Positions 1-64,000 of a stretch of 64,000 nucleotides of DNA are shown here, in pieces. The notes below the pieces were generated by a model, which saw only the letters and a program-made list of their open reading frames with translations, was not told where the DNA came from and did not search any database. The position numbers and the translations under genes were made by a program. Numbering within the stretch: position 1 is the first letter of the stretch; every line of letters begins with the position of its first letter. Origin of the DNA: Acidimicrobiia bacterium (GTDB lineage: Bacteria > Actinomycetota > Acidimicrobiia > Spongiisociales > ZC4RG35); the NCBI GenBank assembly GCA_028284765.1, contig JANQRA010000002.1, positions 491,832 through 555,831 of the forward strand, given 5' to 3'.

Positions 1-1
1 T

Positions 2-1588
2 GCTGCGATCATCGGCCTGGCGGTCGGTGGTGTGATCGGTTTCCTGCTGTGGTCCTTGACAGGACGCAAGCACGACCTGATGCCGAGACTGATGATCGGA
101 CTCTCTCTCGGATGGCTACTAGGAGCGTGGCTGGCAGCTGACTTCGTCCTCAGCCTGGATGACGACGGCAACGTCACCCGGATCGAAGGTGGCGGAACTC
201 AGGTCGAGGCGATCATCGCCGCCGCCGTGCTTGGCCTACTAGTGGGCGCTTGGATCGGATCGGTCCCATTCCCGGAGAAGATCCGGCGGGCCGAAATCAC
301 CGAAGGCAGCCGCAAGTACATCTTCCTGGCTCCTGCCCTTCTGTTCGTCGTCGGCACTTTGGTAATCCCCCTCGCCCGAACCATCTGGCTCGGCTTCCTC
401 ACAGGTACTCCAACCAACCTGGAGTGGACTGGTCTCACCAACTACGGAGACATCTTCACCGACCCGGGCATCATCAACTTCGAAAACTGGACCTCAATGT
501 TCGAGAGTCGCTTGTTCTGGGGCGCAGTTGTCCTACTGATACTGGGCGTATTCCTTGGCCGGTGGATGGGACGGTCGGGCGGCACCGGCCTGGGCACCGG
601 CTTCTATTTCGGCGCAGGCCCCCTGAGCCTCCTGACAGGCGGCGCAGTGTTGATCGGCTTCGCCATCTTCGTTGCGATCAGAGGCACGATCGCCAACAAC
701 CTGTGGTGGATCTTCTCGGTGATCATCTTCTCAGTGTCGGTGGGCCTCGCGGTCGCCGTCCTTGCAGACCGCTCGAAAGGCGAGAACATCGCCAAGTCTC
801 TGATCTTTCTGCCGATGGCGATCAGTTTCGTGGGCGCTTCGGTCATCTGGCGTCTCATGTATGTCGCTCGCCCGCCGGGTGATACTCAGACCGGTGTGTT
901 CAACGCACTTTGGGTCAAGGTCGGCGAGTGGAGCAACTCGACTACGGCCAGCACCATCATCGTGGCAGCCATCGGCCTGGTAGTAGCGGGGCTGCTCTAT
1001 CTAGCTTGGCGGGGTTGGCAAGCAGACTCCAACGCAATCGCTGCCGGATCACTCGCCCTGGTCGTGCCGCTTGCGTGGCTCGCATATCGGTTCTTGGGTC
1101 CGGGTATCGGTGGCTTCACCACTAACTCCGCTGGCGAGGTCGTCGCCAATCCGGTGATCTTCATCCAGACCGCTCCGTGGAACAACTTCTGGATGATGGT
1201 GGTGTTGATCTGGATCCAAACCGGGTTTGCCATGGTCATCTTCTCCGCAGCCATCAAAGCAGTCCCCGAAGAGCTGCTCGAGGCAGCAAGGATCGACGGT
1301 GCCACCGAGTCCCAAACCTTCTGGAGAGTCACCATCCCGCAGATCTTCCCCACCATTGGAGTGGTGGTCACCACTCTCATCGTGACTGTTCTCAAGGTGT
1401 TCGACATTCCAAAGGTCATGACCAACGGCAACTTCGACACTCAGGTGTTGGCCAATGAGATGTGGGAGCGGGCGTTCACCCAGTTCAACTTCGGTTTGGG
1501 CTCGGCCGTAGCGGTCGTCCTCTTCATTGGCGTGCTGCCGGTGATGTTCATCAATATCCGTCGGATGCAGCGGGAGAGACTGGGATGA
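2..1588 (+). CDS. sugar ABC transporter permease, MalF/AglF type (5' end outside window)
   Basis: Membrane permease of a binding-protein-dependent carbohydrate importer. The reading frame is open to the left edge and encodes hydrophobic residues before the first GTG (32), so the gene almost certainly begins upstream. At least 528 residues are visible, with many hydrophobic segments. The C-terminal part carries the EAA loop (EAARIDGA, about nt 1280-1305) that docks on the ATPase. It is longer than a typical 300-residue permease, with extra N-terminal helices and an inserted helix block, as in MalF/AglF proteins. Its TGA overlaps the next ATG (ATGA). The substrate is unknown; alpha-glucosides are one option given GH13 and GH65 genes nearby. 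Confidence 0.88.
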   Translation, partial: AAIIGLAVGGVIGFLLWSLTGRKHDLMPRLMIGLSLGWLLGAWLAADFVLSLDDDGNVTRIEGGGTQVEAIIAAAVLGLLVGAWIGSVPFPEKIRRAEITEGSRKYIFLAPALLFVVGTLVIPLARTIWLGFLTGTPTNLEWTGLTNYGDIFTDPGIINFENWTSMFESRLFWGAVVLLILGVFLGRWMGRSGGTGLGTGFYFGAGPLSLLTGGAVLIGFAIFVAIRGTIANNLWWIFSVIIFSVSVGLAVAVLADRSKGENIAKSLIFLPMAISFVGASVIWRLMYVARPPGDTQTGVFNALWVKVGEWSNSTTASTIIVAAIGLVVAGLLYLAWRGWQADSNAIAAGSLALVVPLAWLAYRFLGPGIGGFTTNSAGEVVANPVIFIQTAPWNNFWMMVVLIWIQTGFAMVIFSAAIKAVPEELLEAARIDGATESQTFWRVTIPQIFPTIGVVVTTLIVTVLKVFDIPKVMTNGNFDTQVLANEMWERAFTQFNFGLGSAVAVVLFIGVLPVMFINIRRMQRERLG

Positions 1589-2568
1589 CAGCCACCCAAG
1601 AGAAACCCACAACGACAGCCACCACAGGGAACGGCAAGCGGCCGCTGGGAAACCGAATCTATGGGTTCCTGCGATCCGTTCCGACGTGGGCGCTCTGGAT
1701 CCTGGTGATCTTGTGGACGATCCCGACCTTCAGCCTCTTCGTGAACTCGTTCCGGGAGCGTGACGCTCAGCGATCGAGCGGCTTCTGGAACGCCTGGCAG
1801 GACAACGCCAACGGTTTCGAGTTCCCGACGCTCAACAACTATCAGGAAGTCCTTTTCCCCGACGTCGGCGCCGGCTTGGGCAATGCCCTACTCAACTCGG
1901 CCTCGATTGCGATCGTCGCCACCATCATCCCAATCGCCATTGCAGCCTTCGCGGCGTACGCCTTTGCCTGGATCGAGTTCAGGGGTCGTGAGTGGATCTT
2001 CATCGCGACAGTCGCCCTGCTCGCGGTCCCGACTCAGGTCTCTCTGATCCCGCTGTTGACGGCCTACTCACAGGGGGTGCACATGACCATCCCCTTTATC
2101 GAACGAACTATCACGCTGATACCTGACGCCAACCTGGCGGGGAGTATCCCTGCCGTGTGGCTGACCCATACCGGTTTCGCCCTGCCGTTCGCGATCTTCC
2201 TGCTGCACAACTACATCGCGGGCCTGCCCAAGGACATATTCGAGTCGGCATACATCGACGGCGCCGACCACTTCAAGATCTTCCGCAAGCTGGTCGTTCC
2301 GCTCTCGATGCCGGTCCTCGCAGCCTTCGCCATCTTCCAGTTCCTCTGGACCTGGAACGACTACCTGATCGCTCTGACCATGATCGGTGGCAACCGCGAG
2401 GCATTACCGGCAACCATCGTCGTGGCTTCGCTGGCCGGTGAGTTCGGTGCGAGGGAGCACTTGCTGACTGCCGGTGCGTTTGTGATAACGATCGTTCCGT
2501 TGATCGTGTTCTTCGCGCTGCAACGGTTCTTCGTGCGAGGTGTAACGGCCGGCTCAGTTAAGGGCTGA
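1585..2568 (+). CDS. sugar ABC transporter permease, MalG/AglG type
   Basis: Second inner-membrane permease of the same importer, 327 residues. The ATG at 1585 overlaps the stop of the upstream permease, which decides the start over the longer open frame that begins inside the neighbour. A short Thr-rich N-terminus is followed by six predicted helices. The EAA loop reads ESAYIDGAD near residue 225, a good match to MalG-type proteins. The solute-binding protein gene is not in the window, and the only candidate ATPase is at 10069. It ends flush against the stop of the opposing gene (TGA then TCA, no spacer). Confidence 0.9.
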   Translation: MTATQEKPTTTATTGNGKRPLGNRIYGFLRSVPTWALWILVILWTIPTFSLFVNSFRERDAQRSSGFWNAWQDNANGFEFPTLNNYQEVLFPDVGAGLGNALLNSASIAIVATIIPIAIAAFAAYAFAWIEFRGREWIFIATVALLAVPTQVSLIPLLTAYSQGVHMTIPFIERTITLIPDANLAGSIPAVWLTHTGFALPFAIFLLHNYIAGLPKDIFESAYIDGADHFKIFRKLVVPLSMPVLAAFAIFQFLWTWNDYLIALTMIGGNREALPATIVVASLAGEFGAREHLLTAGAFVITIVPLIVFFALQRFFVRGVTAGSVKG

Positions 2569-3498
2569 TCACAGCTCGACTGTCGAAGTTCTCAAATCGT
2601 GTGAGCCGTCTGGGTTGGTGTATTCGTAGTACAGATGGGCTTGGTCGCCGACCCGGACCGCTGACACATATCTGACGATCCCGTGCGGAGACTCGACCCA
2701 GGGTTTGCCGTCGTCGAGCCTTTCGAAAGTGACCCCGTCATTGGATAGAGCGAGACCCGCTTTCTCCTCGTAGTTGTCGTAGAAAGTCCGACCTCCATCG
2801 AAGAAGGCCACGTACCCCTCTCCATAAGGGATCATCGAGTTGATTCTTGCCCTCCGGCCGTGCCAGGAGTCGTCGGCAGGAGGTTCGAAGACATATTCGA
2901 CTTCAGGGAAGTAGCTGCCGTCTTCGGAACGAGCCAGAACGGTCGCGTCGAGTGGCGCCGAAGTGATGGTGTTGCCTTCGACGATCGGACCTTGACGCGG
3001 CGGAGCTGCCGCGTACAGCCACCACTCGTCACCAAACCGCATCACGTAGGGGTCCTTGATCCAGCCCAATCCAAAGTCAGATGGCGACAACACGGTCCGC
3101 CGCGACTGTGCCAGAAAAGCAGAGGGGTCATCGGCGACCATGAGGTCGATACGCCAGGTAGACGTTCCGGCGATTTCGTAGGACACGTAGAGCAGCCACT
3201 CGTCGCCGTTCCGGACACAGTGACCCTCTTCAACGGAGTTCGCGGCTAGCTCTTCCTTCGTGGACGCCCACACATCCTCGAAGGAGACTCCGTCTGTGCT
3301 GACCGCAACCCGACACTCCCCTGCCCGACCGGACTCGAGTGGCTGACGGAGCCGATAGAAGAGGACGAACTGGCCTGACAACTCGTCGTGGGAGACCTTG
3401 CCTCCTACCCAGTTGCCGTATCCGTGTCCGGGCGCACGACGAACAACGGTTCCGGATGCGGGATCAAACCTGAGTGAATCGAGTGGACTTTCCATCAC
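2569..3498 (-). CDS. five-bladed beta-propeller glycosidase-like protein (GH43/GH32 superfamily)
   Basis: A 309-residue protein with repeated propeller-like blades, for example a DEWLLYVSYE-type strand, KDPYVMRFGDEWWLY near residue 165 and GVTFERL near the end. These resemble the GH32/43/68 fold, in which acidic residues at the blade starts act in catalysis. No signal peptide is seen, so it is probably cytoplasmic and could act on oligosaccharides or their phosphates taken up by the adjacent transporter. The start is GTG 3498 or ATG 3495. It is transcribed away from the dehydrogenase cassette and converges with the permeases. Family placement is by fold-like pattern only, and the substrate is unknown. 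Confidence 0.65.
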   Translation of the reverse strand: MMESPLDSLRFDPASGTVVRRAPGHGYGNWVGGKVSHDELSGQFVLFYRLRQPLESGRAGECRVAVSTDGVSFEDVWASTKEELAANSVEEGHCVRNGDEWLLYVSYEIAGTSTWRIDLMVADDPSAFLAQSRRTVLSPSDFGLGWIKDPYVMRFGDEWWLYAAAPPRQGPIVEGNTITSAPLDATVLARSEDGSYFPEVEYVFEPPADDSWHGRRARINSMIPYGEGYVAFFDGGRTFYDNYEEKAGLALSNDGVTFERLDDGKPWVESPHGIVRYVSAVRVGDQAHLYYEYTNPDGSHDLRTSTVEL

Positions 3499-3504
3499 GG
3501 GATC

Positions 3505-3542
3505 TTGACATATTCGAGGGTCGGAACGCTTAACCTCGCCCG
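3505..3542 (+). promoter_or_regulatory. putative promoter of the dehydrogenase-kinase-aldolase-isomerase cassette
   Basis: TTGACA at 3505-3510 and TAACCT at 3531-3536, 6 nt before the GTG start at 3543. No Shine-Dalgarno sequence precedes the start, so a leaderless transcript is likely. The 20-nt spacer is longer than ideal. Confidence 0.45.
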
Positions 3543-4472
3543 GTGCCCGCAGTCGTAGTCACCGAGTTCATGTCCGAGGAAGGGGCGCAGACCCTCGTGG
3601 ACGAGTTTGGAGCGCTCTACGACCCAACTCTCGTCGAGGATCGAGCTCGACTCTTGGATGTCGTGGCCGATGCGATCGCCCTGGTGGTGAGAAACCGGAC
3701 GCAGGTCGATCGTGAGCTGCTGGAGTCGGCACCCAATTTGAGAGTTGTGGCGCGTCTGGGTGTGGGGCTGGACAACTTCGACCTGGAGGCCGCCAACGAC
3801 CTCGGGATCGCTGTCGAGCCGGCGACGGGCGCCAACGTGACTTCGGTGACCGAGTACGTGATAGGAGCGGCACTGACTTTGGTCCGTGGAGTCTTTTCTT
3901 CAACCGACCTGATGACCGAAGGCCGCTGGCCACGAACTGAGTTGCGAGGCAACGAGGTGGCCGGCAGAACGCTGGGACTCATTGGCTTCGGCGCCATCGC
4001 TCGTGAGGTGGCCCGAAAGGCAATCGGGCTCGAAATGTCCGTCGTCGCCCACGACCCATTCATCAACGACGACGACCCAGCCTGGGGGTCAGTCAAGCCG
4101 CTTGGTGTTCCGGAGCTCCTGGGGACGGCAGATGTCGTATCGATTCATGTGCCCCTCACGAACGAGACTCGACACCTGATCGGAGCATCTGAGATCGCAG
4201 CGATGAAGAAAGGGGCAATCGTCATCAACACCTCACGAGGAGGAATCGTGGACGAAGACGCTCTCGTAGCAGCCCTTCGGGCCAATCAACTCGGAGGCGC
4301 TGCCCTCGACGTATTCGAAGAGGAGCCTCTCACCAGCGCCTCAGCGTCCCGGTTCGCTGAGGTGCCCAACCTCATCCTCAGCCCACATGTGGCGGGGGTG
4401 ACCAACGAATCAGAAGCCCGGACCGGTGACATGACTGTCGAAACGGTTCGCCGACATCTGGAAAGTAGATGA
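3543..4472 (+). CDS. D-isomer-specific 2-hydroxyacid dehydrogenase
   Basis: NAD(P)-dependent oxidoreductase of the D-2-hydroxyacid dehydrogenase family (309 residues, usual length 310-330). It interconverts a 2-hydroxy acid and a 2-keto acid. The Rossmann motif is GLIGFGAIA near residue 145. The catalytic Arg is in NTSRGGIVDE near 232, the Glu in DVFEEEP near 260 and the His in LSPHVAGVT near 282, so the active site looks intact. It is the first gene of a cassette in which every junction to the isomerase gene is an ATGA overlap. Such an enzyme could handle a three-carbon acid derived from the aldolase product; phosphoglycerate, glycerate or sulfolactate type substrates cannot be told apart here. 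Confidence 0.88.
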   Translation: MPAVVVTEFMSEEGAQTLVDEFGALYDPTLVEDRARLLDVVADAIALVVRNRTQVDRELLESAPNLRVVARLGVGLDNFDLEAANDLGIAVEPATGANVTSVTEYVIGAALTLVRGVFSSTDLMTEGRWPRTELRGNEVAGRTLGLIGFGAIAREVARKAIGLEMSVVAHDPFINDDDPAWGSVKPLGVPELLGTADVVSIHVPLTNETRHLIGASEIAAMKKGAIVINTSRGGIVDEDALVAALRANQLGGAALDVFEEEPLTSASASRFAEVPNLILSPHVAGVTNESEARTGDMTVETVRRHLESR

Positions 4473-5365
4473 CAAACGTCATCTGCATAGGCCTTGCCGT
4501 ATCGGACCTGATCTATTCGGTGTCCGAGCTGCCTGACGGTGAAGGCAAGACTCACGCCCATTCGCTCAGCCAGACCGGTGGTGGCCCAGCGGCAACGGCA
4601 GCGGTCGCTGTCTCAAGATTGGGTGGCAAGGCCAAGCTCATCGCTCCGATCGGCGACGACCTGGTCGGCGATGCGATCGTGAAGGAACTGCGCGAGGAGA
4701 ACGTCGATGTAGGCGGCATTCGGCGTCTTCCAGGAGTCTCGTCGCCGCAGTCGAGTATCACGGTTGACGATGTCGGATCGAGAATGATCGTCAACTACTC
4801 CGACGCTCGCCTGTTCCGTGAAGCGGCCGTACCGGACCGACAGGAACTCGAGTCCGCAGACTCGGTGTTGGTCGATGTGCGCTGGCCGGAAGGAGCAGCC
4901 GCGGCGCTGCGGTGGGCGTCTGGGCGTGGAGTTCCCGCGATCGTCGACTTCGACGCCGGATTCGACCAACCCGATGACCTACTCGCACATGCCTCACACA
5001 TCGTCTTTGCCGAGAACGCCCTGGTCAGACTCACCAGTGAAGCCGACCCGCGAGCAGCCCTCCTTTCCGCAAGACGACGAACCGATGCCTTCCTCGGCGT
5101 CACACTTGGGGACCAAGGCTGCCTTTGGTTGGACAACGGGGACGTAGAGCACCTCGCTGCATTCGACGTTGACGTGATCGACACAACGGGAGCCGGCGAT
5201 GTCTTCCACGGTGCGTTTGCATGGGCGATGGCATCAGGCAACGACGAAGCGACGTCGATGAGAATCGCCTCTGCTGCAGCTGCCCTATCGTGCGGTGGTA
5301 GCGGCGGTCGGGCAGGAATCCCGAGTGGCCTCGAGTTGAGTCGGTTTCTGGAGGCCAACACATGA
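4469..5365 (+). CDS. PfkB-family sugar kinase
   Basis: Ribokinase/PfkB-type carbohydrate kinase, 298 residues. The N-terminal signature GGGPAATAA near residue 32 and the C-terminal DTTGAGDVFHG near residue 237, which holds the catalytic Asp and anion hole, are both present. Its position between a dehydrogenase and a LacD-type aldolase suggests it phosphorylates a ketose so that the aldolase can split it. This is the order seen in tagatose-6-phosphate and sulfofructose pathways. The ATG overlaps the preceding stop by ATGA. Substrate identity is inferred only in general terms. Confidence 0.88.
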   Translation: MTNVICIGLAVSDLIYSVSELPDGEGKTHAHSLSQTGGGPAATAAVAVSRLGGKAKLIAPIGDDLVGDAIVKELREENVDVGGIRRLPGVSSPQSSITVDDVGSRMIVNYSDARLFREAAVPDRQELESADSVLVDVRWPEGAAAALRWASGRGVPAIVDFDAGFDQPDDLLAHASHIVFAENALVRLTSEADPRAALLSARRRTDAFLGVTLGDQGCLWLDNGDVEHLAAFDVDVIDTTGAGDVFHGAFAWAMASGNDEATSMRIASAAAALSCGGSGGRAGIPSGLELSRFLEANT

Positions 5366-6396
5366 CGATGACGCCGGGCAAGTTTCAAGGCCTACGTCGT
5401 ATTGCCGACGCTAATGGGCGCTTCAAGATGGTGGCGGTCGACCAACGTCCCCCGATCGAGGCCCTCGTCGCCGACGCTGGTGTCGCACCCGAAGGCCTCG
5501 AGTTGGGTGTGGCCGACATCAAGAAGTCGCTGATCAGAAACCTGGCTCCCAGTGCCTCGGCAATCCTCATGGATCCGCAATATGTCTTCCCGGAAGCCCT
5601 GGGGATGGTGCCTCATGACAAGGGCCTTCTCATCACCTTGGAGTACGACAAGTTCGAGGAGACCCCCACAGGACGCATTTCTTCCTCGATTCCCGATTGG
5701 ACCGTCGCAAAGATCAAGGCTGCGGGCGGTGATGCGGTGAAAGTCCTTGCCTGGTATCGGCCCGACGCATCTCCAGATGTGTTGGACCACCAGAAGCAAT
5801 ACGTGTCCGCCATAGGTGACGAGTGCATGCGCAACGACATACCGTTTGTGTTCGAGTTGCTCGTCTATCCGCTTCCTTCTGAGTCAGGGCACACCGTTGA
5901 TTACGTCGAAAGCCCGACGAAGAAGACCGAGCACGTCATCGAGAGCGTTGAAACCTTCGCCCACAAGAAATACGGTGTCGACCTCTTCAAGCTCGAGTCG
6001 CCGGTTCCAGCCTCGGCGCTGGGAGACGACGGCTCGCAGGAAGCATTCGACCATCTCGGGCAGGCGGCAGGAAGACCCTGGGTGATGTTGTCGGCGGGAG
6101 CCAGTCCCGAGAGCTTCACGACGATCCTCGAGCATGCTTACAGGTCCGGAGCAAGTGGATACCTGGCGGGACGAGCGATCTGGTGGGACGAATGCAAGGC
6201 CTGCTACCCCGACCTGCAGAGGATGGACGCCTCTCTGGCTGACACCTCGGTTGCCTATATGGCCTCACTCAACGAGCTCACCGACGCGAGTGCCACACCG
6301 TGGATGGCGCATTCGGTTTTTGGAGGTTCGGGACCAGTTCTCGATAGAGCCGGGTCCGCTTTTCGCAGCAGTTATCAGTCGGGAACAAGCGGATGA
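5362..6396 (+). CDS. LacD-type class I aldolase (tagatose-bisphosphate aldolase family)
   Basis: 344-residue TIM-barrel aldolase resembling LacD and YihT. The N-terminal VDQRPP near residue 28 matches the family DQR motif. The Schiff-base lysine is most likely K210 in DLFKLESPV, and the SAGAS near 238 with SGYLAGRA near 260 fit the phosphate-binding end of the barrel. It would cleave a phosphorylated ketose to dihydroxyacetone phosphate plus an aldehyde. The start overlaps the kinase stop by ATGA and its stop overlaps the isomerase start the same way, so translation is likely coupled. Whether the sugar is a plain ketohexose, a deoxy sugar or a sulfonated sugar cannot be read from sequence. 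Confidence 0.82.
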   Translation: MTMTPGKFQGLRRIADANGRFKMVAVDQRPPIEALVADAGVAPEGLELGVADIKKSLIRNLAPSASAILMDPQYVFPEALGMVPHDKGLLITLEYDKFEETPTGRISSSIPDWTVAKIKAAGGDAVKVLAWYRPDASPDVLDHQKQYVSAIGDECMRNDIPFVFELLVYPLPSESGHTVDYVESPTKKTEHVIESVETFAHKKYGVDLFKLESPVPASALGDDGSQEAFDHLGQAAGRPWVMLSAGASPESFTTILEHAYRSGASGYLAGRAIWWDECKACYPDLQRMDASLADTSVAYMASLNELTDASATPWMAHSVFGGSGPVLDRAGSAFRSSYQSGTSG

Positions 6397-7751
6397 AGAA
6401 GCTTGGTTTCCTGGCAATCGGACGACCGACGTTCGATGTCGAGTTTGCAGAAGAACAAACCCGTACGGCCTTGGCCAATCTCTCCTCGTCTGCCGCCGTC
6501 GTCGGAGTTCCAGCACTGTTGATGGACACCGACGCCGGGCGCGAAGCAGCCAGAGCCCTCGCCAACGAGGACTGCGATTCGGTCGTGGTCTTTCAGGCGA
6601 CATTCGCCGACTCGACCCTGGTCGCGGCGATTGGCGAGGAGGTCACTTCGCCGTTGATCCTGTGGGCAATTCCCGAAACAAGGTCCGGGGGACGACTCCG
6701 TCTCAATTCCCTTTGCGGCATCAATCTCGCCGGCTACTACTTGACGCGCGCCGGAGTCGACTACGCATGGGTCTACGGCCCGGCAGACGACTCGTCTGTC
6801 CTCGACAAGACTGTCCGAAAGGGAAGCTCTCGAGCAAGCCATCCTCAGCCCGTACCGGCCCGACCGACCGAAAACGCTCCACAGCTGGCGACCATGAAGA
6901 TCGGCGTCCTCGGCACGAGGCCGGACGGGTTCGAGCCCTGCGACTTCGAGACCTCCGAACTGAGCGAGAGGTTTGGAGTGGGGGTTGACCAACTCGAACT
7001 GTCCGATTGGTTCTCAGCATCGGAAACGGCGACGGACAGCGCTGTCGATCAGATCCGTCTGGAGACGACTGCGGCGATGACCGGGGTTGAAGACGTCGAC
7101 CAACACGAGTTGGGCCGCAGTCTCCGTCTCTACACCGGTCTGTCCGAGCTCGCCGACCAACGAGGTTGGTCTGGCCTCGCAACCCGATGTTGGCCGGAGT
7201 GTTTCACTGAATACGGCGGCGCGGCCTGCGCCGGCAACTCAATGATGACCAGCAGCGGCATCCCAGGGACCTGCGAAGCTGACGTGTACGGGACATTGAC
7301 TGCCCTGCTGCTTCGCGAGTTATCCGATGACCCGCCTTTCGTAGCGGATCTGATCGACATCGACCCCACCACAAACACAGCGGTCTTTTGGCATTGCGGC
7401 CAGGCGCCGCGCGAGCTGGCAGGTTCTCCACCCAAGGCCGCTCTTCACTCGAATCGAAAGAAACCGCTACTCAACGAGTTCGCTCTCAAGCCCGGCGTCA
7501 TCACGCTGACCCGAATTTCCCAGTCGAACAACACGTTGAGCCTCGTCGTCGGGAGGGCAGAGATGCTGGATGCACCGTTGCCGTTCTCGGGCACTGCAGG
7601 AGTTGCCCGGCTCGAGTCCGATGTTCGAGTTTCACTAGACACGATCATGGAGAACGGCCTCGAACACCACTACGGCATCGGGTACGGCGATCATCTGGAA
7701 AGACTGCTCGACTTTGCAGCCCATCACGACCTCCCGGTGACGAGACTGTGA
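6393..7751 (+). CDS. L-fucose/L-arabinose isomerase-family protein
   Basis: 452-residue protein of the FucI/AraA superfamily, which interconverts aldoses and ketoses with a divalent metal. The C-terminal half has the recognisable metal-site features: WPECFTEYGG near residue 268, CEADVYG near 291 and HCGQAPRE near 331. It is shorter than true L-fucose isomerase (about 590 residues), so it belongs to a shorter, functionally varied branch. In the cassette it would supply the ketose for the kinase and aldolase. The stretch around residues 135-165 is proline- and arginine-rich and looks like a surface linker between the N-terminal and central domains. The exact aldose is unknown. Confidence 0.75.
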   Translation: MKKLGFLAIGRPTFDVEFAEEQTRTALANLSSSAAVVGVPALLMDTDAGREAARALANEDCDSVVVFQATFADSTLVAAIGEEVTSPLILWAIPETRSGGRLRLNSLCGINLAGYYLTRAGVDYAWVYGPADDSSVLDKTVRKGSSRASHPQPVPARPTENAPQLATMKIGVLGTRPDGFEPCDFETSELSERFGVGVDQLELSDWFSASETATDSAVDQIRLETTAAMTGVEDVDQHELGRSLRLYTGLSELADQRGWSGLATRCWPECFTEYGGAACAGNSMMTSSGIPGTCEADVYGTLTALLLRELSDDPPFVADLIDIDPTTNTAVFWHCGQAPRELAGSPPKAALHSNRKKPLLNEFALKPGVITLTRISQSNNTLSLVVGRAEMLDAPLPFSGTAGVARLESDVRVSLDTIMENGLEHHYGIGYGDHLERLLDFAAHHDLPVTRL

Positions 7752-7758
7752 CGTCCTC

Positions 7759-8820
7759 ATGAAGACAATCAGATACGGAGTCATCGGCACCGGAGCCATG
7801 GGACGCGAACACATCGGAAACATCCTTGCCCTGCCCGGCGCCGAGGTTGTGGCGCTTTCCGACCCAAACGAGTGGTCGTTGCGCACCGCCCAAGAGATGG
7901 CGGACCTTCCCGACGAGGCGTGCCATCTCGATGACGATCCGTTGATCGAGGACGACTCGATCGATGCATTGGTCGTTGCGACGCCGAATCACACCCACGC
8001 CCACGTCATGGTCGACGCTATGGCGTCGAACGCACACATTCTCATCGAGAAACCGCTGGGCCGGACCGTCGCCGAGTGTGATCGGATAATCGAAGAAGCT
8101 GCCAAGCGTGAGCCCATCGTTTGGATGGGTCTCGAGTATCGGTACATGCCCCCGATAACGCGGCTCATCGAAGAGGTGCGCAATGGCATTGTCGGGAAGC
8201 CGGAGATGGTCGCAATCAGAGAGCACCGGTACCCGTTCCTTCCCAAGGTCGAGAATTGGAACCGATTCAGCGTGAACACCGGCGGCACCCTGGTGGAGAA
8301 GTGCTGCCATTTCTTCGACCTCATGAATCAGATCATCAACGGAAAGCCCCAGCGTGTGTACGCCACCGGGAGCCAGGCCGTCAACCACCTCGACGAGGAG
8401 TATGACGGGAAGGTCCCAGACATTATCGACAACGCCTATGTGATCGTCGACTACGACAACGGAACCAGGGCCATGCTCGACCTCTGCATGTTTGCTGAGG
8501 CTTCAAAAAACGAGCAGGAGATCGCGGTGACCGGCGCCCTCGGGAAGATCGAGGCTTTCGTCCCAGAGCACATGACTCGCATCGGGTTGCGTTCGACTGG
8601 GTCGATCGAAGAGCTAGAAGTCCGAAACCCCGACATCGAGTTCGAGGGCCATCATTGGGGGTCGAGCTACCTCGAGCACGTTGACTTCGTCGAGGCCATC
8701 AGGACCGGTGGAAGCCCGAAAGTGACCCTGGAGGAGGGACGGATGGCGGTGGCCATCGGAGTCGCGGGTCACAAATCGATCGACGAAGGGCGACCGGTGA
8801 TGATGGACGAGGTGCTTTAG
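7759..8820 (+). CDS. Gfo/Idh/MocA-family oxidoreductase
   Basis: NAD(P)-dependent sugar or inositol dehydrogenase family, 353 residues. The N-terminal Rossmann motif is GVIGTGAMGREH near residue 6, the conserved EKPLGRT is near residue 93, and the following alpha/beta domain includes CCHFFDLMN (near residue 180), which holds the usual catalytic His region. It lies 7 nt downstream of the isomerase gene and is the last gene of the cassette. It may oxidise the free sugar or act at an anomeric or ring carbon before isomerisation. Its stop is followed directly by the stop of the opposing DUF4032 gene. Confidence 0.88.
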   Translation: MKTIRYGVIGTGAMGREHIGNILALPGAEVVALSDPNEWSLRTAQEMADLPDEACHLDDDPLIEDDSIDALVVATPNHTHAHVMVDAMASNAHILIEKPLGRTVAECDRIIEEAAKREPIVWMGLEYRYMPPITRLIEEVRNGIVGKPEMVAIREHRYPFLPKVENWNRFSVNTGGTLVEKCCHFFDLMNQIINGKPQRVYATGSQAVNHLDEEYDGKVPDIIDNAYVIVDYDNGTRAMLDLCMFAEASKNEQEIAVTGALGKIEAFVPEHMTRIGLRSTGSIEELEVRNPDIEFEGHHWGSSYLEHVDFVEAIRTGGSPKVTLEEGRMAVAIGVAGHKSIDEGRPVMMDEVL

Positions 8821-10047
8821 CTAGTCGAGTTCGGCGATCGCAAACGCGTCGGGCGGGATACCGGGACCCCCATCACTCAACCATTTAGCGAACGCCTCTT
8901 CGTTCTCCATGTCCTGAGAGCGTTCTTCGGCCATCCTCAGCCGATGGTGGAGAAAGTCACAGAATCGTTGGATCGGATCCTCGTCCGGCCACTCAGCAGC
9001 GATCAACTCGATATAGGGCTCAAAGCCCTCTTTGAGCCAATCGATGGCTGCCAGCACCCTGCCGGTCGCGGTGTGAGTCCCGTGTTTCGCCTGGTAGTAC
9101 GACAGGTCGTTGAGAAGCACACGAGCCTGGGTCTCCGAAGCTTCAAGGCCCGTGAGTTGGCGAAGACGATCGGCGTGGTAGGTCCGACCCGCTACCGAGA
9201 CCTTCATCTTCACCAGCCGGCCATCGCCAGCTGGCTCCAGGCTGAAGTCGTCGACCACGAACCCCAAGGACTGCAGGACATCCAGCCTCTGCCTGATGAG
9301 ATACGTCTCATCTTTCCCGACGACAAGGTCTTCGGTCAGCTCATCCCATAGGGCGTGGTACCGAGCAGCGATGTCCTCACCAAGGGCCAGGTCGGCGTGA
9401 TCTAGATCAGCCTCGATCTCCGCGGCAATGTCTGCCATCTCACCGGCAACGTTCTCGATCATTATCTGAAGATCCTGGAGACGCTGCCCGGTGCTCAGCT
9501 CCTCTTTCAGCATGGAAGTCTCGCCGTCGATCATGATCGCCTCGATCAGACCGGCGTCCCACCGATACAGCAGATTCGAAAGCGAGCAATCGCCCCAGTA
9601 GAGCCCCACGAGATGCAGCTCTACCAACAAGCTGGCCACCGAGTCGAGCATGTGGTCGCGGCGTTGTCCGAACCCGAGCCCGTGGACGAGCCGTCGGTAC
9701 GGGAAGGAGTGACGGACGTATCTCGTGATCACGACCCCAGCCTGCTCACTGTGTGGGTCAAGCCAAGGCCGTGTGAGCCAACCAGCCGGGCTGGCTGCGC
9801 GGTGGGTCCGATCTTCAAGCAGCCTGAGGACCTCGAACTCGCTCTTGGCGATGCGCAACGGCAGTTCCTTGATTGCAAACACTCCCTCGTCGTATGCGAC
9901 GAAGACCACCGGATGACGGTGGATGCCGGTTGGCATGTCGACCAGGCGTTCATGGGTCCAGTCGTTGATGGGTGTGTCCCACGGGAGGTCGAGGAAATCG
10001 GGGTTTCCTGGACGGATAACGAGCTTCGGTGTTCCCATGCCGCCCAT
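8821..10047 (-). CDS. kinase-fold protein with C-terminal DUF4032
   Basis: 408-residue cytoplasmic protein typical of actinobacteria. The N-terminal part resembles LPS-core/Kdo kinase-like proteins: a lysine in FAIKELPL near residue 55, a catalytic-loop-like GDCSLSNLL near 153 and IDGET near 172 in the place of a DFG motif. The region after about residue 220 matches DUF4032. The family has no established substrate. The start is ATG 10047 or the internal ATG 10038. It diverges from the ATPase gene with only 21 bp between starts, so the two may share regulation. Acidic replacements in the motifs suggest an atypical kinase or a pseudokinase. Confidence 0.75.
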   Translation of the reverse strand: MGGMGTPKLVIRPGNPDFLDLPWDTPINDWTHERLVDMPTGIHRHPVVFVAYDEGVFAIKELPLRIAKSEFEVLRLLEDRTHRAASPAGWLTRPWLDPHSEQAGVVITRYVRHSFPYRRLVHGLGFGQRRDHMLDSVASLLVELHLVGLYWGDCSLSNLLYRWDAGLIEAIMIDGETSMLKEELSTGQRLQDLQIMIENVAGEMADIAAEIEADLDHADLALGEDIAARYHALWDELTEDLVVGKDETYLIRQRLDVLQSLGFVVDDFSLEPAGDGRLVKMKVSVAGRTYHADRLRQLTGLEASETQARVLLNDLSYYQAKHGTHTATGRVLAAIDWLKEGFEPYIELIAAEWPDEDPIQRFCDFLHHRLRMAEERSQDMENEEAFAKWLSDGGPGIPPDAFAIAELD

Positions 10048-10068
10048 TCTCGTAATCTCAGATCGAAA

Positions 10069-11103
10069 GTGAATCTTCTTCTCGATTCGGTCTCCAAGAA
10101 CTACTCCGGCACCTGGGCGATACGCGACCTGTCGGTCCGTGTGGATGATGGCGAGTCACTTGTTCTGTTGGGCCCGAGCGGCAGTGGCAAGACGACGGTC
10201 CTGAGGTTGGTCGCCGGACTCGAGGAACCCTCGGCGGGAGACATCTTGTTCGACGGGCGACCCCCTTCCGACGAGGAGCCAAGGGACGTCACCATGCTCT
10301 TTGCAGAGAACCGTCTCTTCCCGAAGATGACCGCCCGCCAGAACATCGGATTCCCACTCTCAGTTCGCGGGGTGCCCGAACCTGAGAGGACCGACCGGGT
10401 CGAAGCAGAGGCCGCTACCCACGGCATTGAGCGCCTCCTCGACAAGTTGCCACGATCTCTATCGGCAGGTCAGGCCAACATCGTTCACCTGGCCAAAGCC
10501 ATGGTGCGAGCCCCGGGACTATTCCTGATAGATGAGCCGATGAAGGATCTCGATCCACCTACGAGGCGAGCACTCCGGACCGAACTACGAGCCCTACAGA
10601 GGGGCTACGGGGCGACCGCAATGTATGCCACCAACGATCAAGAAGACGCCATGGTCCTGGCAGACCGGATCCTCGTGATCGAAAAAGGGACAACGGCCCA
10701 GGTCGGAACACTCGACGACATATATCAGCGCCCGGCGAGCCGATTCGTCGCGACATTTGTGGGGACTCCCGAAATGGGCGTCGTTCAAGGACTTTGGGAG
10801 AAGGGAGCTGTTCGTGTCGGCGATCTGTACCTAACGGTCCCGGGCAGCGCGAAGCGTTCAGATGTCCTGGTTGGGGTCCGAGCTCATCACGTGGTGGAGA
10901 GAAGCTCTGGCTATCGGGTCAAGGTGGACTCAGTCGACCGACTCGGTCCTGACACTTACCTCCATCTCATAGGCCCCGAGGGGAGCCTTGTCATGAGAAG
11001 CGAGACATCCGCCGCAGTCGGATCACACATCGAGGTCGACTTCAAAAGATTTCACCTCTTTGACCCCGAGTCTGGCGTCACCCTTCACCACAGCACTGGC
11101 TAG
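10069..11103 (+). CDS. MalK/UgpC-type ABC transporter ATPase with altered Q-loop and H-loop
   Basis: 344-residue ATP-binding subunit for carbohydrate import. Walker A is GPSGSGKT near residue 36, Walker B is LFLIDEP near 155, the signature is LSAGQ, and a C-terminal TOBE-like domain follows residue 235. Two catalytic positions differ from the family: the Q-loop reads MLFAENRLFP (Ala for Gln) and the H-loop reads YATNDQEDA (Asn for His). Start GTG 10069 was chosen because the domain begins there; the open frame extends upstream only as antisense of the DUF4032 gene. It may energise the permeases at the left edge, or pair with a second canonical ATPase not in the window. Confidence 0.85.
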   Translation: MNLLLDSVSKNYSGTWAIRDLSVRVDDGESLVLLGPSGSGKTTVLRLVAGLEEPSAGDILFDGRPPSDEEPRDVTMLFAENRLFPKMTARQNIGFPLSVRGVPEPERTDRVEAEAATHGIERLLDKLPRSLSAGQANIVHLAKAMVRAPGLFLIDEPMKDLDPPTRRALRTELRALQRGYGATAMYATNDQEDAMVLADRILVIEKGTTAQVGTLDDIYQRPASRFVATFVGTPEMGVVQGLWEKGAVRVGDLYLTVPGSAKRSDVLVGVRAHHVVERSSGYRVKVDSVDRLGPDTYLHLIGPEGSLVMRSETSAAVGSHIEVDFKRFHLFDPESGVTLHHSTG

Positions 11104-12233
11104 CGGTAGCTCTCCCCCGCTCCAGTGTTCCAGAGCAGCACCCGGTCTCCGTCGCTGATCGTGCCGTTTTCACGCAGAAGCTCGTTTGCCCTCCACACAG
11201 CACCGCCTTCAGGGCAGAAGTCGATACCGGTCTGTTCTGATGCCTGAAGCGCTGCGGCGTGCAGCTCGTCCTCAGCTATCCCTATAGCCGAGCCTCCAGT
11301 CTCAGCGATCGCCCGCAAACACAGAAACCCGCCGATGGGAGAAGGGACACGCAAGCCCCAAGCAGCGGTCATTGGGTTCGGCCAAGCCTCGATGTCGTCG
11401 TCTCCCTGCTCGTAAGCCTTCACAATCGGCGCACAGCCTGCGGCCTGTACCGAGACCATCCTGGGCCGATGGGAGTCGATCCATCCGAGTCGTTCCATCT
11501 CGTCAAACGCCTTCCACATGCCCACCAAACCGGTGCCTCCACCTGTCGGGTAGAGAATCACCTCGGGCATATCACCATTGAACTGCTCGAAGACTTCGTA
11601 GCCCATGGTCTTCTTGCCCTCGACCCGGTAGGGCTCTTTCAGCGTGGACACATCGAAGTCCAAGGCGCCCCGATTTGCCGCAAGGTGCTTGCCGGCCACG
11701 GAGATATCTCCATCGACGAGGGCAACGTCGGCGCCGAATTCCCGACACCGATCAATGATCGCTTGAGGTGTGTCCTGCGGCATCGCCACCAGGACCGGAA
11801 CCCCTGCCTCCCTGCCATACGCGGAGAGAGCAACCGCCGCGTTTCCAGCGCTCGGTGCGACCAATCGCTCGGCCCCAAGTGCCACGGCAGCTGAGACTGC
11901 CATGCTCATGCCGCGATCCTTGAACGAGCCGGTGGGATTGACCGACTCGTCCTTGACGAAGACCCCGTTCCCGAGATCGTGAAGCGGAGTCCATCCTTCG
12001 CCAAGCGACACCCGACTGTCGAACGGCACGGCTTCCACGGCTGAATACCTCCACATGGAGTCGACGGATGTATCGATTGCCTCGTCGGGCGACATCTGAG
12101 CAAACCCGGGAGAAACCCGAAGTGGCATTCCACATTCGGCGCAGACCGTCTGAAGTTGGGCCGGGTCATGGGAGCTTTCACACCTGAAACAGGTCAGGCG
12201 CGTGCTACTCCGAAGATCTGAGGCTGATGACAT
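11100..12233 (-). CDS. threonine synthase-type PLP enzyme
   Basis: 377-residue fold-type II PLP enzyme. An N-terminal zinc-ribbon-like segment (CFRC near residue 15, CAEC near 31) precedes the catalytic domain, as in many threonine synthases. The PLP lysine lies in NPTGSFKDRG near residue 105 and the phosphate loop is PTGGGTG near 220. The expected reaction is O-phospho-L-homoserine to L-threonine, but related threonine dehydratase or cysteate synthase activities cannot be excluded. The ATG at 12233 was preferred to an upstream TTG (12260). Its TAG shares the same CTAG with the stop of the opposing ATPase gene. Confidence 0.82.
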   Translation of the reverse strand: MSSASDLRSSTRLTCFRCESSHDPAQLQTVCAECGMPLRVSPGFAQMSPDEAIDTSVDSMWRYSAVEAVPFDSRVSLGEGWTPLHDLGNGVFVKDESVNPTGSFKDRGMSMAVSAAVALGAERLVAPSAGNAAVALSAYGREAGVPVLVAMPQDTPQAIIDRCREFGADVALVDGDISVAGKHLAANRGALDFDVSTLKEPYRVEGKKTMGYEVFEQFNGDMPEVILYPTGGGTGLVGMWKAFDEMERLGWIDSHRPRMVSVQAAGCAPIVKAYEQGDDDIEAWPNPMTAAWGLRVPSPIGGFLCLRAIAETGGSAIGIAEDELHAAALQASEQTGIDFCPEGGAVWRANELLRENGTISDGDRVLLWNTGAGESYR

Positions 12234-12294
12234 CGGCGGGAGATTAGGAGGGACGCCCAACCGAACCGAACCCGACGCCGGATAGATCTCGGCG

Positions 12295-12332
12295 TTGCAC
12301 AGACCACGTTGAATTGGGGTTAGCCTCGCATG
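12295..12332 (+). promoter_or_regulatory. putative promoter of the molybdoenzyme operon
   Basis: TTGCAC at 12295-12300 and TAGCCT at 12321-12326. The hexamer lies 6 nt before a GTG (12333) that opens a short leader ORF, the same spacing seen at other leaderless-type starts in this window. Confidence 0.4.
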
Positions 12333-12359
12333 GTGACCAGGACCGCAAGCCTTTGGTGA
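12333..12359 (+). CDS. possible 8-codon leader peptide coupled to the iron-sulfur subunit gene
   Basis: GTG 12333 (or ATG 12330, same frame) opens MTRTASLW and ends with TGA 12357-12359. That stop overlaps the GTG (12356) that best starts the next gene. There is no Shine-Dalgarno for the main gene, so termination on this leader could deliver ribosomes to it. This rests on position only. Confidence 0.3.
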   Translation: MTRTASLW

Positions 12360-13951
12360 GATACGGCTTCGTTATCGATCAGGATGTCTGTATCGGATGC
12401 CACGCCTGCACCGTGGCATGCAAGACCGAGCACGACGTTCCTCTCGGCGTCAACCGGACCTGGGTCAAGTACATCGAGAAGGGGGCTTGGCCCGACACCA
12501 AGCGCTTCTTTTCCGTCCTGCGCTGCAACCACTGCACGGATGCACCCTGTGTGACGATCTGTCCGACACAGGCCCTCTACAAGCGGGGCGACGGAATTGT
12601 CGATTTCGACACCAATCGTTGCATCGGCTGCAAGTCATGTATGCAGGCCTGTCCCTACGACGCCCTCTATATCGATCCAACTGAGAACACGGCGCAGAAG
12701 TGCAACTACTGCGCACATCGAACGGACATCGGATTGGAGCCGGCCTGTGCGATTGTGTGCCCCGAGGAGGCGATCATCGCTGGGGACCTCGACGACCCAA
12801 TGTCACAGATCGCCAGAATGGTCGCCACGGAAAGCCTCTCGGTCCGCGCACCCGAACAGGGAACAGGGCCGAATGTGTTCTACAAAGGTGCCGACTCCGC
12901 CTCCCTCGACCCGGCCAGCTCCGGACGTTTGGAAGACTCCGGTGTTTGGCGTGATGGGCCGGGCACCTCAGACTCATGGCTATCCGTCGATCTCACGCCG
13001 TCTACAAACGGCCAAATCGGCAATCTGGGAACAGATGTCGGTGCACCGTCACCGCCAGTCGAACCATCGTCGGACTCGGGCGCTAAGCCCCGGGTCGTTT
13101 ACAACAGCGACCACCCGATGCCGTGGGGTTGGAAGGTGTCCAGCTACTTCCTGACCAAAGGCATCGCTGCCGGCATCGCAATCGCTTCAGCCGTTGCGCT
13201 GGCCGTCGGAATCGACACCGATTCGGCCTGGATGGCATGGGCAGCACCTCTCGTTGCAGGGCTCTTCATCCTCCTGACAGGGGTTCTCCTGGTCTGGGAC
13301 CTCAAACGACCCGACCGATTCCTGTACATCCTCACCAAGTCCAACAACTCGTCATGGCTGGTTCGGGGTGCGTGGATCCTGGGTCTACAGGCCGCCCTCA
13401 TGGCGGCGTGGTTCCTCATGGGCTTCTTCGAAGTCGGAGGATTGGAAGTCGTCATCTGGCTTTCTGCGTTGAACGGATTGGCCGTTGCTGGATACACCGC
13501 ATTCCTCTTCGGCCAGGCGGAAGGCCGCGACCTCTGGCAGACCCCACTGCTCGTGTGGCACATGATTGGTGGTGCACTCGCCGTCGGCGGAGGCGTGTCT
13601 TTGTTGGCAACGCTGGGGGCCCAACAGGTCGAGGAGTTCCGGAGCCCCTTCATGTGGGTCATGCTCATTGGAGCGGTCATCGTGGGCTTGATGACGTTGA
13701 CTGAAATGCTCAGCACCCATCCCACAACCAATGCCGAGACTGCCTTCCATCACATGACTGCCGGGCGATATGCACGCGAGTGGTGGACCGGTCAGCTGTT
13801 GGTCGTAGTCGTGCCCGTCCTTGCAGCCGTCCTCGTCCTCACAGGGACGTCAGTAGCGATCGGTGCCCTCGGCGCTGTCGCGGCAATGGTCGGCGTGTTC
13901 CTCGCAGACGATGCATTCGTGAGGGCTGGGCAAAGCGCCCCGCTGAGTTGA
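12356..13951 (+). CDS. 4Fe-4S electron-transfer subunit fused to NrfD/PsrC-type membrane anchor
   Basis: 531-residue fusion of two subunits that are usually separate in complex iron-sulfur molybdoenzymes. Residues 1-160 hold sixteen cysteines in four clusters (CIGCHACTVAC, CNHCTDAPCVTIC, CIGCKSCMQAC, and CNYC with CAIVC), enough for four 4Fe-4S centres as in PsrB/DmsB. A Ser/Pro-rich linker of about 80 residues follows, then an NrfD-type domain with about eight helices from residue 258 to the end. It would pass electrons between the catalytic subunit and the quinone pool. No signal sequence is present. GTG 12356 was chosen because the domain starts there; TTG 12314 is possible. Confidence 0.85.
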   Translation: MRYGFVIDQDVCIGCHACTVACKTEHDVPLGVNRTWVKYIEKGAWPDTKRFFSVLRCNHCTDAPCVTICPTQALYKRGDGIVDFDTNRCIGCKSCMQACPYDALYIDPTENTAQKCNYCAHRTDIGLEPACAIVCPEEAIIAGDLDDPMSQIARMVATESLSVRAPEQGTGPNVFYKGADSASLDPASSGRLEDSGVWRDGPGTSDSWLSVDLTPSTNGQIGNLGTDVGAPSPPVEPSSDSGAKPRVVYNSDHPMPWGWKVSSYFLTKGIAAGIAIASAVALAVGIDTDSAWMAWAAPLVAGLFILLTGVLLVWDLKRPDRFLYILTKSNNSSWLVRGAWILGLQAALMAAWFLMGFFEVGGLEVVIWLSALNGLAVAGYTAFLFGQAEGRDLWQTPLLVWHMIGGALAVGGGVSLLATLGAQQVEEFRSPFMWVMLIGAVIVGLMTLTEMLSTHPTTNAETAFHHMTAGRYAREWWTGQLLVVVVPVLAAVLVLTGTSVAIGALGAVAAMVGVFLADDAFVRAGQSAPLS

Positions 13952-13963
13952 GCAGGAGAAGCC

Positions 13964-16684
13964 GTGACCACTACACCTGAGATACCCCGGCTCGTTCCAG
14001 GAGGCGGGCTGACGAATTACCCGCCACCAGACCTTTGGGACGACTGGGTCGAGTGGGACGCCAAGACCTGGCCGCAGAAGAAGCAGAACCGATTCCGGTT
14101 GGTTCCAACGACATGCTTCAACTGTGAGTCTGCATGCGGTTTGCTTGGCTACGTCGACAAGGAAACGGGCGAGATCCGCAGATTCGAAGGCAACCCGGCG
14201 CACCCGGGATCACGCGGCCGCAACTGTGCCAAGGGTCCGGCGACCATCAATCAAGTCAACGATCCCGAGCGAATTCTCTATCCGCTGAGACGGTCGGGGG
14301 CGCGGGGCTCCGGCGATTGGGAACGGGTCAGTTGGGAAGATGCTCTAGCCGACATTGGCGGGCGGATGGGCAAAGCGATCCGGGAAGGTCGCAACGACGA
14401 GATCATGTATCACGTCGGCAGGCCTGGAGAAGACGGGTTCATGGACAGGACCCTCAAGGCATGGGGTGTCGACGGTCACAACTCGCACACCAACATCTGC
14501 TCCTCCGGCGCTCGGGTCGGATATGCCATCTGGTCTGGCTACGACCGGCCTTCAGCCGACTTCGCCAACGCACAGTTCATCCTGCTCCTTTCTTCTCACC
14601 TCGAGACAGGTCACTACTTCAACCCGCACGCGCAACGGATCATGGAAGCCAAGAGGTCCGGGGCCAAGATCGCGACCATCGATCCCCGCCTCTCCAACAC
14701 TGCCTCGATGTCGGACTACTGGCTGTCCACCTGGCCAGGAACCGAGCCGGGCCTGTTCCTGGCGATCGCCAGACTCTTGCTCGAGTGGGACGCCGTCGAC
14801 CACGAATTCGTCAGACGTTGGGTTAACTGGGAGAAGTCCCTCGAGAAGCGATTCCCCGAGCGTCCCCGCACATATGAAGCGTTCATCGATGCGCTGAAAC
14901 AGACCTACGAGTCCTTCACGCCTGAGTGGGCAGCAGAGGAATGTGGCATTTCGGTTGACCAGGTGGTCGCTGTCGCCGAAGAGGTGGCCAAGGCCGGGCA
15001 CAGGTTCGCCTCGCACACTTGGCGGTCGACCGGGTCCGGGAACCTGGGTGGCTGGCAGGCAGCACGCACGCTCCAGTTCCTACATGTCTTGACTGGCTCG
15101 GTCGGAACCAAAGGCGGCCTGTCGCCTGCCGGATGGGGCAAATTCAAGCCGGCCCATTGGAACATGCCGCCGACCCATGGCCGTTGGAACGAGTTGCTTT
15201 GGCCGATCGAGTATCCGCTCGCCCATCACGAGATGAGCATTTTGTTGCCCCATCTCATCAATCAAGGTCGCGGCAAGCTCGATGTCTACTTCACGAGGGT
15301 CTACAACCCGATCTGGACCAACCCTGACGGTTTCTCGTGGCTCGAGATGCTGACCGACGAGTCGAAGGTGGGTCTCCACGTGGCCCTAACGCCGACCTGG
15401 TCCGAGACGGCCCAGTACGCAGACTATGTGCTCCCGATGGGTGTGGCCGCGGAGCGCCACGACACTCACAGCTATGAGACCCACGCCGCCCAATGGCTCG
15501 GATTCAGACAGCCTGTGCTCCGGGTGGCGGGTGAGCGGGAAGGCAAGAAGTTCAACCGGACCTATGAGGCGAATCCGGGTGAGGTCTGGGAAGAGACCGA
15601 GTTCTGGATCGATCTGTCCTGGCATGTCGATCCTGATGGGTCGCTTGGCATTCGCAAGTGGTTCGAATCTCCAAATGACCCTTCACGACCCGTGAGCGTC
15701 GACGAGTACTACGGCTGGATGTTCGAGAACAGCGTGCCAGGCCTGCCGGAGGCGGCAGCCGCAGAAGGTCTCGATCCGCTCGGGTATATGCGCAAGTACG
15801 GAGCGTTCGAAGTCGCCCGGGACGTGTACCGGGTGCATGAGCGTCCCGCCGAGACTGGTGTCGAGATTGACGGTGAGACCAAGACGGGCTTCAAGTCACC
15901 ATCGGGGAAACTCGAGTGGTACTCAGAGACCATGGACGACTGGGGATGGCACGACGAGTCGATCCCGACATATCTGAAAACCCACGTGCACTGGCGTGAC
16001 ATGGATCTTGGAGGCAGGGAACGAATCCTCCTACCGATCTTCCGACTCCCCACGTTGATCCACACCCGGTCGGGCAACGCCAAGTATCTCTATGAGATCA
16101 GCCATGGTCATCCGCTGTGGATGAATCCGGCCGATGCTGACGCCCTCGGGTTCGAAACCGGAGACATGGTTCGGATCACAACCGACATCGGCTGGTTCGT
16201 GATGCGAGCTTGGCGCACCCAAGGAATACGCCCCGGAGTTGTCGCTGCTTCTCATCACATGGGCCGATGGCGTCTCAACGAGGATTCCGGAAACGAACGG
16301 TGGTCTTCCGCACTGGTCGATGTGCAACAGTTAGGAGACGGGCAGTGGCGGTTGCGGCAGCAGAAGGGCATCGAGCCCTTCGAGTCGGACGACCCGGACT
16401 CCTCGAGGATTTGGTGGCGAGATCCGGGCGTGAATCAAAACCTGGCATTCCCGGTCCATCCAGATCCGGTGTCGGGGATGCATGCCTGGCATCAACGGGT
16501 GACGTTGGTCGCAGCCAAAGATGGAGATCAATACGGCGATGTTGTCGTAGACACCAGGAAAAGCACCCAGGTCTTCGAACAGTGGATGGAGCTGACCAAA
16601 CCAGGCCCGGGGCCGGACGGGACCCGTCGGCCAATGTGGCTGGACAGACCGGTCAAGCCAACGCCGGATGCCTACCGCTTCTGA
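13964..16684 (+). CDS. molybdopterin-dependent oxidoreductase, catalytic subunit
   Basis: 906-residue catalytic subunit of the DMSO reductase superfamily, PsrA/PhsA/TtrA-like by layout. The N-terminal 4Fe-4S site is formed by C51, C54, C58 and C88. The probable Mo/W ligand is C179 in NICSSGARVG. The C-terminal molybdopterin-dinucleotide domain follows residue about 690 (ILLPIFRLPTLIHTR). There is no twin-arginine signal: the N-terminus is MTTTPEIPRL, so the enzyme is predicted to be cytoplasmic. It starts 12 nt after the fused iron-sulfur/anchor gene. The substrate (sulfur compound, arsenic compound, N- or S-oxide, formate) cannot be decided from sequence. Confidence 0.88.
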   Translation: MTTTPEIPRLVPGGGLTNYPPPDLWDDWVEWDAKTWPQKKQNRFRLVPTTCFNCESACGLLGYVDKETGEIRRFEGNPAHPGSRGRNCAKGPATINQVNDPERILYPLRRSGARGSGDWERVSWEDALADIGGRMGKAIREGRNDEIMYHVGRPGEDGFMDRTLKAWGVDGHNSHTNICSSGARVGYAIWSGYDRPSADFANAQFILLLSSHLETGHYFNPHAQRIMEAKRSGAKIATIDPRLSNTASMSDYWLSTWPGTEPGLFLAIARLLLEWDAVDHEFVRRWVNWEKSLEKRFPERPRTYEAFIDALKQTYESFTPEWAAEECGISVDQVVAVAEEVAKAGHRFASHTWRSTGSGNLGGWQAARTLQFLHVLTGSVGTKGGLSPAGWGKFKPAHWNMPPTHGRWNELLWPIEYPLAHHEMSILLPHLINQGRGKLDVYFTRVYNPIWTNPDGFSWLEMLTDESKVGLHVALTPTWSETAQYADYVLPMGVAAERHDTHSYETHAAQWLGFRQPVLRVAGEREGKKFNRTYEANPGEVWEETEFWIDLSWHVDPDGSLGIRKWFESPNDPSRPVSVDEYYGWMFENSVPGLPEAAAAEGLDPLGYMRKYGAFEVARDVYRVHERPAETGVEIDGETKTGFKSPSGKLEWYSETMDDWGWHDESIPTYLKTHVHWRDMDLGGRERILLPIFRLPTLIHTRSGNAKYLYEISHGHPLWMNPADADALGFETGDMVRITTDIGWFVMRAWRTQGIRPGVVAASHHMGRWRLNEDSGNERWSSALVDVQQLGDGQWRLRQQKGIEPFESDDPDSSRIWWRDPGVNQNLAFPVHPDPVSGMHAWHQRVTLVAAKDGDQYGDVVVDTRKSTQVFEQWMELTKPGPGPDGTRRPMWLDRPVKPTPDAYRF

Positions 16685-17372
16685 GGTAGCGCGAACCGAG
16701 GCACATCGATGGCTCGACCTCGCAGGGAACTGGATGGCTGAACGGGCTCGGGACATATGGGAGTTGCGGCCGCCGACCGAAAAACACGTGGTCGTCTTCT
16801 TCGACCCACGAGCCGATCTGCAGAAGAGAACAGAACGATGGAGTCATGATCTGACCGGGTTGGACCTCTCCTCGCTCGCGTTGTTCGCCGCCGGCCTGGC
16901 CGAAGCCGAATCCGTGGGTTGGGCTTCCGACGCGAGGGACGTAGCGACGAGGGCCTATGAGGACCGGCGTTTTCTACTCTCCGACCGCGTGCTGCATTGG
17001 GCGGTCCCCTGGTTGGGGGCCGTGGAACGGGAATTCCGGACTCACCAGGACACCGCACGCACCGACCGAGAATTCATGCTTCAACTCGCCGAGGAGATGC
17101 GGCTCGCTCCCGAGATCGAAGGCACCGAAGGCCTGATCTTGGACGGACACGACTCCCTGGGGCCTACGGCGGCTCACTCGAACCTGGATCTCTGGACCAG
17201 TTCACTGTGGTCGGGCGACCTGGTGCTCAATGAGCATCGGAGCCCTGTCGAGAGATACGAGGAAGCCGCCGAGCGCTGGGATGCCATGGCATCGACATAT
17301 CCGGGATCGGCTCAGCTGTGGCGAGACCTGAGCCGGAGAGCTGTCGGCACGGTCGCCCTCGTCAGGGTCTGA
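16668..17372 (+). CDS. small protein of the molybdoenzyme operon, possibly a TorD-like chaperone
   Basis: 234 residues, rich in Ala, Glu, Arg and Trp, predicted all-helical. The ATG lies 17 nt inside the 3' end of the catalytic-subunit gene, so the two are translationally coupled. The segment FLLSDRVLHWAVPWLGAVE near residue 100 recalls the DH..WL helix of TorD/DmsD chaperones, which insert cofactor into molybdoenzymes. The overall match is weak and I do not claim membership. Context and size favour a dedicated maturation factor. Confidence 0.65.
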   Translation: MPTASEVARTEAHRWLDLAGNWMAERARDIWELRPPTEKHVVVFFDPRADLQKRTERWSHDLTGLDLSSLALFAAGLAEAESVGWASDARDVATRAYEDRRFLLSDRVLHWAVPWLGAVEREFRTHQDTARTDREFMLQLAEEMRLAPEIEGTEGLILDGHDSLGPTAAHSNLDLWTSSLWSGDLVLNEHRSPVERYEEAAERWDAMASTYPGSAQLWRDLSRRAVGTVALVRV

Positions 17373-17409
17373 ACGAAGACGAGACGTTGGTCCGACCTCT
17401 GAGGCCTGA

Positions 17410-19029
17410 TCAGCTTTCGATCGATACCCAGACCGCACCGTCTGTGGGCAGAAACCCGTCGTCAACCGGAACGCTCGACAACAGGACCTCGCCTTCCGGG
17501 AGTTTCAGTGAATCCCGACCGAGATTCACGACACAAAGAGTGTCGCTACCTCTCCGGAACGCGAGTACGTCATTCCCCATGTCGATCCAGTCCAAAACCT
17601 CATCTTTGCGAAGCCGCTTGGAGCGAATCGAGATCGCCTTGCGATAGAGGCTGAGCATGGAGTTGGGATCCTCTTCGTTGGCTTCAACCGAGAACTCACC
17701 CCACTGAGGAGGTTGGGGCAACCAGGAACCGTTATCACCAAATCCGTAGGAGTTGCCTTCGCGCGTCCATGGGATTGGCACGCGGCAGCCGTCCCGCCCG
17801 CGATCGGCATGACCGGATCGAGCCCAAGTTGGATCCTCGAGCACCGCCTCCGGGAGATCGTGGACCTCAGGTAGGCCCAACTCCTCGCCCTGGTACAGAT
17901 AGACCGAGCCCGGCAGCCCGAGCATCAGGAGAGCCGCTGCTCGCGCTCTGCGCTCACCCAACTCGACATCGGCCACGAGGTCGACTCGCCGGTTCAGCCA
18001 ATCTCGAAGGTTGGTGCCGACCGGCAGCGCAAGACGGGTTGCGTGGCGGATCAGATCATGGTTGGACAACACCCAGGTCGGTATGGAACCGACTGCGCCC
18101 GACGCCCCCATCGAGGTCTCGATGGTCTTCCGAAGCGTGTCGGCCCGCCAGTTGCTCTGGGTGAAGTGGAAGTCGAATGTCTGGTGGTACTTCCCCGGCT
18201 GGACGTAGTTGGCCAGTCGCTCCCACGACGGAACCCATGCCTCGGCGACCATGACCTTGTCGGGATACTCGTCGAGGACTCGTCTCCACTCTTCGATGAT
18301 CACCTGCAGATCGGGCTGATCCCAGAGCGGATGGTCACCAGAGGGGGTGCTCAAAACCTCTTGAGCCTCGGTCTCAGCGTCGGGGTAGCCCTCGCCTTTG
18401 ATGAGCGCATGTGCCACGTCGACACGGAAGCCACCGGCACCCAGGTCGAGCCAGAACCTGAGGATGGCCTCGAATTCGGCCCTGACCTCGGGGTGTTCCC
18501 AGTTCAGGTCGGGTTGAGTGACATCAAACATGTGCAGATACCAGTCACCGTCCGGAACTCGGGACCACGCAGGCCCCCCGAAGACGCTGGTCCAGTTGTT
18601 GGGAGGCAACTCCCCGTGATCGCCCTTGCCTGGGACAAAGTGATAGCGGGCGCGTTCCGGGCTGTTGGGCCCGGAGGCGAGAGCCTGCTGGAACCACACG
18701 TGTTCGCTGGAGGTGTGGTTCGGGACGAGGTCGACGATGACCCTCAACCCGTTCTGCTCAGCCTCTGCCATCAAGCGTTTCGCATCGTCGAGGGTGCCGA
18801 ATCGAGGATCGATGTCTCGATAGTCGGCGACGTCATAGCCGCCGTCGTTCAGCGGGGATACGTACCACGGATTCACCCACAGAGCGTCGACTCCGAGACT
18901 CCTCAGGTAGGGCAGACGGGATCGGATTCCGTTGATGTCGCCAGTCCCGTCTCCGTTGGCGTCGGCAAACGACCGCACATAGACCTGATAAACCACCGAC
19001 GAACGCCACCATGGAATCTTCTCTGACAT
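17410..19029 (-). CDS. GH13 alpha-glucosidase (oligo-1,6-glucosidase / AglA type)
   Basis: 539-residue alpha-amylase-family glucosidase. Conserved regions are seen in order: DLVPNHTSS near residue 105, GFRVDVAHAL near 207 (nucleophile Asp), MVAEAWV near 265 (acid/base Glu) and VLSNHDLIRH near 328. No signal peptide, so it should cleave imported alpha-glucosides in the cytoplasm. The ATG at 19029 (MSEKIPWW) was chosen because the fold begins there; the open frame continues 141 bp upstream over the divergent gene. It faces away from the beta-phosphoglucomutase/GH65 pair. Confidence 0.92.
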   Translation of the reverse strand: MSEKIPWWRSSVVYQVYVRSFADANGDGTGDINGIRSRLPYLRSLGVDALWVNPWYVSPLNDGGYDVADYRDIDPRFGTLDDAKRLMAEAEQNGLRVIVDLVPNHTSSEHVWFQQALASGPNSPERARYHFVPGKGDHGELPPNNWTSVFGGPAWSRVPDGDWYLHMFDVTQPDLNWEHPEVRAEFEAILRFWLDLGAGGFRVDVAHALIKGEGYPDAETEAQEVLSTPSGDHPLWDQPDLQVIIEEWRRVLDEYPDKVMVAEAWVPSWERLANYVQPGKYHQTFDFHFTQSNWRADTLRKTIETSMGASGAVGSIPTWVLSNHDLIRHATRLALPVGTNLRDWLNRRVDLVADVELGERRARAAALLMLGLPGSVYLYQGEELGLPEVHDLPEAVLEDPTWARSGHADRGRDGCRVPIPWTREGNSYGFGDNGSWLPQPPQWGEFSVEANEEDPNSMLSLYRKAISIRSKRLRKDEVLDWIDMGNDVLAFRRGSDTLCVVNLGRDSLKLPEGEVLLSSVPVDDGFLPTDGAVWVSIES

Positions 19030-19103
19030 CTGGCGGAGTATGACCCCTGTACAACCCATTTGCGAAGCTTCGGCGTCCGCCTGGCATCTATCCGCCCACG
19101 GCC

Positions 19104-19121
19104 TAGCCTGATCGATTCGCG
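19104..19121 (+). promoter_or_regulatory. putative -10 element of the HAD-GH65 pair
   Basis: TAGCCT at 19104-19109, 12 nt before ATG 19122, no Shine-Dalgarno. It would give a very short leader. Confidence 0.3.
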
Positions 19122-19877
19122 ATGGCACCGGACTCCAAACCCACCAACCCACAAAACGCTCTGCAGACATGGGACTACGACGCCGTCCTATTCGATCTAG
19201 ATGGGGTGATCACACCGACGGCTCGCGTCCACCGCCGGGCATGGAAGGAGACTTTCGAGAAGGTGCTGCCAGAGGTCGCCCATGGAGATCAGACCGAGTA
19301 CCGGGACGACGACTACGTCACTCACATCGACGGGAAGCCCCGATTCGAAGGAGTTCGCGACCTGCTCGAGGCCCACGACGTGGATCTGCCTGAGGGCAGC
19401 CACGATGATCCACCTGGGACCTCGACCGTCGGTGCCGTGGGCAACATGAAGAACGAGCGGTTCAACACAATCCTCGACAACGAGCCGATCGAGCCATATC
19501 CGGGAACAATCGCACTGATCGATCGGCTCAAGGGTTCGGGGGTTTCGATGGCCGTTGTCTCATCGTCCTCCAACGCCAAGAAGGTCCTGGCCGCCGCCGG
19601 GCTGGAGAATGTGTTCGAGGTGGTGGTGGACGGATTGGTCGTCAAAGAGGCAGGACTCAAGGGCAAACCGAGCGCAGACCCGTTCCTCGAAGCCGCTCGT
19701 CGTCTAGATGTCCCGCCCAGCCGCAGTGTCGTGGTGGAAGACGCCCTCGCTGGTGTTGAAGCCGGCCGCGACGGCGACTTTGGGCTCGTTGTCGGAGTTG
19801 CCCGTGTCACCGACCCAGACAAACTCCGGGAAGCAGGGGCCGACCTCGTCGTGTCCGACCTTGGCGAGCTCTTATGA
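19122..19877 (+). CDS. HAD-family beta-phosphoglucomutase
   Basis: 251-residue HAD phosphatase/mutase. Motif I is DLDGVIT near residue 23 (nucleophile and acid/base Asp), motif II SSSSNAKK near 148, the lysine of GKPSADPF near 186 and motif IV VVEDALAGVEAG near 206. This is the beta-phosphoglucomutase subgroup pattern. It converts beta-glucose-1-phosphate, the product of inverting GH65 phosphorylases, to glucose-6-phosphate. The stop overlaps the GH65 start by ATGA, which strongly supports this role. Some relatives in actinobacteria act as trehalose-phosphate phosphatases. Confidence 0.87.
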   Translation: MAPDSKPTNPQNALQTWDYDAVLFDLDGVITPTARVHRRAWKETFEKVLPEVAHGDQTEYRDDDYVTHIDGKPRFEGVRDLLEAHDVDLPEGSHDDPPGTSTVGAVGNMKNERFNTILDNEPIEPYPGTIALIDRLKGSGVSMAVVSSSSNAKKVLAAAGLENVFEVVVDGLVVKEAGLKGKPSADPFLEAARRLDVPPSRSVVVEDALAGVEAGRDGDFGLVVGVARVTDPDKLREAGADLVVSDLGELL

Positions 19878-22204
19878 CTGTGCCCGAGCGTCTCGCCACT
19901 AGAGCCACAGTTCTCCCCCATGACATCTATCCGGTCGATCCCTGGGCGATTGTCGAGACCGGGTTTCACACCGAGGCGGTGCCATTGCTGGAGACCGTCC
20001 TCGCGTTGGGCAACGGGACGCTGGGGGTCCGCGGCGGTTTCCACACCGGTTCGCCAGCCCATCAGCCCGGGGTTCTACTCAACGGCTTCTATGAGACATG
20101 GCCTATCGACTACCCCGAAGCGGCCTACGGCCTCGCCGCCACCGGGCAGACCATCGTCTTCGTGCCCGATCCGACCGTGACGAGGCTCACCATCGACGGT
20201 GAGCCCATCGGCTTTCACCACGCCCAGATCCATGGTTGGTGGAGACGACTCAACCTTCGCCGCGGACTGGTGACCCACAGGTATCAGCTCATCACTGCGG
20301 CAGGCGTGGACGTGAGGCTCAGGGTCACGAGGCTGGTGTCGGTGGCACGACCAGACATCCTGGCCACCCGTCTCCAGTTGGTGACCGACGCCGACGCCAT
20401 GGTGAAGATCGACTCCTATCTCATCAATCGCCAGGACATCGACTACCGGGGCACGGAAAACGCATTCGACCCCCGGAAGGCACGTGACTTCGGGAGGCGG
20501 GTGCTCAACCAAACCAGCCTCGAGATCGACGACCTGCGGATGGTTGCCGGCTACCAAACGGCGAGCTCCCGCCTGAACCTCGGAGTCGGCCTCGACCACG
20601 TGCTCAACACCCAATACGAAGCGGACCCCGTATTCGACGAGGATCGGCCACATCTAAGGATCCGAACCGAGGCCAAAGCCGGGGAGCGGGTCACAGTCGA
20701 CAAAATCACGTCCTACAAGACCGGCGACCTGGCGGCCGACCGAGCGGGAGAATCCGTGGATGGGGCACGGGACGTGGGCCTCGTCACCCTTGCGGACGAC
20801 CACACGCGTGCCTGGCAGCGGTTCTGGAGCCTCGCCGACATCACGATCGAGTCCGACCCGGAGACCCAGCAGGCGCTGCGTTGGTCAATATTCCAGCTGA
20901 ACCAGGCATCGGCGCAGCTGCATCAAGCAGGGATACCTGCCAAAGGAGTGACCGGGCAGGCCTATGAGGGTCACATATTCTGGGACACGGAGATCTTCGT
21001 GCTGCCGTTCTTGGCCCACACGCGACCTGCGGCTGCCGCTGGTCTTCTCCGGCATCGCTATTCGATGCTGGACGACGCACGGGACAGAGCTCGTGTTCTA
21101 TCCGAGTCGGGCGCCCTCTTCCCGTGGCGAACCATCACGGGCGACGAGGCCTCCGCCTACTACGCGGCGGGTACTGCGCAATATCACATCAACTCGGCGA
21201 TCGCCTACGCCATCAAGCAATACGTGGAGATCACCGGCGACAAGGATCTGCTCTGGGACATCGGTGTCGAGATGCTTGTGGAGACCGCTCGTCTCTGGTC
21301 GAGTCTCGGCTTCTACAACGGTGACGCCTTTCACATCTACGAGGTGACCGGGCCCGACGAGTACACGGCGATGGTCGATGACAACGCGTACACCAACCTG
21401 ATGGCCCGCATGAACCTTCGCTACGCCGCCGAGACCGTAGGGCTCATGAAGGAGGAACGTCCACAGCGCTGGACCGATCTAGTCGACCGGCTGGAGCTAT
21501 CGGAGGATGAGCTGGTGGAGTGGCGGCGCAACGCGGACGACATGTTGATCCCCTTCGACGAGGAGCTGGGCATCACCAAGCAAGACGCCAGTTTCCTGAC
21601 CAAGAAGCCGTTTCCGTTCGAGCAGGTGCCCGACGACAAATGCCCATTACTTCTCCACTTCCACCCACTGGTCATCTATCGATATCAGGTTCTGAAGCAG
21701 GCGGACGTGGTGATGGCCATGTTCCTCCTGCCCGATGATTTCTCCGGAGACCTACGCAAAGCGAACTTCGACTACTACGACCCGCTCACCACCGGGGACT
21801 CTTCGCTGTCAGCGTGCGTACAGTCGATCGTTGCCGCCAAGGTCGGATACTCCGAGTTGGCCATGAAGTATTTTCGGCGAGCCCTCTGGATGGATCTGGG
21901 CGATCTCCACGGAAACACAACCGACGGGGTGCACGTGGCATCGGCCGGCGGGGTGTGGATGGCGATCGTCTACGGATTCGCAGGTATGTCCCACAACGGA
22001 CACGGCGTCCGGTTCGACCCCAGACTCCCGGAGGAATGGGACAGCGTCGGGTTCAAGGTGCGGATACATGGGGAGACCCTTCATGTCACCCTGACTCACG
22101 AGACTCTCATCCTCAACACTGACAAAGAAACGCTGACTGCTGAGTTGGGGGAAGACGAATACGAGATCGGGCCCGACCCTGTGGTGATCGAGTTCAGCGT
22201 CTAG
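19874..22204 (+). CDS. GH65 family disaccharide phosphorylase (maltose/trehalose/kojibiose type)
   Basis: 776 residues, the usual length of GH65 phosphorylases. The general acid is most likely E496 in EVTGPDEYTAMVDDN. The barrel motif GQAYEGHIFWDTE lies near residue 360 and a C-terminal beta-domain follows residue 705. The reaction is phosphorolysis of an alpha-linked glucobiose to beta-glucose-1-phosphate plus glucose, which the coupled beta-phosphoglucomutase would consume. Which disaccharide is used cannot be told. Its TAG shares a CTAG with the stop of the opposing DNA ligase gene. Confidence 0.9.
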   Translation: MTVPERLATRATVLPHDIYPVDPWAIVETGFHTEAVPLLETVLALGNGTLGVRGGFHTGSPAHQPGVLLNGFYETWPIDYPEAAYGLAATGQTIVFVPDPTVTRLTIDGEPIGFHHAQIHGWWRRLNLRRGLVTHRYQLITAAGVDVRLRVTRLVSVARPDILATRLQLVTDADAMVKIDSYLINRQDIDYRGTENAFDPRKARDFGRRVLNQTSLEIDDLRMVAGYQTASSRLNLGVGLDHVLNTQYEADPVFDEDRPHLRIRTEAKAGERVTVDKITSYKTGDLAADRAGESVDGARDVGLVTLADDHTRAWQRFWSLADITIESDPETQQALRWSIFQLNQASAQLHQAGIPAKGVTGQAYEGHIFWDTEIFVLPFLAHTRPAAAAGLLRHRYSMLDDARDRARVLSESGALFPWRTITGDEASAYYAAGTAQYHINSAIAYAIKQYVEITGDKDLLWDIGVEMLVETARLWSSLGFYNGDAFHIYEVTGPDEYTAMVDDNAYTNLMARMNLRYAAETVGLMKEERPQRWTDLVDRLELSEDELVEWRRNADDMLIPFDEELGITKQDASFLTKKPFPFEQVPDDKCPLLLHFHPLVIYRYQVLKQADVVMAMFLLPDDFSGDLRKANFDYYDPLTTGDSSLSACVQSIVAAKVGYSELAMKYFRRALWMDLGDLHGNTTDGVHVASAGGVWMAIVYGFAGMSHNGHGVRFDPRLPEEWDSVGFKVRIHGETLHVTLTHETLILNTDKETLTAELGEDEYEIGPDPVVIEFSV

Positions 22205-23145
22205 GACTCCGGACCTTCTTCGGCCCAGGTCACAGATTCCGGCTCAGCCAACTCGACTCCCTTGAATACCGGTGCCCTGAGGTGGTTGTCGTGAGTCCAC
22301 TCTTTGTACGCGACGTTGACGACGATTCCCGGCTCGACCCAAACCGGCTTTCCGCCCGGGGCGAGAACGTCGTTGGTGAAAGGTGAGGTGTCCCTCTCGA
22401 TCTGAGCGAAGGCCTCACTGAAGGCAGTGAGCGTCACATCGGTGAACCCCGATCCCACGGCCGCGATCCATCGCAACCCCGCCGGTTCATAGAGACCCAC
22501 CAGGACAGACCCAAAAGTGGATGTCCGGCCTCCCTCGCCGGGCAGATAGCCCCCTACAACCGCCCGCAGCGTGTGACGGACCGAGATCTTTCTCCAGTCG
22601 TCCGACCTCCGCCCTGGGACGTAACGCGAGCCCAGCCGTTTGGCCACAACACCCTCGAGCCCCTGGGACTCCACAACCTCGAAGAGAGATGTACCTGATT
22701 CCGGCGTTGGGTCCGGGACGATGATCGACGGTGCGAGTTCCAACTCGGTCAGGAGTCCCTTTCGCTCCTCATATGGAGCATCCACCATCGAGATTCCGTG
22801 GAACAACACGTCGAACACGACGAGGTTCACACCGACCCGAGCATCAGTTCCAGATCCCGCGAAGCCTGTTCGTCGCTGGAGGAGGGAAAAGCTGGGACGA
22901 CCCTCCTCGTCGAACGCAACAACCTCACCATCAAGGACCACCCCATCCGGAATCTCGAGAGTTGCAAGTTCCGGAAAGGGGCCCATCAGATCCAGCCCGC
23001 GTCGTGACCTGGCGACGACGTTGCCTTGCTCGGATCCGATGATCGTCCGGTACCCGTCCCACTTGACCTCAAACCACCATCCTGGATCGTCGAACGGGGC
23101 AGGCCACTTCGTGGCCAGCATGGGTTCGAAGGACGGAAGCCTCAC
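22201..23145 (-). CDS. ATP-dependent DNA ligase (LigC / LigD ligase-domain type)
   Basis: 314-residue minimal ligase. Motif I is FEVKWDGYR with nucleophilic lysine K28. Motif III-like segments (LDGEVVAFD near 72, LVVFDVLFHG near 108) and motif IV (EGVVAKR near 168) are intact, followed by an OB domain to the end. It lacks the polymerase and phosphoesterase domains of LigD, so it fits the LigC group that acts in end joining or base-excision repair. The start is GTG 23145, touching the stop of the YqeY gene. Confidence 0.9.
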   Translation of the reverse strand: MRLPSFEPMLATKWPAPFDDPGWWFEVKWDGYRTIIGSEQGNVVARSRRGLDLMGPFPELATLEIPDGVVLDGEVVAFDEEGRPSFSLLQRRTGFAGSGTDARVGVNLVVFDVLFHGISMVDAPYEERKGLLTELELAPSIIVPDPTPESGTSLFEVVESQGLEGVVAKRLGSRYVPGRRSDDWRKISVRHTLRAVVGGYLPGEGGRTSTFGSVLVGLYEPAGLRWIAAVGSGFTDVTLTAFSEAFAQIERDTSPFTNDVLAPGGKPVWVEPGIVVNVAYKEWTHDNHLRAPVFKGVELAEPESVTWAEEGPES

Positions 23146-23607
23146 TTAGGAGCTCAGCATCTCCCGCACCAACCGATTGACAAGTCCACCGTCGAGATCT
23201 TTGCCATGGTTCTTCATCAGTTGGCCGGTGACACGACCGGCAGCCCTCTCATCCCCAACGACACCCATCTGGTCAATCGCTTCGGCAATCAAGGCCCGCG
23301 TCTCGTCCTCTCCGAGCTTCTTCGGCAGCCACTGCCCCAGATACTCGACCTCAAAGGCGAGCTTGGCGGCCATGTCGGCGCCACGTTCGCCGAGCCCTTC
23401 GTACTCCTGGCGGGACTTGTCCATCTTCTTGACGTAGGACGCAATGATCTTCAGATAGAAGCCGTCGTCGACCTCGCCGGAGAAATCGGGCTGGCTCTTC
23501 GCGGTTGCCACTTCAGTCTGGATTTGTCTGATCACATCACGACGTGGGGCGTCTTTGGCCTTCATCGCCGCGGTGAGTTCAGCCGTGAGTTGTTCCTGAA
23601 TGCTCAA
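23146..23607 (-). CDS. GatB/YqeY domain-containing protein
   Basis: 153-residue helical protein of the YqeY family, related to the C-terminal tRNA-binding part of GatB. Typical segments are an N-terminal amphipathic KAKDAPRRDVIRQIQTE-type helix and the C-terminal GRVTGQLMKNHGKDLDG. The exact role in the cell is not established. The start is TTG 23607, overlapping the TGA of the upstream gene (TTGA). It lies between a phosphodiesterase and a ligase gene in one tight unit. Confidence 0.88.
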   Translation of the reverse strand: MSIQEQLTAELTAAMKAKDAPRRDVIRQIQTEVATAKSQPDFSGEVDDGFYLKIIASYVKKMDKSRQEYEGLGERGADMAAKLAFEVEYLGQWLPKKLGEDETRALIAEAIDQMGVVGDERAAGRVTGQLMKNHGKDLDGGLVNRLVREMLSS

Positions 23608-24287
23608 TGCTGACTCCGAATCTGGGATATCGAACCTGGGTCGTCGGTAATGATGCCGGTAACGCCGAATTCGACCAACTCCTTGGCGCGCTTTTGGCTA
23701 TTCACAGTCCACGGGTAGATCTCTAGCTCCGCTCCGATGTCCTCGGTCAAGAGTTCCTCTGCGGGCACCAATGCCCGGTGCCCGGCGTCCAAACAGAAAT
23801 TGACAATTTGATCAAGGGCAATGGGGGCCATTACCGCCAGGCCCGTCGGCACGTCAGCGAACGATTCTCTGACTTTTGCGAGTGTGTCGGGGTTGAAGCT
23901 GGTGACAATGTCGCCGGGCCTGGCCCGTTCTGCCGTCTCCAAGGCGAGTCGGTGATCTGGTTCAAATCCAGGCTGAGCCGGCCAGTTCTTAATCTCATAC
24001 TGAATCGGAGTCTCCGGAAGGGCTGCAATCGCCTCGTCGAGGAGGATCGGGTGGTGACCGTCACCCAGATCCAACTCCATCAGCTGAGCCCAAGGTGTCT
24101 CGGAGACAACAACTCCGTTGAGATCAGAGTCATGCGACAGAATCAGTTTGCCGTCGCCGGAACGGCGTACATCGACCTCGATGGCGTCTGAGACATCCGA
24201 AGCGGCGATGAGACCACTCAGGGTGTTGTCCGGATATCTGGCTGGCCACCCACGGTGACCGACTACCCAAATTGCTGGTTTCGTCAA
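23604..24287 (-). CDS. glycerophosphodiester phosphodiesterase
   Basis: 227-residue TIM-barrel GDPD enzyme that hydrolyses glycerophosphodiesters to glycerol-3-phosphate and an alcohol. The N-terminal HRGWPARYPDNT near residue 9 and EVDVRRSGDGKLILSHD near 35 carry the metal and catalytic residues. EIKNW near residue 90 is the family EIK motif. There is no signal peptide. TTG 24287 was chosen over the upstream start because an AGGGG Shine-Dalgarno stands just before it and the barrel starts there. First gene of the unit with YqeY and ligase. Confidence 0.88.
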   Translation of the reverse strand: MTKPAIWVVGHRGWPARYPDNTLSGLIAASDVSDAIEVDVRRSGDGKLILSHDSDLNGVVVSETPWAQLMELDLGDGHHPILLDEAIAALPETPIQYEIKNWPAQPGFEPDHRLALETAERARPGDIVTSFNPDTLAKVRESFADVPTGLAVMAPIALDQIVNFCLDAGHRALVPAEELLTEDIGAELEIYPWTVNSQKRAKELVEFGVTGIITDDPGSISQIRSQH

Positions 24288-24385
24288 AATTTCCCCTGGA
24301 AATCTGTTTACAGGCCGACAATCTGACGTTACCGTTGTTCCGGTAAACACCCCTTACACCTCCGAGCAAACTCGTGACGGTGTCC

Positions 24386-24403
24386 TTGTGAAAAAGATCA
24401 CAA
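24386..24403. promoter_or_regulatory. perfect CRP-type palindrome in the whiB leader
   Basis: TTGTGA-AAAAGA-TCACAA, matching the TGTGA-N6-TCACA consensus of actinobacterial CRP/GlxR-type regulators without mismatch. It ends 12 nt before the whiB ATG and abuts the AAGGAAG ribosome-binding site. Confidence 0.65.
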
Positions 24404-24415
24404 AGTAAGGAAGCA

Positions 24416-24691
24416 ATGACGCTCACAACCATCACAACAGACTGGCGCGACGTGGCGTCGTGTCGGGATTCAGAGCCCACGCTCTTTTTTCCGGTTGGCA
24501 CGACCGGTCCTGCCGTTGAGCAGATCGACACCGCGATTGCCATCTGCAACACATGCATGGTTCGTGAAGACTGCCTCCAGTACGCCCTGGAAACCAACCA
24601 GGAATCCGGCGTCTGGGGAGGCTACGCAGAAGACGATCGCCGTCGACTCCGCAAGCGTTGGCTTGCCGAGAGGCGTCGTCGCTCCGTCTGA
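24416..24691 (+). CDS. WhiB-family iron-sulfur transcription factor
   Basis: 91-residue WhiB-like protein. Four cysteines (C16, C44, C47, C53 in the CRDSEP, CNTCMVREDC context) would bind one 4Fe-4S cluster. The GVWGGY turn near residue 65 and a basic C-terminus (RRRLRKRWLAERRRR) complete the family pattern; WhiB proteins act with the primary sigma factor. Length and motif spacing resemble WhiB1. The only in-frame start is ATG 24416, preceded by AAGGAAG. A perfect CRP-type site sits in the leader and a strong terminator follows, so it is a single-gene unit. Confidence 0.93.
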   Translation: MTLTTITTDWRDVASCRDSEPTLFFPVGTTGPAVEQIDTAIAICNTCMVREDCLQYALETNQESGVWGGYAEDDRRRLRKRWLAERRRRSV

Positions 24692-24709
24692 ACGAACTAC
24701 TGACGTCTT

Positions 24710-24735
24710 GAAAGACGCCCTTCGGGGCGTCTTTC
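24710..24735 (+). terminator. rho-independent terminator of whiB
   Basis: Eleven-base-pair stem GAAAGACGCCC / GGGCGTCTTTC closed by a TTCG tetraloop and followed by a T-rich stretch. Confidence 0.85.
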
Positions 24736-24785
24736 TCGTGTTCTAACCCCATTCTGTGGGCCGTGGCCTTCGTAGTGCGAAGTCA

Positions 24786-24800
24786 CGAACCCTGGGTTCG
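24786..24800. terminator. small hairpin downstream of the DUF3107 gene
   Basis: CGAACCC-T-GGGTTCG, 7-bp arms about a single base, just after the stop of the minus-strand gene. No T tract; weak. Confidence 0.25.
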
Positions 24801-24803
24801 CGG

Positions 24804-25028
24804 TTAGGCGGGGCTGAAACCGACCGCTCGCTCGGCACCGGCATCGTCGATTTCGATGAAGGCGACACTTCGGGCCGGGATACCGATACTCCTGCCCTTG
24901 GAATCGGTGAACCAGCCGACCCCGTCGTTGGCGATAGCGTCTTCCATCTCAGACTTGAATGTCTTGACGTCTTCGATCTCCAGTTCGAGGAGTTTGTCGG
25001 TGGTGCTGATTCCGATTCTGACCTTCAT
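24804..25028 (-). CDS. DUF3107 protein
   Basis: 74-residue acidic protein matching the small actinobacterial DUF3107 family (MKVRIGISTTDK start, GVGWFTDSKGR near residue 37, VAFIEID near 55). Function is not established; relatives often lie next to regulator genes. ATG 25028 is preceded at 6 nt by TACGAT on its own strand and has no Shine-Dalgarno, consistent with a leaderless transcript. Diverges from the LysM gene. Confidence 0.85.
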   Translation of the reverse strand: MKVRIGISTTDKLLELEIEDVKTFKSEMEDAIANDGVGWFTDSKGRSIGIPARSVAFIEIDDAGAERAVGFSPA

Positions 25029-25034
25029 ACGCCG

Positions 25035-25081
25035 ATCGTAACCCCCTTCACATCGAACGCCTCACGACATACGTTCGAAGC
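25035..25081. promoter_or_regulatory. divergent leaderless-type promoters (DUF3107 / LysM)
   Basis: Minus strand: TACGAT at 25035-25040, 6 nt before ATG 25028. Plus strand: TTCACA at 25047-25052, 17-nt spacer, TACGTT at 25070-25075, 6 nt before ATG 25082. Neither gene has a Shine-Dalgarno. Confidence 0.5.
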
Positions 25082-25381
25082 ATGTGGCGTCCCGCATTTC
25101 TCATCCTGTTGACTTGCTGCATCGTCGGATTCGACGAGGCCTCCGCTGGCGAGACATCGGCCACGCGGATCCCGATCGAACTCTCCTCGCAGGCGCCGGC
25201 TGAGACAACTGTGGTGGTGGAGGCGGGAGACCACCTGTGGAAGATCTCTGAGCGACATCTCGAGGGCAGCTCCAGAACAATCGCTCCCTACTGGTTGCAG
25301 GTGATCGACTTGAACACTCCCACTCTCAGGTCAGGGAACCCTGATCTGATCTACCCGGGTGAGGTCATCGAGTTGCCGTGA
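25082..25381 (+). CDS. secreted LysM-domain protein
   Basis: 99 residues. A signal peptide covers about residues 1-22 (WRPAFLILLTCCIVGFDEASA). A single LysM module from residue 42 (VVVEAGDHLWKISER) to the end (LIYPGEVIELP) would bind peptidoglycan or similar glycan. It is small for a secreted effector and may be a structural or anchoring protein. The last 17 nt overlap the end of the convergent PQQ-type dehydrogenase gene. Confidence 0.82.
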   Translation: MWRPAFLILLTCCIVGFDEASAGETSATRIPIELSSQAPAETTVVVEAGDHLWKISERHLEGSSRTIAPYWLQVIDLNTPTLRSGNPDLIYPGEVIELP

Positions 25382-26720
25382 GCTTGAAGACACCACCCTC
25401 ATGAGTCACGGCGTACAGCTCACCTTGGCCGTCCAAGCCGAAACTGGTGATCGAGCCGACCGGGCCACCGAGCTCGTCGGTCCAGTCCTTCTCTTCGGTC
25501 ACCGTGCCGTCGACGTATTTGAAGCCCCGAATCCACTGGCGCACCCAGTCCGAATAGAAATACGTCCCGTGTAGCTCAGGAATCTCGTCACCTCGATACA
25601 CAAAGCCGCCCGTGATCGACAGCCCTTCCTCGTGCGAGTAGGTCAGCACCGGGGTGTCATAGGCCTCAGGGTCACAGTCCTGGACATGGAAACAACGAGT
25701 GCCTTCCACATCTGACCAGCCGAAGTTGTAGCCGCCCTGGTCGATCGACTCGACGTTGACTTCCTCCTGGTCGGCATGTCCAACATCGGCGATGTAAATC
25801 AGACGCTCAACCGGGTCGATTGCGAATCTCCACGGATTGCGGAGACCGTACGCCCAGACTTCGTCCATCCCGCCGCCACTGACAAACGGATTGTCAGCCG
25901 GGATTGCATATGGGTCTCCGTTGTCCACATCGAGGCGGAGGATTGCGGCATACGGGGTATTGGGGTCCTGGCCCTGATCACGACTGTCGGCACCATCGCC
26001 CAGGGAAACCCAGAGATATCCATCGGGGCCGAAGGCGACGTTGCCGGCGTAGTGGCGAATGTCGGTATGCCCTTCCGGCTGCGGATACTCAAAGAGCACC
26101 TTCTCCGAGTCGGGCAGAGCCACGTTCGGGTCAGAGACCGAAGCTGTGAATTCGGAGAGTTGCCGATTGCCCCCCTTGTCCGTGTAGTACACGAAGAAGC
26201 GACGGTTGTTCGCGTAGTCCGGGTGGAAAGCCATGCCCAGCAGACCTTGCTCGATGCCGCCGGCGAGAACCCGGTCGGTGATATCGAGGAAAGCTGGGTC
26301 GAGCATCTGCCGACTCTCGTCGAGGATTCGGATCACCCCGACCCGCTGTTGGACAAAGAGACGGTTGTCTCCAACTGGAGCGCCAATCCCGTTCGGCTGA
26401 CGGAACCCGTCGAAGACCTGCTCGAAACTGACCTCCTGGAGGGGCGGTAGGTCGACACCACCTCCACTGTCAGCGGTTGTTGTCGTCGTCGCACCGTCGC
26501 CCGAACCACCAGATGTGGTTGTGCTGGAATCGCCCGGCTCGCTGCCACCGTCCGGCGACGTGGTAGTCGTTGTCTCTTCGGCACCGACCGATGCTCCATC
26601 GTCTGAGCCGAAGCCCCGGAAGATGATGAACCCAACGATGAAGATCGCGATGAGGGCTAGAAGAAGGATTCGATACTGCGCCTGTTCAGGCGTGGGGGAT
26701 TGTCGATGTCGGGCAGTCAC
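25365..26720 (-). CDS. membrane-anchored PQQ-dependent sugar dehydrogenase (GDH-2/sorbosone family)
   Basis: 451 residues. One N-terminal helix (about 17-37) is followed by a Thr/Ser/Gly-rich stalk (about 45-90) and then a six-bladed propeller of the glucose/sorbosone dehydrogenase family: GLLGMAFHPDY near residue 165, GDGADSRDQGQDP near 235, AYGLRNPWRFAIDP near 277 and GGYNFGW near 313. These enzymes oxidise sugars outside the cell with PQQ and calcium. No PQQ synthesis genes are in the window, so the cofactor and substrate are inferred from family only. The start is GTG 26720. Confidence 0.85.
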   Translation of the reverse strand: MTARHRQSPTPEQAQYRILLLALIAIFIVGFIIFRGFGSDDGASVGAEETTTTTSPDGGSEPGDSSTTTSGGSGDGATTTTTADSGGGVDLPPLQEVSFEQVFDGFRQPNGIGAPVGDNRLFVQQRVGVIRILDESRQMLDPAFLDITDRVLAGGIEQGLLGMAFHPDYANNRRFFVYYTDKGGNRQLSEFTASVSDPNVALPDSEKVLFEYPQPEGHTDIRHYAGNVAFGPDGYLWVSLGDGADSRDQGQDPNTPYAAILRLDVDNGDPYAIPADNPFVSGGGMDEVWAYGLRNPWRFAIDPVERLIYIADVGHADQEEVNVESIDQGGYNFGWSDVEGTRCFHVQDCDPEAYDTPVLTYSHEEGLSITGGFVYRGDEIPELHGTYFYSDWVRQWIRGFKYVDGTVTEEKDWTDELGGPVGSITSFGLDGQGELYAVTHEGGVFKLTATR

Positions 26721-26765
26721 GGGTTTCTCGATTGTATGACCCGACCGGGAGAAAACCGGACTTCG

Positions 26766-27740
26766 CTACTCGTTCTCTCCGAGGAAGATCTCCGACACTG
26801 ACGAGTCCATGAATATCGCCTGCAGTGTCTCGGCGAGGATGGGAGCGATCGAAAGCACCTTGACCTTGTCGAGCGATGCCACGTCGGGGTCGACCGGCAG
26901 AGTGTTGGTCACGATCACTTCCTCGATCGGCGCGTTCTTGATCCGATCCAGAGCAGGGTCTGAGAAGATCCCATGTGTAGCCACGATCCTGACGCTGAGG
27001 GCGCCGAACTCTTTGACCATCTCTGCTGCGTTGCAGACGGTCCCGGCCGTGTCGATCATGTCATCGACGATCACCACGTGACGATCGTGCACCTTTCCCG
27101 CCATGTGCAGGGCTTCTGACTGGTTGTGCTCGGTCGGCTCACGTCGCTTGTAGATGAAGGCGACCGAACCTCCCAGATGTTTGGCGTACCTCTCGGCACG
27201 TTTCACACCGCCGGCATCCGGGGAGAGAATCGAACGTTTGCCAGGCTCCACGACATCTGAGAGATAGTCCGCAATGATCGGAAGTGCGGTGAGGTGATCC
27301 CACGGCTTCCCGATGAATCCCTGAAGCTGGCCGGTGTGGAGATCGACCGAGACGAGCCGATCAGCCCCCGCCCGCATGAACAGGTCGGCCATGAGTCGAG
27401 CCGTAATCGGTTCTCGGGGAAGAACCTTCTTGTCCTGACGGGAGTATCCAAAGAAGGGAATGACGGCCGTGATGCGTCTTGCTGATGCCCGACGCAAAGC
27501 GTCGATGGTGACCAGCTGCTCCACGATGTTGTCGTTTATCGGCGCCGAGTGGCTCTGAATGACGAAACAATCGGTACCGCGAACGCTGTCGAGGGGGCGA
27601 ACGTAGATCTCACCATTGGCGAATGTGGACCTCTCGATCCCACCCAATTGAATCCCCAGTGTTTCAGCAACCTCGTCAGCGAGGGGCTCATTGGCACCCC
27701 CGGTGAAGAGCATCATCCGGTTGCGGGAGACGATATCCAC
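26766..27740 (-). CDS. prs: ribose-phosphate pyrophosphokinase
   Basis: 324 residues, normal length. It makes PRPP from ribose-5-phosphate and ATP for purine, pyrimidine, His and Trp synthesis. Conserved parts: FANGEIYVRP near residue 40, PFFGYSRQDKK near 95, SVDLHTGQLQGF near 131 and the PRPP-binding loop VIVDDMIDTAGT near 222. The GTG start lies 1 nt after the glmU stop, so the glmU-prs pair is one unit, as in many Gram-positive genomes. Confidence 0.96.
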   Translation of the reverse strand: MDIVSRNRMMLFTGGANEPLADEVAETLGIQLGGIERSTFANGEIYVRPLDSVRGTDCFVIQSHSAPINDNIVEQLVTIDALRRASARRITAVIPFFGYSRQDKKVLPREPITARLMADLFMRAGADRLVSVDLHTGQLQGFIGKPWDHLTALPIIADYLSDVVEPGKRSILSPDAGGVKRAERYAKHLGGSVAFIYKRREPTEHNQSEALHMAGKVHDRHVVIVDDMIDTAGTVCNAAEMVKEFGALSVRIVATHGIFSDPALDRIKNAPIEEVIVTNTLPVDPDVASLDKVKVLSIAPILAETLQAIFMDSSVSEIFLGENE

Positions 27741-27741
27741 G

Positions 27742-29130
27742 TCAGTCCTTCGCGTCCTTTGCCGCTTTACGCGCCGCGCGACGAGAAGAGTAGCCGGGAA
27801 TCTCCTTCTGACCAGATCGCTCTACAGCGAGGGCATCGTCGTCGACATCTTTGGTGATCACTGACCCAGCCCCTGTCGTAGCGCGGTCACCGATCTTGAT
27901 CGGAGCTACGAGCATGGTGTCCGACCCGATGAAGGCGTCTTCCCCGATCTCGGTCTTCGACTTGTCGACGCCGTCATAGTTCACGGTGACGACACCAGCT
28001 CCAACATTGGTTCGGGCGCCGACGATTGCGTCACCCAGATAGGCAAGGTGATTGGCCTTCGAGTCCTCGGCCATGGTGGTGTTCTTGGTCTCGACGAAGG
28101 TCCCAATCTTCGAACCGGCTTCTAGAACGGTGCCTGGACGAAGTGAAGCGTATGGGCCCACCTCGCAGCCGGCCCCAATCTCCGCTCCTCTGAGAACTGC
28201 ATACCAGACCGTCGAGTCGGCACCTATCGATGTGTCGACTGCGAAGACGTCGGGACCGATCCGCGCCCCGGCCGCGACCGACGTCGATCCCTCGAGATGG
28301 GTCCCCGGATAAATGGTGGCCCCCGGCGCGACGGAGACACTCTCGTCGATATACGTCCGGTCGGGATCGAGGATCGCCACGCCTGACCTCATCAACTCAG
28401 TGTTGATCCGTCTTTGCAACTCGCGACGCGCTTCCGCCAGCTGATCTTGACTGTTGATACCCATCACCTCCTCGGGTGTGGTCTTGATGGCCGAGAGCTT
28501 GTGCCCCTCAGCGACGAGTAGGCCGACAACGTCCGTCAGGTAGTACTCACCCTGGACGTTGTCGTTGGTCACGTTCTCCAGGCTCTCGATGAGGTGGTTC
28601 GCTCTGATTGCGTAAAGCCCAGCATTCATCTCATTGATCTTCAGTTGCTCCGGTGTGCAGTCACGGTGCTCGACTATCCCCCCAACGGAACCGCCCTCTG
28701 CCCGGATCACCCGTCCGTACCCGGTGGGGTCTTCGACATCAGCGGAGATGAGCCTCCCGGTCTCGTCCTCGGAGAGGTTTGCAAGCTCGGCGATCAGCCC
28801 TGGGGTCAAAAGTGGGGTGTCGCCGTACAAGACGACCACGACGTCGTCACCGGAGATCCCTTCAGCGGCATCGAGTCCGATTTGGGTGGCATGCCCGGTC
28901 CCCAGGCGCTCAGCCTGAAGTGCGGTGTTGGTGGCTTCAGGGAGAATCTCGCGAACCTGATCTGCACCATGACCAACTACGACAGTGATGGAAGCCGGGT
29001 CGAGGTCGGACGTCGCGTCGATCACCCACCCCAAGAGAGGCTTGCCGAGCACGGGATGAGCGACTTTGGGCAGGTCGGACTTCATCCGCTTGCCCTCGCC
29101 TGCAGCGAGGACGATCACATGTGCTGCCAA
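27742..29130 (-). CDS. glmU: bifunctional UDP-GlcNAc pyrophosphorylase / GlcN-1-P acetyltransferase
   Basis: 462 residues. The uridyltransferase domain begins with VLAAGEGKRMKSDLPKV, and a left-handed beta-helix acetyltransferase domain starts about residue 260, with hexapeptide repeats and NVGAGVVTVNYDG near 388. It makes UDP-GlcNAc for peptidoglycan. The start is TTG 29130, supported by AGGAAGG 6 nt upstream; the longer open frame would run back through the tRNA gene. Likely cotranscribed with tRNA-Gln upstream and prs downstream. Confidence 0.95.
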   Translation of the reverse strand: MAAHVIVLAAGEGKRMKSDLPKVAHPVLGKPLLGWVIDATSDLDPASITVVVGHGADQVREILPEATNTALQAERLGTGHATQIGLDAAEGISGDDVVVVLYGDTPLLTPGLIAELANLSEDETGRLISADVEDPTGYGRVIRAEGGSVGGIVEHRDCTPEQLKINEMNAGLYAIRANHLIESLENVTNDNVQGEYYLTDVVGLLVAEGHKLSAIKTTPEEVMGINSQDQLAEARRELQRRINTELMRSGVAILDPDRTYIDESVSVAPGATIYPGTHLEGSTSVAAGARIGPDVFAVDTSIGADSTVWYAVLRGAEIGAGCEVGPYASLRPGTVLEAGSKIGTFVETKNTTMAEDSKANHLAYLGDAIVGARTNVGAGVVTVNYDGVDKSKTEIGEDAFIGSDTMLVAPIKIGDRATTGAGSVITKDVDDDALAVERSGQKEIPGYSSRRAARKAAKDAKD

Positions 29131-29153
29131 GTCTGACCTTCCTGGGTCTATTG

Positions 29154-29225
29154 CTGGGGGGGCAGGACTCGAACCCGCAATAACAGGACCAAAACCTGCC
29201 GTGTTACCAGTTACACCACCCCCCA
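29154..29225 (-). tRNA. tRNA-Gln (anticodon TTG)
   Basis: 72-nt cloverleaf on the minus strand: acceptor TGGGGGG pairs with CCCCCCA, discriminator G, anticodon stem GCAGG/CCTGT with loop TTTTGGT (anticodon TTG), and T-arm GCGGG-TTCGAGT-CCTGC. The 3' CCA is not encoded. It ends 23 nt before the glmU start. Confidence 0.93.
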
Positions 29226-29265
29226 AAATCAGGGCACAGTCAGGTTAACGGAGGTGACGACGATG

Positions 29266-29312
29266 ACTGAAGTGTGATGACCGTTGCAGAGCAACGGTCA
29301 TCACACTTCAGT
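29266..29312. terminator. perfect 22-bp inverted repeat at the end of ispE
   Basis: Arms at 29266-29287 and 29291-29312 are exact reverse complements with a 3-nt loop. The left arm starts ACTGAAGTGTGATGACC. The repeat includes the last three ispE codons and its stop, has no T tract, and lies 40 bp from the tRNA gene. Confidence 0.55.
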
Positions 29313-30116
29313 GACCCCACGTGGCCTGAGCTCAACCCCACGACCCTCCGCCTCGACAGCAGCCACCGCATCGGCTGCCTCCTCCACTGAAGGGAAGTAG
29401 CCAAAGCACGCCGAGCCAGACCCGGTCATCGACACGCCCGTCTCCCATGACGCCCGGAGATCGGCCAGGAAGTCACCGAGGAGAGGCTCGAGATCGAGGG
29501 CGGCCGGGAGGAGGTCGTTGCGCATGGGCATTCCGCCGCGCAACGCAGGAGGAAGCCGATGGTCAGGCAGAGCCTCACCAACCGGCCCTTCCAGCTCATC
29601 CCAACGGCGGTAGACGTCGGAGGTGGACAGACCGAAGTCGGGTACAACCACGGCGAGGGCAAACCCATCCAAGGGCGGGAGTCGCTCCAGTTCGGATCCC
29701 GTGCCGGTCATCATCTGCGTCCCGCCGTCGAGAAAGAGAGGCACATCGGCACCGGTGGCCGCCGCCGCGCGGGAGACCTCTGACCCCGATATCCCAAACA
29801 CCTTCGCCGCGGCGCGCAGCACTGCCGCAGCGTTCGAGCTCCCGCCAGCCAGCCCGGCCTGCATCGGGATCGTCTTTTCCAGCTCGATTGCGACAGGCGG
29901 CACTTCAGTCCCCTCACGAAGACTCCGGAGAGCCGTCAGGATGATGTTGTCTTCGATTTCGGACTCCAGCGAGTCCTTACCCTCCCCCGGCTCCACCGAG
30001 AGATAGTCCAGCCAATCCACCGTTTGCACGATCGACTCGAGCGGGTGTCGCCCGTCGTCGCGCGGCGGATCGACGTGTAGCGACAGATTCACCTTGGCCG
30101 GGGCCTCCCATCTCAT
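29301..30116 (-). CDS. ispE: 4-diphosphocytidyl-2-C-methyl-D-erythritol kinase
   Basis: 271-residue GHMP kinase of the MEP isoprenoid pathway. The N-terminal PAKVNLSLHV motif (catalytic Lys and Asn), the ATP loop PMQAGLAGGSSNAA near residue 86 and the C-terminal SMTGSGSACFGYF near 232 are present. The ATG at 30116 overlaps the rsmA stop (ATGA), so the start within the longer frame is clear. The tatD-rsmA-ispE order is common in actinobacteria. The 3' end lies inside a perfect hairpin. Confidence 0.94.
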   Translation of the reverse strand: MRWEAPAKVNLSLHVDPPRDDGRHPLESIVQTVDWLDYLSVEPGEGKDSLESEIEDNIILTALRSLREGTEVPPVAIELEKTIPMQAGLAGGSSNAAAVLRAAAKVFGISGSEVSRAAAATGADVPLFLDGGTQMMTGTGSELERLPPLDGFALAVVVPDFGLSTSDVYRRWDELEGPVGEALPDHRLPPALRGGMPMRNDLLPAALDLEPLLGDFLADLRASWETGVSMTGSGSACFGYFPSVEEAADAVAAVEAEGRGVELRPRGVTEV

Positions 30117-30913
30117 GAGGCCAACGAAAGCCACTGTTGGGGGCTCAGCTCCTCGGCGCGCGCGGTGGGGTCGATCCCACGCTGGGTGAGATGAGCAGCC
30201 GGATCGTCGAGGACTCCTGACAGGGATCGCCTCAGCATCTTCCTTCGCTGCCCGAAGCCAGCACGTGCCAGCTCGATTGCAACTTCCGAGGCAGGCGGAG
30301 CCTCTCTGCGGTCCAGTACTACGACTGCCGACTCCACCCTCGGAGGCGGAAAGAACACTTGAGGGGGCACGCTGAAGGCCAGATGCGCCCTGCTGTGAAT
30401 ACCGGCAACGACCGATGGCAGCCCGTAGTCGGCTGAACCGGGCGCGGCGGCGAACCGCTCAGCGACCTCCTTCTGAACCATCACGACAAACCTCGTTATC
30501 TGCGGAGCGTGGCGTAGAGCATCCATGACCAAAGGAGTGCCGACGTTGTAGGGAAGATTCGCGACCATCGCCCAAGGTCCGCCTGGGAGAGCAATGCCGA
30601 AATCCACGTTCGAAGCGTCTTCGAAACGAAGTTCGACGTCTGCGCCCTGAGTCACCTCAAGAAGTACTGCCTGGAGACCCCGGTCGACCTCATAGGCGAC
30701 GACCCGATGGCCATGCTCGGCAAGCGCTCTTGTCAATGTGCCAGTACCGGCACCCACTTCCACAACCAGACCAGGCTCCGAGTCTCCGGCAAGACCGACG
30801 ATCTTTCGGGTGATGTTGGCGTCGGCGAGAAAGTGTTGCCCAAGTCGATGAATGGGCGCAAGACCGTGCTTGTCCAAAAGAGCGGCAATCTCTGACCGGG
30901 TCTGCGCCGTCAT
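30113..30913 (-). CDS. rsmA: 16S rRNA (adenine1518/1519-N6,N6)-dimethyltransferase
   Basis: 266 residues, also known as KsgA. It dimethylates two adjacent adenines near the 3' end of 16S rRNA. The SAM loop is VEVGAGTGTLT near residue 49, the catalytic motif is NLPYN near 117, and the C-terminal helical domain includes FGQRRKMLRRSL near 225. It overlaps tatD (upstream) and ispE (downstream) by 4 nt each. Confidence 0.95.
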   Translation of the reverse strand: MTAQTRSEIAALLDKHGLAPIHRLGQHFLADANITRKIVGLAGDSEPGLVVEVGAGTGTLTRALAEHGHRVVAYEVDRGLQAVLLEVTQGADVELRFEDASNVDFGIALPGGPWAMVANLPYNVGTPLVMDALRHAPQITRFVVMVQKEVAERFAAAPGSADYGLPSVVAGIHSRAHLAFSVPPQVFFPPPRVESAVVVLDRREAPPASEVAIELARAGFGQRRKMLRRSLSGVLDDPAAHLTQRGIDPTARAEELSPQQWLSLAS

Positions 30914-31656
30914 GACTTGAAGACCCTCGTTGCGTTGGCGGTGGTGAGCGCCGCCACATCACTTTCACTCATCCCCCAGACACGGGCGAGGGCAGCACCA
31001 ACGAGAGCGACCCAAGCCGGCTCGTTCGGTTGTCCCCGATGAGGCGGAGGAGTGAGATAGGGGGTATCGGTCTCGACGAGAGCGCGTTCCGGTGGCACCA
31101 GCTCAGCACCCAGACGGATGGTCTCTCCGGTCTCGAACGCGATCGGCCCGGCAAAGGAGAACGTCACGTCAAGGTCGAGGAACCTCTTCGTCCAACGACG
31201 CCCGCCCGTCCAGCAATGCAACACCGTTTGTGACCCGACGCCTGTCTCCTCGATGATTCGAAACGCGTCGGAGAAGGCGTCGCGACAGTGGAAGATCAGC
31301 GGTTTCGAGTGAGCCTGAGCAAGTTCGATCTGCGCTCGCAACGCCAGCTCTTGATCACGACGCGGTGACAGCTCGCGATAGAAGTCAAGCCCCGCCTCGC
31401 CGATTGCGGACACAACAGGAGCCATCGCCTCGATCGAGGGCCCGTCGGAGGCCCATTTGCTTGCGTCATGGGGATGAAGGCCGGCAGTTGCCAGGACGCG
31501 ATCGGGGAAACGCTCATGGAGGTCAACCGACGCCTGCGAGCTCGCAGCGTCGATGCCGGGCGCTACCAGCCAGTCGACATCAATTGCACGCTCCAGCAAC
31601 CACGCTGGATCACGATCGTCCAGCTGCAGATGGCAGTGTGTGTCTACCCAACCCAT
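30910..31656 (-). CDS. TatD-family metal-dependent hydrolase
   Basis: 248-residue TIM-barrel metallohydrolase with 3'-5' DNase activity in characterised members. Metal-binding residues: DTHCHLQ near residue 5, AGLHPHDA near 58, GEAGLDFY near 88, FHCRDA near 122, HCWTGG near 146 and ETDTPYLTPP near 195. First gene of the tatD-rsmA-ispE unit. A minus-strand TAGCGT lies 9 nt before ATG 31656. It diverges from the AbrB-type gene with 54 bp between. Confidence 0.93.
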   Translation of the reverse strand: MGWVDTHCHLQLDDRDPAWLLERAIDVDWLVAPGIDAASSQASVDLHERFPDRVLATAGLHPHDASKWASDGPSIEAMAPVVSAIGEAGLDFYRELSPRRDQELALRAQIELAQAHSKPLIFHCRDAFSDAFRIIEETGVGSQTVLHCWTGGRRWTKRFLDLDVTFSFAGPIAFETGETIRLGAELVPPERALVETDTPYLTPPPHRGQPNEPAWVALVGAALARVWGMSESDVAALTTANATRVFKS

Positions 31657-31710
31657 GCGCCGTGGACGCTAGACGGCACGCCCGGAAACCGATCGGTAGT
31701 CTCGTTCAAA

Positions 31711-31947
31711 GTGGACTCCGGCATCACCCGCAAGATCGACGATTTGGGGCGAATCGTGATTCCAGCCGAGACGCGGAGGATGTTCAACATCCGTGAAGGA
31801 GATCACCTCTACGTGGCTGTCGAAGGCGGGAACATCGTGCTCAGAAAGATGACTGACTCGTGCACCTTTTGCGGCTCCGACGAGCGGGTCACCCAGTTCA
31901 AAGGCAAAGGCATCTGCGCCGGTTGCCGATCTCAGCTCGATTCCTGA
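31711..31947 (+). CDS. SpoVT/AbrB-type regulator with C-terminal zinc ribbon
   Basis: 78 residues. The swapped-hairpin AbrB domain fills residues 1-48 (ITRKIDDLGRIVIPAETRR), followed by a CTFCG ... CAGC zinc ribbon at residues 53-73. Such proteins bind DNA as dimers and act as transition-state regulators. GTG 31711 was chosen because the domain begins there; the longer open frame is antisense to tatD. The last 16 nt overlap the end of the convergent rsmI gene. Confidence 0.85.
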   Translation: MDSGITRKIDDLGRIVIPAETRRMFNIREGDHLYVAVEGGNIVLRKMTDSCTFCGSDERVTQFKGKGICAGCRSQLDS

Positions 31948-32765
31948 CTAGCCAACAAGGCCGTGTAGAGCTGCGTGCGGGACACGCCGGATTCGGCGGC
32001 GACCGACCGGGCCGCATCTGATAGAGAAACGCCCTCGCCCATCAGCCGGAGAGCGTTCTCGACTGCCGCTTCAAAATCTGGCTCTCTCTCCACCCCCGGG
32101 CCCAGGACAACGGTCAGCTCCCCTTTGACCTCACCGGACCACCTCTCAACCGCTCCGCCCAAACTGCCCACCCAGCTCTCCTCGTGCAGCTTGGTGAGCT
32201 CCCGCATGACTGCGACTTCGCGTTCACGACCACAGGCCTCCGCTAAGTCTTCGAGATCGTGGCGCAGTCGCTTCGGACTGACGAACAGCACAACTGGTCG
32301 GAGTTCAGCGGAGAGCTGGGCGAGGCGTTCTGCCCGGTCACGGCCTTTCCGTGGAAGGAACCCTTCGAAGACGTATCGATCCCCGCCGAACCCGGACAAT
32401 GCAACAGCCGTTGAGACAGCTGAAGGGCCGGGCACAACCGAAACAACGTATCCAGCCTCACGTACTGCTCGCACGGCCTCCGCCCCAGGATCTGAAAGAG
32501 TTGGCATGCCGGCATCTGAGACCACGACCACCGACTGTCCGGCCTCGACCGCCCGGACAATGGACTCTGTTCGAGATTTCTCGTTGCCAGCAAACAACGA
32601 CAGCAACGTGATGCTGAGGTTCAGGTGCGTCAGAAGTTTCGCTGTGCGGCGGGTGTCCTCGGCATAGATAACGTCTGCGGAGGCGAGGGTGTTGCGGAGT
32701 CGTTCGGAAACGTCTCCGAGATTCCCAATCGGAGTGGCACAGACCAGTAGACGCCCGCTAGACAC
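31932..32765 (-). CDS. rsmI: 16S rRNA (cytidine1402-2'-O)-methyltransferase
   Basis: 277-residue SAM-dependent methyltransferase of the tetrapyrrole-methylase fold. Family motifs: LLVCATPIGNLGD at the N-terminus, EDTRRTAKLL near residue 37, SDAGMPTLSDPG near 79 and VPGPSA near 106. The C-terminal helical tail (SLSDAARSVAAESGVSRTQLY) is typical. GTG 32765 (MSSGRLLV) was chosen because the family starts there; the frame continues upstream over the neighbouring gene. Confidence 0.93.
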   Translation of the reverse strand: MSSGRLLVCATPIGNLGDVSERLRNTLASADVIYAEDTRRTAKLLTHLNLSITLLSLFAGNEKSRTESIVRAVEAGQSVVVVSDAGMPTLSDPGAEAVRAVREAGYVVSVVPGPSAVSTAVALSGFGGDRYVFEGFLPRKGRDRAERLAQLSAELRPVVLFVSPKRLRHDLEDLAEACGREREVAVMRELTKLHEESWVGSLGGAVERWSGEVKGELTVVLGPGVEREPDFEAAVENALRLMGEGVSLSDAARSVAAESGVSRTQLYTALLASQESS

Positions 32766-32775
32766 GGGAGGGACT

Positions 32776-34125
32776 CTAGGAACCGACGGCGTCCAGACCC
32801 ACAGATGCTCTGATGAACTCACCAACAGACGTCTCGTCTGCGGCGATGAAGTAGAGCGCTCCGTCCAGTTGTTCCACCCAAGCGAAATTCTCTTCAGGGA
32901 AGGACTCGAAGGCGTATTCCAGCAGAGCTTCCTCGAGTTCGAGCACGTCACCGGTGGTGTCGCCTTCGTAGACGATGAGTAACGCTGAGTTCACTCCGTC
33001 GAACCACTGGTGATAGCTATCTCCACCCCAGCCGTCTGCCGCAACTGCGGTCGAAGAAGCTGTACTCCCCTGGTTCAACATAAGCCTGAACCCCTGCTCA
33101 CCCCACACCGACGTACGGACGAGCTCATACCCATCGAGTTCGAGGGGCTCGATCTCCACCTCCATCGGCAGATCCTCGGTGTAATCCGCCGGGGTGATGA
33201 CCTGTTCACTGGAGCCCGGCAGATTGACCATGCGTCGGTACGCATCGTTGATCCCCGACCAGCGATCCTCCGCAAAAAGCTCTTGAGTGAACGCAAGACC
33301 AGTGTCATATGGGAACAGGAGACTCTCCGTCAAGAAACGGGGAGACGCATCGAGGGCCGAGCTATCGATGCTCAAGGACTCAGCGATCAACTCCCCGATC
33401 TCGCGCTGACTCAGAGTTTGAATCCACAAGACCTCAGCCAGAGTGGCGTCCCCCTCGATGAGAGCTTGGTAGGCGGTCGCCTCGTCAAGCCTCTCTTCAT
33501 CGACCATTTGGCGAAACACCTCATTGAAACTGAAGTGCTGATCGGTCAGTGAGTGAACCAATTCGTGGATCATCGTTCCCTGCTGGAGGAGAGAAAAGCC
33601 CTCGTCTCGAGCCGGCACCACGATCTCACCGGTCTCACCGTCGTAGAAACCCGCCACTTGCTCTCCGTAGAGGTCGGTCACTATCGACTCGAAGTCGGCT
33701 TCCTCGGCGAGCAGGCCCAAGAGCTTGTACATCGACTCATCTTGAGGGAAGTCTTCGGCGTTATCCGCAATCTCGGCACGCACCAGATCGGACAGCTCCT
33801 CGTTGGAAACCACTCGAATGATCGGAGGCGACAGGAAGGGGAGATCACGGATTTCTTGGGCTTCGACGATCAGCTGCTCGAGCTGCTCTTTGAGCGCTTC
33901 GGATAGACCTTCCAGACCAGAGAGATCGGGGTCGGTGGTCGGCGCGGTCGCGAGGGTTGTGGTCGTGGTCGGTACCGGCGAAGTTGTCGTAGTGGAGCCT
34001 TGGACAGCTTCCGTGGTCGACGGACTGTCTGAGGGCCCCGTTGTGGTGGTGGTATCTGCGGAACTACCAGTACACGCTGCAACAAGAACGCACAGAGCAA
34101 GAGGAAGGGTGAGTCGACGGACCAT
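32776..34125 (-). CDS. lipoprotein with a zinc-metallopeptidase motif
   Basis: 449 residues. A lipoprotein signal ends at C18 (LVAAC), then a Thr/Ser-rich stalk to about residue 66. The mature domain carries HELVH at 187-191 and a downstream Glu in ALIEGDATL (E224), the layout of gluzincin-type metallopeptidases. No family name can be given from sequence. It should sit on the outer face of the membrane. It ends 10 bp before rsmI on the same strand. The function could be proteolysis at the cell surface, or a catalytically inactive scaffold. Confidence 0.7.
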   Translation of the reverse strand: MVRRLTLPLALCVLVAACTGSSADTTTTTGPSDSPSTTEAVQGSTTTTSPVPTTTTTLATAPTTDPDLSGLEGLSEALKEQLEQLIVEAQEIRDLPFLSPPIIRVVSNEELSDLVRAEIADNAEDFPQDESMYKLLGLLAEEADFESIVTDLYGEQVAGFYDGETGEIVVPARDEGFSLLQQGTMIHELVHSLTDQHFSFNEVFRQMVDEERLDEATAYQALIEGDATLAEVLWIQTLSQREIGELIAESLSIDSSALDASPRFLTESLLFPYDTGLAFTQELFAEDRWSGINDAYRRMVNLPGSSEQVITPADYTEDLPMEVEIEPLELDGYELVRTSVWGEQGFRLMLNQGSTASSTAVAADGWGGDSYHQWFDGVNSALLIVYEGDTTGDVLELEEALLEYAFESFPEENFAWVEQLDGALYFIAADETSVGEFIRASVGLDAVGS

Positions 34126-34173
34126 TGGCTGTCAAAGATTATCGGCGGCCGTGACTTAGACCTGATCCCCCAC

Positions 34174-34211
34174 TTGGGCATTCGATAGGCGGTGCTCGTA
34201 ACCTCTCGTCG
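34174..34211 (+). promoter_or_regulatory. putative leaderless-type promoter
   Basis: TTGGGC at 34174-34179 and TAACCT at 34199-34204, 7 nt before ATG 34212; no Shine-Dalgarno. Confidence 0.35.
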
Positions 34212-34754
34212 ATGCTCAGACGCCTCGCCATCACAATCGCGGTCCTATCTCTTGTGACTACGGGCTGTACGGACAGCCAATTTGATGGCACCCTCATTGC
34301 CGTTGTCGACCCACAGGGCGAAACCTCCGGTTTTGGCGATTTCACGACCGGCAGCGATAAGAGCTTCGGGATCTTCGTCTGCGCAGCCGACGGGGCAGTC
34401 CAGCTCAACTCGATAGATGCCGAGTCGATCGAGGGCGACGCCGAGCTGTTGGGTGGGGTGGTCTATACCTCGCCTGACATGTTCGTAGGTGCCGCCAACG
34501 GGTTCCCGACTGATGGTCTCGACGAGGATCGCGTGGAACCCCTGGAAGGGGCGGTTGTTGAGCGGACTTGTGATGAGACCCCTGGAGAGGATCTCGTGCA
34601 GGTAATCGTCGGAGCAGAGAGGACTTCCTCGGATGGCGGCGTGATCGACGGAATCGAAGTTGACACGTCTGGCGGCACACTTGTCATCGACTACACGATC
34701 CTTCTCTGTGGAGATGAGCTGGAGTTCTGTGAATTCCTGCTCGAGGACCAATAG
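34212..34754 (+). CDS. hypothetical lipoprotein
   Basis: 180 residues with a lipoprotein signal ending at C19 (LSLVTTGC). The mature part is acidic and beta-rich, with Cys residues in IFVCAADG, ERTCDET, LLCGDELEFC that could form disulfides. I recognise no family. It is transcribed alone between two minus-strand genes and ends 4 bp before the stop of the propeller lipoprotein. Confidence 0.7.
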   Translation: MLRRLAITIAVLSLVTTGCTDSQFDGTLIAVVDPQGETSGFGDFTTGSDKSFGIFVCAADGAVQLNSIDAESIEGDAELLGGVVYTSPDMFVGAANGFPTDGLDEDRVEPLEGAVVERTCDETPGEDLVQVIVGAERTSSDGGVIDGIEVDTSGGTLVIDYTILLCGDELEFCEFLLEDQ

Positions 34755-34758
34755 CTGA

Positions 34759-35781
34759 TCACGGTTCGAAAACCACCCGTCTCAGAGAAATCGGATTGTT
34801 GGCCGACACTGGTCTCTGGGGCTGGTTGAACCAGAGTGCTCCGTCAGGGGTGAAGGCGATCCCATTTGGACGATCTATCTGAGCCTCCAGCGGTGGACCG
34901 TCCGTAGTTCCCATCTCCCCCGTACCCACGACAGGCGTGGGCTCGCCCTCCAGCGTCACCCGGTGGATCTGACTGGCGCCGCGTGTCGCCACATACAGGG
35001 CACCATCGTGAAACGTGATGTGGCCCAGGTTGCCCCCAGGCAACCGGATCAGCTCCTCCGTCTCACCGGTCAGAGAGACACGGACGACTCGACTGTCTCC
35101 GAAGTTGGCGACATACAGGTTCCCATCGTCGGCGAGCGCCAGGCCATTCGGACAAGAGAGAATCGGGTCGGAAGAAATCACCTCGACTGCACCTCCGGAA
35201 TCCACGGACAGAACCCGTCCGCCTCGACAGTCGGCGACATAGAGCCCGCCTTCAGGCGCGAGCACTACACCAATCGGCCCGACGATTCCGTCGTTCGCAA
35301 ACTCCTCAACATCCCCCTCGGGTGAGACCTTGAACACGGCACCGCTGCTGAAAGACGATTGATAGATCGTTCCGTCTTCGTCAATCGCCAAGCCCGAGGC
35401 GCCGCGAATCTGGTCGCTCCGAGCGTGGAGCGTGACCTTCCCATCCGGGCTCAGCTTGAAGATCCTGTTGCCCAGCCGAGCAGGCGCTGGACCCATGTCA
35501 GAGAAGTAGACGTTGCCCAGAGAATCTGCGGCAACCCCGCCAGTAGCTGCAGGGTGACCATCGATCACCGTGACAACTCCGACAGCGTCCGGAATCTCCA
35601 CGGTCAATGTCGAGGTAGTCGTGGTGGGGGCACTCGTCGTCGTTGTCGCCACGGTGGATGTCGTTGTCGGCTGCAACGACGATGTAGTCGTTTGATCCTC
35701 GCCAATCGTGGTCGTTGAAGCGAGTGGCTCCTCTGCTGAGCAAGCCGCAGTCAGAAGAAGCAGTACCACGAACAATCTCAT
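34759..35781 (-). CDS. lipoprotein with NHL/SMP-30-like beta-propeller
   Basis: 340 residues. Lipoprotein signal with Cys in LTAACS near residue 14, a Thr-rich stalk (about 20-60), then a six-bladed propeller with repeated GLAxDxxGxxY strands: GVAADSLGNVYFSD, GLAIDEDGTIYQSS, GVVLAPEGGLYVAD, GLALADDGNLYVAN, GIAFTPDGALWF. It may bind or hydrolyse a small molecule outside the cell. ATG 35781 overlaps the TGA of the MarR gene (ATGA), which decides the start and suggests the regulator and the lipoprotein are made together. Confidence 0.78.
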   Translation of the reverse strand: MRLFVVLLLLTAACSAEEPLASTTTIGEDQTTTSSLQPTTTSTVATTTTSAPTTTTSTLTVEIPDAVGVVTVIDGHPAATGGVAADSLGNVYFSDMGPAPARLGNRIFKLSPDGKVTLHARSDQIRGASGLAIDEDGTIYQSSFSSGAVFKVSPEGDVEEFANDGIVGPIGVVLAPEGGLYVADCRGGRVLSVDSGGAVEVISSDPILSCPNGLALADDGNLYVANFGDSRVVRVSLTGETEELIRLPGGNLGHITFHDGALYVATRGASQIHRVTLEGEPTPVVGTGEMGTTDGPPLEAQIDRPNGIAFTPDGALWFNQPQRPVSANNPISLRRVVFEP

Positions 35782-36329
35782 TGAGAGTCCCGCCATTGCA
35801 CGAACTCGATATGGGCGCGGACCTCTTCTTCCTGCTCTCGAGTCAAGAGACGACCCCCATATCCGAGAGATCGAGACGTTGGCTGGGTCACCGGCGGATC
35901 GTCCGCAAATCCAAGGACCGACCGATAGGCGGAGTCGAGACGACGTAGTGCCCATTTGATGTCGTCCCTCGACCCACCAAGCTCATCGAGGAGCCTCCGC
36001 AACGCAGCCATGAAGTCGGCGGTGCACGCTTCGTGCATTTTCTTCCCGTCTCTGGTGAGCTCCACCAACTGGGATCGACCATCTTCAGGATTCGGCGCAC
36101 GCGAAATGTGCCCGAGGTCTTCTGCCTTGGCGATCATCTTGGAGGTCGTCGCCAACGGAACAGCCATGTGCGTCGAGACCTCGCTGATTGTTGCCCGACC
36201 CAAGGACGTTATTGCGGAGTACAAGGCGTACTCAGTCCCGTTGATGGGCTGACCTTCCAAAGCATTCTCGATCAGCTCCACATTCAGAAAAGTCAACCGG
36301 TGAATGTCGTATGGAATCGAGAGCGACAT
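35778..36329 (-). CDS. MarR-family transcriptional regulator
   Basis: 183 residues. The winged helix spans about residues 30-100 (TEYALYSAITSLGRATISEVS, then PNPEDGRSQLVELT for the wing), flanked by dimerisation helices. The C-terminal extension of about 50 residues is longer than in classical MarR. Coupled by ATGA to the propeller lipoprotein. ATG 36329 is preceded at 7 nt by TAGAGT on its strand. An AT-rich stretch (36345-36360) beside it, in the gap to the beta-lactamase-fold gene, could hold its operator. Confidence 0.85.
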   Translation of the reverse strand: MSLSIPYDIHRLTFLNVELIENALEGQPINGTEYALYSAITSLGRATISEVSTHMAVPLATTSKMIAKAEDLGHISRAPNPEDGRSQLVELTRDGKKMHEACTADFMAALRRLLDELGGSRDDIKWALRRLDSAYRSVLGFADDPPVTQPTSRSLGYGGRLLTREQEEEVRAHIEFVQWRDSQ

Positions 36330-36342
36330 GGAAGTTACTCTA
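36330..36342 (-). promoter_or_regulatory. putative -10 element of the marR unit
   Basis: TAGAGT (plus-strand ACTCTA at 36337-36342) 7 nt before ATG 36329; no Shine-Dalgarno. Confidence 0.35.
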
Positions 36343-36386
36343 CCCTACAAGTATTTTAGTTGCGATTCGAAGCATCTAAGAAAGCC

Positions 36387-37379
36387 ATGCCTGATCAGCG
36401 GTCTCGACAACGCTTGAATCGGAGTGTGAGGTTTCTCCGACGATTGGCTCTGGCTCTAGTCCTGGTTGGTTGCACCGTTCCGTCTGCGAGTGAGCCGTCA
36501 ACCACCAGCAGCAGTACGGCGACCACCCAGAGTGCTCCAGAAGCATCTCCGACGACGACGACGACGACCACCACACCCCCGACAACCACAACGACGACAT
36601 CTGTTGTCGATGCCCAGCCGCGTTGCCGACGGGATCCGTTCGCCGATTCCGTGGTCGACAATCTCGAGAACCGTTTCAGAGGGCGTCTGATCTCAGCACA
36701 TGTCTACGACACGCGGACCGGGTGCGAGTACTCCTTGAACCCGGCCAACAGAAACCGAACGGCGTCGGTATTCAAGGTCATGGTGATGGCCGGAACCCTC
36801 CTCGAGGCCCAGGACGCCCAGCGCGAGGTCACCGAAAGAGAAATGCGCCTTATGACTCCGATGATCACTCGGTCCACCAACAACGAGGTCAGGATTCTGT
36901 GGCGCGACTTTGGAGGGCAGGACTGGTTCCGGCAAACGGCAGACGCATTCGAAATGGAAGACCTCGACATTGTCGGAGACTTCAACACGCGCCCCTGGGG
37001 CCGCACCCGAACGTCTGCCTCTGACCAAGTCGCTCTGCTGCGCCAGGTTCTGCTGGGTGAGTGGGGGCCTCTTGAAGACGAGTACCGGTCTGTTGCCCTC
37101 GATCTCATGAGCTCGGTCGTTCCCGAGCAGACCTGGGGAGTCACGGCCGGTGTTCCCCAAGAATGGAGCGTTGCTCAGAAGAACGGCTTCGCTGGAGGGA
37201 TCGTCAACTCAGTGGGATGGGTAGACGAGCCCGGCCCCTCCAACGGCTACGTGGTTGCAATCATGAGCGAAGGCTCTGCGAGCATCAGCGCGGGCATTCC
37301 GGTTGTGGAGGCAATCTCGGAGATCATCGCTCGGGCCATGCTCCTCCCGGAACCGGCCGGTGCATCCGGCGTCGAATAG
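36387..37379 (+). CDS. beta-lactamase-fold serine hydrolase lipoprotein
   Basis: 330 residues. Lipobox Cys at 29 (LVLVGC), a Thr-rich stalk at 37-72, then a class A beta-lactamase/transpeptidase-like domain. The SxxK motif is S126-V-F-K129, an STNNEVR segment near 161 stands where the SDN loop is expected, and KNGFAGG near 268 resembles the KTG strand. It may be a true beta-lactamase, a carboxypeptidase or an inactive relative. ATG 36387 was chosen because the signal peptide starts there. Diverges from marR across 57 bp. Confidence 0.75.
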   Translation: MPDQRSRQRLNRSVRFLRRLALALVLVGCTVPSASEPSTTSSSTATTQSAPEASPTTTTTTTTPPTTTTTTSVVDAQPRCRRDPFADSVVDNLENRFRGRLISAHVYDTRTGCEYSLNPANRNRTASVFKVMVMAGTLLEAQDAQREVTEREMRLMTPMITRSTNNEVRILWRDFGGQDWFRQTADAFEMEDLDIVGDFNTRPWGRTRTSASDQVALLRQVLLGEWGPLEDEYRSVALDLMSSVVPEQTWGVTAGVPQEWSVAQKNGFAGGIVNSVGWVDEPGPSNGYVVAIMSEGSASISAGIPVVEAISEIIARAMLLPEPAGASGVE

Positions 37380-37389
37380 CGTTCAGCAC

Positions 37390-37887
37390 ATGCAAGACAG
37401 CCACGAGGAGCGGGAATCGGCTCAAGCGTCGCGGCGGTCGATCGTCTTCGACGACATACCAAGCCCTGACTTCGCCGACGTGGTGATCGTTTCGATTCCC
37501 CATGAAGTGACAGCCGTCCTCCAAGACCCAGCGTGGTGGGCAAAGCAAGTCTTCAACGTTGAATCGGCTCCAAACTGGGTGAAGCTACTGCTGGGCCTAC
37601 GCCAGACTCTCGTCCGGCTTATCGGGGTAAGCCCGGCCCAGTCGTCGGTGTTTGACGTGGACCGGGTGCAGAACGAAGAGGCGCTAATCGCTGCGGACGA
37701 CCGCCATCTCGATTTCCGAGCGACAGTTGCCGTGGACCCGCAAGCAAGATTGCTCTATGTGACCACAGCGGTCCAACTCCATGGGTGGCGGGGGCGCCTC
37801 TACTTCCTACCGGTTTCAGTACTCCATGCGCCCGTCACGAGATCGATGGCGAAGCGGGCCGTGAGCAGGGCTTTCGAACCGGCGTAG
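37390..37887 (+). CDS. DUF2867 domain protein
   Basis: 165 residues, matching the START-like DUF2867 pattern: AWWAKQVFNVESAPNWVKLLLGLRQ near residue 50, DRHLDFRATVAVD near 102 and the closing PVTRSMAKRAVSRAF segment. Function unknown; a lipid- or small-molecule-binding fold is expected. ATG 37390 lies 10 bp after the preceding gene, so the two are probably cotranscribed. It converges with the CaCA exchanger gene. Confidence 0.78.
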   Translation: MQDSHEERESAQASRRSIVFDDIPSPDFADVVIVSIPHEVTAVLQDPAWWAKQVFNVESAPNWVKLLLGLRQTLVRLIGVSPAQSSVFDVDRVQNEEALIAADDRHLDFRATVAVDPQARLLYVTTAVQLHGWRGRLYFLPVSVLHAPVTRSMAKRAVSRAFEPA

Positions 37888-37892
37888 CCGAC

Positions 37893-38828
37893 TCAGATCG
37901 CGAGCCAGATCGCAACCGGGTAGGCAGCCAGGAGAACGAAGCCTTCGATCCGCTGGAGCCGATCGCCCGACCAGACCAGCACACCGGCGATCAACGACAC
38001 GGCAACCATCACCAGCAGGTCCGGCCGGAAGTCGGTGACGAGACTTCCGGCACCAAAGACCCCTGTGGCACCAACAACGGCGAGCGAATTGAAAACGTTC
38101 GATCCGATGACGTTGCCAAGTACCAGGTCATTTCGGCCGCGCCTCGCAGAGGCAAGAACTGCGCCCAACTCTGGGAGGCTGGTGCCCAGCGCAAGAATGG
38201 TCAGGCCCACGACGCCCTCCGACATGCCGATCTCGAGAGCGATCCCCTCAGCCCCTACGACCATCGACCTCGCACCGAGGACCAAGGCCACCATTGCAGC
38301 CAAGGCAATCGACAAGACTTGCCAGGTCGGACGGTGCGCCAGATCACTCTCGTCCTGGTCGAAGTCTCCGACATCAGTCTCTTTGGACCAGCGGACGACT
38401 ATGAACCCTGCAACGACCAAGGCCAACAGCAAAATGGCACCTTCCGTGACCGTGAGCACCTCGTCCCACAGGAACACCGACGCCATGGCCACGGCGACTG
38501 CCATGAGGGCTCCTTCGCGTTTGATGATCCGCCCCGAGCCCGTGAATGGATAGAAGATGACACTCACCGCGAGAACCAAGCTCAGATTGGCGATGTTGGA
38601 ACCGACCGCGTTGCCCACGGCGAGGTCCAGCCCGTTGGGCTGATCCAAAGCGAGCACAGATACCACCAACTCCGGAGCGGACGACCCGAACCCGATGACT
38701 ACTGCCCCGACGATTACGGCGGAAACTCCCCATCGGGATGCGAGGTCGGCCGTGGCCAAGACCATGCGGTCGGCACTGAACACGATGACGGCCACGCCCA
38801 GCAAGAGCCAGAAAACGTCGAGGATCAC
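37893..38828 (-). CDS. CaCA-family calcium/sodium antiporter (YrbG type)
   Basis: 311 residues with about ten helices in two inverted halves. The two alpha-repeats carry GFGSSAPELVVS near residue 45 and ALGTSLPELGAV near 212, both with the acidic residue needed for ion binding. An acidic cytoplasmic loop (KETDVGDFDQDESD) separates the halves. It would extrude Ca2+ or exchange other cations. Its start overlaps the stop of the Mrp G-E fusion by 4 nt, so it is the last gene of the Mrp operon. Confidence 0.92.
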   Translation of the reverse strand: MILDVFWLLLGVAVIVFSADRMVLATADLASRWGVSAVIVGAVVIGFGSSAPELVVSVLALDQPNGLDLAVGNAVGSNIANLSLVLAVSVIFYPFTGSGRIIKREGALMAVAVAMASVFLWDEVLTVTEGAILLLALVVAGFIVVRWSKETDVGDFDQDESDLAHRPTWQVLSIALAAMVALVLGARSMVVGAEGIALEIGMSEGVVGLTILALGTSLPELGAVLASARRGRNDLVLGNVIGSNVFNSLAVVGATGVFGAGSLVTDFRPDLLVMVAVSLIAGVLVWSGDRLQRIEGFVLLAAYPVAIWLAI

Positions 38829-39607
38829 CTGACCATCCTTGATGCCGATTTCTCTAGATCTGCGATGCCTTCCCGCACTTCGTCTGACGTTTGCCCGATT
38901 CCATGGACCACCATCCGATAGGGAGCGTCAGCGGTGATCTCGAGAGTGAGAGTTCCAGGCGAAAAGCTGGTTGCGTTGGCGTCGAAGAACGCAACGGTCT
39001 CTTCTCTCGTCTCCAAATCACACACCACCAAAGTCTCCTGAAGGTCCTCGTCCCCAACAAAAAGCACCTGATAAACCATCCTGGCGTTGGCCGAAACCAA
39101 ACTGACCACATATCTCGCAAGCGCACTTGCGGCACCAAGCGGGCGAGGATACGAGCCACTTCTTGGAGGCGCGAGGATTGTGACCAAAACACCCAAAGCA
39201 ACTCCCGCAACGAAGTTGGCAATTGAGATATCTCTCCAGAGAATGAGCCAGACCACCACCGTCTCGATGACGAGCGCCTGGCGCCACTTGGAGCCTGTCC
39301 GCTCCGGAGGCTCAGCAGAGTCATCTACCAACGCTTCTGATTCCTCGATGAGTGTCCTTCCCAGCAGATGTCCCGCAATTGGAGCAGTGAGAAACTGAAG
39401 AACGGCAATCAACAGGCCGGTGGCAGCGAGACCCCACGACCCAGAAGTGACACCAGCCCCGACTGCCACCAGGGTGAGCCCGAGCGATGCAGGCTTGGCT
39501 GCGGCATGGATCCGACTCAGGCCACTAGGAAGACGCACCAACCCATAGCCCGCCAGAAAGGTGAGGAAGGCTCCCATGATCATGAGGATCAGCCCAACCT
39601 GACTCAT
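38825..39607 (-). CDS. fused Mrp antiporter subunits G and E
   Basis: 260 residues. Residues 1-90 match MnhG/MrpG (three helices; YGLVRLPSGLSRIHAAAKPAS). Residues 110-260 match MnhE/MrpE: two helices, then the conserved SFSPGTLTLEI and VVHGI near the end. These are normally separate genes, with E before F and G. ATG 39607 overlaps the mrpF stop by ATGA, so the longer upstream start is wrong. The subunit is part of the multi-protein Na+/H+ antiporter. Confidence 0.88.
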   Translation of the reverse strand: MSQVGLILMIMGAFLTFLAGYGLVRLPSGLSRIHAAAKPASLGLTLVAVGAGVTSGSWGLAATGLLIAVLQFLTAPIAGHLLGRTLIEESEALVDDSAEPPERTGSKWRQALVIETVVVWLILWRDISIANFVAGVALGVLVTILAPPRSGSYPRPLGAASALARYVVSLVSANARMVYQVLFVGDEDLQETLVVCDLETREETVAFFDANATSFSPGTLTLEITADAPYRMVVHGIGQTSDEVREGIADLEKSASRMVR

Positions 39608-39873
39608 TCTTCGTCTCCTGCCCGCCACTCGGCATATCTGGCGATCGAAGCTGTCGCCAAGAACGCGACCAGCCCAACCGATATAAGGAGCGGTGTGAAC
39701 ACCTCATCACCGGTTCGCGCTCCATATGCGGCCATGCCCGAAGCAATGGCGAGAAGCACAACATCGAGTGCGTTCGCCCGGTCGACGAGCGTCGGTCCCT
39801 TCACGACTCTGAACAGTCCACCGAGAGCGGCGGCGCCAACGAGAACCTCCACGACGATCAACGCTAAGTCCAC
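39604..39873 (-). CDS. mnhF: Mrp antiporter subunit F
   Basis: 89 residues, three helices, with the MrpF signature RVVKGPTLVDRANALD near residue 22 and an arginine-rich end. GTG 39873 was chosen by family length; it follows the mnhD stop by 1 nt and its own stop overlaps the G-E fusion. Small accessory subunit of the Na+/H+ antiporter complex. Confidence 0.9.
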   Translation of the reverse strand: MDLALIVVEVLVGAAALGGLFRVVKGPTLVDRANALDVVLLAIASGMAAYGARTGDEVFTPLLISVGLVAFLATASIARYAEWRAGDEE

Positions 39874-39874
39874 C

Positions 39875-41320
39875 TCAGACGCCCCCTCCGACAGCCGCCA
39901 GGAGGCTCTCAGCTGCGGTGAGAGATGCCTCGAGCAAATCGGACGCATAGAGGGCGACCAACAAGCTGAGCACCACGACTCCGCCGGTTACGAGGCGCAT
40001 ACCGCGCTTGGCTCCCGGACCCTCTCCAACACGATCACCCCAGAAGACCCCGTTCCAGATCTTCATCATCGAGAAGAGCGTCAACACGCTCACTATCAGG
40101 GCGACGGCAGACACCCCCCACTGGCCGGTCACAAGCCCCTCGTTTATCAAGGCGAACTTGACGACGAAGCCTCCTAACGGTGGGACACCCGCCAGACTCA
40201 GGGCCAGAACCGCGAAGGCTCCAGCTAGCCAGGGGCGTGTCTTGATCAGCCCGGAGCCAGCGTCGATGTCGGAACCTCCGATTTCGGCATCGACCTCTCC
40301 TGCGACGAGGAACAGGCCGGTCTTGACCACGATTTGATTGACGATGTAAGCCACACCTGCAGCCAGTCCAGCCAACGTGAACAGTCCGAGCCCCATGAGC
40401 ATGTAGCCAATCTGACTGACGATGTGGAAGGACAAGATGCGTTTGACATCTCTTTGCGATAGGGCACCCAGGATCCCAAAGAACATTGTGGCAGCGGCAA
40501 TCGAGAGCAGTAGGGCGTTGTCCACCTCGGATATCAGTGTTTGAGTCCTGTAGATCGCATACACGCCCACCTTCGTGAGCAACCCAGCGAAGACAGCAGT
40601 GACCGGAGCTGGCGCCGTGGGGTAAGAGTCGGGCAACCACATGTAGAGCGGGAACAACGCTGCCTTGATGCCGAAGACCACGAGCGTCATGGCAGAGAAC
40701 ACGCTGAGCATTGCCGGGTTGTCTGAGCGCAGGGTTGCGACGATGTCGCTGAGGTCGAGGGTCCCGGTCGTGCCGTATGCAAACGCGACCGTGAGGAGGA
40801 AGAGCATCGACGCCATGAGATTCACGACTACGTAGCTGATCGTCGACCTGACCTGCCGACCGCCCGACCTCACCGTCAGAAGCGTGTAGCTGGCGATCAA
40901 AGTGAGTTCGAAGCCAACAAACAGATTGAACAGATCGGCGGTAGAGATCGAGAGGGCGACTCCCGCTGTGAGAGCGAGATACTTCGGGTGGAACCACCAG
41001 TCGAGCACGTCCTGGCCGAGCTGTGAAATGGCGTACAGCAGCACCGCCAGCACGAGGAGCATGGCAATGCTGAGAATCATCCCCGACATCGGATCTATGG
41101 CCAGCGCGATCCCAACTCCCCCGGTCCATCCACCAACATCGACTTCTAGCGGATTGCCCGAGTCGGCTTCGAGCCAGGCGAGAACTGACAGCACGAACAC
41201 AGCGCCGACCGAGACAACACCGACAACCCTCTGAACGCCGAGGTTGCGCTTGGCTATGGCCGATATTGCGGCCCCACCGAGAGGAATCGCTACCAGAAGT
41301 GGGAGAAGTTCAGCGCTCAT
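39875..41320 (-). CDS. mnhD: Mrp antiporter subunit D
   Basis: 481 residues, about fourteen helices, homologous to complex I subunits NuoM/N. The proton-translocating lysine and glutamate helices are visible (FNLFVGFELTLIAS near residue 110, ALFPLYMWLPDSYPTAPAPV near 214). Works with MrpA as the core ion channel. ATG 41320 overlaps the mnhC stop by 4 nt. Confidence 0.94.
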   Translation of the reverse strand: MSAELLPLLVAIPLGGAAISAIAKRNLGVQRVVGVVSVGAVFVLSVLAWLEADSGNPLEVDVGGWTGGVGIALAIDPMSGMILSIAMLLVLAVLLYAISQLGQDVLDWWFHPKYLALTAGVALSISTADLFNLFVGFELTLIASYTLLTVRSGGRQVRSTISYVVVNLMASMLFLLTVAFAYGTTGTLDLSDIVATLRSDNPAMLSVFSAMTLVVFGIKAALFPLYMWLPDSYPTAPAPVTAVFAGLLTKVGVYAIYRTQTLISEVDNALLLSIAAATMFFGILGALSQRDVKRILSFHIVSQIGYMLMGLGLFTLAGLAAGVAYIVNQIVVKTGLFLVAGEVDAEIGGSDIDAGSGLIKTRPWLAGAFAVLALSLAGVPPLGGFVVKFALINEGLVTGQWGVSAVALIVSVLTLFSMMKIWNGVFWGDRVGEGPGAKRGMRLVTGGVVVLSLLVALYASDLLEASLTAAESLLAAVGGGV

Positions 41321-41679
41321 GGCGACTCACCTCCTCGATTCGACCCAATACGGCGATCCTCGAGGTCGTCCTCGACGAAGTCTTCGGATGTTGCTCCCCA
41401 CGCCCGGACAGCCAAAGCCAACAGGAACGCAGTAACTGCGAAAGCGATCACGATGGCCGTGAGAATCAGAGCCTGAGGCAGCGGATCTGAGATCGGGCCT
41501 TCGCGACCGTCGAGTATTGGGGCAGTGCCAAACCTCGAAGAAGCGTTGAGGATCATGAGATTCACGCCATGGGCGAGGATGCCCAGACCCACGAGCACCC
41601 GAGTCAGGTTCCGCTGCAGGAGCAGATAGACACCGATCGTGAACAGCACGCCGATCGCGACGACCATTGCGAGGCTCAT
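41317..41679 (-). CDS. mnhC: Mrp antiporter subunit C
   Basis: 120 residues, three helices, NuoK homologue. The conserved VYLLLQRNLTRVLVGLGILAH-like first half, NLMIL and DPLPQALILTAIVI near residue 75 identify the family. The C-terminus is acidic (EDFVEDDLED). ATG 41679 overlaps the stop of the A-B fusion gene (ATGA). Confidence 0.94.
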   Translation of the reverse strand: MSLAMVVAIGVLFTIGVYLLLQRNLTRVLVGLGILAHGVNLMILNASSRFGTAPILDGREGPISDPLPQALILTAIVIAFAVTAFLLALAVRAWGATSEDFVEDDLEDRRIGSNRGGESP

Positions 41680-44330
41680 ACGGCTTCCAGACCTCTCACT
41701 GCGCCGGCGACGGAGCCGAGAACGGTGATGGCAACACCCAAGTCGAACAGAAGCGGCGTCACGAACTTGATCTGACCCAGCGGTCCACCGTCCATTGACC
41801 AAGAGTTCGACGCCAAGAACCCGTCCGCCCAGGCAAATCCTCCGAGCCCGGTGGCCACCGCCACAGCCAGTCCGAATCCGATGAGCACCGCCGGCCCCAC
41901 CGGGAGCGCTCTGCGAACACCCGCGCCGCCTGACGTCAGCCACACAATCACAAGCCAACCGCTGGCAACCAGGCCCGCCGCAAACCCACCTCCCGGCTGG
42001 TTGTGCCCGGCGAGCAAGAGGTACAACGCGAACACGAGGAGCAGCGGGTTGATGATGTCTGCGCCGCGCCGCAGGATCGGCGACGAACGGAAGGCAAAGG
42101 AACGATCGGACACGATTTCGCCCACTGGCCGGACCAAAGCCATGACACCGAGAGCAGCAATACCCAGCACGGCGATCTCGCCCAGGGTGTCCAGAGCGCG
42201 GAAGTCGACGAGCGTGACGTTCACGACGTTTGCTCCGGCAGCCTCCGGTAGGGCCAACTCGAGTTGCTGGTCAGATACGAAGGAGGCAGGCTCGACGGCG
42301 CCGGAGACGAGAGTCACCACCACGGCGAATCCACCAACCAGCAATGCCACGAGCCCTTTCCATGGGACAAACCCGCCACCTGCGCTGAACTCGAGCGGCA
42401 GCAGCCTGAGGGCCAGGGCGAAGAGAGTCACGACGAGTGTCTCGACCAATACCTGCGTTATGGCGACGTCTGGTGCTCCTGCAAGAGCAAAAAGGGCGGA
42501 CATGGAATAGCCGACGGCACCCAAGAGAAGAACCGCAGACATACGCCTCTTCACACGCAGGAGGGCTAGAGCTGCAGCTACCAGGAATACAACCACGACC
42601 CACTCGACGACCCCACCTGCAGGCGGCAGCGGGACGGCGCCTCCTCTAACCAGAGCCGGCAACGGCAACACAACCGCGACAACCAGGATTTGACCCAGGT
42701 AAACCGGCAGCGAACCGTTTTGGATGATGGAAGTGACTCGAGCTGCCCAAGTCTGCAACCCGTCGATCGACTGATCGAAGCGATGCGACCTCGGGGCAGG
42801 GGTGAGACTCCTGCGAAGCGACCAGAAGCCGATCACAAGACCGGAGACAAGACCCAACATCGATAGTCCGAACGCAGGCACGAAACCAGGCCATACGACG
42901 AGTTTCGGGGGCTCCACGGGGCCGACCAGAGCTGCGGCCGCGTCAGCTTCAGCAGCTGTCAGGGTGCCGGGCAGCAGGCCGAAGAACACCGCGATGATGG
43001 CCAGGAATGTAATGGGGGCGACCAGCCCGACGATTTGCCTGCTCCCCTCCCTGGCCGGGTCGCGGAAGAGCGAGGCTACGAACCGGACCGAATAGGCAAC
43101 TGTCAGGGCAGATATCAAGGCGACAGCCCAGCCGAGAGCCGTCGACTCGTCCAGGAATGCATCGAGGTCGACCTCTTTGGCTGCGAACCCCAGGGTGAGA
43201 GGGACCCCCGCCATCGATGCGGCTCCGATGATGGCGATCACAGAAATCGCCGGGCTGCTGCGACCAACGTGGCCGAGCTTGGAGATGTCTCGCGTCTTCT
43301 CCTGCGCCTCGATAACCCCAACGGTGAGAAAGAGCGTTGACTTGTAGAGAGCATGTGCGACTAGCAGCGCAATTCCTCCGACGACCAACGTTGGGATGCC
43401 GGAGCCGATGGAGGCGAACATCAGCCCTAGAGCACTCACGGTTCCGTAGGCGAGGATCAGTTTCAGGTCGGTTTGCTTGAGTGCCCGGATGCCCCCCAGG
43501 AGCATCGTGATCAAGCCGACTATCACCACCAACGGGGCCCACCAATCGACGTTTGCCGCACCAGGAGCGAGACGACCGACCAACACGATTCCTGCCTTGA
43601 CCATCGTTGCTGAGTGAAGGAACGCGGAAGCCGGGGTCGGCGCCGCCATTGCGGACGGGAGCCAAGAGCTGAAGGGGAACTGAGCGGACTTCGTCATCGC
43701 CCCAATCAGGATCAGCACCCAACCTGCGGTGCTGGTGGGTCCGGCGTCGACGATCATCTCGATAGAGGTTGAGCCAGCTTCGTCGGCCAGAAGGATGAGG
43801 CCCGCGAGCATGGCCAGGCCACCAGCTCCTGTGACCAGAGCTGCTTGACGAGCCGACCGTCTCGCCGTCGCAGTCTGATGGTGCTGACCAATGAGGAGAT
43901 AGGAAGTGAAGGTGGTTGCTTCCCAGAAGACGAAAAGAGTGAATACGTCGCCCGACAGGACCAGCGCCGCCATCGAAGCAGCGAAGGCCAACATGGTTGC
44001 AATGAACCGTCCGCTTCCTGCTTTGCCCTTTTGGTAGCGCGCGGTGAATGCGAACACGACCAAGCCAACGCCACCGATGATGGTCAGGAACATGGCGCCG
44101 AAAGCATCGAGTGAGAATTCGAACCCGAGATTCAGCTGTGGGACCCACTCGACTCTGAACGATTCAGCATCGGGATTGAGTAGCCCAAGCACACCAAACG
44201 CCCCCACCACGGCACCTGCGAGCCATGCAGAGTTGTGTGCCGTCTCCGGCGAGCGGCGGTCCCACGCGACCACGATTGCCACAACGGCGACTACTGCCAG
44301 GCCTAGGGAGAGAAGAATGGTTTCGAGCAT
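41676..44330 (-). CDS. fused Mrp antiporter subunits A and B
   Basis: 884 residues. The N-terminal 500 residues are NuoL-like MrpA (LFVFWEATTFTSYLLIG, FPFSSWLPSAMAAPTPASAFLHSATMVKAG). The next block is the MrpA C-terminal domain (APDVAITQVLVETLVV), and the last 150 residues are MrpB (GHNQPGGGFAAGLV). A-B fusions are known in some lineages. ATG 44330 is preferred to the TTG 3 nt upstream. It leads the C-D-F-G/E genes with 4-nt overlaps or a 1-nt gap, and follows a winged-helix regulator gene. Confidence 0.93.
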   Translation of the reverse strand: MLETILLSLGLAVVAVVAIVVAWDRRSPETAHNSAWLAGAVVGAFGVLGLLNPDAESFRVEWVPQLNLGFEFSLDAFGAMFLTIIGGVGLVVFAFTARYQKGKAGSGRFIATMLAFAASMAALVLSGDVFTLFVFWEATTFTSYLLIGQHHQTATARRSARQAALVTGAGGLAMLAGLILLADEAGSTSIEMIVDAGPTSTAGWVLILIGAMTKSAQFPFSSWLPSAMAAPTPASAFLHSATMVKAGIVLVGRLAPGAANVDWWAPLVVIVGLITMLLGGIRALKQTDLKLILAYGTVSALGLMFASIGSGIPTLVVGGIALLVAHALYKSTLFLTVGVIEAQEKTRDISKLGHVGRSSPAISVIAIIGAASMAGVPLTLGFAAKEVDLDAFLDESTALGWAVALISALTVAYSVRFVASLFRDPAREGSRQIVGLVAPITFLAIIAVFFGLLPGTLTAAEADAAAALVGPVEPPKLVVWPGFVPAFGLSMLGLVSGLVIGFWSLRRSLTPAPRSHRFDQSIDGLQTWAARVTSIIQNGSLPVYLGQILVVAVVLPLPALVRGGAVPLPPAGGVVEWVVVVFLVAAALALLRVKRRMSAVLLLGAVGYSMSALFALAGAPDVAITQVLVETLVVTLFALALRLLPLEFSAGGGFVPWKGLVALLVGGFAVVVTLVSGAVEPASFVSDQQLELALPEAAGANVVNVTLVDFRALDTLGEIAVLGIAALGVMALVRPVGEIVSDRSFAFRSSPILRRGADIINPLLLVFALYLLLAGHNQPGGGFAAGLVASGWLVIVWLTSGGAGVRRALPVGPAVLIGFGLAVAVATGLGGFAWADGFLASNSWSMDGGPLGQIKFVTPLLFDLGVAITVLGSVAGAVRGLEAV

Positions 44331-44396
44331 CAAGGGGCGGATTCTTGCCGCTCAACCAGTTCGGAGCGGAATCAAGTGATGGATTCCGTCAGTGGG

Positions 44397-44693
44397 TCAA
44401 TCGTTGGGGCGATGCATGTTCGGGGCAACCGCGTCGAGCAGGGTCCTGACAGCAAGGTGTTGTTCGAGCGGATGACGAAGCGGAAGGCCCGGATCAACCT
44501 CATAGTGGTTACGTCTCCCAACCTTGCTGTGGGACAGATACCCAGCCTCTTCTAGCTCAGAGATGATCCGTTGTGCAGAACGTTCGGTGATGCCGACGAG
44601 AGCGGCGATATCGCGAGTGAGGATGTCTGGATTGGTCGCAATACACAGAAGCACGTGGGAGTGATTGGTCAGAAACGTCCACTGCTGACTCAC
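44397..44693 (-). CDS. winged-helix transcriptional regulator
   Basis: 98 residues. A complete winged helix: SHVLLCIATNPDILTRDIAALVG for the first helices, TERSAQRIISELEEAG for recognition, and SHSKVGRRNHYEV for the wing. GTG 44693 has an excellent AAGGAGG 8 nt upstream. It stands between the tandem universal stress protein gene and the Mrp genes, all on the minus strand, and could control the Mrp operon or the stress protein in response to ions or pH. The effector is unknown. Confidence 0.85.
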   Translation of the reverse strand: MSQQWTFLTNHSHVLLCIATNPDILTRDIAALVGITERSAQRIISELEEAGYLSHSKVGRRNHYEVDPGLPLRHPLEQHLAVRTLLDAVAPNMHRPND

Positions 44694-44746
44694 AGAACCA
44701 TCCTCCTTAGTGTTGCCAGCGATTCTTCAGAGAACACGACGTTCAC

Positions 44747-45685
44747 TCAGTCCAACGCCAGTGTCGAATGGCCTGGAGGCGGTGGAACAGGGCTGACGAA
44801 CCACGGTGGCTTAACCGCCAGCAGAGACGCATCGATGGATGTGAGAACCCGTTCGGCCGTGTTTCCGACGATCAGGCCCGCTATCCCCTTCCTGGCCAGG
44901 GTCCCCATGACCACAACCGATGGCTCGATCTTCGACACCAAGCCCATGAGCTGCGCCTCTGGCCGGCCGTGGACGAGGTGCACTTCCACGTCTGTAGCCG
45001 CTGGCACCTCCGAGATGAGCTGAGACACCATTGAGTCAGCCGAGCTCTCCGTATCGCTCATGAGCTCGTCTACTTGGTCCTGTGGGATTTGCACCCGAGA
45101 TCCGAGGAGCAGTGACTCGCCCGGCACCCGCCACGCGTGCACCACGTGGCATCCGACCCCCATCCGCCCCGCCAGCGATGTTCCAAGCTCGAGGATCGTC
45201 CTGTTCAAGGCTCGACCCTCGGCCTCGAACTCTGGGCCGATGGCAACCATGACGTCGCCGGTTTGGTGATTCTCATCAACCACCCACACGGGCACCGGTG
45301 ACTTCCGCAGAAGGTGAGCCACCGTCGGATCGAGACGAGCAGACGGCTGTGACCGAGGCTGAGAGCCGACCAGCAACATGTCGTTGTGTCCGTCGTAGAT
45401 CTGGTTGATCACTTCAACGAAATCGACACCAGAGCGAACCGCCACATCGGGCTTGACGTTCTGGAACTGTGAGGCCATGTGATTGAGACGCTCCGTCGCG
45501 GCGTCTACGAGTACTTGATCGAGATCACCACCCCCACGCCTGAACATCCCGGAGCTGGACTCGACTGTATCGACCAGTGTCACCGTGGCCTCGTTGCGAC
45601 AGGCGAGCTCGTCTGCAGTCTTGATCACGACCTCAACCGGTTGACCAAACGGCAGGTAGACGAGGAGACGATGAAACCGGTCCAT
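44747..45685 (-). CDS. tandem universal stress protein
   Basis: 312 residues with two USP-like domains. The first (about 1-140) is divergent, with MLLVGSQPRS near 103 in place of the ATP loop. The second (about 145-292) is closer to the family: VVMGTLARKGIAGLIVGNTAERVL near 258, a G-rich nucleotide loop. A proline-rich tail follows. The gene stands downstream of an antiporter gene and upstream of a regulator and the Mrp genes. Its promoter region holds the palindromic element shared with the 61-aa gene. Confidence 0.86.
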   Translation of the reverse strand: MDRFHRLLVYLPFGQPVEVVIKTADELACRNEATVTLVDTVESSSGMFRRGGGDLDQVLVDAATERLNHMASQFQNVKPDVAVRSGVDFVEVINQIYDGHNDMLLVGSQPRSQPSARLDPTVAHLLRKSPVPVWVVDENHQTGDVMVAIGPEFEAEGRALNRTILELGTSLAGRMGVGCHVVHAWRVPGESLLLGSRVQIPQDQVDELMSDTESSADSMVSQLISEVPAATDVEVHLVHGRPEAQLMGLVSKIEPSVVVMGTLARKGIAGLIVGNTAERVLTSIDASLLAVKPPWFVSPVPPPPGHSTLALD

Positions 45686-45730
45686 GGAAGACGTTGCCTT
45701 TCGGACAAGGAGGACGTTATACGTGACTAG

Positions 45731-45753
45731 TTACACGTTACATATATCGTATG
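45731..45753. promoter_or_regulatory. AT-rich palindromic element upstream of the tandem USP gene
   Basis: On the minus strand it contains ACGATATATGTAACGTGTAA, which differs in one base from the element at 48019-48048. It lies 46-68 nt upstream of ATG 45685 and right after the stop of the antiporter gene. The palindrome is imperfect here (TTACACG ... CGTATGA). Confidence 0.5.
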
Positions 45754-45769
45754 ACGAGAGCAGCGTCAA

Positions 45770-47680
45770 CTATCGCGAAAACACCAGCTGCATCTCCGCT
45801 CTCGCCTCGTCGTCAGCGATCAACGTGAGCTCGTCGCCGAGGTTCACGCGGGTCCGACCATCGACGAGAAGAGCAGCGTTTCCCCGCCGAATCTCCATCA
45901 GAAGGACGCCGGTCGGGAGCCTCAGGTCTCCCACCGTCACGCCATCGAGGTCAGGGTTGGTGACCGAAACTTGGACTATCTCGCGGCCGTGATCGTGCTG
46001 CAGCAACAACGATGTTGCATTTGGAGTGAGGACGGCCTGGGCAAGCAGAGCGACAATCCCAGTTGTGGGATGCACCGAAAGAACTCCCTCAGGAGAGAGC
46101 TTCTCGTTGACGGCTGCCTCATTCGAGCGAACCACCAATCGGCTCAAACCCCTCTCGTCAGCCGCATATGTAGTGATCGACAGGTTGTCGTCGTCCTCTT
46201 CAAGCATGGCCACGACACCCACAATGCCCTCTTCGAATACCTGCTCTAGATGTTCGCTATCAACGCTTGGAATAGACACTTCGTCGCAGAAGTCATGTCC
46301 TTCAGCCCCGGACAGATCAACGTCGACCCGGACAACCGTCACATCGAAACCCTCGGTGTTGAGAATCCTGGCGACTTCGATGGGTTGGTTGCCGGACCCG
46401 AAGACCAGCATCCGGCCTTCGTTGCCGACGAGATCGGGCTCATGGGCCTCCCCGACCTTCCTCAGGGCTGACTTGAGGAACAGTGGCCCGAAGATCTCAT
46501 TGATGACCACAACTGAGATGATGAGTGTGGCGAAGGCATCGCCCAGTTGGGGGAACTGCACCGCCACCTCTCTCGCGAGTCCGAGTGCGATGCCGGCCTG
46601 AGTGATGTACGCCATCCATGAGTAGCGCCGATGGCGCTTGGGCTCTCGCCCAAACCGACCTCCGATGGTGGAACCGAGGCCGATACCGACCACCCGAACT
46701 GCAAACAGCCCTATTGCGATCGGAAGGACCGAGGTCAGCAAATCGAGCTTGAGACTGAGGCCCGTGATCGTGAAGAACGCCACATAGACAGCCGGGCCAA
46801 CCTTGTGTAGTAGGTCTTCGAACGCCACCCGCCGCGGAGTGAAGTTGGCGACATAGAGGCCGGCGATGAGCGAGATCAGGAGCGGTTCGATGTAAACCTC
46901 GAATCCGACCAGATCCGTGCTCGTCGTCCGTATGTAGTCGGCCAACTCGTAGACCCCGAAGCCAAGTGCGAGCACACCGACGGCTTTCAGCCACGCAGGC
47001 AGGGGTCGACCCAAGAGCCAAGAGATGATGAACCCGGTCGCCAATCCGATCGTGAGTGCCGAGGTGAGGTCGACCAGGACGACGCCAATAAATGAGATAT
47101 CGAGGTTTGCGCTCTCCAATAGCGGAGTCGCCAGCGACGTGATGAGTGCAAACAAAACGATGATCACCACGTCCATCAGGACGGTCACTCCAAGAACAGT
47201 CCGCGTGAATCTTCCCCGTGCCTGGACTTCCTTGATCACGGCTATCGCCGAAGGTGGTGAGAGCGCCAGAAGAACCGCGGCACCCAATAGGGCAAGTGCC
47301 AGCCTGGGCCCAGATTCGAAGTCCGCCGTGAAAGAGATGAATGGGGCCAGGAGATAGATCGCTGTCGCAAGGACGAAGTATCCGAAGATCAGGATGCCCC
47401 CGACCGTGGCGCCGATTGCCCGCTTGCGTGGCGCCAATTCTCGCAGGAGGAGCTCCGACCCGGCAACCATGGCTATGACTGCCAGAGATATCTCGTCGAC
47501 AAACCGAAGGTCAGTCGTTGCAGACTGCGGAAGCATCTCGAGGACAAAAGGTCCGGCGAGTGCACCGGCCAAGAGATACCCGGTGATTGAAGGCAAGCGG
47601 ACTCGCTTGAAGGCGTTGCCTATGAGATACGACGCCAGACATATGACGGCGAAGACCGCTAGCTCTCGAGCGAAAGTCAC
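45770..47680 (-). CDS. CPA2-family cation:proton antiporter with RCK domains
   Basis: 636 residues. About twelve helices in the first 390 residues match the KefB/CPA2 exchanger domain (ITGYLLAGALAGPF near residue 32, GLYVANFTPRR near 270). A TrkA-N-like nucleotide domain starts near 415 but reads FGSGNQPIEVA, lacking the third Gly of GxGxxG, so NAD binding may be weak. A TrkA-C domain ends the protein. Likely K+/H+ or Na+/H+ exchange gated by ligand. GTG 47680 has TAGGTT 6 nt upstream and no Shine-Dalgarno. First minus-strand gene before the USP gene. Confidence 0.9.
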   Translation of the reverse strand: MTFARELAVFAVICLASYLIGNAFKRVRLPSITGYLLAGALAGPFVLEMLPQSATTDLRFVDEISLAVIAMVAGSELLLRELAPRKRAIGATVGGILIFGYFVLATAIYLLAPFISFTADFESGPRLALALLGAAVLLALSPPSAIAVIKEVQARGRFTRTVLGVTVLMDVVIIVLFALITSLATPLLESANLDISFIGVVLVDLTSALTIGLATGFIISWLLGRPLPAWLKAVGVLALGFGVYELADYIRTTSTDLVGFEVYIEPLLISLIAGLYVANFTPRRVAFEDLLHKVGPAVYVAFFTITGLSLKLDLLTSVLPIAIGLFAVRVVGIGLGSTIGGRFGREPKRHRRYSWMAYITQAGIALGLAREVAVQFPQLGDAFATLIISVVVINEIFGPLFLKSALRKVGEAHEPDLVGNEGRMLVFGSGNQPIEVARILNTEGFDVTVVRVDVDLSGAEGHDFCDEVSIPSVDSEHLEQVFEEGIVGVVAMLEEDDDNLSITTYAADERGLSRLVVRSNEAAVNEKLSPEGVLSVHPTTGIVALLAQAVLTPNATSLLLQHDHGREIVQVSVTNPDLDGVTVGDLRLPTGVLLMEIRRGNAALLVDGRTRVNLGDELTLIADDEARAEMQLVFSR

Positions 47681-47692
47681 GGAGAGAACCTA
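47681..47692 (-). promoter_or_regulatory. putative leaderless-type -10 of the CPA2 gene
   Basis: TAGGTT (plus-strand AACCTA at 47687-47692) 6 nt before GTG 47680. Confidence 0.4.
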
Positions 47693-47712
47693 GACAGGGC
47701 CATGGCCTAAGA

Positions 47713-47747
47713 ACCGAGAGCCCGACTCAGTGAGTCGGGCTCTCGGT
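47713..47747 (-). terminator. 17-bp inverted repeat terminator
   Basis: Arms ACCGAGAGCCCGACTCA and its exact complement around one central base, followed on the minus strand by a short TTCTTA. It separates the 61-aa gene from the antiporter gene. Confidence 0.7.
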
Positions 47748-47807
47748 CGGAGAGGCTTGCTGTACGCCGCCAGGCGGGCGGATGTGATGCAACGTGGGCA
47801 GGGTGCG

Positions 47808-47993
47808 TCAACTGGCAGATTCGTACAACTCGCCCTTGAACCAGTGTGAAGTGTGAAGGTTCTCGTCTACCCGTTCAGGAAAATCTTCCGCAAGGATGCC
47901 TATTCGTCCGGGTACCGGATTGAAGAGCGAGGGTAATTCACCACCCTCAGAGGCGGTCGGAGGGGGATTCAACAGGAACTGTCGTTCAGACAC
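47808..47993 (-). CDS. 61-residue orphan protein
   Basis: I recognise no family. The frame is well supported: GTG 47993 has an ideal AGAGGAGG at 5-6 nt, a palindromic AT-rich element stands 26 bp upstream, and a strong hairpin terminator lies 60 bp beyond the stop. The protein is acidic and proline-rich in its first half (NPPPTASEGGELPSLFNPVPGR) and ends HTSHWFKGELYESAS, with no membrane segment. The shared element suggests coregulation with the tandem universal stress protein, so it may be a small stress-response protein. Confidence 0.6.
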   Translation of the reverse strand: MSERQFLLNPPPTASEGGELPSLFNPVPGRIGILAEDFPERVDENLHTSHWFKGELYESAS

Positions 47994-48018
47994 TTCTACC
48001 TCCTCTGTTTCCTGTCAG

Positions 48019-48048
48019 CCATTACACGTTATATATATCGTGTAATGG
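48019..48048. promoter_or_regulatory. perfect palindromic element upstream of the 61-aa gene
   Basis: Ten-base arms CCATTACACG and CGTGTAATGG around the spacer TTATATATAT. On the minus strand it contains ACGATATATATAACGTGTAA. It ends 26 bp before GTG 47993. It could be a regulator site overlapping a TATATAT -10. Confidence 0.6.
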
Positions 48049-48274
48049 ACGACGTGTCAAGTCTTACTGCGAACCCTGGGTTCCAGCCCTCGCTCAGCGA
48101 AGTCCACAGCCCCGAGAATGGAGTAGAGAGCACAGACGGTGTAACAATCGACCGATCACCAAGTCACGAACCCTGATCGCCGTTGGAGGCTTTGGCCTAG
48201 CCGTCGCCATCTGGAGTTTCATCACAGCTTGGAGCGCAATCTGGGCCGGCCACCCCGCCTACTGGCTGCTCTAT

Positions 48275-49033
48275 ATGGCGCTCATCGGTTTGGGTGGGTG
48301 GGCTCTCAAGCGCGGGACAACTGCACGCGATCGACGGTATTGGCTCACCGGCCTCGGCGTCGTCGGCATGGCATTGCTAACCGTGCTGAGCTGGTGGCTC
48401 CGACCGTTTGTGGCCGACGACGTGGCCCTCGATGCCCTCGAAAGCCCCAACGGTTACACCGTCGAATCCAACCTCACATCCTGGACCTTGATGCCTGACT
48501 CCTCCAATGGCGTGGGCCTCATCTTTCAACCCGGTGCTCGAGTGGATGCTCGCGCATATGCTTCAATCCTCTCCGACTTGGCCAGGACAGGCCATCCGGT
48601 GGTGATTGTGAAGCAGCCGCTTGGTATCGGCTTTCTGGCCCTAGGGTCCCCCGCATCGATCGCCAAAGAGCATCCGGACATCGATTGGGCCGTTGGAGGA
48701 CATTCACTCGGTGGCGTGGCAGCGTCTGCGGCCATCGGGGATGACTTCGATTCCCTCCTTCTGTGGGCATCCTTCCCAGCATCGGATATCGATGCGAACA
48801 CCGAAGGCATGTCAATAAGCGGAAGCGAAGACAACTTCACCACTCCTGGCGATATCGACGAGACCCGATCACGACTGCCTGAAGATGCAGAGTTCGTCGT
48901 GATCGAGGGTGCGATCCACTCCCACTTCGGCGACTACGGGCTCCAGCCCGGCGACGGGGAGGCAGGCATCAGTCGCGAGGAAGCTCAAAACCAGATCGTC
49001 AGCGCAAGCCTGAGCTTCTTGTCTTCGCAATAG
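48275..49033 (+). CDS. membrane-anchored alpha/beta hydrolase (N-terminus uncertain)
   Basis: 252 residues from the first standard start. One helix near residue 25-42 is followed by an alpha/beta hydrolase domain: VGLIFQPGARVDARAYA near residue 78, nucleophile elbow GGHSLGGVAAS near 140, acid region SGSEDNFT near 180 and EGAIHSHFGDYG with the catalytic His near 212. The frame stays open upstream to at least 48002, and the part from about 48158 encodes a plausible extra helix (TLIAVGGFGLAVAIW) but no ATG, GTG or TTG. A CTG (48173) or ATC (48158) start, or a mutated start, is possible. Confidence 0.8.
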   Translation: MALIGLGGWALKRGTTARDRRYWLTGLGVVGMALLTVLSWWLRPFVADDVALDALESPNGYTVESNLTSWTLMPDSSNGVGLIFQPGARVDARAYASILSDLARTGHPVVIVKQPLGIGFLALGSPASIAKEHPDIDWAVGGHSLGGVAASAAIGDDFDSLLLWASFPASDIDANTEGMSISGSEDNFTTPGDIDETRSRLPEDAEFVVIEGAIHSHFGDYGLQPGDGEAGISREEAQNQIVSASLSFLSSQ

Positions 49034-49043
49034 CTCAGACCGC

Positions 49044-49076
49044 TGGACACAACGTCCCATGCGATAGGTTCACCAA
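49044..49076 (+). promoter_or_regulatory. putative leaderless-type promoter
   Basis: TGGACA at 49044-49049 and TAGGTT at 49065-49070, 6 nt before ATG 49077. Confidence 0.4.
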
Positions 49077-50690
49077 ATGAACTCCTTCGAAGTCGCCAAG
49101 TGGAGCGAGCTCCCAGACCGCAAGCCGGTTGGTGCGCTGGTTGGCAACGTGGACCTCGTGATCGTGAAGTGGGACGAGAACCATTCGGTGATGTATGGAA
49201 GATGCCTTCACCGGGGTGCGCATCTCGCCGACGGTCATATCGACGGCGTGAATCTGATCTGCGGTGTTCATGGGTGGGACTACGTGTTCATGACCGGCGT
49301 CTCGTCCTACAACAACGACGAGCGGCTCCACAAGTTCGCATCTTGGGTCGACGGTGACTCTCTGATGGTCGACGTGGAAGAGATTGAGCGATGGGAGAAG
49401 GAGAACCCTCAGCCCTACGATCGACTCGCCTACCAGGGCGCATACCAGGACCCGCACGGGACGCCTGAAGAGCCACATGTCGGTCTGATACGCCGGCTCG
49501 CGGATGAGGGCCTCGAATACCTGGGTCATCACGGGCCCATTTCCTCGATGGGTGTGCCGCGCCAAGAACTGCCCCTTTGGGACGACATCCAATTCCTGAC
49601 GGCTCAGCTCGCCAAACGACCACTGCTCGACGACGCACCGGTCGGAACCGACGTGACCATCGGCTCGGCGGCCCGCCGCCCGCTGCAGCTGGACATCCCC
49701 CTCTTCGTCTCCGACATGAGCTTTGGAGCACTATCACTCGAAGCCAAGGTGGCGCTGGCAAAAGGCGCCGAGATGGCCGGTACTGGCATCGCTTCCGGGG
49801 AGGGAGGCATGCTGCCGGAAGAGCAGGCAGAAAACAGTCGCTACTTCTATGAGTACGCGTCAGGAAAGTTCGGCTTCTCCTGGGACAAACTCGACCTGGT
49901 ACAAGCGTTCCATTTCAAGTTGGGCCAAGGAGCCAAGACCGGCACCGGCGGCCATCTCCCAGCATCCAAAGTCACGGTGAAAATCGCGGACGTCAGGGGA
50001 CTCGAAGCTGGAGAAGACGCTATCTCTCCTTCGACATTCGAGGACTTCAAGAGCATCCAAGACTTCAAGGACTTTGCGACAGAGGTGCGCACCCGTACCG
50101 ACGGGATACCGATCGGCGTCAAGATGTCAGCCCAGCACATCGAAGCCGACCTCGACGCTGCCTTCGAAATCGGGGTGGACTACGTGATCCTCGATGGTCG
50201 TGGCGGAGGCACTGGAGCAGCCCCTGTCCTGTTCCGCGACCACATCTCCGTACCTACGATCCCCGCCCTGGTTCGTGCCCGTCGACACTTAGATCGAAGC
50301 GGATACAAGCAAGTGAGCCTGGTGGTGACTGGCGGTCTCAGAACCCACACCGACTTCGTGAAGGCACTGGCCCTTGGGGCAGATGCCGTCGCTGTCTCCA
50401 ACTCGGCGATGCAAGCGATCGGATGTCTGGGGATGCGCGCCTGCTCAACCAACAACTGCCCGGTTGGGATCGCGACGCAAAAAGAACACCTTCGAGAACG
50501 ACTCCCAGTCGACGAGGCCGCGGCGAGGTTGAGCCGCTACTTCGAAGCGACAGTCGCGCTCATGCAGGTTTTGTCTCGGGCCATGGGCCACTCCCATCTC
50601 AACCAGTTCTCCATCGATGACCTCACGACGTTCAAGCGAGACATGGCTCACCTGACGGGTATCAGCTACGGAGGCGTTGACCTCAACTGA
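49077..50690 (+). CDS. Rieske domain fused to FMN-binding glutamate-synthase-like domain
   Basis: 537 residues. Residues 1-110 are a Rieske 2Fe-2S domain with CLHRGAHL near residue 43 and CGVHGWDY near 62 (CxH and CxxH). Residues about 140-520 match the FMN barrel of the large glutamate synthase subunit: SDMSFGALS near 214, GEGGMLPEE near 241, GRGGGTGAAP near 377 and a cysteine cluster CSTNNCPVGIAT near 458 for a 3Fe-4S-type centre. The glutaminase domain is absent, so it is unlikely to use glutamine directly. An electron-transfer reductase role is inferred. ATG 49077 lies 6 nt after TAGGTT. Confidence 0.86.
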   Translation: MNSFEVAKWSELPDRKPVGALVGNVDLVIVKWDENHSVMYGRCLHRGAHLADGHIDGVNLICGVHGWDYVFMTGVSSYNNDERLHKFASWVDGDSLMVDVEEIERWEKENPQPYDRLAYQGAYQDPHGTPEEPHVGLIRRLADEGLEYLGHHGPISSMGVPRQELPLWDDIQFLTAQLAKRPLLDDAPVGTDVTIGSAARRPLQLDIPLFVSDMSFGALSLEAKVALAKGAEMAGTGIASGEGGMLPEEQAENSRYFYEYASGKFGFSWDKLDLVQAFHFKLGQGAKTGTGGHLPASKVTVKIADVRGLEAGEDAISPSTFEDFKSIQDFKDFATEVRTRTDGIPIGVKMSAQHIEADLDAAFEIGVDYVILDGRGGGTGAAPVLFRDHISVPTIPALVRARRHLDRSGYKQVSLVVTGGLRTHTDFVKALALGADAVAVSNSAMQAIGCLGMRACSTNNCPVGIATQKEHLRERLPVDEAAARLSRYFEATVALMQVLSRAMGHSHLNQFSIDDLTTFKRDMAHLTGISYGGVDLN

Positions 50691-50716
50691 ACGTGGCTAC
50701 ATACCCTCGCACTAGA

Positions 50717-50766
50717 GAAACCCGGGGTTCATACCGCCACATGTGGCGGTATGAATCCCGGGTTTC
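50717..50766 (+). terminator. 24-bp hairpin terminator
   Basis: Arms at 50717-50740 and 50743-50766 pair over 24 positions; the only non-Watson-Crick pair is a G-T that is a wobble in plus-strand RNA. It lies 27 bp after the glutamate-synthase-like gene and 21 bp before the end of the opposing gene. Confidence 0.75.
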
Positions 50767-50786
50767 GTTGCTTGGTTGGCTTGGAG

Positions 50787-51656
50787 CTAGTGGTCTTTGC
50801 CTTCACCGCCACCGGTGTGGACAAACTCGAACACCTTCTTGTGCCCGAACTTGTCAGTCACGTAGACAGCGAATACTTCGTCGACCGGAGCGCCTTCGAA
50901 GATCACCTTGATCTCCCACTCACCGTGCTCACCGATCTCGGCGACGCCGCCGCCGTATTTCGATTCGATGAAGATCAGTGATCCTGGCTTCCCGGTGCCC
51001 CAGAAGACGTCGTATGGGGTTTCTTCACCGCACTCGCCGTAGAGCTGCTTGGCCGAGAACTCCCATTCGGCAGGCTTCTCATCCTTGGGCTTCTCCTCTT
51101 TTGGCTTCTCGTCCTTCGGAGGCTCAACCTTCGGCTTCGGAGCCTTGTAGATCACGTTGACTGTGTCGCTGCCAACGTTGCCAGCCTCGTCCTTGGCCTT
51201 GATGGTGACCTTGTTCTCACCCTTTTGCAGGATGAGGACGATTCGCCAGTCACCCTCTTCGTTGACGTCGGCTTCATACTTGCCTGCGTACACCTTGGCG
51301 CCAGGCTCCGTCCTGCCTTCGAATACGACTTCCCTCTTCTCGAAGACCTGACCATCTTCAGGATGGAGGATCTCGATCTCAGGAGGTGTGTCGTCGACAG
51401 GCTCCTTCTCGACGGGTTCCTCGACCGGTTCTTTGTCGGCCTCTACCCGAACTTCCTTCTTCTCGGGAAGCTCATCTGGTTCGAGCATCCCCTTGGGAAG
51501 GGGCTCGAACTCGATTGGCTCGACGACCTTCTTCTCCTCAGCTGCCACGGGTTCGGCATCGACCTTCCCATCGTCTGAGGATCCGGCCAGCGCAAACGCT
51601 GTCCCCGCCAACGCGATCACTGCCGTACTTATCAGCAGCGAGATCCATCTCCGCAT
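50787..51656 (-). CDS. secreted protein with Ig-like and partner domains (paralogue of 52316-53224)
   Basis: 289 residues. A signal peptide or anchor covers about 5-25 (WISLLISTAVIALAGTAFALA). An acidic Glu/Lys/Pro linker (about 30-90) leads to an Ig-like domain (IEILHPEDGQVF ... AGNVGSDTVNVIY, about 95-170). A Lys/Pro/Glu repeat linker follows (KPKEEKPKDEKP), then a second beta-rich domain (FSAKQLYGEC ... VYVTDKFG). Both domains align with those of the sigma-partner protein. ATG 51656 has AAGGAG at 6 nt. The likely sigma-dependent promoter is at 51709-51735. Confidence 0.8.
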   Translation of the reverse strand: MRRWISLLISTAVIALAGTAFALAGSSDDGKVDAEPVAAEEKKVVEPIEFEPLPKGMLEPDELPEKKEVRVEADKEPVEEPVEKEPVDDTPPEIEILHPEDGQVFEKREVVFEGRTEPGAKVYAGKYEADVNEEGDWRIVLILQKGENKVTIKAKDEAGNVGSDTVNVIYKAPKPKVEPPKDEKPKEEKPKDEKPAEWEFSAKQLYGECGEETPYDVFWGTGKPGSLIFIESKYGGGVAEIGEHGEWEIKVIFEGAPVDEVFAVYVTDKFGHKKVFEFVHTGGGEGKDH

Positions 51657-51708
51657 CTTCAACTCCTTGCCTGGTTCACAGGCCCCCCAATGCCCATCCC
51701 GCCGGTAA

Positions 51709-51772
51709 CACGCCCTGGGCGTCAAAAAGGTTTACGACCACTCAGGTAAACCACAGAACGTGCCGATTCGTG
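51709..51772. promoter_or_regulatory. mirror-image pair of putative ECF sigma promoters
   Basis: Plus strand: GTAAACC at 51746-51752, 16 nt, CGTG at 51769-51772, then GTG start 51780. Minus strand: GTAAACC at 51735-51729, 16 nt, CGTG at 51712-51709, then ATG 51656. The two -35 boxes also form the inverted repeat GGTTTAC-N10-GTAAACC at 51729-51752. Same box, spacer and -10 on both strands between a sigma gene and its paralogous partner. Confidence 0.6.
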
Positions 51773-51779
51773 TGATGTC

Positions 51780-52319
51780 GTGACCGCCGAAACCAAACCG
51801 GAGCCAATACGCCGGGATAAGGAGTTGAAAGCGAGCCATGAGTCATTCGAGAGCTTCTATCAGAGGGAGTTCCGAAATGTCGTGGGGCTCGCCTTCGCCC
51901 TGTCCGGAAGCCGGTTGGGAGCGGAAGACCTGGCTCAGGAAGCATTCATCAAGGCGCACGAACGTTGGGACAAGATCAGTGGCTACGACAAGCCTGGAGC
52001 ATGGGTGCGTCGCGTGGTCTCCAACCTCGCCGTCTCCGGCTTCCGACGTAAGTCTGCTGAGCGAAAGGCCGTCGCCCGTCTCGCCGGACAACGACCTACG
52101 GGAATCGCGGAGATGGAACCCGAGGACGAGCAGTTCTGGCAGATGGTGCGCGACCTCCCGAAACGACAGGCCCAGGCGACGGCACTCTTCTACATCGAGG
52201 ACCGTTCAGTCGCTGAGATCGCCGAGATCCTCGAGTGCAGTCCGGCAACAGCCAAGGTGCACCTCCATCGCGGTCGACAGTCACTTGCCTCGAAACTGGT
52301 CATGGAGGTGAGCGAGTGA
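51780..52319 (+). CDS. ECF-type RNA polymerase sigma factor
   Basis: 179 residues. Region 2 spans about 24-95 (FYQREFRNVVGLAFALSG, then AEDLAQEAFIKAHERWDKI) and region 4 spans about 120-175 (LPKRQAQATALFYIEDRSVAEIAEILECSPATAKVHLHRGRQ). It directs transcription of a small regulon in response to an envelope signal in most relatives. GTG 51780 is placed 7 nt after a CGTG -10, so the message may be leaderless. Its stop overlaps the start of the membrane partner gene (GTGA), the usual arrangement for a sigma and its regulator. Confidence 0.92.
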   Translation: MTAETKPEPIRRDKELKASHESFESFYQREFRNVVGLAFALSGSRLGAEDLAQEAFIKAHERWDKISGYDKPGAWVRRVVSNLAVSGFRRKSAERKAVARLAGQRPTGIAEMEPEDEQFWQMVRDLPKRQAQATALFYIEDRSVAEIAEILECSPATAKVHLHRGRQSLASKLVMEVSE

Positions 52320-53224
52320 GCCGCGACCTCGACACAAGGGCTCGCCGGGCAGCGGAGAGCCTGACCCAGGCAGTAGATGCTGCGGAGTTCACCGTGAACT
52401 CGCCGGCAGCAGTCAAGACGCGACGGCCCCTAGTCGCCGTCCTGCGGCCTGCCATCGCCATGGCCCTGCTGATGATTGGCGCAGCGGTCGGCGGTGCGTT
52501 GGTCACAGACTCGGACTCCGAGCAGACGCCGGTACCCACGACCGTGCCACTCGTCCCGACCAGTCTCGCCGAGACCACACCTTCGGAACCCGAGCCGGCA
52601 CCACCGACTACGGCATACGTTCCCCCAACGACCGCGACTACAACGGCGCCAACCACGACCGTCGCATCCGACCTCGAGGCCCCGTTCATCGAGATCACCT
52701 CGCCGGAAGAAGGGGCCGAGTTCGAGGAGAAAACGATCGCTTTTGAAGGAGTCACTGAGCCTGGAGCCAAGGTTGCAGCTGGGCGGTGGGAAGCGGATGT
52801 CGATGACTCCGGAAATTGGCGGATCGTGCTGGTCCTGAGCGAAGGCAAGAACACCGCACGTTTCACCGCAACGGACGAAGCTGGAAACTCTTCGGAAGCC
52901 ACGGTGACGGTCTTCTATGTACCTGCACCCGAGACGACCACGACGACAATCGAAGAGAAAGAGCACGAGTTCAGCGCGTTCGCAACCTTTGGCTCGTGTT
53001 CTGAGACCCCTCCGTACGACATCTACTACGGGACCGGCAAACCGGGAACCGTGATCCAAATCACGTCCGACTATGGGTCTGGGTCGGTGGAGGTCAGTGA
53101 GAACGGCGAGTGGGAGAAGAAGGTTGTCTTCGAAACTGCTCCACCTGACAAGGCGTTCTTGGTGAAGGTCGCTGATGAGTTCGGCAACAGCAAGAAGTTC
53201 GAAATGATCTACCAACCGGCGTAG
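52316..53224 (+). CDS. membrane protein with Ig-like extracellular domains, probable sigma-factor partner
   Basis: 302 residues. A cytoplasmic N-terminus of about 45 residues without a recognisable ZAS zinc motif is followed by one membrane helix (about 43-66) and a Thr/Pro-rich stalk (to about 122). Two external domains follow: an Ig-like domain (FIEITSPEEGAEF ... NSSEATVTVFY, about 125-205) and a second beta-rich domain (FSAFATFGSC ... VKVADEFG, about 220-300). GTG 52316 overlaps the sigma stop. It may act as an anti-sigma factor with a sensor outside, although the short N-terminus shows no known anti-sigma domain. Confidence 0.82.
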   Translation: MSRDLDTRARRAAESLTQAVDAAEFTVNSPAAVKTRRPLVAVLRPAIAMALLMIGAAVGGALVTDSDSEQTPVPTTVPLVPTSLAETTPSEPEPAPPTTAYVPPTTATTTAPTTTVASDLEAPFIEITSPEEGAEFEEKTIAFEGVTEPGAKVAAGRWEADVDDSGNWRIVLVLSEGKNTARFTATDEAGNSSEATVTVFYVPAPETTTTTIEEKEHEFSAFATFGSCSETPPYDIYYGTGKPGTVIQITSDYGSGSVEVSENGEWEKKVVFETAPPDKAFLVKVADEFGNSKKFEMIYQPA

Positions 53225-53275
53225 AGCCTTGCGCCGGAACCCCAGGTACGGCGAAGCCACCAATCCGAGCGAAGG

Positions 53276-53289
53276 TACGGTCAGTCACC
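53276..53289 (+). promoter_or_regulatory. putative -10 element
   Basis: TACGGT at 53276-53281, 8 nt before GTG 53290; no Shine-Dalgarno. Confidence 0.3.
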
Positions 53290-54414
53290 GTGGAGCTCAA
53301 CGCCAACGTTTTGAACCGAACGACAATGCGTCGCCAACTCCTCTACGAGCGTGCCGAGATCTCGGCCCTCGATGCGACAGCCCAGGTCGTCGCGTTGCAG
53401 GCCCAGAATCCGATGTCTCCCTACATCGCATTGTGGAACCGGGTGGCCTCGTTCACACCTGCCGAGGTAGACGACTCGCTTAAGGACGGCCGACTCGTCA
53501 AGGCGACGGCTATGCGCATCACTCTCCACCTGATGACCGGACCCGATCACATGGCGTTCAGGGCAGCCATGCTTCCGTCGCTCCGAGCTGCAGGCTTCTA
53601 CGACCGACGCTTCAAAGAGTTGGCCATGACCGTCGACGAAGCCGATGCCCTGCTTCCCGGCCTATCTGAATTCACATCAACACCCCGAACCCGACCCGAA
53701 ATCGAGGAGTACCTCTCTCGAGTCCTCGGCGGCGAACCGCCAGCCGGACTCTGGCGTGCTCTCAGGTTCTCAGCACCCTGGCGCTATTCCCCAGGAGACC
53801 ATCCGTGGGGGTTCGGAGATCCAGCCCAGTTCGTAGCGACCGAGTCTGTCGAGACCCAGGCCGGTGAAGGGCTCAAGCGACTCGTGCGCGGCTACCTGGG
53901 AGCCTTCGGACCGGCGAAGGTTCGCGACATCGCTCAATTCACACTGCTCACCACCGATCCGATCAGATCCACACTCGACGAACTGGGAGACGAGGTGGTC
54001 TGGTACGGCGACCAGCGATCTGGATTCGTCGATCTCGTCGATGGCGGATTCAGCGATGGGGGCGAATCGCCGCCACCGAGGCTTCTCGGGATGTGGGACA
54101 GCGTCCTGCTCGCATATGCCGATCGAAGCCGGGTGATCCCTGAGGACGTCCGCAAGCTCGTGATCCGACGCAATGGCGACGTCCTTCCGACCGTCTTAGT
54201 CGACGGATACGTAGGCGGTGTCTGGAGACCGACCGAGAACGGGATTGAGATCTCGTCGTTGAATGATTGGCCTCCGCAAGTGTGGGACCAAGTAGAAGAA
54301 GAGGCCATCAGCCTCTGGGAACTGATCAGCGGGCGCGACCCGTGGGCGTATCGCCGGCACTACCGGTGGTGGGACCAGATCGCAGCCATCAAGACTCGAA
54401 GACTCGCGGGATAG
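53290..54414 (+). CDS. winged-helix DNA-binding protein of the AlkZ/YcaQ-like (HTH_42) superfamily
   Basis: 374 residues. The N-terminal MRRQLLYERA helix and the VVALQAQNPMSPYIALWNR segment near residue 34 contain the QxQ motif used by AlkZ-type DNA glycosylases that remove bulky or crosslinked bases. Later parts (RITLHLMTGPDH, KVRDIAQFT, LPTVLVDGYVGGVWR) fit the same superfamily. Glycosylase activity is inferred from the motif only; some relatives have no known activity. It lies directly downstream of the sigma-factor module with a separate putative -10. Confidence 0.82.
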   Translation: MELNANVLNRTTMRRQLLYERAEISALDATAQVVALQAQNPMSPYIALWNRVASFTPAEVDDSLKDGRLVKATAMRITLHLMTGPDHMAFRAAMLPSLRAAGFYDRRFKELAMTVDEADALLPGLSEFTSTPRTRPEIEEYLSRVLGGEPPAGLWRALRFSAPWRYSPGDHPWGFGDPAQFVATESVETQAGEGLKRLVRGYLGAFGPAKVRDIAQFTLLTTDPIRSTLDELGDEVVWYGDQRSGFVDLVDGGFSDGGESPPPRLLGMWDSVLLAYADRSRVIPEDVRKLVIRRNGDVLPTVLVDGYVGGVWRPTENGIEISSLNDWPPQVWDQVEEEAISLWELISGRDPWAYRRHYRWWDQIAAIKTRRLAG

Positions 54415-54449
54415 GGCTTACGCGGCCGTCGCCATCTTTCAGGCCCAAG

Positions 54450-54462
54450 TAGCTTGGCGACC
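54450..54462 (+). promoter_or_regulatory. putative leaderless-type -10 element
   Basis: TAGCTT at 54450-54455, 7 nt before ATG 54463; no Shine-Dalgarno. Confidence 0.35.
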
Positions 54463-55185
54463 ATGACACAGGTCGGAGCTGGCATCCGATTACTCGCCGT
54501 CGGCCTCCTGGCAATCGTGATAGCGGCATGCAACGTATCGATCATCGGGGTCCGAGGGTCGGGTCAGATCACCACCGAGGCACGTCCTGTCGAGAGCTTC
54601 AGTGAGATCGATCTCAGGGGAAGCGGAACGGTCCTTCTGGAGTTGGGCGACGAAGAGTCGCTGACCATCGAGGCCGACGACAACCTTCTCGAATACCTGA
54701 CGACGGAGGTCGAAGGCTCCACCCTCATCCTTGACGCCAACGAGTCGATCTCGCCCACCGAGGACATCGTCTACAGGATCACTGCTACCACCATTGAGGG
54801 GCTGAGGCTGTCGGGGAGCGGTGAGTTCGATGCAAGCGATTTGGGGGGTGACACGCTCAACCTCGATCTCGACGGTTCGGGCGACATTGTTGTCAAGGGC
54901 TCTGAGTGGCGCACCGTCTTCGTTCGACTGTCAGGATCCGGTGAGATCACCATGTCGGGGTCGACGGATGGTCTCGAAGTGAACCTCGACGGCTCGGGCT
55001 CGTTCGACGGCGAAGACCTGCTCGCCAGCGAAGGCGACGTGTCGGTGGCGGGTTCCGGCGATGTCACGGTCAACGTCTCGACCCGGCTCACGGCAGAGAT
55101 CTCGGGCTCGGGAGACATCGTCTACTTGGGCAGTCCTCAGCTCAGCAGCGAAATCGACGGATCGGGATCGATCAGACAGCGCTGA
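54463..55185 (+). CDS. DUF2807 lipoprotein (beta-helix with Gly-Ser-Gly turns)
   Basis: 240 residues. The lipoprotein signal ends at a Cys in VIAACNVS near residue 23. The mature part is a repetitive beta structure in which G-S-G turns recur about every 15-30 residues: RGSGQ, RGSGT, SGSGEF, DGSGDI, SGSGEI, DGSGSF, AGSGDV, SGSGDI, DGSGSI. This is the head-GIN/DUF2807 pattern, expected to fold as a right-handed beta-helix. Role unknown. ATG 54463 was chosen over a GTG-type start 9 nt upstream because TAGCTT ends 7 nt before it. Confidence 0.85.
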   Translation: MTQVGAGIRLLAVGLLAIVIAACNVSIIGVRGSGQITTEARPVESFSEIDLRGSGTVLLELGDEESLTIEADDNLLEYLTTEVEGSTLILDANESISPTEDIVYRITATTIEGLRLSGSGEFDASDLGGDTLNLDLDGSGDIVVKGSEWRTVFVRLSGSGEITMSGSTDGLEVNLDGSGSFDGEDLLASEGDVSVAGSGDVTVNVSTRLTAEISGSGDIVYLGSPQLSSEIDGSGSIRQR

Positions 55186-55188
55186 CCC

Positions 55189-55548
55189 CTAGCCGGCATC
55201 CTTCCATTCGCACCAGGCCTTTACGGCCGCCTGAATCTCCGCCTCGTGGCTATTGACCGATTCGACATCGCCAAATCGCATGGTCCTGACGAGATCGCCG
55301 TCCCCTTCCATCAGAGCGTGGTCGCCTGGGATCTCCGAGCCTCGATGGAACATCAGCCCAACTCCGGTCTTCGCTGTCGTGAAGCTGAGAATGTTCCCTT
55401 TGTACATGAAGGTTGGGACGCTCCATTTGATGACCTCCGTGATGCGAGGGTCGGCTTCGAGAATCACTCTGCGAGCAGCCTGCATAGGCGCCTCTGCAGG
55501 ATGGGCTTTTGTCTCGAACCATGCATCGACATCGGGACTGCGGGGCAT
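55189..55548 (-). CDS. DUF1801 domain protein
   Basis: 119 residues, matching the YdhG-like DUF1801 fold: ADPRITEVIKWSVPTFMYKGNIL near residue 32, GVGLMFHRGSEI near 63 and a closing AAVKAWCEW. Function unknown; relatives often neighbour SRPBCC and ArsR genes, as here. It diverges from the ArsR gene with 53 bp between, so the regulator may control both sides. Confidence 0.85.
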   Translation of the reverse strand: MPRSPDVDAWFETKAHPAEAPMQAARRVILEADPRITEVIKWSVPTFMYKGNILSFTTAKTGVGLMFHRGSEIPGDHALMEGDGDLVRTMRFGDVESVNSHEAEIQAAVKAWCEWKDAG

Positions 55549-55601
55549 CGGCCAGCTCCTTCGTGTGGTATGCGTTCCAGCTTATATGCGCTGTTGCTAA
55601 T

Positions 55602-55916
55602 ATGTCGCTCGTGCAGTCAGCTCTGGAGGCCTTCTCCCATCCCGGCCGTCGCGAGATGCTCGAGCTCGTGATGGCAGAGGAAATGCCAGTAGGCGTTCTC
55701 GCCCAGCGGACAGGTATGAGCCAACCGGCGGCCAGCCAGCATCTGAAGGTGCTCCGCGACTCCGATCTGGTCAACGTGCGAATCGAGGGCTCTCGCCGTC
55801 TCTATTCGGTCAATTTCGAGGCGCTTGCCCGATTGAAACGTGAGTTGGATGCCTTCTGGGGCGATCGCCTGGACGCACTCCGCGAAGCAACGCACCAATC
55901 AGATGCCGCTAGTTGA
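55602..55916 (+). CDS. ArsR-family transcriptional regulator
   Basis: 104 residues. A canonical winged helix: ALEAFSHPGRREMLELVM, VGVLAQRTGMSQPAASQHLKVLRDSDLV for the DNA-binding helices and VRIEGSRRLYSV for the wing. No metal-binding Cys pair, so it belongs to the group that controls SRPBCC genes rather than metal resistance. ATG 55602 was chosen by family length. Its 3' end overlaps the SRPBCC gene by 14 nt. The AT-rich gap (55575-55601) is a likely self-operator. Confidence 0.9.
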   Translation: MSLVQSALEAFSHPGRREMLELVMAEEMPVGVLAQRTGMSQPAASQHLKVLRDSDLVNVRIEGSRRLYSVNFEALARLKRELDAFWGDRLDALREATHQSDAAS

Positions 55917-56307
55917 AAGAGCACTCACCCTCAAAGCCACTGCGGAGGAGGTATTCGACCTATTCACGACAGTCGATGGACTGACCAGCTGGATGGGAGT
56001 CAGCGCCCAGGTCTCTGCTGAGCCAGGCGGTGTCCTGCGATGGACTCACGAGAACGGCGCAACCATGTCCGGTCGTTTCTTGGAGGTCGACCGACCGAAC
56101 CGCCTTGTCTTCACCTACGGGTGGGAGGGTGATCTGATGGGTGTGCCCCCAGGATCAACAACGGTTGAGATCGAGTTCGCTGAAGCGGGTGGGCACACAA
56201 CCGTCACGCTCGTGCATCGGGGGATTCCGACGGCTGTCGTTGAAGAGCACAGGCTGGGCTGGGACCACTTCCTAGCTCAGCTCCACAAGACGACCGTCAG
56301 TAGCTGA
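55903..56307 (+). CDS. SRPBCC/AHSA1-family protein
   Basis: 134 residues of the START-like SRPBCC fold: LTLKATAEEVFDLFTTVDGLTSWMG near residue 8, GRFLEVDRPNRLVFTYGWE near 60 and LGWDHFLAQLHKT at the end. Such proteins bind hydrophobic ligands. The ArsR-SRPBCC pair is a common coupled cassette. ATG 55903 was chosen because the domain begins there. It ends 1 bp before the opposing peptidase gene. Confidence 0.88.
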   Translation: MPLVERALTLKATAEEVFDLFTTVDGLTSWMGVSAQVSAEPGGVLRWTHENGATMSGRFLEVDRPNRLVFTYGWEGDLMGVPPGSTTVEIEFAEAGGHTTVTLVHRGIPTAVVEEHRLGWDHFLAQLHKTTVSS

Positions 56308-56308
56308 C

Positions 56309-57496
56309 CTACTTCTCGGGCCACAAGCCGTATTCGAAGTGCATCGGGTCGGGTACCGCCCAGTCGCCACCCCAAGTGAAACCCCATTCCTCCATGATCT
56401 CCACGATGCGAGGATCCATATCGCCCTCGGCCCCCATCTGGTTCGTCGAAGCGTTCAAGTCGATGGCGGCACCCCAGGAGTGACGGGACACTCCTGCCGG
56501 CTCGCCAGTCACGGTGCGGACGAACCTCGCGTTCCAACAGCCCGCATAGTCCTCCGGCCTGATCAGTTCGGACAGACCTTCTTGGACTATCTGGTTGAAA
56601 GCACCTGTCGCCATCTCCACAATCTCCCGGTGGCAGGTGATCCTCCCCAGGATCGGCACCTCAGCCGTCACGATGTTCTCCGATATCCAATCACTGTCTT
56701 GCTCCAGCTTTGGTCCAGAGTCGGCCGGGTATGAGAACTCACCGAGCGACATCTTGATGTAGATCTGAGGGAGCACGCCGTCGGCATGACGTAACAGTGG
56801 CTTCTCGCCTTCAGCATTGATTCGAGGCGGAACAGGAGCATCGTTGGCCTTCATGACCAAGGCTTCGAACTCTGAGCGATCGAGGTCGGTGTTGATTAAT
56901 GCATAGCGTGCAGTATCGACAGGAGACCGTGGGTCATCTGAGGCGAATATCGCCTCCGCAGCGCCCACCAGGTGGTCGGCAACGACACCGAGCACCTCAA
57001 AGCTGGCCCCGCCGAAGCTGAGCCGACCGCCAACGGCCGTGCCTCGGAAGTCGGCCGACGATTCACCTAACAACACACCTCCCGGTCTCAGGGCTTGTGT
57101 CTCTCCTTGAGTATCAAACCAAGAGTGTTCCTCAGTGTCGATACCGATCGCATCGAGGGGCACTACCTGACCGTCACCCACATCGAGGAGCGCTGCATCA
57201 CCGAGGACCACTGAAATGGTGGCGAACTCTTCTCGCAGAGCCGAGACGGTGCCATCGGTCAAGCCACCCGACGTCCAGACAACGTAGGTCGTGTTTTGGG
57301 ACAGGGTCGTTGACGTGGAGCCAAGAGGCGTCGATGTGACCGTGCTCAATGCTCGGGGAGTGGTTGTCGTCGTAGAAGCCTCCACGACTATCGAGCTCGT
57401 TGGCCTCGGCTGCGTCTCATCTCCGGAATCCGCTGAACAGGCGGCGACCAGAAGGGCAAGAGCCATCAGCCCTGTAGTTGCTCGTGCACCCATCAC
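56309..57496 (-). CDS. M15-family peptidase lipoprotein (D-Ala-D-Ala carboxypeptidase-like)
   Basis: 395 residues. A lipoprotein signal ends at a Cys in LLVAACSAD near residue 20, followed by a Thr-rich stalk (about 30-70). A central domain of about 200 residues is unrecognised. The C-terminal 110 residues match M15 peptidases: SRHSWGAAIDLN near residue 340 and DPMHFEYG near 385 supply the zinc His/Asp/His. It should cut peptidoglycan stem peptides outside the membrane. GTG 57496 or ATG 57493 starts it; TAGCCT stands 5 nt before the GTG on its strand. Confidence 0.8.
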   Translation of the reverse strand: MMGARATTGLMALALLVAACSADSGDETQPRPTSSIVVEASTTTTTPRALSTVTSTPLGSTSTTLSQNTTYVVWTSGGLTDGTVSALREEFATISVVLGDAALLDVGDGQVVPLDAIGIDTEEHSWFDTQGETQALRPGGVLLGESSADFRGTAVGGRLSFGGASFEVLGVVADHLVGAAEAIFASDDPRSPVDTARYALINTDLDRSEFEALVMKANDAPVPPRINAEGEKPLLRHADGVLPQIYIKMSLGEFSYPADSGPKLEQDSDWISENIVTAEVPILGRITCHREIVEMATGAFNQIVQEGLSELIRPEDYAGCWNARFVRTVTGEPAGVSRHSWGAAIDLNASTNQMGAEGDMDPRIVEIMEEWGFTWGGDWAVPDPMHFEYGLWPEK

Positions 57497-57520
57497 AGCG
57501 GAGGCTAAAAGCGACTAGGG

Positions 57521-57919
57521 CTAAGGCGACTCAGGTGTCGTGAACAAGGTCAGCTGAAGTCCGTCCGGAGTACGAACCCGTGAATTGCGGTCGCCCCAGG
57601 GAGTGTCCGCCGGAACCGCCTCCAGAGAACCCCCGGCATCAACCGCCTGTTGAGTCATATGGTCACTGTTGCCGACGTCAATCGCCAACCGAACCTTTCC
57701 CGACACTCGACGACCGACCTCCTCTTCATCGACGTAGTCGGCCTGCGCTTCGTCGAACAGTTCGAGGGTTCCTCGGCCGCCGTCGAGAAGAACAACCCTC
57801 CCATTCTCGGTGCTCCAGTCTTCGAGCTGGGTCATGCCTAGGGATTCCCGGTAGAAACGAAGCGCTTCGTCGAAGTCGGAGACCGTGAGCACCACGCGCA
57901 GCTCGTTCACATCAGACAT
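57521..57919 (-). CDS. VOC/glyoxalase-family protein
   Basis: 132 residues with the paired beta-alpha-beta modules of the vicinal oxygen chelate fold: VVLTVSDFDEALRFYRESLG at the start and LAIDVGNSDHMTQQAVDAGG in the second half, ending RVRTPDGLQLTLF. Could be a dioxygenase-, lactoylglutathione lyase- or resistance-type protein; the residues visible do not decide. ATG 57919 has AAGGAGA 7 nt upstream, which fixes the start inside a longer frame. Confidence 0.85.
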   Translation of the reverse strand: MSDVNELRVVLTVSDFDEALRFYRESLGMTQLEDWSTENGRVVLLDGGRGTLELFDEAQADYVDEEEVGRRVSGKVRLAIDVGNSDHMTQQAVDAGGSLEAVPADTPWGDRNSRVRTPDGLQLTLFTTPESP

Positions 57920-57951
57920 TTGGTTCTCCTTTTCCTTTGACCTGCTCGAGA

Positions 57952-57982
57952 CTGTCGGCCATCCCTCGCCCACGGCCGACAG
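57952..57982. promoter_or_regulatory. palindrome upstream of the second CPA2 gene
   Basis: Nine-base arms CTGTCGGCC and GGCCGACAG separated by 13 nt. The right arm ends 11 nt before a TAAACT -10 (57994-57999), so it covers the -35 region. Between two divergent genes; operator or terminator. Confidence 0.45.
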
Positions 57983-57993
57983 GCGTCTGACAC

Positions 57994-58006
57994 TAAACTC
58001 AGGTTG
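57994..58006 (+). promoter_or_regulatory. putative leaderless-type -10 for the CPA2 leader ORF
   Basis: TAAACT at 57994-57999, 7 nt before GTG 58007, the first codon of the first leader ORF. Confidence 0.35.
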
Positions 58007-58069
58007 GTGGCCATGGGACAGGACCTGTACCGGAGGCCTGAAATCCCGAGAAGGAGGCTCACCACGTGA
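58007..58069 (+). CDS. possible leader peptide 1 (20 codons) of the CPA2 gene
   Basis: GTG 58007 (or ATG 58013 in frame), arginine-rich peptide ending RRRLTT, TGA at 58067-58069 overlapping the GTG of the next small ORF (GTGA). It lies 7 nt after TAAACT. Low certainty. Confidence 0.3.
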   Translation: MAMGQDLYRRPEIPRRRLTT

Positions 58070-58188
58070 TCCCAGGAGACGGTGCTCCGACAATCGTCTG
58101 CGTGTGGGCGATCCGCGTGCACTCCTCGCGTTTCTCTTTGTCCGAGTCGCGCTCACGTCCCTCGCGTGACCGGACCGCGGCCATCTGA
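58066..58188 (+). CDS. possible leader peptide 2 (40 codons) of the CPA2 gene
   Basis: GTG 58066 has AAGGAGG 8 nt upstream. The 40-residue product has a short hydrophobic stretch (PTIVCVWAI) and an Arg/Ser-rich tail. Its TGA overlaps the antiporter ATG (TGATG), and the antiporter has no good Shine-Dalgarno of its own, so reinitiation is plausible. Confidence 0.35.
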   Translation: MIPGDGAPTIVCVWAIRVHSSRFSLSESRSRPSRDRTAAI

Positions 58189-60011
58189 TGCACGAAGAAA
58201 TCCTCATGCTCGCACTGGTTCTGGGTGCCGCCCTGCTGGGCGGTCGCATCGCCACCAGATTCGGCTACCCCGCCATCTTGGGGGAAATCGCAGCCGGAAT
58301 CGTGTTTGGCCCACCAATCATTGGGCTCCTCGATCGAAACGAACCAATCGAGATTCTTGGCGAGTTCGGGATCCTGCTCATGATGCTGTACATCGGGATG
58401 CATCTCGACCTGGGCGATCTTCGGAAGGCCTCGGTCCCGGGTCTACTCGCCGCAATCGGTGGATTCTTGGTTCCCACCGCTGCCGGCATCGCTCTCATGC
58501 TCGCCGTCGGGCGCTCATTCCTGGAAGCTCTCTTCGTCGGCCTGGCCATGGGAGTGACATCCTTAGCTACCAAATCTCGCATCCTCGTCGACCTCAAGAT
58601 CCTGGACACACGTATCGCCCATGTCTTGGTCGCTGGGGCACTGTTGTCGGATTTCGCCGTGCTGGTCGTGTTCGCGGCCGTGATCGGCCCGGACGTCTCG
58701 GAAGGGATCTCCTTGGGCACCGCCCTCTTTGCCGGGGGTAGGGCTCTGCTTTTTGCGATGGGCGCCGCGGTCGTCGGCCTGTGGGTCCTTCCTCGCATCA
58801 AGGAACGATTCGGCGATGGCGAGTTCGACCGCAATGCCTGGTTACTCGCCGTGGTGGTGTTCGGGCTCACGTTCGCCTACGCCGCCGAGTTGGCGGGCAT
58901 CCACGCAATCCTCGGTGCATTCGTTGCTGGATTGTTCATCGACAAGCGGGTGATCGAGCCCAAAGTGTCACGCGAAGTGCAGCAGAAGCTGGCTGCGATG
59001 TCGGTCGGCGTTCTTGCTCCCTTCTTCTTCGTCTCGGCAGGCTTCGATGTTTCGCTTTCGGTCTTTCGGACCGACCTCGCGCTGCTGATAGGTGTCGTAG
59101 TCCTCGCAACCATCGGCAAGGTCGTCGGAACGGCACTCTTCTATCTACCGAGCGGAAACGGCTGGCGCGAAGGCCTGGTTGTTGGAGCAGGCATGAATGG
59201 TCGTGGGGCGGTCGAGATCATCGTGGCCGAGATCGCCCTTGCCCGTGGGCTGATCGATACCGACGTGTTCTCAATTCTCGTGTTCATGGCATTGTTCACC
59301 ACGGCCACCGTCCCGGTGTTGTTGACCATGGGAGTGCGATGGCTACGGCGGCGCGGCGAGTTGGTGCGCGCCGGAGATCGAGACCAGGCGTTGATAATCG
59401 GAGCCGGCGTGGTTCCTCGCAGTATCGGATCCGTCTTGCAGCGCTCGATGCCGGTGACCCTCATTGACACGAACCGTGCGAATCTGCTGGCTGGTGAACG
59501 CGAAGGGCTGACGGTCCACAGCGGGAACGGACTCGATGAGGTAGCACTCGAGGCAGCGGGCGTCGAGACTGCCCTCCAATTGATCGCCGCGACCCCAAAC
59601 GCTGAAGTCAACGTCCTCACCGCTCAGCTCGCCGTGGATTTTGGCGTGCCCGATGTTGCGGTTCTCCTTAGGGAAAGCGACATTCAGACCTTCGAGGCGA
59701 GACTGGCCGAGGCTGACATCAAGATCATCCGAACACCGGAAGACCTTGCCGATTGGGAACACGCTTTGAGTACCGGAGACGCCGTCGCCGAGACCATCGT
59801 GGATTCATCCGATCTCGAGCGTTTCAAGGACGCTTCCGACCCGCGCTGGGTCGAAACAGACGTCCCGACAGAGGAGTTTCCGGTGACGATCGTCAGCGGA
59901 GGAGAGCAGACTCCATATACGACTGAGGTCCAGCTCTCCGATGGTGACGAGGTCGTCGTGCTCCGTCGCCTCGACCTTCCTTCTGCTGATTTGAACGACG
60001 CACGTCGATAG
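58188..60011 (+). CDS. CPA2-family cation:proton antiporter with TrkA-N domain
   Basis: 607 residues. Twelve or so helices to about residue 390 (YPAILGEIAAGIVFGPP near 27, GAGMNGRGAVEIIVAEIAL near 335, the conserved exchanger helix). A RCK/TrkA-N domain from about 400 (ALIIGAGVVPRSIGSVL) keeps GxGxx but not the third Gly. An acidic TrkA-C-like end follows. Distinct from the CPA2 protein at 45770, with which it shares layout. It may exchange Na+ or K+ for H+. Two short ORFs with overlapping stops precede it. Confidence 0.9.
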   Translation: MHEEILMLALVLGAALLGGRIATRFGYPAILGEIAAGIVFGPPIIGLLDRNEPIEILGEFGILLMMLYIGMHLDLGDLRKASVPGLLAAIGGFLVPTAAGIALMLAVGRSFLEALFVGLAMGVTSLATKSRILVDLKILDTRIAHVLVAGALLSDFAVLVVFAAVIGPDVSEGISLGTALFAGGRALLFAMGAAVVGLWVLPRIKERFGDGEFDRNAWLLAVVVFGLTFAYAAELAGIHAILGAFVAGLFIDKRVIEPKVSREVQQKLAAMSVGVLAPFFFVSAGFDVSLSVFRTDLALLIGVVVLATIGKVVGTALFYLPSGNGWREGLVVGAGMNGRGAVEIIVAEIALARGLIDTDVFSILVFMALFTTATVPVLLTMGVRWLRRRGELVRAGDRDQALIIGAGVVPRSIGSVLQRSMPVTLIDTNRANLLAGEREGLTVHSGNGLDEVALEAAGVETALQLIAATPNAEVNVLTAQLAVDFGVPDVAVLLRESDIQTFEARLAEADIKIIRTPEDLADWEHALSTGDAVAETIVDSSDLERFKDASDPRWVETDVPTEEFPVTIVSGGEQTPYTTEVQLSDGDEVVVLRRLDLPSADLNDARR

Positions 60012-60021
60012 CCGGCAAGAC

Positions 60022-60987
60022 TCAGACGACCAGGAACGCCACCACGTAGAAGGCGGCGTAGACACCCAACAGAGCCACGCCACTCTTCCAATCGTGGCTC
60101 CTCCGCCAGCTGAGGAGCGAAACCACGATGATCGTTGCGCCTACCGCCAACAGCGATCCGGTGACCGCAAGGCTGGCCGTCACAGCGACCGGAGCAATGA
60201 GAGGGCCAGCCGCGATTGAAAGCGTCGAATCGATGAAGCTCGCACCCATGACTCCGCCGATGGCCATCTCGCGTTGACCCTGCCGAACCGCCGTCACGTC
60301 GACAATCAACTCCGGCAGTGATGTTCCGATCGAAGCAACGAAGAAGGCCAACAGATACTCCGGCACTTCCAGGGCTTCTGCGAGAACAGTCAATCCCCAG
60401 ACGGCCGCCACAGTCGCGAGTGCCACCACACCCAATGCTCCAACAACGATTGCAACCTTCGACAAGCGACCGTTTGTGCCGAACGGCAGAGTCTCCTGCT
60501 CCTCATGCTGGCCCGGACCGAAGAGAAGTGCTGAGCCCACCGCCCATGCTCCAAGCAAGATCAGGGCGTCGAGCCGCGACAAGAACCCATCTGTCATCAG
60601 GGCGATGCCGAGTAACAAGGCACCGACAATCGCTATCCCTACCCGGATCATGCGGTGACGAGAGACCTTGAACGCCACAGCCCCGAGGATCGGCAGCAAA
60701 CCCAAGATCAGAGTGAGTTGAGTAGCAGCGGACCCGACGGAGTCGCCAACATTCAGGTCCCCGTGACCGGTGACCGAGGACACGATGGAGTTGGCGATCT
60801 CGGGCAAGTCGGTGCCGATAGCAAGAAGCGTGAAACCGATCATGAATCGGGGAAGCTTCGACATGGCTGCGAGATCTGCAGCGTGGCTCACGGCTCTCTG
60901 GCTGGCCCAAACGGCGACGACGAACCCCAGAGCCACAGATACTGCGGCAGCAATCAGCTCGAACGTGCCATCTAGTTGGAGATCCAC
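60022..60987 (-). CDS. CaCA-family Na+/Ca2+ exchanger-like protein
   Basis: 321 residues with two alpha-repeats. The second is canonical (SIGTSLPELIVDV near residue 220), while the first reads LAIGTDLPEIANSI near residue 57, with Thr-Asp for Ser-Ser. About ten helices; a polar cytoplasmic loop with GQHEEQETLP separates the halves. Cation specificity may differ from the YrbG-type gene at 37893. It converges with the CPA2 gene, with 10 bp between stops. Confidence 0.88.
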   Translation of the reverse strand: MDLQLDGTFELIAAAVSVALGFVVAVWASQRAVSHAADLAAMSKLPRFMIGFTLLAIGTDLPEIANSIVSSVTGHGDLNVGDSVGSAATQLTLILGLLPILGAVAFKVSRHRMIRVGIAIVGALLLGIALMTDGFLSRLDALILLGAWAVGSALLFGPGQHEEQETLPFGTNGRLSKVAIVVGALGVVALATVAAVWGLTVLAEALEVPEYLLAFFVASIGTSLPELIVDVTAVRQGQREMAIGGVMGASFIDSTLSIAAGPLIAPVAVTASLAVTGSLLAVGATIIVVSLLSWRRSHDWKSGVALLGVYAAFYVVAFLVV

Positions 60988-61081
60988 GATTCAACTGTGC
61001 GGCAAGGGAATCGACCTGCCCAGAGGCCAAAGTCGGGAAACTGAGGTGACCTCGGTCTGCTGGGGGCACCCGGACGCACAC

Positions 61082-61118
61082 AAGAAAAACGCCCGGAGCC
61101 CTTTAGCGGGCTCCGGGC
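61082..61118 (-). terminator. rho-independent terminator on the minus strand
   Basis: Eleven-base-pair stem GCCCGGAGCCC / GGGCTCCGGGC with a 6-nt loop, followed on the minus strand by GTTTTTCTT. It stands upstream of the CaCA start, so it ends a transcript coming from 61120-61400. Confidence 0.75.
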
Positions 61119-61399
61119 CAACTCTGGTCGGACCTCTTAGCGGGTCAGCCAGCTCGAGTGGACAGCCTCATCATCTCTCAATCCGACTCCACGCACCAGA
61201 GGATTGGTACCCATTCGGAAGGGTCTCCAATGTGACCTGAACGCGAGAGTCGACGTAGACGAGTAGCGAGTCGGACGTGACCTTCGGCCCTTCCCATCCG
61301 CCTAGCTGGGGTGTTTCATAGGCCCTGCAAGGAGCTTCCGACCAATACAAGCTGTCGATCGATCCCTCTCCGCCGAAAACGGACGCGAAAGGAGCACAC
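61119..61399. other. intergenic region upstream of the membrane-bound USP gene
   Basis: No gene with family support. Ahead of the terminator at 61082-61118 the minus strand has one small open frame (listed separately). The plus-strand USP gene has AAAGGAG in its leader. No repeats, tRNA or riboswitch shape noticed. Confidence 0.5.
61171..61350 (-). CDS. possible small ORF upstream of the minus-strand terminator
   Basis: A 59-codon frame from TTG 61350 (open back to 61434, inside the USP gene) ends 52 bp before the strong terminator. The product has beta-like segments (SLLVYVDSRVQVTLETLPNGY). No family, no good Shine-Dalgarno. The terminator could equally serve a small RNA. Confidence 0.2.
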   Translation of the reverse strand: MYWSEAPCRAYETPQLGGWEGPKVTSDSLLVYVDSRVQVTLETLPNGYQSSGAWSRIER

Positions 61400-62026
61400 G
61401 TGGAGACGACGCAAGTACTCATTGGACTGGCCATCGCCTGGCTGCTGACCGGCGTCCTCCTGGGCTACGTGATGCGAAGACGAGGACACGACCTGCTCCT
61501 CTGGTTCGCCCTCGGAGCAGCCCTGGGGCCGTTGGCAATCCCGCTCGCGTTCAACAACACAAGGTCGGAACCAGCTACGAGGGCTGGAGCGTGGTCGAGC
61601 CACACAACCGGTGGCTTTGACGTGCTCGTAGCACTCGACGGTTCGGCAGAGTCAAAGGCCGCTTTACAAGAAGCGAAGCGCCTCACCTCCGACGAACCGA
61701 CATCCTTCACATTCGTTACGGTCCTCGACTACGAGAGCTCGTCGCCGCTCGCAGAGGAAGATGTGGCCTCAGCGCAGGCGATGCTCAAGCAGGCCGCCAG
61801 CAGCGTCAGCGGGTACCCGACCCACACCGAGATCCTGTTCGGCGATCCGAGCACGGCCCTCTTGGAGTATGCGTCACAGTCTGGAAAAGAGCTGATCGTC
61901 ATGGGCTCTCGTGGGCATGGCGCAAGTGAGCTGCTCTTTGGAAGCGTGGCACGATCGATCGTCAGCAAGTGCGACGTGCCGGTCTTCGTCGGTTCTCAGC
62001 CAACTTCGAATCCCCTGCCCTACTGA
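61400..62026 (+). CDS. membrane-anchored universal stress protein
   Basis: 208 residues. Two hydrophobic stretches (about 5-25 and 32-50) precede a USP domain from about residue 73 (FDVLVALDGSAESKAAL). The ATP-binding signature GSRGHGASELLFGSVARSIV near residue 170 is complete. Membrane-bound USPs are unusual compared with the soluble form. GTG 61400 has AAAGGAG at 6 nt. It lies 26 bp before a P-type ATPase gene on the same strand, so it may report on or regulate the pump. Confidence 0.88.
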   Translation: METTQVLIGLAIAWLLTGVLLGYVMRRRGHDLLLWFALGAALGPLAIPLAFNNTRSEPATRAGAWSSHTTGGFDVLVALDGSAESKAALQEAKRLTSDEPTSFTFVTVLDYESSSPLAEEDVASAQAMLKQAASSVSGYPTHTEILFGDPSTALLEYASQSGKELIVMGSRGHGASELLFGSVARSIVSKCDVPVFVGSQPTSNPLPY

Positions 62027-62052
62027 GCCAAGAGCGAAACCCACGAAACTCG

Positions 62053-64000
62053 ATGTCCGATTCGTCCCCTCACACCACTGAAGTCGGCTCTCCGTCAGCC
62101 GAGCCGTGGGAAGCCGTCGTCAATGGGCTCGACACCAACGTCGAGTCGGGGCTTGCAAACGCGACAGCTGATCAGCGACTATCTCGACACGGCCCGAATG
62201 TCCTGAGCGCTGAATCCCGGTCGCGGACTCTCGAGAGGGTGTTCGATCAATTCAACGATGTTCTGATCTGGCTCCTCCTCGCTGCTGCCGCCGTCAGCGG
62301 GTTCCTGCTCGAAGCATGGATCGACGCCGCAGCGATTGCGGCGATCGTGTTGTTGAACGCCGCAATCGGCTTCACCCAGGAGACTCGCGCCAACAACGCA
62401 CTCGAGAAGCTGAAGGACATGCAGGCGCCCGAAGCCGTCGTTCTTCGGAATGGCTCTAAGCAACGAATAGCCGCAGAACTCATCGTTCCCGGTGACATCC
62501 TGCATCTCGAGAGCGGAGACCTGATCGCTGCGGACGCGAGGATCGTGAAGAGCGTTCATCTGGTGGTCAATGAGGCTCCGCTGACAGGTGAGTCGATGCC
62601 CATCCCCAAGTCTGAAGACGCGGTTCCTCCGGGGACACCACTCGCCGATCGGACGTCGATGCTGCACGCTGGAACCGCCGTCGTGTCCGGGAGAGGCGTC
62701 GCGATCGTGGTTGAGACCGGCTCCGCAACGGAAATGGGAACGATCGCCAATCTCTTCTCCGACGATCGTCCGCAGACCCCCCTACAGGTCGAGTTGTCCA
62801 GAGTCGGGCGGCGCCTTGCCGCGTTGGCAGGTGTGGCAGCGGTGCTTGTCTTCGCTGCCGGCCTCCTGCGTTCTTACCCGGTAGAGACGATGCTTCTCAC
62901 CGCGGTGGCGCTTGCGGTTGCTGCGATACCAGAGGGATTGCCAGCGGTCGTCACCGTTTCACTATCAGCAGGCTTGCAGAGAATGGCCCGCCGGAATGCC
63001 GTCGTTCGGCGTCTTCCCGCCGTCGAGGCGCTGGGAGCAGTCGACGTTGTTTGCACGGACAAGACCGGGACCATCACCGCCCCTGAGATCGAGGTCGCCG
63101 AAGTTCGATTCCTTGGATCGAGCGGATCGAACCGACTCGACTCCCTCGATAAGACTGACAGTCGAGTTGGTTCAGCGCTCTTGGTCGCGCTCCTGTGCAA
63201 TGACTCCTTTGAGAGCCCGGACGGATGGGTCGGGGACCCCACGGAGATCGCACTCAAACGAATGGTTGACGAGCACTCAGGACTCGATAGCGCTAAGGCC
63301 ATGGCAAAGCTGCCGAGAGTCGACGAAGTGGGATTCGACAGTCGACGCAAGATGATGACCACCGTCCACACTGATGGGGCAGCCACTTTCATCGCATCGA
63401 AAGGTGCCCCGGAGGTCCTAGCCGACATCTGCACAGAAGCTCTCGGACCGAACGGGCCAATTCCCTTGAGCGACGAAGAACGCAACGAGGTGATGCAATC
63501 GGCTGAGTCCCTGGCAAGCGCCGGCATGCGGACCTTGGCACTGGCATGTCGACGAGGGCGCGAAACCGATGAAGAGCCCGAGGAGGCCCTGACTTACGTG
63601 GCGTTGGTTGGGCTCCGCGAGAAGTTACGTCCGGAGGTTCCAGATGCAGTCGAATCAGCAAGGAAGGCCGGCGTCAGGACGGTGATGATCACTGGCGACC
63701 ACGCGGTGACCGCACGCGCCGTTTCCAACGCCGTCGGCATCAGCGAAGGCTCAGTGATGGAAGGGACGCGGCTGTCGGAGACGAGTGCCGACGAACTCTC
63801 CGAATTCATCACGGACTACACAGTGTTTGCCCGCGTCGACCCCGCAGACAAGGTGAAGATCATCGACGCCTGGCACGCTCGTGGGGCACGAGTGGCGATG
63901 ACAGGTGACGGCGTCAACGACGCGCCTGCACTCCATCGGGCTGATATCGGAGTTGCCATGGGGTCAGGCACCGATGTCGCCAAGGAAGCCGCCGGCCTGG
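62053..64000 (+). CDS. P-type cation-transporting ATPase, P2 type (3' end outside window)
   Basis: The open frame from ATG 62053 reaches the right edge, giving 649 visible residues. An N-terminal cation-ATPase domain is followed by the TGES actuator motif at 178-181, the PEGLPAVVTVSLSAGL helix typical of Ca2+ and Na+/K+ pumps near 295, the phosphorylated D336 in DKTGTIT, and the hinge GDGVNDAPAL near residue 622. Ca2+ transport is the commonest role for bacterial PEGLP pumps, but Na+ or K+ cannot be excluded. The C-terminal membrane half lies outside the window. Confidence 0.92.
   Translation, partial: MSDSSPHTTEVGSPSAEPWEAVVNGLDTNVESGLANATADQRLSRHGPNVLSAESRSRTLERVFDQFNDVLIWLLLAAAAVSGFLLEAWIDAAAIAAIVLLNAAIGFTQETRANNALEKLKDMQAPEAVVLRNGSKQRIAAELIVPGDILHLESGDLIAADARIVKSVHLVVNEAPLTGESMPIPKSEDAVPPGTPLADRTSMLHAGTAVVSGRGVAIVVETGSATEMGTIANLFSDDRPQTPLQVELSRVGRRLAALAGVAAVLVFAAGLLRSYPVETMLLTAVALAVAAIPEGLPAVVTVSLSAGLQRMARRNAVVRRLPAVEALGAVDVVCTDKTGTITAPEIEVAEVRFLGSSGSNRLDSLDKTDSRVGSALLVALLCNDSFESPDGWVGDPTEIALKRMVDEHSGLDSAKAMAKLPRVDEVGFDSRRKMMTTVHTDGAATFIASKGAPEVLADICTEALGPNGPIPLSDEERNEVMQSAESLASAGMRTLALACRRGRETDEEPEEALTYVALVGLREKLRPEVPDAVESARKAGVRTVMITGDHAVTARAVSNAVGISEGSVMEGTRLSETSADELSEFITDYTVFARVDPADKVKIIDAWHARGARVAMTGDGVNDAPALHRADIGVAMGSGTDVAKEAAGL

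Follow-up and report, generated by a model that had tools for sequence, protein, structure and literature searches.

A probable hybrid sulfoglycolytic operon with an SlcC-like dehydrogenase, and a possible route to sulfur release

Introduction

In most described sulfoglycolytic bacteria the pathway ends with a C2 or C3 sulfonate, and cleavage of the C-S bond is left to others. Sulfoquinovose (SQ) is among the largest organic sulfur pools, at about 10 billion tons a year according to PMC10755693. Hybrid pathways of Actinobacteria that combine a class I aldolase, a YihV kinase and an SqvD isomerase have been published and fit the operon described here (PMC10599462; PMC9594981). The sulfolactate dehydrogenase SlcC belongs to the SERA subfamily or lies next to it, and 3-phosphoglycerate is not its substrate (PMC6303947). 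Here we analyse a 64,000-nucleotide stretch of an Acidimicrobiia genome (the window) in which genes of these kinds stand together, and whose extra dehydrogenase may point to a route that frees the sulfur too.

Results

A five-gene operon, probably for sulfoquinovose

An ORF check of the whole window places five ORFs on the forward strand across 3543-8820 (Table 1). They are joined by three ATGA overlaps (4469, 5362 and 6393) and, between the isomerase gene and the fifth gene, by a 7-nt spacer, so that coordinates and sequence bear out the five-gene arrangement described in an earlier sequence-only reading. The family calls of that reading also hold for 2-Hacid_dh, PfkB, DeoC/LacD and GFO_IDH_MocA, all above their Pfam cut-offs. 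Its assignment of the isomerase to the FucI family is upheld by the AraA/FucI fold of the AlphaFold model but only weakly by the Pfam profile, where Fucose_iso_C reaches 21.5 bits, below the cut-off of 29.3. The gene-neighbourhood comparison that it had proposed recovered the same genes in the same order in many genomes, and because the order recurs the arrangement is not due to chance; the isomerase is present in 25 of the 138 genomes of the order (E <= 1e-40).

Table 1. Features of the window discussed in the text, with the basis of each assignment.
Feature	Position	Strand	Basis
ABC permease, truncated at window edge	1..1588	+	BPD_transp_1
Second ABC permease, proposed SQ/SQ-glycerol importer	1582..2568	+	BPD_transp_1
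Five-bladed-propeller protein, GH130/GH43-like fold, putative accessory	2569..3498	-	No Pfam or NCBIfam match
SlcC-like D-2-hydroxyacid dehydrogenase (SerA clade), proposed (S)-sulfolactate dehydrogenase	3543..4472	+	Pfam/NCBIfam, tree clade
PfkB-family kinase, proposed 6-deoxy-6-sulfofructose kinase, YihV type	4469..5365	+	PDB match 7ag6
Class I DeoC/LacD aldolase, proposed sulfofructose-1-phosphate aldolase	5362..6396	+	NF009498 above cut-off, PDB matches
SqvD/SftI-type proposed sulfoquinovose isomerase, AraA/FucI fold	6393..7751	+	NF048012, invariant residues, fold
Predicted GH188 NAD-dependent sulfoquinovosidase (SqgA)	7759..8820	+	PDB matches, retained sulfonate triad
Sugar-type ABC ATPase	10069..11103	+	ORF and sequence, by eye
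PLP enzyme, PRK08197 'threonine synthase' family (PALPw)	11100..12260	-	430 bits vs cut-off 303

The operon holds both the YihV-type kinase and the class I PF01791 aldolase of yih-type sulfo-EMP. The kinase (PF00294) finds its best PDB match, over its full length, in the sulfofructose kinase YihV (7ag6, E 8.3e-66). The aldolase lies closer to 8tnf (E 4.4e-91), for which our literature search found no explanatory paper, and to LacD (2e-40) than to YihT (3.4e-20). The SqiK-type kinase (PF00365) and SqiA-type aldolase (PF01116) of Sulfo-EMP2 are absent from the operon, as is a YihS isomerase, in whose place stands the SqvD-type gene. The product of this gene has as its sole NCBIfam match the sulfoquinovose isomerase SftI (276 bits against an equivalog cut-off of 700), and its E269, E295, D297 and H334 are invariant in all 15 aligned sequences. 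Its structural model (pLDDT 92.6) gives VIA Z values of 34 to L-arabinose isomerase and 30.9 to E. coli FucI.

The fifth protein best matches 8qc3 (SqgA; E 7.5e-90), 8qc2 (6e-89) and 8zn9 (5.4e-86), the next other PDB entry following at 5.9e-41. Because these best matches are GH188 sulfoquinovosidases, we read the "Gfo/Idh/MocA oxidoreductase" as a predicted hydrolase at the pathway entry; a role as a C3 or inositol dehydrogenase was rejected, the GH188 match being far stronger. In an alignment read by hand, K107, Y136, R166, L170, K172, E189, H193 and H321 of SqgA are kept (numbering as in PMC10755693), and the sulfonate triad R166/L170/K172 (PMC10755693; PMC11465081) is retained as R/L/K. 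The reaction logic proposed earlier (isomerise, phosphorylate, cleave to dihydroxyacetone phosphate plus an aldehyde, then C3 redox) fits the locus, except that this protein had been given the C3 step.

The sugar, previously left unassigned, can now be named as SQ, because the kinase best matches YihV, the isomerase matches only the NCBIfam SQ isomerase and the fifth protein best matches GH188. We consider it very likely that 3543-8820 is a hybrid sulfoglycolytic (sulfo-EMP) operon that degrades SQ and SQ glycosides, with a dehydrogenase oxidising sulfolactate to sulfopyruvate. The match to a complete characterised pathway, which the earlier reading had held would speak against it, is partial: there is a known enzyme family for each step down to sulfolactaldehyde (SLA), but the combination is hybrid, with a putative end. 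In the proposed pathway, SQ and SQ glycosides would be taken up by the upstream ABC importer, and SqgA would release SQ through transient oxidation at C3 with NAD+. The SqvD-type isomerase would convert SQ to 6-deoxy-6-sulfofructose, which the YihV-type kinase would phosphorylate and the class I aldolase would split into dihydroxyacetone phosphate and SLA. SLA would then be oxidised, the likely enzyme being an aldehyde dehydrogenase from another part of the genome, and the resulting (S)-sulfolactate would pass to the SlcC-like dehydrogenase, whose product sulfopyruvate would be the branch point to C-S cleavage. The analysis directly establishes gene order, homology, the isomerase fold, the conserved active-site residues and the association across genomes, whereas all substrates and activities, together with the sulfopyruvate sink of this organism, are inferred.

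The permease cut at the window edge is complete at L002:15432-17420 (C5, same genome), with a solute-binding protein gene further upstream (L002:13758-15374), and the same transporter adjoins SQ operons in L044, L047, L049, L050, L053, L184, L188 and others. Copies of the second permease 74-85% identical to it adjoin SQ operons in the first six of these loci. Judging by its sequence, the ABC ATPase downstream of the operon might energise the importer; a second ABC ATPase lies at L002:12457-13686. The propeller protein, whose model (pLDDT 86) is closest in the PDB to GH130 mannoside phosphorylases (TM about 0.6), has 59-63% identical counterparts beside the SQ transporter or operon in L049, L053, L132 and L175.

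The dehydrogenase accompanies putative sulfopyruvate sinks

The D-2-hydroxyacid dehydrogenase is read as the operon's putative C3 enzyme, converting sulfolactate to sulfopyruvate. In a tree that left out Chromohalobacter SlcC itself, it shares a clade (100/99) with the dehydrogenases from other SQ loci. Some of these stand beside SuyAB and ComC (L057, L062, L184, L188), others beside the sulfopyruvate decarboxylase ComDE (L064, L077), and all six paralogues from the window's genome fall outside the clade. We call it SlcC-like as a SERA-type 2-hydroxyacid dehydrogenase that shares a clade with genes beside SuyAB/ComC; the six paralogues led us to reject it as the genome's sole SerA.

Across 54 related loci, the dehydrogenase accompanies sulfopyruvate-consuming genes, namely SuyAB with ComC, ComDE, or a threonine-synthase-family PLP enzyme (PALP). 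Outside the window, SuyB, ComDE or PALP occurs in 23 of 29 loci with the dehydrogenase versus 1 of 25 without, and this single dehydrogenase-less locus (L074) starts inside the isomerase gene. Among loci in which the isomerase has 4 kb or more of sequence on either side, one of these genes is found in 16/17 with the dehydrogenase versus 0/14 without, counting all loci, since a hand-made 15-row list of one per 70% group does not fully collapse the L047 group. L048 has the dehydrogenase, more than 6 kb of flank on each side and no sink; in L044, L047, L050, L056 and L193, which have less than 4 kb on one side, the dehydrogenase is present and no sink was seen.

The strongest case is a genome with PALP whose close relative has SuyAB-ComC, and for this reason PALP in SQ operons suggests a new sulfite-releasing branch. 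We propose, tentatively and at somewhat less than even confidence, that in many SQ operons of this type the PLP enzyme (PRK08197) acts as a C-S lyase of a new kind, which replaces SuyAB and makes ComC needless: sulfopyruvate would be transaminated to L-cysteate, from which sulfite would be eliminated to leave pyruvate and ammonia. The organism of the window might achieve this with its more distant PALP and the molybdoenzyme next to it. The PALP clade of SQ operons is not exclusive to them: its members L104, L105 and L107 lie elsewhere, and L108 sits where a contig ends. In a literature search with most subscription papers outside its reach, PALP was found in no SQ paper and nothing joined sulfoquinovose, cysteate and threonine synthase; co-mentions of sulfoquinovose with threonine synthase, or with Acidimicrobiia, occurred only in work unrelated by title. 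If the SlcC-like gene does mark operons that reach sulfopyruvate, and if the PLP enzyme adds a third means of freeing sulfite, these actinobacteria, most of them uncultured, could recycle the sulfur by themselves; with the PLP enzyme as C-S lyase, one organism could mineralise SQ completely.

Candidates in the window's own genome

For sulfopyruvate this genome offers a candidate sink at most. Neither the operon nor its immediate surroundings contain an aldehyde dehydrogenase; the one nearest to the L057 SQ-locus enzyme (C12:94341, 57%; other full-length ones at most 34%) stands beside a gene that by eye we take to be polA, a housekeeping-looking position. SuyB (PF04295) is absent from this genome, the same search being positive in 5 of 14 control genomes. 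No Xsc was found above the cut-off, L085 (beside an ORF that by eye presumably resembles ilvC) being rejected at 352 bits against 676. The genome's single Ldh_2 (C10), next to what we take by eye for a DHDPS-like ORF, was rejected as ComC at 30% identity, and no YeiH sulfite exporter was found in the genome. PALPw lies 2.3 kb downstream on the opposite strand to the operon. It is additional to an E. coli-type ThrC encoded elsewhere, the presence of which led us to reject it as the sole threonine synthase, and it is no more than a candidate for the sulfopyruvate/cysteate branch.

Alternative readings

The same logic could serve another sulfosugar, such as sulfofucose or sulforhamnose, or a non-sulfonated sugar: the aldolase is LacD-like, family names alone leave the sugar unfixed, and PfkB and DeoC are paired in a sulfofucose cluster too (PMC12421959). 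We think this highly improbable, given that three independent proteins have SQ enzymes as their best or only relatives, that the sulfonate triad is kept in the GH188 protein, and that the published sulfofucose route, in the available portion of PMC12421959, is ED-like with no such isomerase activity. The dehydrogenase might not act on sulfolactate, being instead a SerA copy for serine or a reducer of SLA or another C3 product, with sulfolactate or DHPS exported. Its best-scoring family, phosphoglycerate dehydrogenase (TIGR01327; 277 bits, below the 454 cut-off), would suit this, as would the lack of SuyB, of an Xsc above cut-off and of a close ComC in its own genome. That reading is nonetheless unlikely, since the dehydrogenase's clade accompanies sulfopyruvate-consuming genes and excludes all of its own paralogues found, and since a Zymomonas plasmid cluster with an SSADH-type gene, which should end at sulfolactate, has no such dehydrogenase.

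Under the preferred reading, in which sulfolactate is oxidised, the sink in this genome could be PALPw acting after transamination to cysteate, with the sulfite oxidised by the adjacent molybdoenzyme (12314-17372). PALPw being an extra PRK08197 gene is in keeping with this, as are the molybdoenzyme's 60% relative on Rhodococcus pRHL3, which adjoins DsrE-like and TusA genes, and a 76% identical molybdoenzyme in G382 that is also near a PALP. We hold it to be rather doubtful, however: besides its strand and distance, PALPw belongs to a different clade from the PALPs of SQ operons, and no SQ operon is seen with its nearest relatives (L097-L101; stretches L133-L138), of which two show only a 35-36% dehydrogenase 2 kb off and one a 28% permease.

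Comparison with described systems

Bacillus urumqiensis Sulfo-EMP2 has an SqvD isomerase, the type proposed for the window's operon, and the intermediates proposed here; the window's operon differs in having a PfkB-type kinase rather than SqiK, a class I aldolase rather than SqiA and GH188 rather than YihQ (PMC9594981). The sulfo-EMP cluster of Arthrobacter sp. AK01 likewise has a GH188 sulfoquinovosidase (SqgA) with a sulfo-EMP-type SF kinase and SFP aldolase, but its isomerase is of the YihS type, its SLA dehydrogenase is encoded locally and sulfolactate is excreted, whereas the window has an SqvD-type isomerase and the SlcC-like gene (PMC10755693). An SlcC-type dehydrogenase downstream of a sulfosugar pathway within one organism is found in the SlcC/ComC-SuyAB tandem route of Paracoccus wurundjeri (PMC12421959) and Chromohalobacter; there, however, the sugar is sulfofucose and the entry ED-like, and the window's genome has neither SuyB nor a close ComC (PMC12421959). 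The GH188 Y160 and Y158 clusters of Actinobacteria (Backlund and Higgins 2024, PMC11465081) share GH188, a fucose-isomerase-family protein, an SF kinase, a D-3-phosphoglycerate-type dehydrogenase and an ABC transporter with the window, and the Y160 cluster alone also its SFP aldolase. They differ in carrying Tyr at the L170 position, where the window keeps Leu, in their SuyA/SuyB genes, and in that the window's operon has no SLA dehydrogenase. Earlier publications already cover sulfo-EMP clusters of hybrid make-up, GH188 and its pairing with a dehydrogenase of the D-3-phosphoglycerate type; the comparative association of the dehydrogenase with putative sulfopyruvate sinks is the point added here.

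Enzymes of the Proposed Sulfoquinovose Operon

ORF calling recovered the five genes of the operon where the sequence-only reading had placed them, and its three ATGA overlaps and 7-nt gap are borne out by the sequence; the protein families agree with Pfam, the isomerase match alone being weak. The genome (2.9 Mb, 23 contigs) is 98% complete. The top PDB match of the kinase is the sulfofructose kinase YihV (E 8.3e-66, full length; best named ribokinase 9e-27), and the alignment of this match shows identity at K27, N109 and R138, which we take to be the YihV sulfonate ligands. The aldolase is class I, above the NCBIfam cut-off for NF009498, with 8tnf and LacD as closest solved structures and YihT weaker in the PDB search. 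The isomerase has a sole NCBIfam match, the sulfoquinovose (SQ) isomerase SftI, at 276 bits, below the equivalog cut-off of 700. Its structure is confidently predicted with an AraA/FucI fold, and residues of the motifs RCWPE, CEAD and WHCG, invariant across 15 sequences 29 to 55% identical to that of the window, are read as predicted metal ligands. The dehydrogenase is SerA-like (NCBIfam). The fifth protein, a Gfo/Idh/MocA homolog, had been proposed to act as an oxidoreductase on a three-carbon product; PDB matches instead predict that it is the GH188 sulfoquinovosidase SqgA. In a hand-read alignment it retains the SqgA residues named in PMC10755693, and it keeps Leu where the Y160/Y158 variants of PMC11465081 have Tyr.

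Related Loci

A single genome scan gave 41 loci; with 11 from the window organism's order and two plasmid loci, 54 loci outside the window (L-numbers) were examined by tblastn at fixed thresholds. Of the 138 genomes of the order, 25 carry the isomerase, representing 15 of its 61 genera. The arrangement dehydrogenase-kinase-aldolase-isomerase recurs in L045, L048, L049, L059, L071, L175 and L179, and in L193 up to the contig end. In a second operon type of the order, a short FSA-type transaldolase takes the position of the kinase and the aldolase, in most cases together with a type II GAPDH homolog. This transaldolase (220 aa) was seen in L047, L050, L055, L056, L184, L185, L188 and L189; the archaeal-like GAPDH homolog lies between isomerase and sulfoquinovosidase in L047, L050, L055, L056, L074, L184, L188 and L189. 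Because sulfolactaldehyde resembles glyceraldehyde-3-phosphate, the latter is a candidate new kind of sulfolactaldehyde dehydrogenase. An apparent sulfo-EMP2 cluster was also found in Zymomonas mobilis (L197, pZZM402, NC_013785.1), comprising a class II aldolase, aldose epimerase, SSADH, MFS and TonB transporters, an SqvD-like isomerase (39%) and an SqgA-like protein (43%).

Features in the window and in compared loci
Feature	Location	Strand	Remarks
Two ABC permeases	window		upstream of operon
Solute-binding protein, ATPase, GH1, ROK protein	L002, same genome		farther upstream; named by eye from sequence
Propeller protein	window 2569-3498	-	between transporter and operon
DUF4032 protein	window 8821-10047	-	immediately downstream of operon, opposite strand
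PRK08197 enzyme	window 11100-12260	-
Molybdoenzyme operon	window 12314-17372	+	FeS-NrfD fusion, 906-aa molybdopterin oxidoreductase, possible chaperone
FSA-type transaldolase	L047:8464-9126
Type II GAPDH homolog	L047:10560-11576
Exporter-PALP row	L140:6768-11600		genome G320
PALP	L189:6430-7635		at place of SuyA-SuyB-ComC of L184/L188; G435, G438, G441, one genus
SQ-type cluster	L198 (plasmid positions 67350-86684)		Candidatus Chlorohelix allophototropha plasmid NZ_CP128401.1

The Dehydrogenase as Marker of a Proposed Sulfopyruvate Branch

We read the dehydrogenase as marking a branch to sulfopyruvate; three alternative proposed sinks for this compound, encoded nearby, support that reading. 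It is accompanied by SuyA, SuyB and ComC in L057, L062, L184 and L188, and by both sulfopyruvate decarboxylase subunits (ComDE) in all eight near-identical alphaproteobacterial loci; those of L064 score above cut-offs (224.2 versus 221.5; 160.3 versus 147.95). The third companion is a PRK08197 "threonine synthase" (PALP), called by family scan in L045, L049, L071 and L198 and by tblastn match in L059, L076, L175, L179, L185 and L189; L132, a contig without isomerase, likewise carries PALP-dehydrogenase-kinase. In L071 and L076 the PALP ORF shares 4 nt with that of the dehydrogenase; in L045 the two lie 1 nt apart. PALP and SuyB co-occur in none of the 54 loci, and ComC is confined to SuyB loci (five of six, the sixth being cut off).

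Of the 29 loci outside the window that carry the dehydrogenase, 23 have a sink, compared with 1 of the 25 that lack it; the exception, L074, starts within the isomerase gene. With isomerases grouped at 70% identity the counts are 12 of 15 groups versus 0 of 16. Among loci with flanks of 4 kb or more to either side of the isomerase they are 16/17 versus 0/14, and with 8.5 kb flanks 8/8 versus 0/10. Since the groups remain related, Fisher values serve as a rough guide. In a tree, the window dehydrogenase shares one clade (100/99) with those near SuyAB, ComDE and PALP; all six own-genome paralogs fall outside it, as does the Chlorohelix dehydrogenase, on a long branch.

PALP as a Possible C-S Lyase

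PALP is possibly a new C-S lyase. The clearest sign that it may have replaced SuyA-SuyB-ComC comes from L189 and L184: their dehydrogenases are sisters (100/99), and the same dehydrogenase-transaldolase-isomerase-GAPDH-sulfoquinovosidase operon ends with PALP in the former and SuyA-SuyB-ComC in the latter. Had PALP taken the place of SuyAB alone, ComC would still be required to make (R)-sulfolactate. Because ComC is likewise absent and the dehydrogenase is retained, sulfopyruvate is the expected starting compound for PALP. PLP enzymes of this type depend on an amino group, so the substrate is likely cysteate made by a transaminase. Against a lyase role count PALPs of the same clade outside SQ operons (L104, L105, L107) and the L189 PALP, which belongs to another lineage on a long branch. 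PALP proteins score 54-77 bits against archaeal cysteate synthase, below the cut-off of 325 (PDB 9k3c, E 3.7e-7), and are nearer to known threonine synthases (2zsj, E 8.1e-46).

Beyond the dehydrogenase and PALP, the Chlorohelix cluster carries an SSADH-type gene and genes annotated for nitrite/sulfite reductase and siroheme synthesis, as if sulfite were produced there; its annotations also name a PPi-type phosphofructokinase, a phosphoglycerate dehydrogenase and a threonine synthase. Nitrite reductase models give the reductase its highest scores, and the Gfo/Idh/MocA protein is only 24% identical to the window's. L140 carries in a row a YeiH-type exporter, PALP, aldehyde dehydrogenase and dehydrogenase (52%), possibly a sulfonate module; the row lacks SQ genes, and the survey of the order found no isomerase in this genome of the window's family.

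The window's own genome lacks SuyB by profile search (PF04295) and has no Xsc match above cut-off; its single Ldh_2 is not ComC-like. Its best sulfolactaldehyde dehydrogenase candidate lies far from the operon. An additional PRK08197 gene, 2.3 kb downstream of the operon, adjoins the molybdoenzyme operon, whose oxidoreductase has no Tat signal visible by eye. A 60% relative of this molybdoenzyme on pRHL3 stands with DsrE-like and TusA genes, and a 76% relative (L131, genome G382) is also near a PALP. We regard this pair as a lead to an own-genome branch, not a result.

Transport and Neighboring Genes

The window's ABC transporter recurs near SQ operons elsewhere (second permease up to 85% identical), which supports a role as candidate importer. 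The propeller protein has no match in Pfam or NCBIfam and is conserved alongside the same transporter or operon in other loci. Its predicted structure has five blades and a GH130/GH43-like fold, closest to GH130; it might target SQ glycosides. The DUF4032 protein has a 40% relative in L071.

Comparison with Known Systems

Published work (PMC9594981, PMC11465081, PMC10599462) already covers GH188, SqvD and hybrid sulfo-EMP clusters, as well as their co-occurrence with a D-3-phosphoglycerate-type dehydrogenase. As far as our literature searches go, the exact gene combination, the reading of the dehydrogenase as a sulfopyruvate branch, and the PALP candidate are new.

Follow-up and report, generated by a model that had tools for sequence, protein, structure and literature searches.

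Most ECF sigma operons are autoregulated, a property from which their promoter boxes are routinely deduced (review PMC8103513). Two described systems are of particular relevance here. ECF41 sigma factors have the promoter TGTCACA-N16-CGTC before the sigma gene and before one conserved neighbour, the COE gene; in some cases the two genes diverge and each has its own promoter, and no target other than the neighbour is detectable (PMC3426412). In the autoregulated sigma-I/RsgI systems of Clostridium thermocellum, the overlapping anti-sigma gene encodes an outside domain that resembles one of the sigma factor's targets, as exemplified by the GH10 domain of RsgI6 and Xyn10D (PMC4711584). In the literature, we found nothing relevant on ECF promoters of the GTAAAC type or on ECF systems in Acidimicrobiia.

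The locus described here lies in a stretch of 64,000 nucleotides from an Acidimicrobiia bacterium (the window, i.e. the whole stretch of DNA that was analysed), and its features are listed in Table 1. We estimate at about 90% the probability that the gap between two divergent genes holds two back-to-back promoters read by the sigma factor encoded at 51780, one serving the operon of the sigma factor and its membrane partner and the other a secreted copy of the partner's outer part, and that these make up essentially the whole regulon. Since both promoters have been conserved across an uncultured order of Acidimicrobiia, the recognition sequence of an unstudied sigma factor and an almost complete list of its targets would be readable from the DNA alone.

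Table 1. Coordinates of the sigma locus in the window; promoter elements are predicted.
Feature	Position	Strand	Size or sequence	Basis or remark
Secreted paralogue gene	50787..51656	-	289 aa	Signal-peptide-like N-terminus plus the partner's two beta domains
-10 box, paralogue promoter	51705..51712	-	CGTGTTAC	CGTG at 51712-51709; sequence and 45-site alignment
-35 box, paralogue promoter	51729..51735	-	GTAAACC	Sequence match
Spacer between both -35 boxes	51736..51745		10 bp, GACCACTCAG	Nearly identical in G017 and G004
-35 box, sigma operon promoter	51746..51752	+	GTAAACC	Sequence match
-10 box, sigma operon promoter	51769..51775	+	CGTGTGA	CGTG at 51769-51772; sequence and 45-site alignment
Gap			123 bp	Between paralogue ATG 51656 (-) and sigma GTG 51780 (+)
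ECF sigma gene	51780..52319	+	179 aa	GTG start; sigma2 and sigma4 only
Putative anti-sigma membrane protein gene	52316..53224	+		Shares 4 nt with the end of the sigma gene

In both promoters, GTAAACC and CGTG are separated by exactly 16 nt. An earlier sequence-only reading of this DNA had placed this motif on each strand of the gap, directed outward to the two start codons, and it was exact in position and sequence. The 2.9-Mb genome contains only two exact matches to GTAAACC-N16-CGTG, both in the gap. When spacers of N15-N17 were allowed, we found five matches in the whole genome and four with a reversed control pattern; therefore, a lone match proves little. From the off-target rate (about one to two background matches per spacing per genome), the chance of two outward matches was estimated at the order of 1e-9 for a given gap and below 1e-6 over all divergent gaps, which agrees with the earlier statement that identical boxes and spacing are unlikely to arise by chance. 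The main proof of the predicted promoter pair is the comparison among genomes, not the rarity of the motif.

The sigma GTG lies 7 nt downstream of the -10 CGTG in the window genome and also in G017. Transcription is thus predicted to start at about the GTG, giving a sigma mRNA with no leader or almost none, unless the start codon is further on; longer leaders are predicted in the relatives. The sigma-side -10 stretch, CTGCCGATTCGTGTGA, was found exactly or nearly so in G000, G017 and G004. On the other side, 52 nt separate CGTG from the paralogue ATG, which is directly preceded by AAGGAG. With no more than 10 bp between the two -35 boxes, two holoenzymes may compete for them. Rfam gave no match at the locus. 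We also observed the sequence CCGAT at 51763-51767, just 5′ of the sigma-side -10 box. It was common in the sigma-gene promoters of the 45-site alignment and rare in the paralogue promoters, and perhaps it additionally tunes promoter strength or timing.

The earlier reading had staked its case on the motif being present upstream of orthologous sigma genes. We found RTAAACC-N16/17-CGWG at 31 sigma loci of relatives, 34-132 nt 5′ of the matched coding region; these loci include some near-identical species, so that the counts overstate independence. Nearly all orthologous sigma genes had the box upstream, among them members of other families and genera within the order. An alignment of 45 sites revealed a fuller box, RTAAACC-N16/17-CGWGTNAC, which reads RTAAACCt-N15/16-CGWGTNAC when the t after the -35 element is included. 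Beyond CGWG, T was present in all 45 sites, A two bases on in 42 and C in 34. The sites had been gathered by the RTAAACC pattern, and the T, A and C after CGWG were absent from that pattern and are therefore independent evidence. The core of the proposed recognition sequence is supported, but GTAAACC-N16-CGTG was not complete: the box is longer, and relatives have CGAG besides CGTG and N17 besides N16.

Across 60 genomes, RTAAACC-N16/17-CGWGTNA matched 38 sites, compared with one for the reversed pattern. Thirty of them were located at a sigma or paralogue gene, three at related ECF genes and five elsewhere, and genomes with the full system usually had exactly two sites each. A slightly longer pattern, applied to a sample of 198 genomes of the class, gave 31 sites against five in the control; 27 were at sigma or paralogue genes, and all were inside the order except those of G091, which were one sequence occurring twice. 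Every site in five genomes that were not used for motif definition (G099, G145, G149, G153 and G164) preceded a sigma orthologue or a paralogue.

The GGTTTAC/GTAAACC pair in the gap is also a perfect 7-bp inverted repeat with arms 10 nt apart, and this interval is conserved in G017 and G004. It could be taken as an operator for a dimeric repressor or activator between two ordinary divergent promoters, which we consider very improbable. The distance from arm to arm varies widely in relatives, whereas the distance from each arm to CGWGTNA is constant at 16-17 nt. Moreover, single arms with a downstream CGWGTNA occur at unlinked genes, and a crude scan of 50600-53400 gave no sigma-70-like promoter. 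Because the arm distance is not conserved, we reject the operator in favour of two promoters.

The box follows the paralogue to other positions. At 11 loci, the paralogue is divergent and has its own outward box. The box was retained where the paralogue was relocated about 10 kb away (G035, G042, G049 and G055) or lay on another contig (G003, G034 and G056), and it was also found at unlinked or distant paralogue loci in G149, G153 and G164. Between the sigma and paralogue promoters, -10 type and spacer agreed (CGTG/CGTG, CGAG/CGAG, N17/N17) in 16 of the 17 tabulated loci, although this is supporting evidence only, since the tree contains just two to three independent changes. The sigma-side -10 is CGAT in G034, and the two -10 boxes of L125 are not alike. 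A search for sigma residues that track CGTG or CGAG was dropped because the independent changes were too few.

Five genomes (G011, G012, G013, G016 and G027) have the paralogue without a close sigma orthologue or a second two-domain module. On the paralogue side of the tree, these five group together as a single clade with a support of 99. The box was absent 5′ of the paralogue in all four of these genomes with a readable upstream region, that of G027 being cut by a contig end; incomplete assemblies weaken any single case of sigma loss. Linkage, co-occurrence and this parallel loss, taken together, lead us to infer that the 51780 sigma factor reads both promoters.

The promoters might be of real ECF type but be read mainly by another ECF sigma factor, or by several with overlapping specificities. 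The window genome holds 14 matches to the sigma protein, and related ECF genes in G021, G026 and G027 carry the same box, so a relative could in principle read the gap promoters. We regard a different main reader as improbable, because the three nearest ECF genes of the window genome have different boxes and because the paralogue box is missing where this sigma factor and its partner are absent.

A self-regulating sigma factor with a small dedicated regulon, as first proposed, is supported by the counts in the window genome. With one mismatch, the extended box matched just one genomic place besides the two gap sites. With up to two mismatches it gave 68 matches (95 for the reversed control), and the first box gave 523 (596 for the control). 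Neither of these looser scans exceeded its control in the window genome, so no further targets can be named.

In Pfam, Sigma70_r2 (PF04542) and Sigma70_r4_2 (PF08281) were both above cut-off over the 179 aa of the sigma protein. It has the sigma2 and sigma4 regions alone, as in group IV, and it stops about six residues past region 4, with no large C-terminal extension of the ECF41 kind. Also as in group IV, a predicted promoter with an AAC-type -35 and a CGT-type -10 precedes its own gene and is kept in orthologues. The closest NCBIfam model, SigE-fam_strep (TIGR02983), scored 125.1 bits, below its cut-off of 141.55, so that the protein is a distant relative and not a member by that rule. The nearest named relatives were Acidimicrobiia metagenome genomes. 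The three nearest ECF genes of the window genome (G000), L231 (C13), L232 (C5) and L233 (C18), are preceded by GTACGCG..CGTGTTA, GTCAGAC..CGAGTAA and CTAAACC..CGTTGA, respectively. These promoter-like boxes have the layout of the gap promoters with changed -35 letters and would represent a family of diverged specificities.

The overlap between the sigma and partner genes was kept in nearly all orthologous loci. The partner has a predicted cytoplasmic helix (residues 3-22) and a transmembrane segment (44-62), followed by a Thr/Pro linker and two beta domains: a glucodextranase-B-like Ig domain and a C-terminal one of about 85 aa that has no Pfam match. The class I anti-sigma domain (ASDI) is a cytoplasmic domain of about four helices, with or without Hx3Cx2C (PMC7406223). 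By that definition the partner does not qualify, its cytoplasmic part being one short predicted helix; Pfam recognised no anti-sigma domain in it, and no Hx3Cx2C precedes the transmembrane segment. Operon structure and topology suggest that it is nevertheless an anti-sigma factor. At its N-terminus (52316-52450), we noted a conserved LDxRARxA motif in the short helix before the transmembrane segment, without a Pfam match. It is possible that this helix is an undescribed minimal anti-sigma domain.

The divergent gene had been called a secreted paralogue in the sequence-only reading. Its product does appear to be secreted, but it is a paralogue not of the sigma factor but of the partner's extracellular half, to which it is 51% identical (E 2.7e-51). 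In a tree, the partners' extracellular modules and the secreted paralogues separated cleanly, though the support of the dividing branch is weak (61); the pattern is consistent with a single duplication that preceded the divergence of the sampled genera. Near this gene, we observed an almost perfect 23-bp hairpin at 50717-50767 (-48.6 kcal/mol, z -8.7), which lies between convergent genes. It has no T run, and its arms occur nowhere else in the window; it may act as a bidirectional terminator or else be a repeat element. The gene at 49077-50690 encodes a Rieske domain fused to a glutamate synthase-like domain.

In the circuit that we propose, the partner would hold the sigma factor at the membrane until a signal at its Ig-like sensor domains frees it. 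The freed sigma factor would then amplify its own operon and flood the exterior with a soluble sensor-domain protein. If the secreted copy works on the ligand or surface structure to which the sensor responds, it may feed back on the signal. A sigma factor, a membrane partner and a secreted copy of the sensor pose the question of whether the signal is damped, relayed or reported. We consider it less likely than not, though plausible, that the dedicated output is a soluble, secreted duplicate of the anti-sigma factor's sensor which tunes the circuit from the outside, either as a decoy or by diffusing as a signal, possibly across neighbouring cells.

With the same promoters and the same sigma factor, the paralogue could instead be an effector, such as a surface or matrix protein or a polysaccharide binder, that is monitored by the homologous domain of the partner. 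We give this somewhat less than an even chance. In a fold search that covered mostly domain 1, this domain matched the glucodextranase B domain (Z 13.2, 1.7 A over 83 residues, 29% identity), and other matches included the Ig-like repeats of adhesins. Some relatives (L226, L227, L237, L238 and L239) have paralogues with three tandem C-terminal beta domains. In C. thermocellum, the sensor domain of RsgI6 and Xyn10D, a target of sigma-I6, share 57% identity (PMC4711584). However, we recognised neither a catalytic domain nor a wall anchor or known ligand-binding site in the paralogue, and a shared fold shows no function.

Whichever role the secreted copy has, the predicted pair of promoters read by one sigma factor can be compared with known systems. 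Like canonical ECF/anti-sigma operons, the locus has an AAC-containing -35, a CG-type -10 and a spacer of about 16, together with a sigma factor of sigma2 and sigma4 only and a membrane partner that is predicted to be co-transcribed (PMC8103513). It differs from them in the single short cytoplasmic helix without a recognised anti-sigma domain and in the predicted regulon of nearly a single target. Among ECF sigma factors that are autoregulated and have one dedicated neighbour as target, with promoters on both sides, ECF41 is the nearest precedent. In ECF41 proteins, however, a regulatory domain is fused to the C-terminus, an anti-sigma factor is not obvious and the target is an enzyme, whereas here we found a minimal sigma factor, a membrane partner, another -35 box and a predicted target that duplicates the outer domains of the partner. 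The ECF41 -35 box TGTCACA does not occur in the gap; RTAAACC was present in 45 of 45 aligned sites, which had been collected by that pattern. Sigma-I/RsgI is the closest precedent for an anti-sigma sensor that resembles the target protein. It belongs to another sigma class with other boxes and many enzyme targets, while the present system would have one target, which is no enzyme and in which the whole extracellular module is duplicated. The new element is thus a predicted target that duplicates the presumed sensor.
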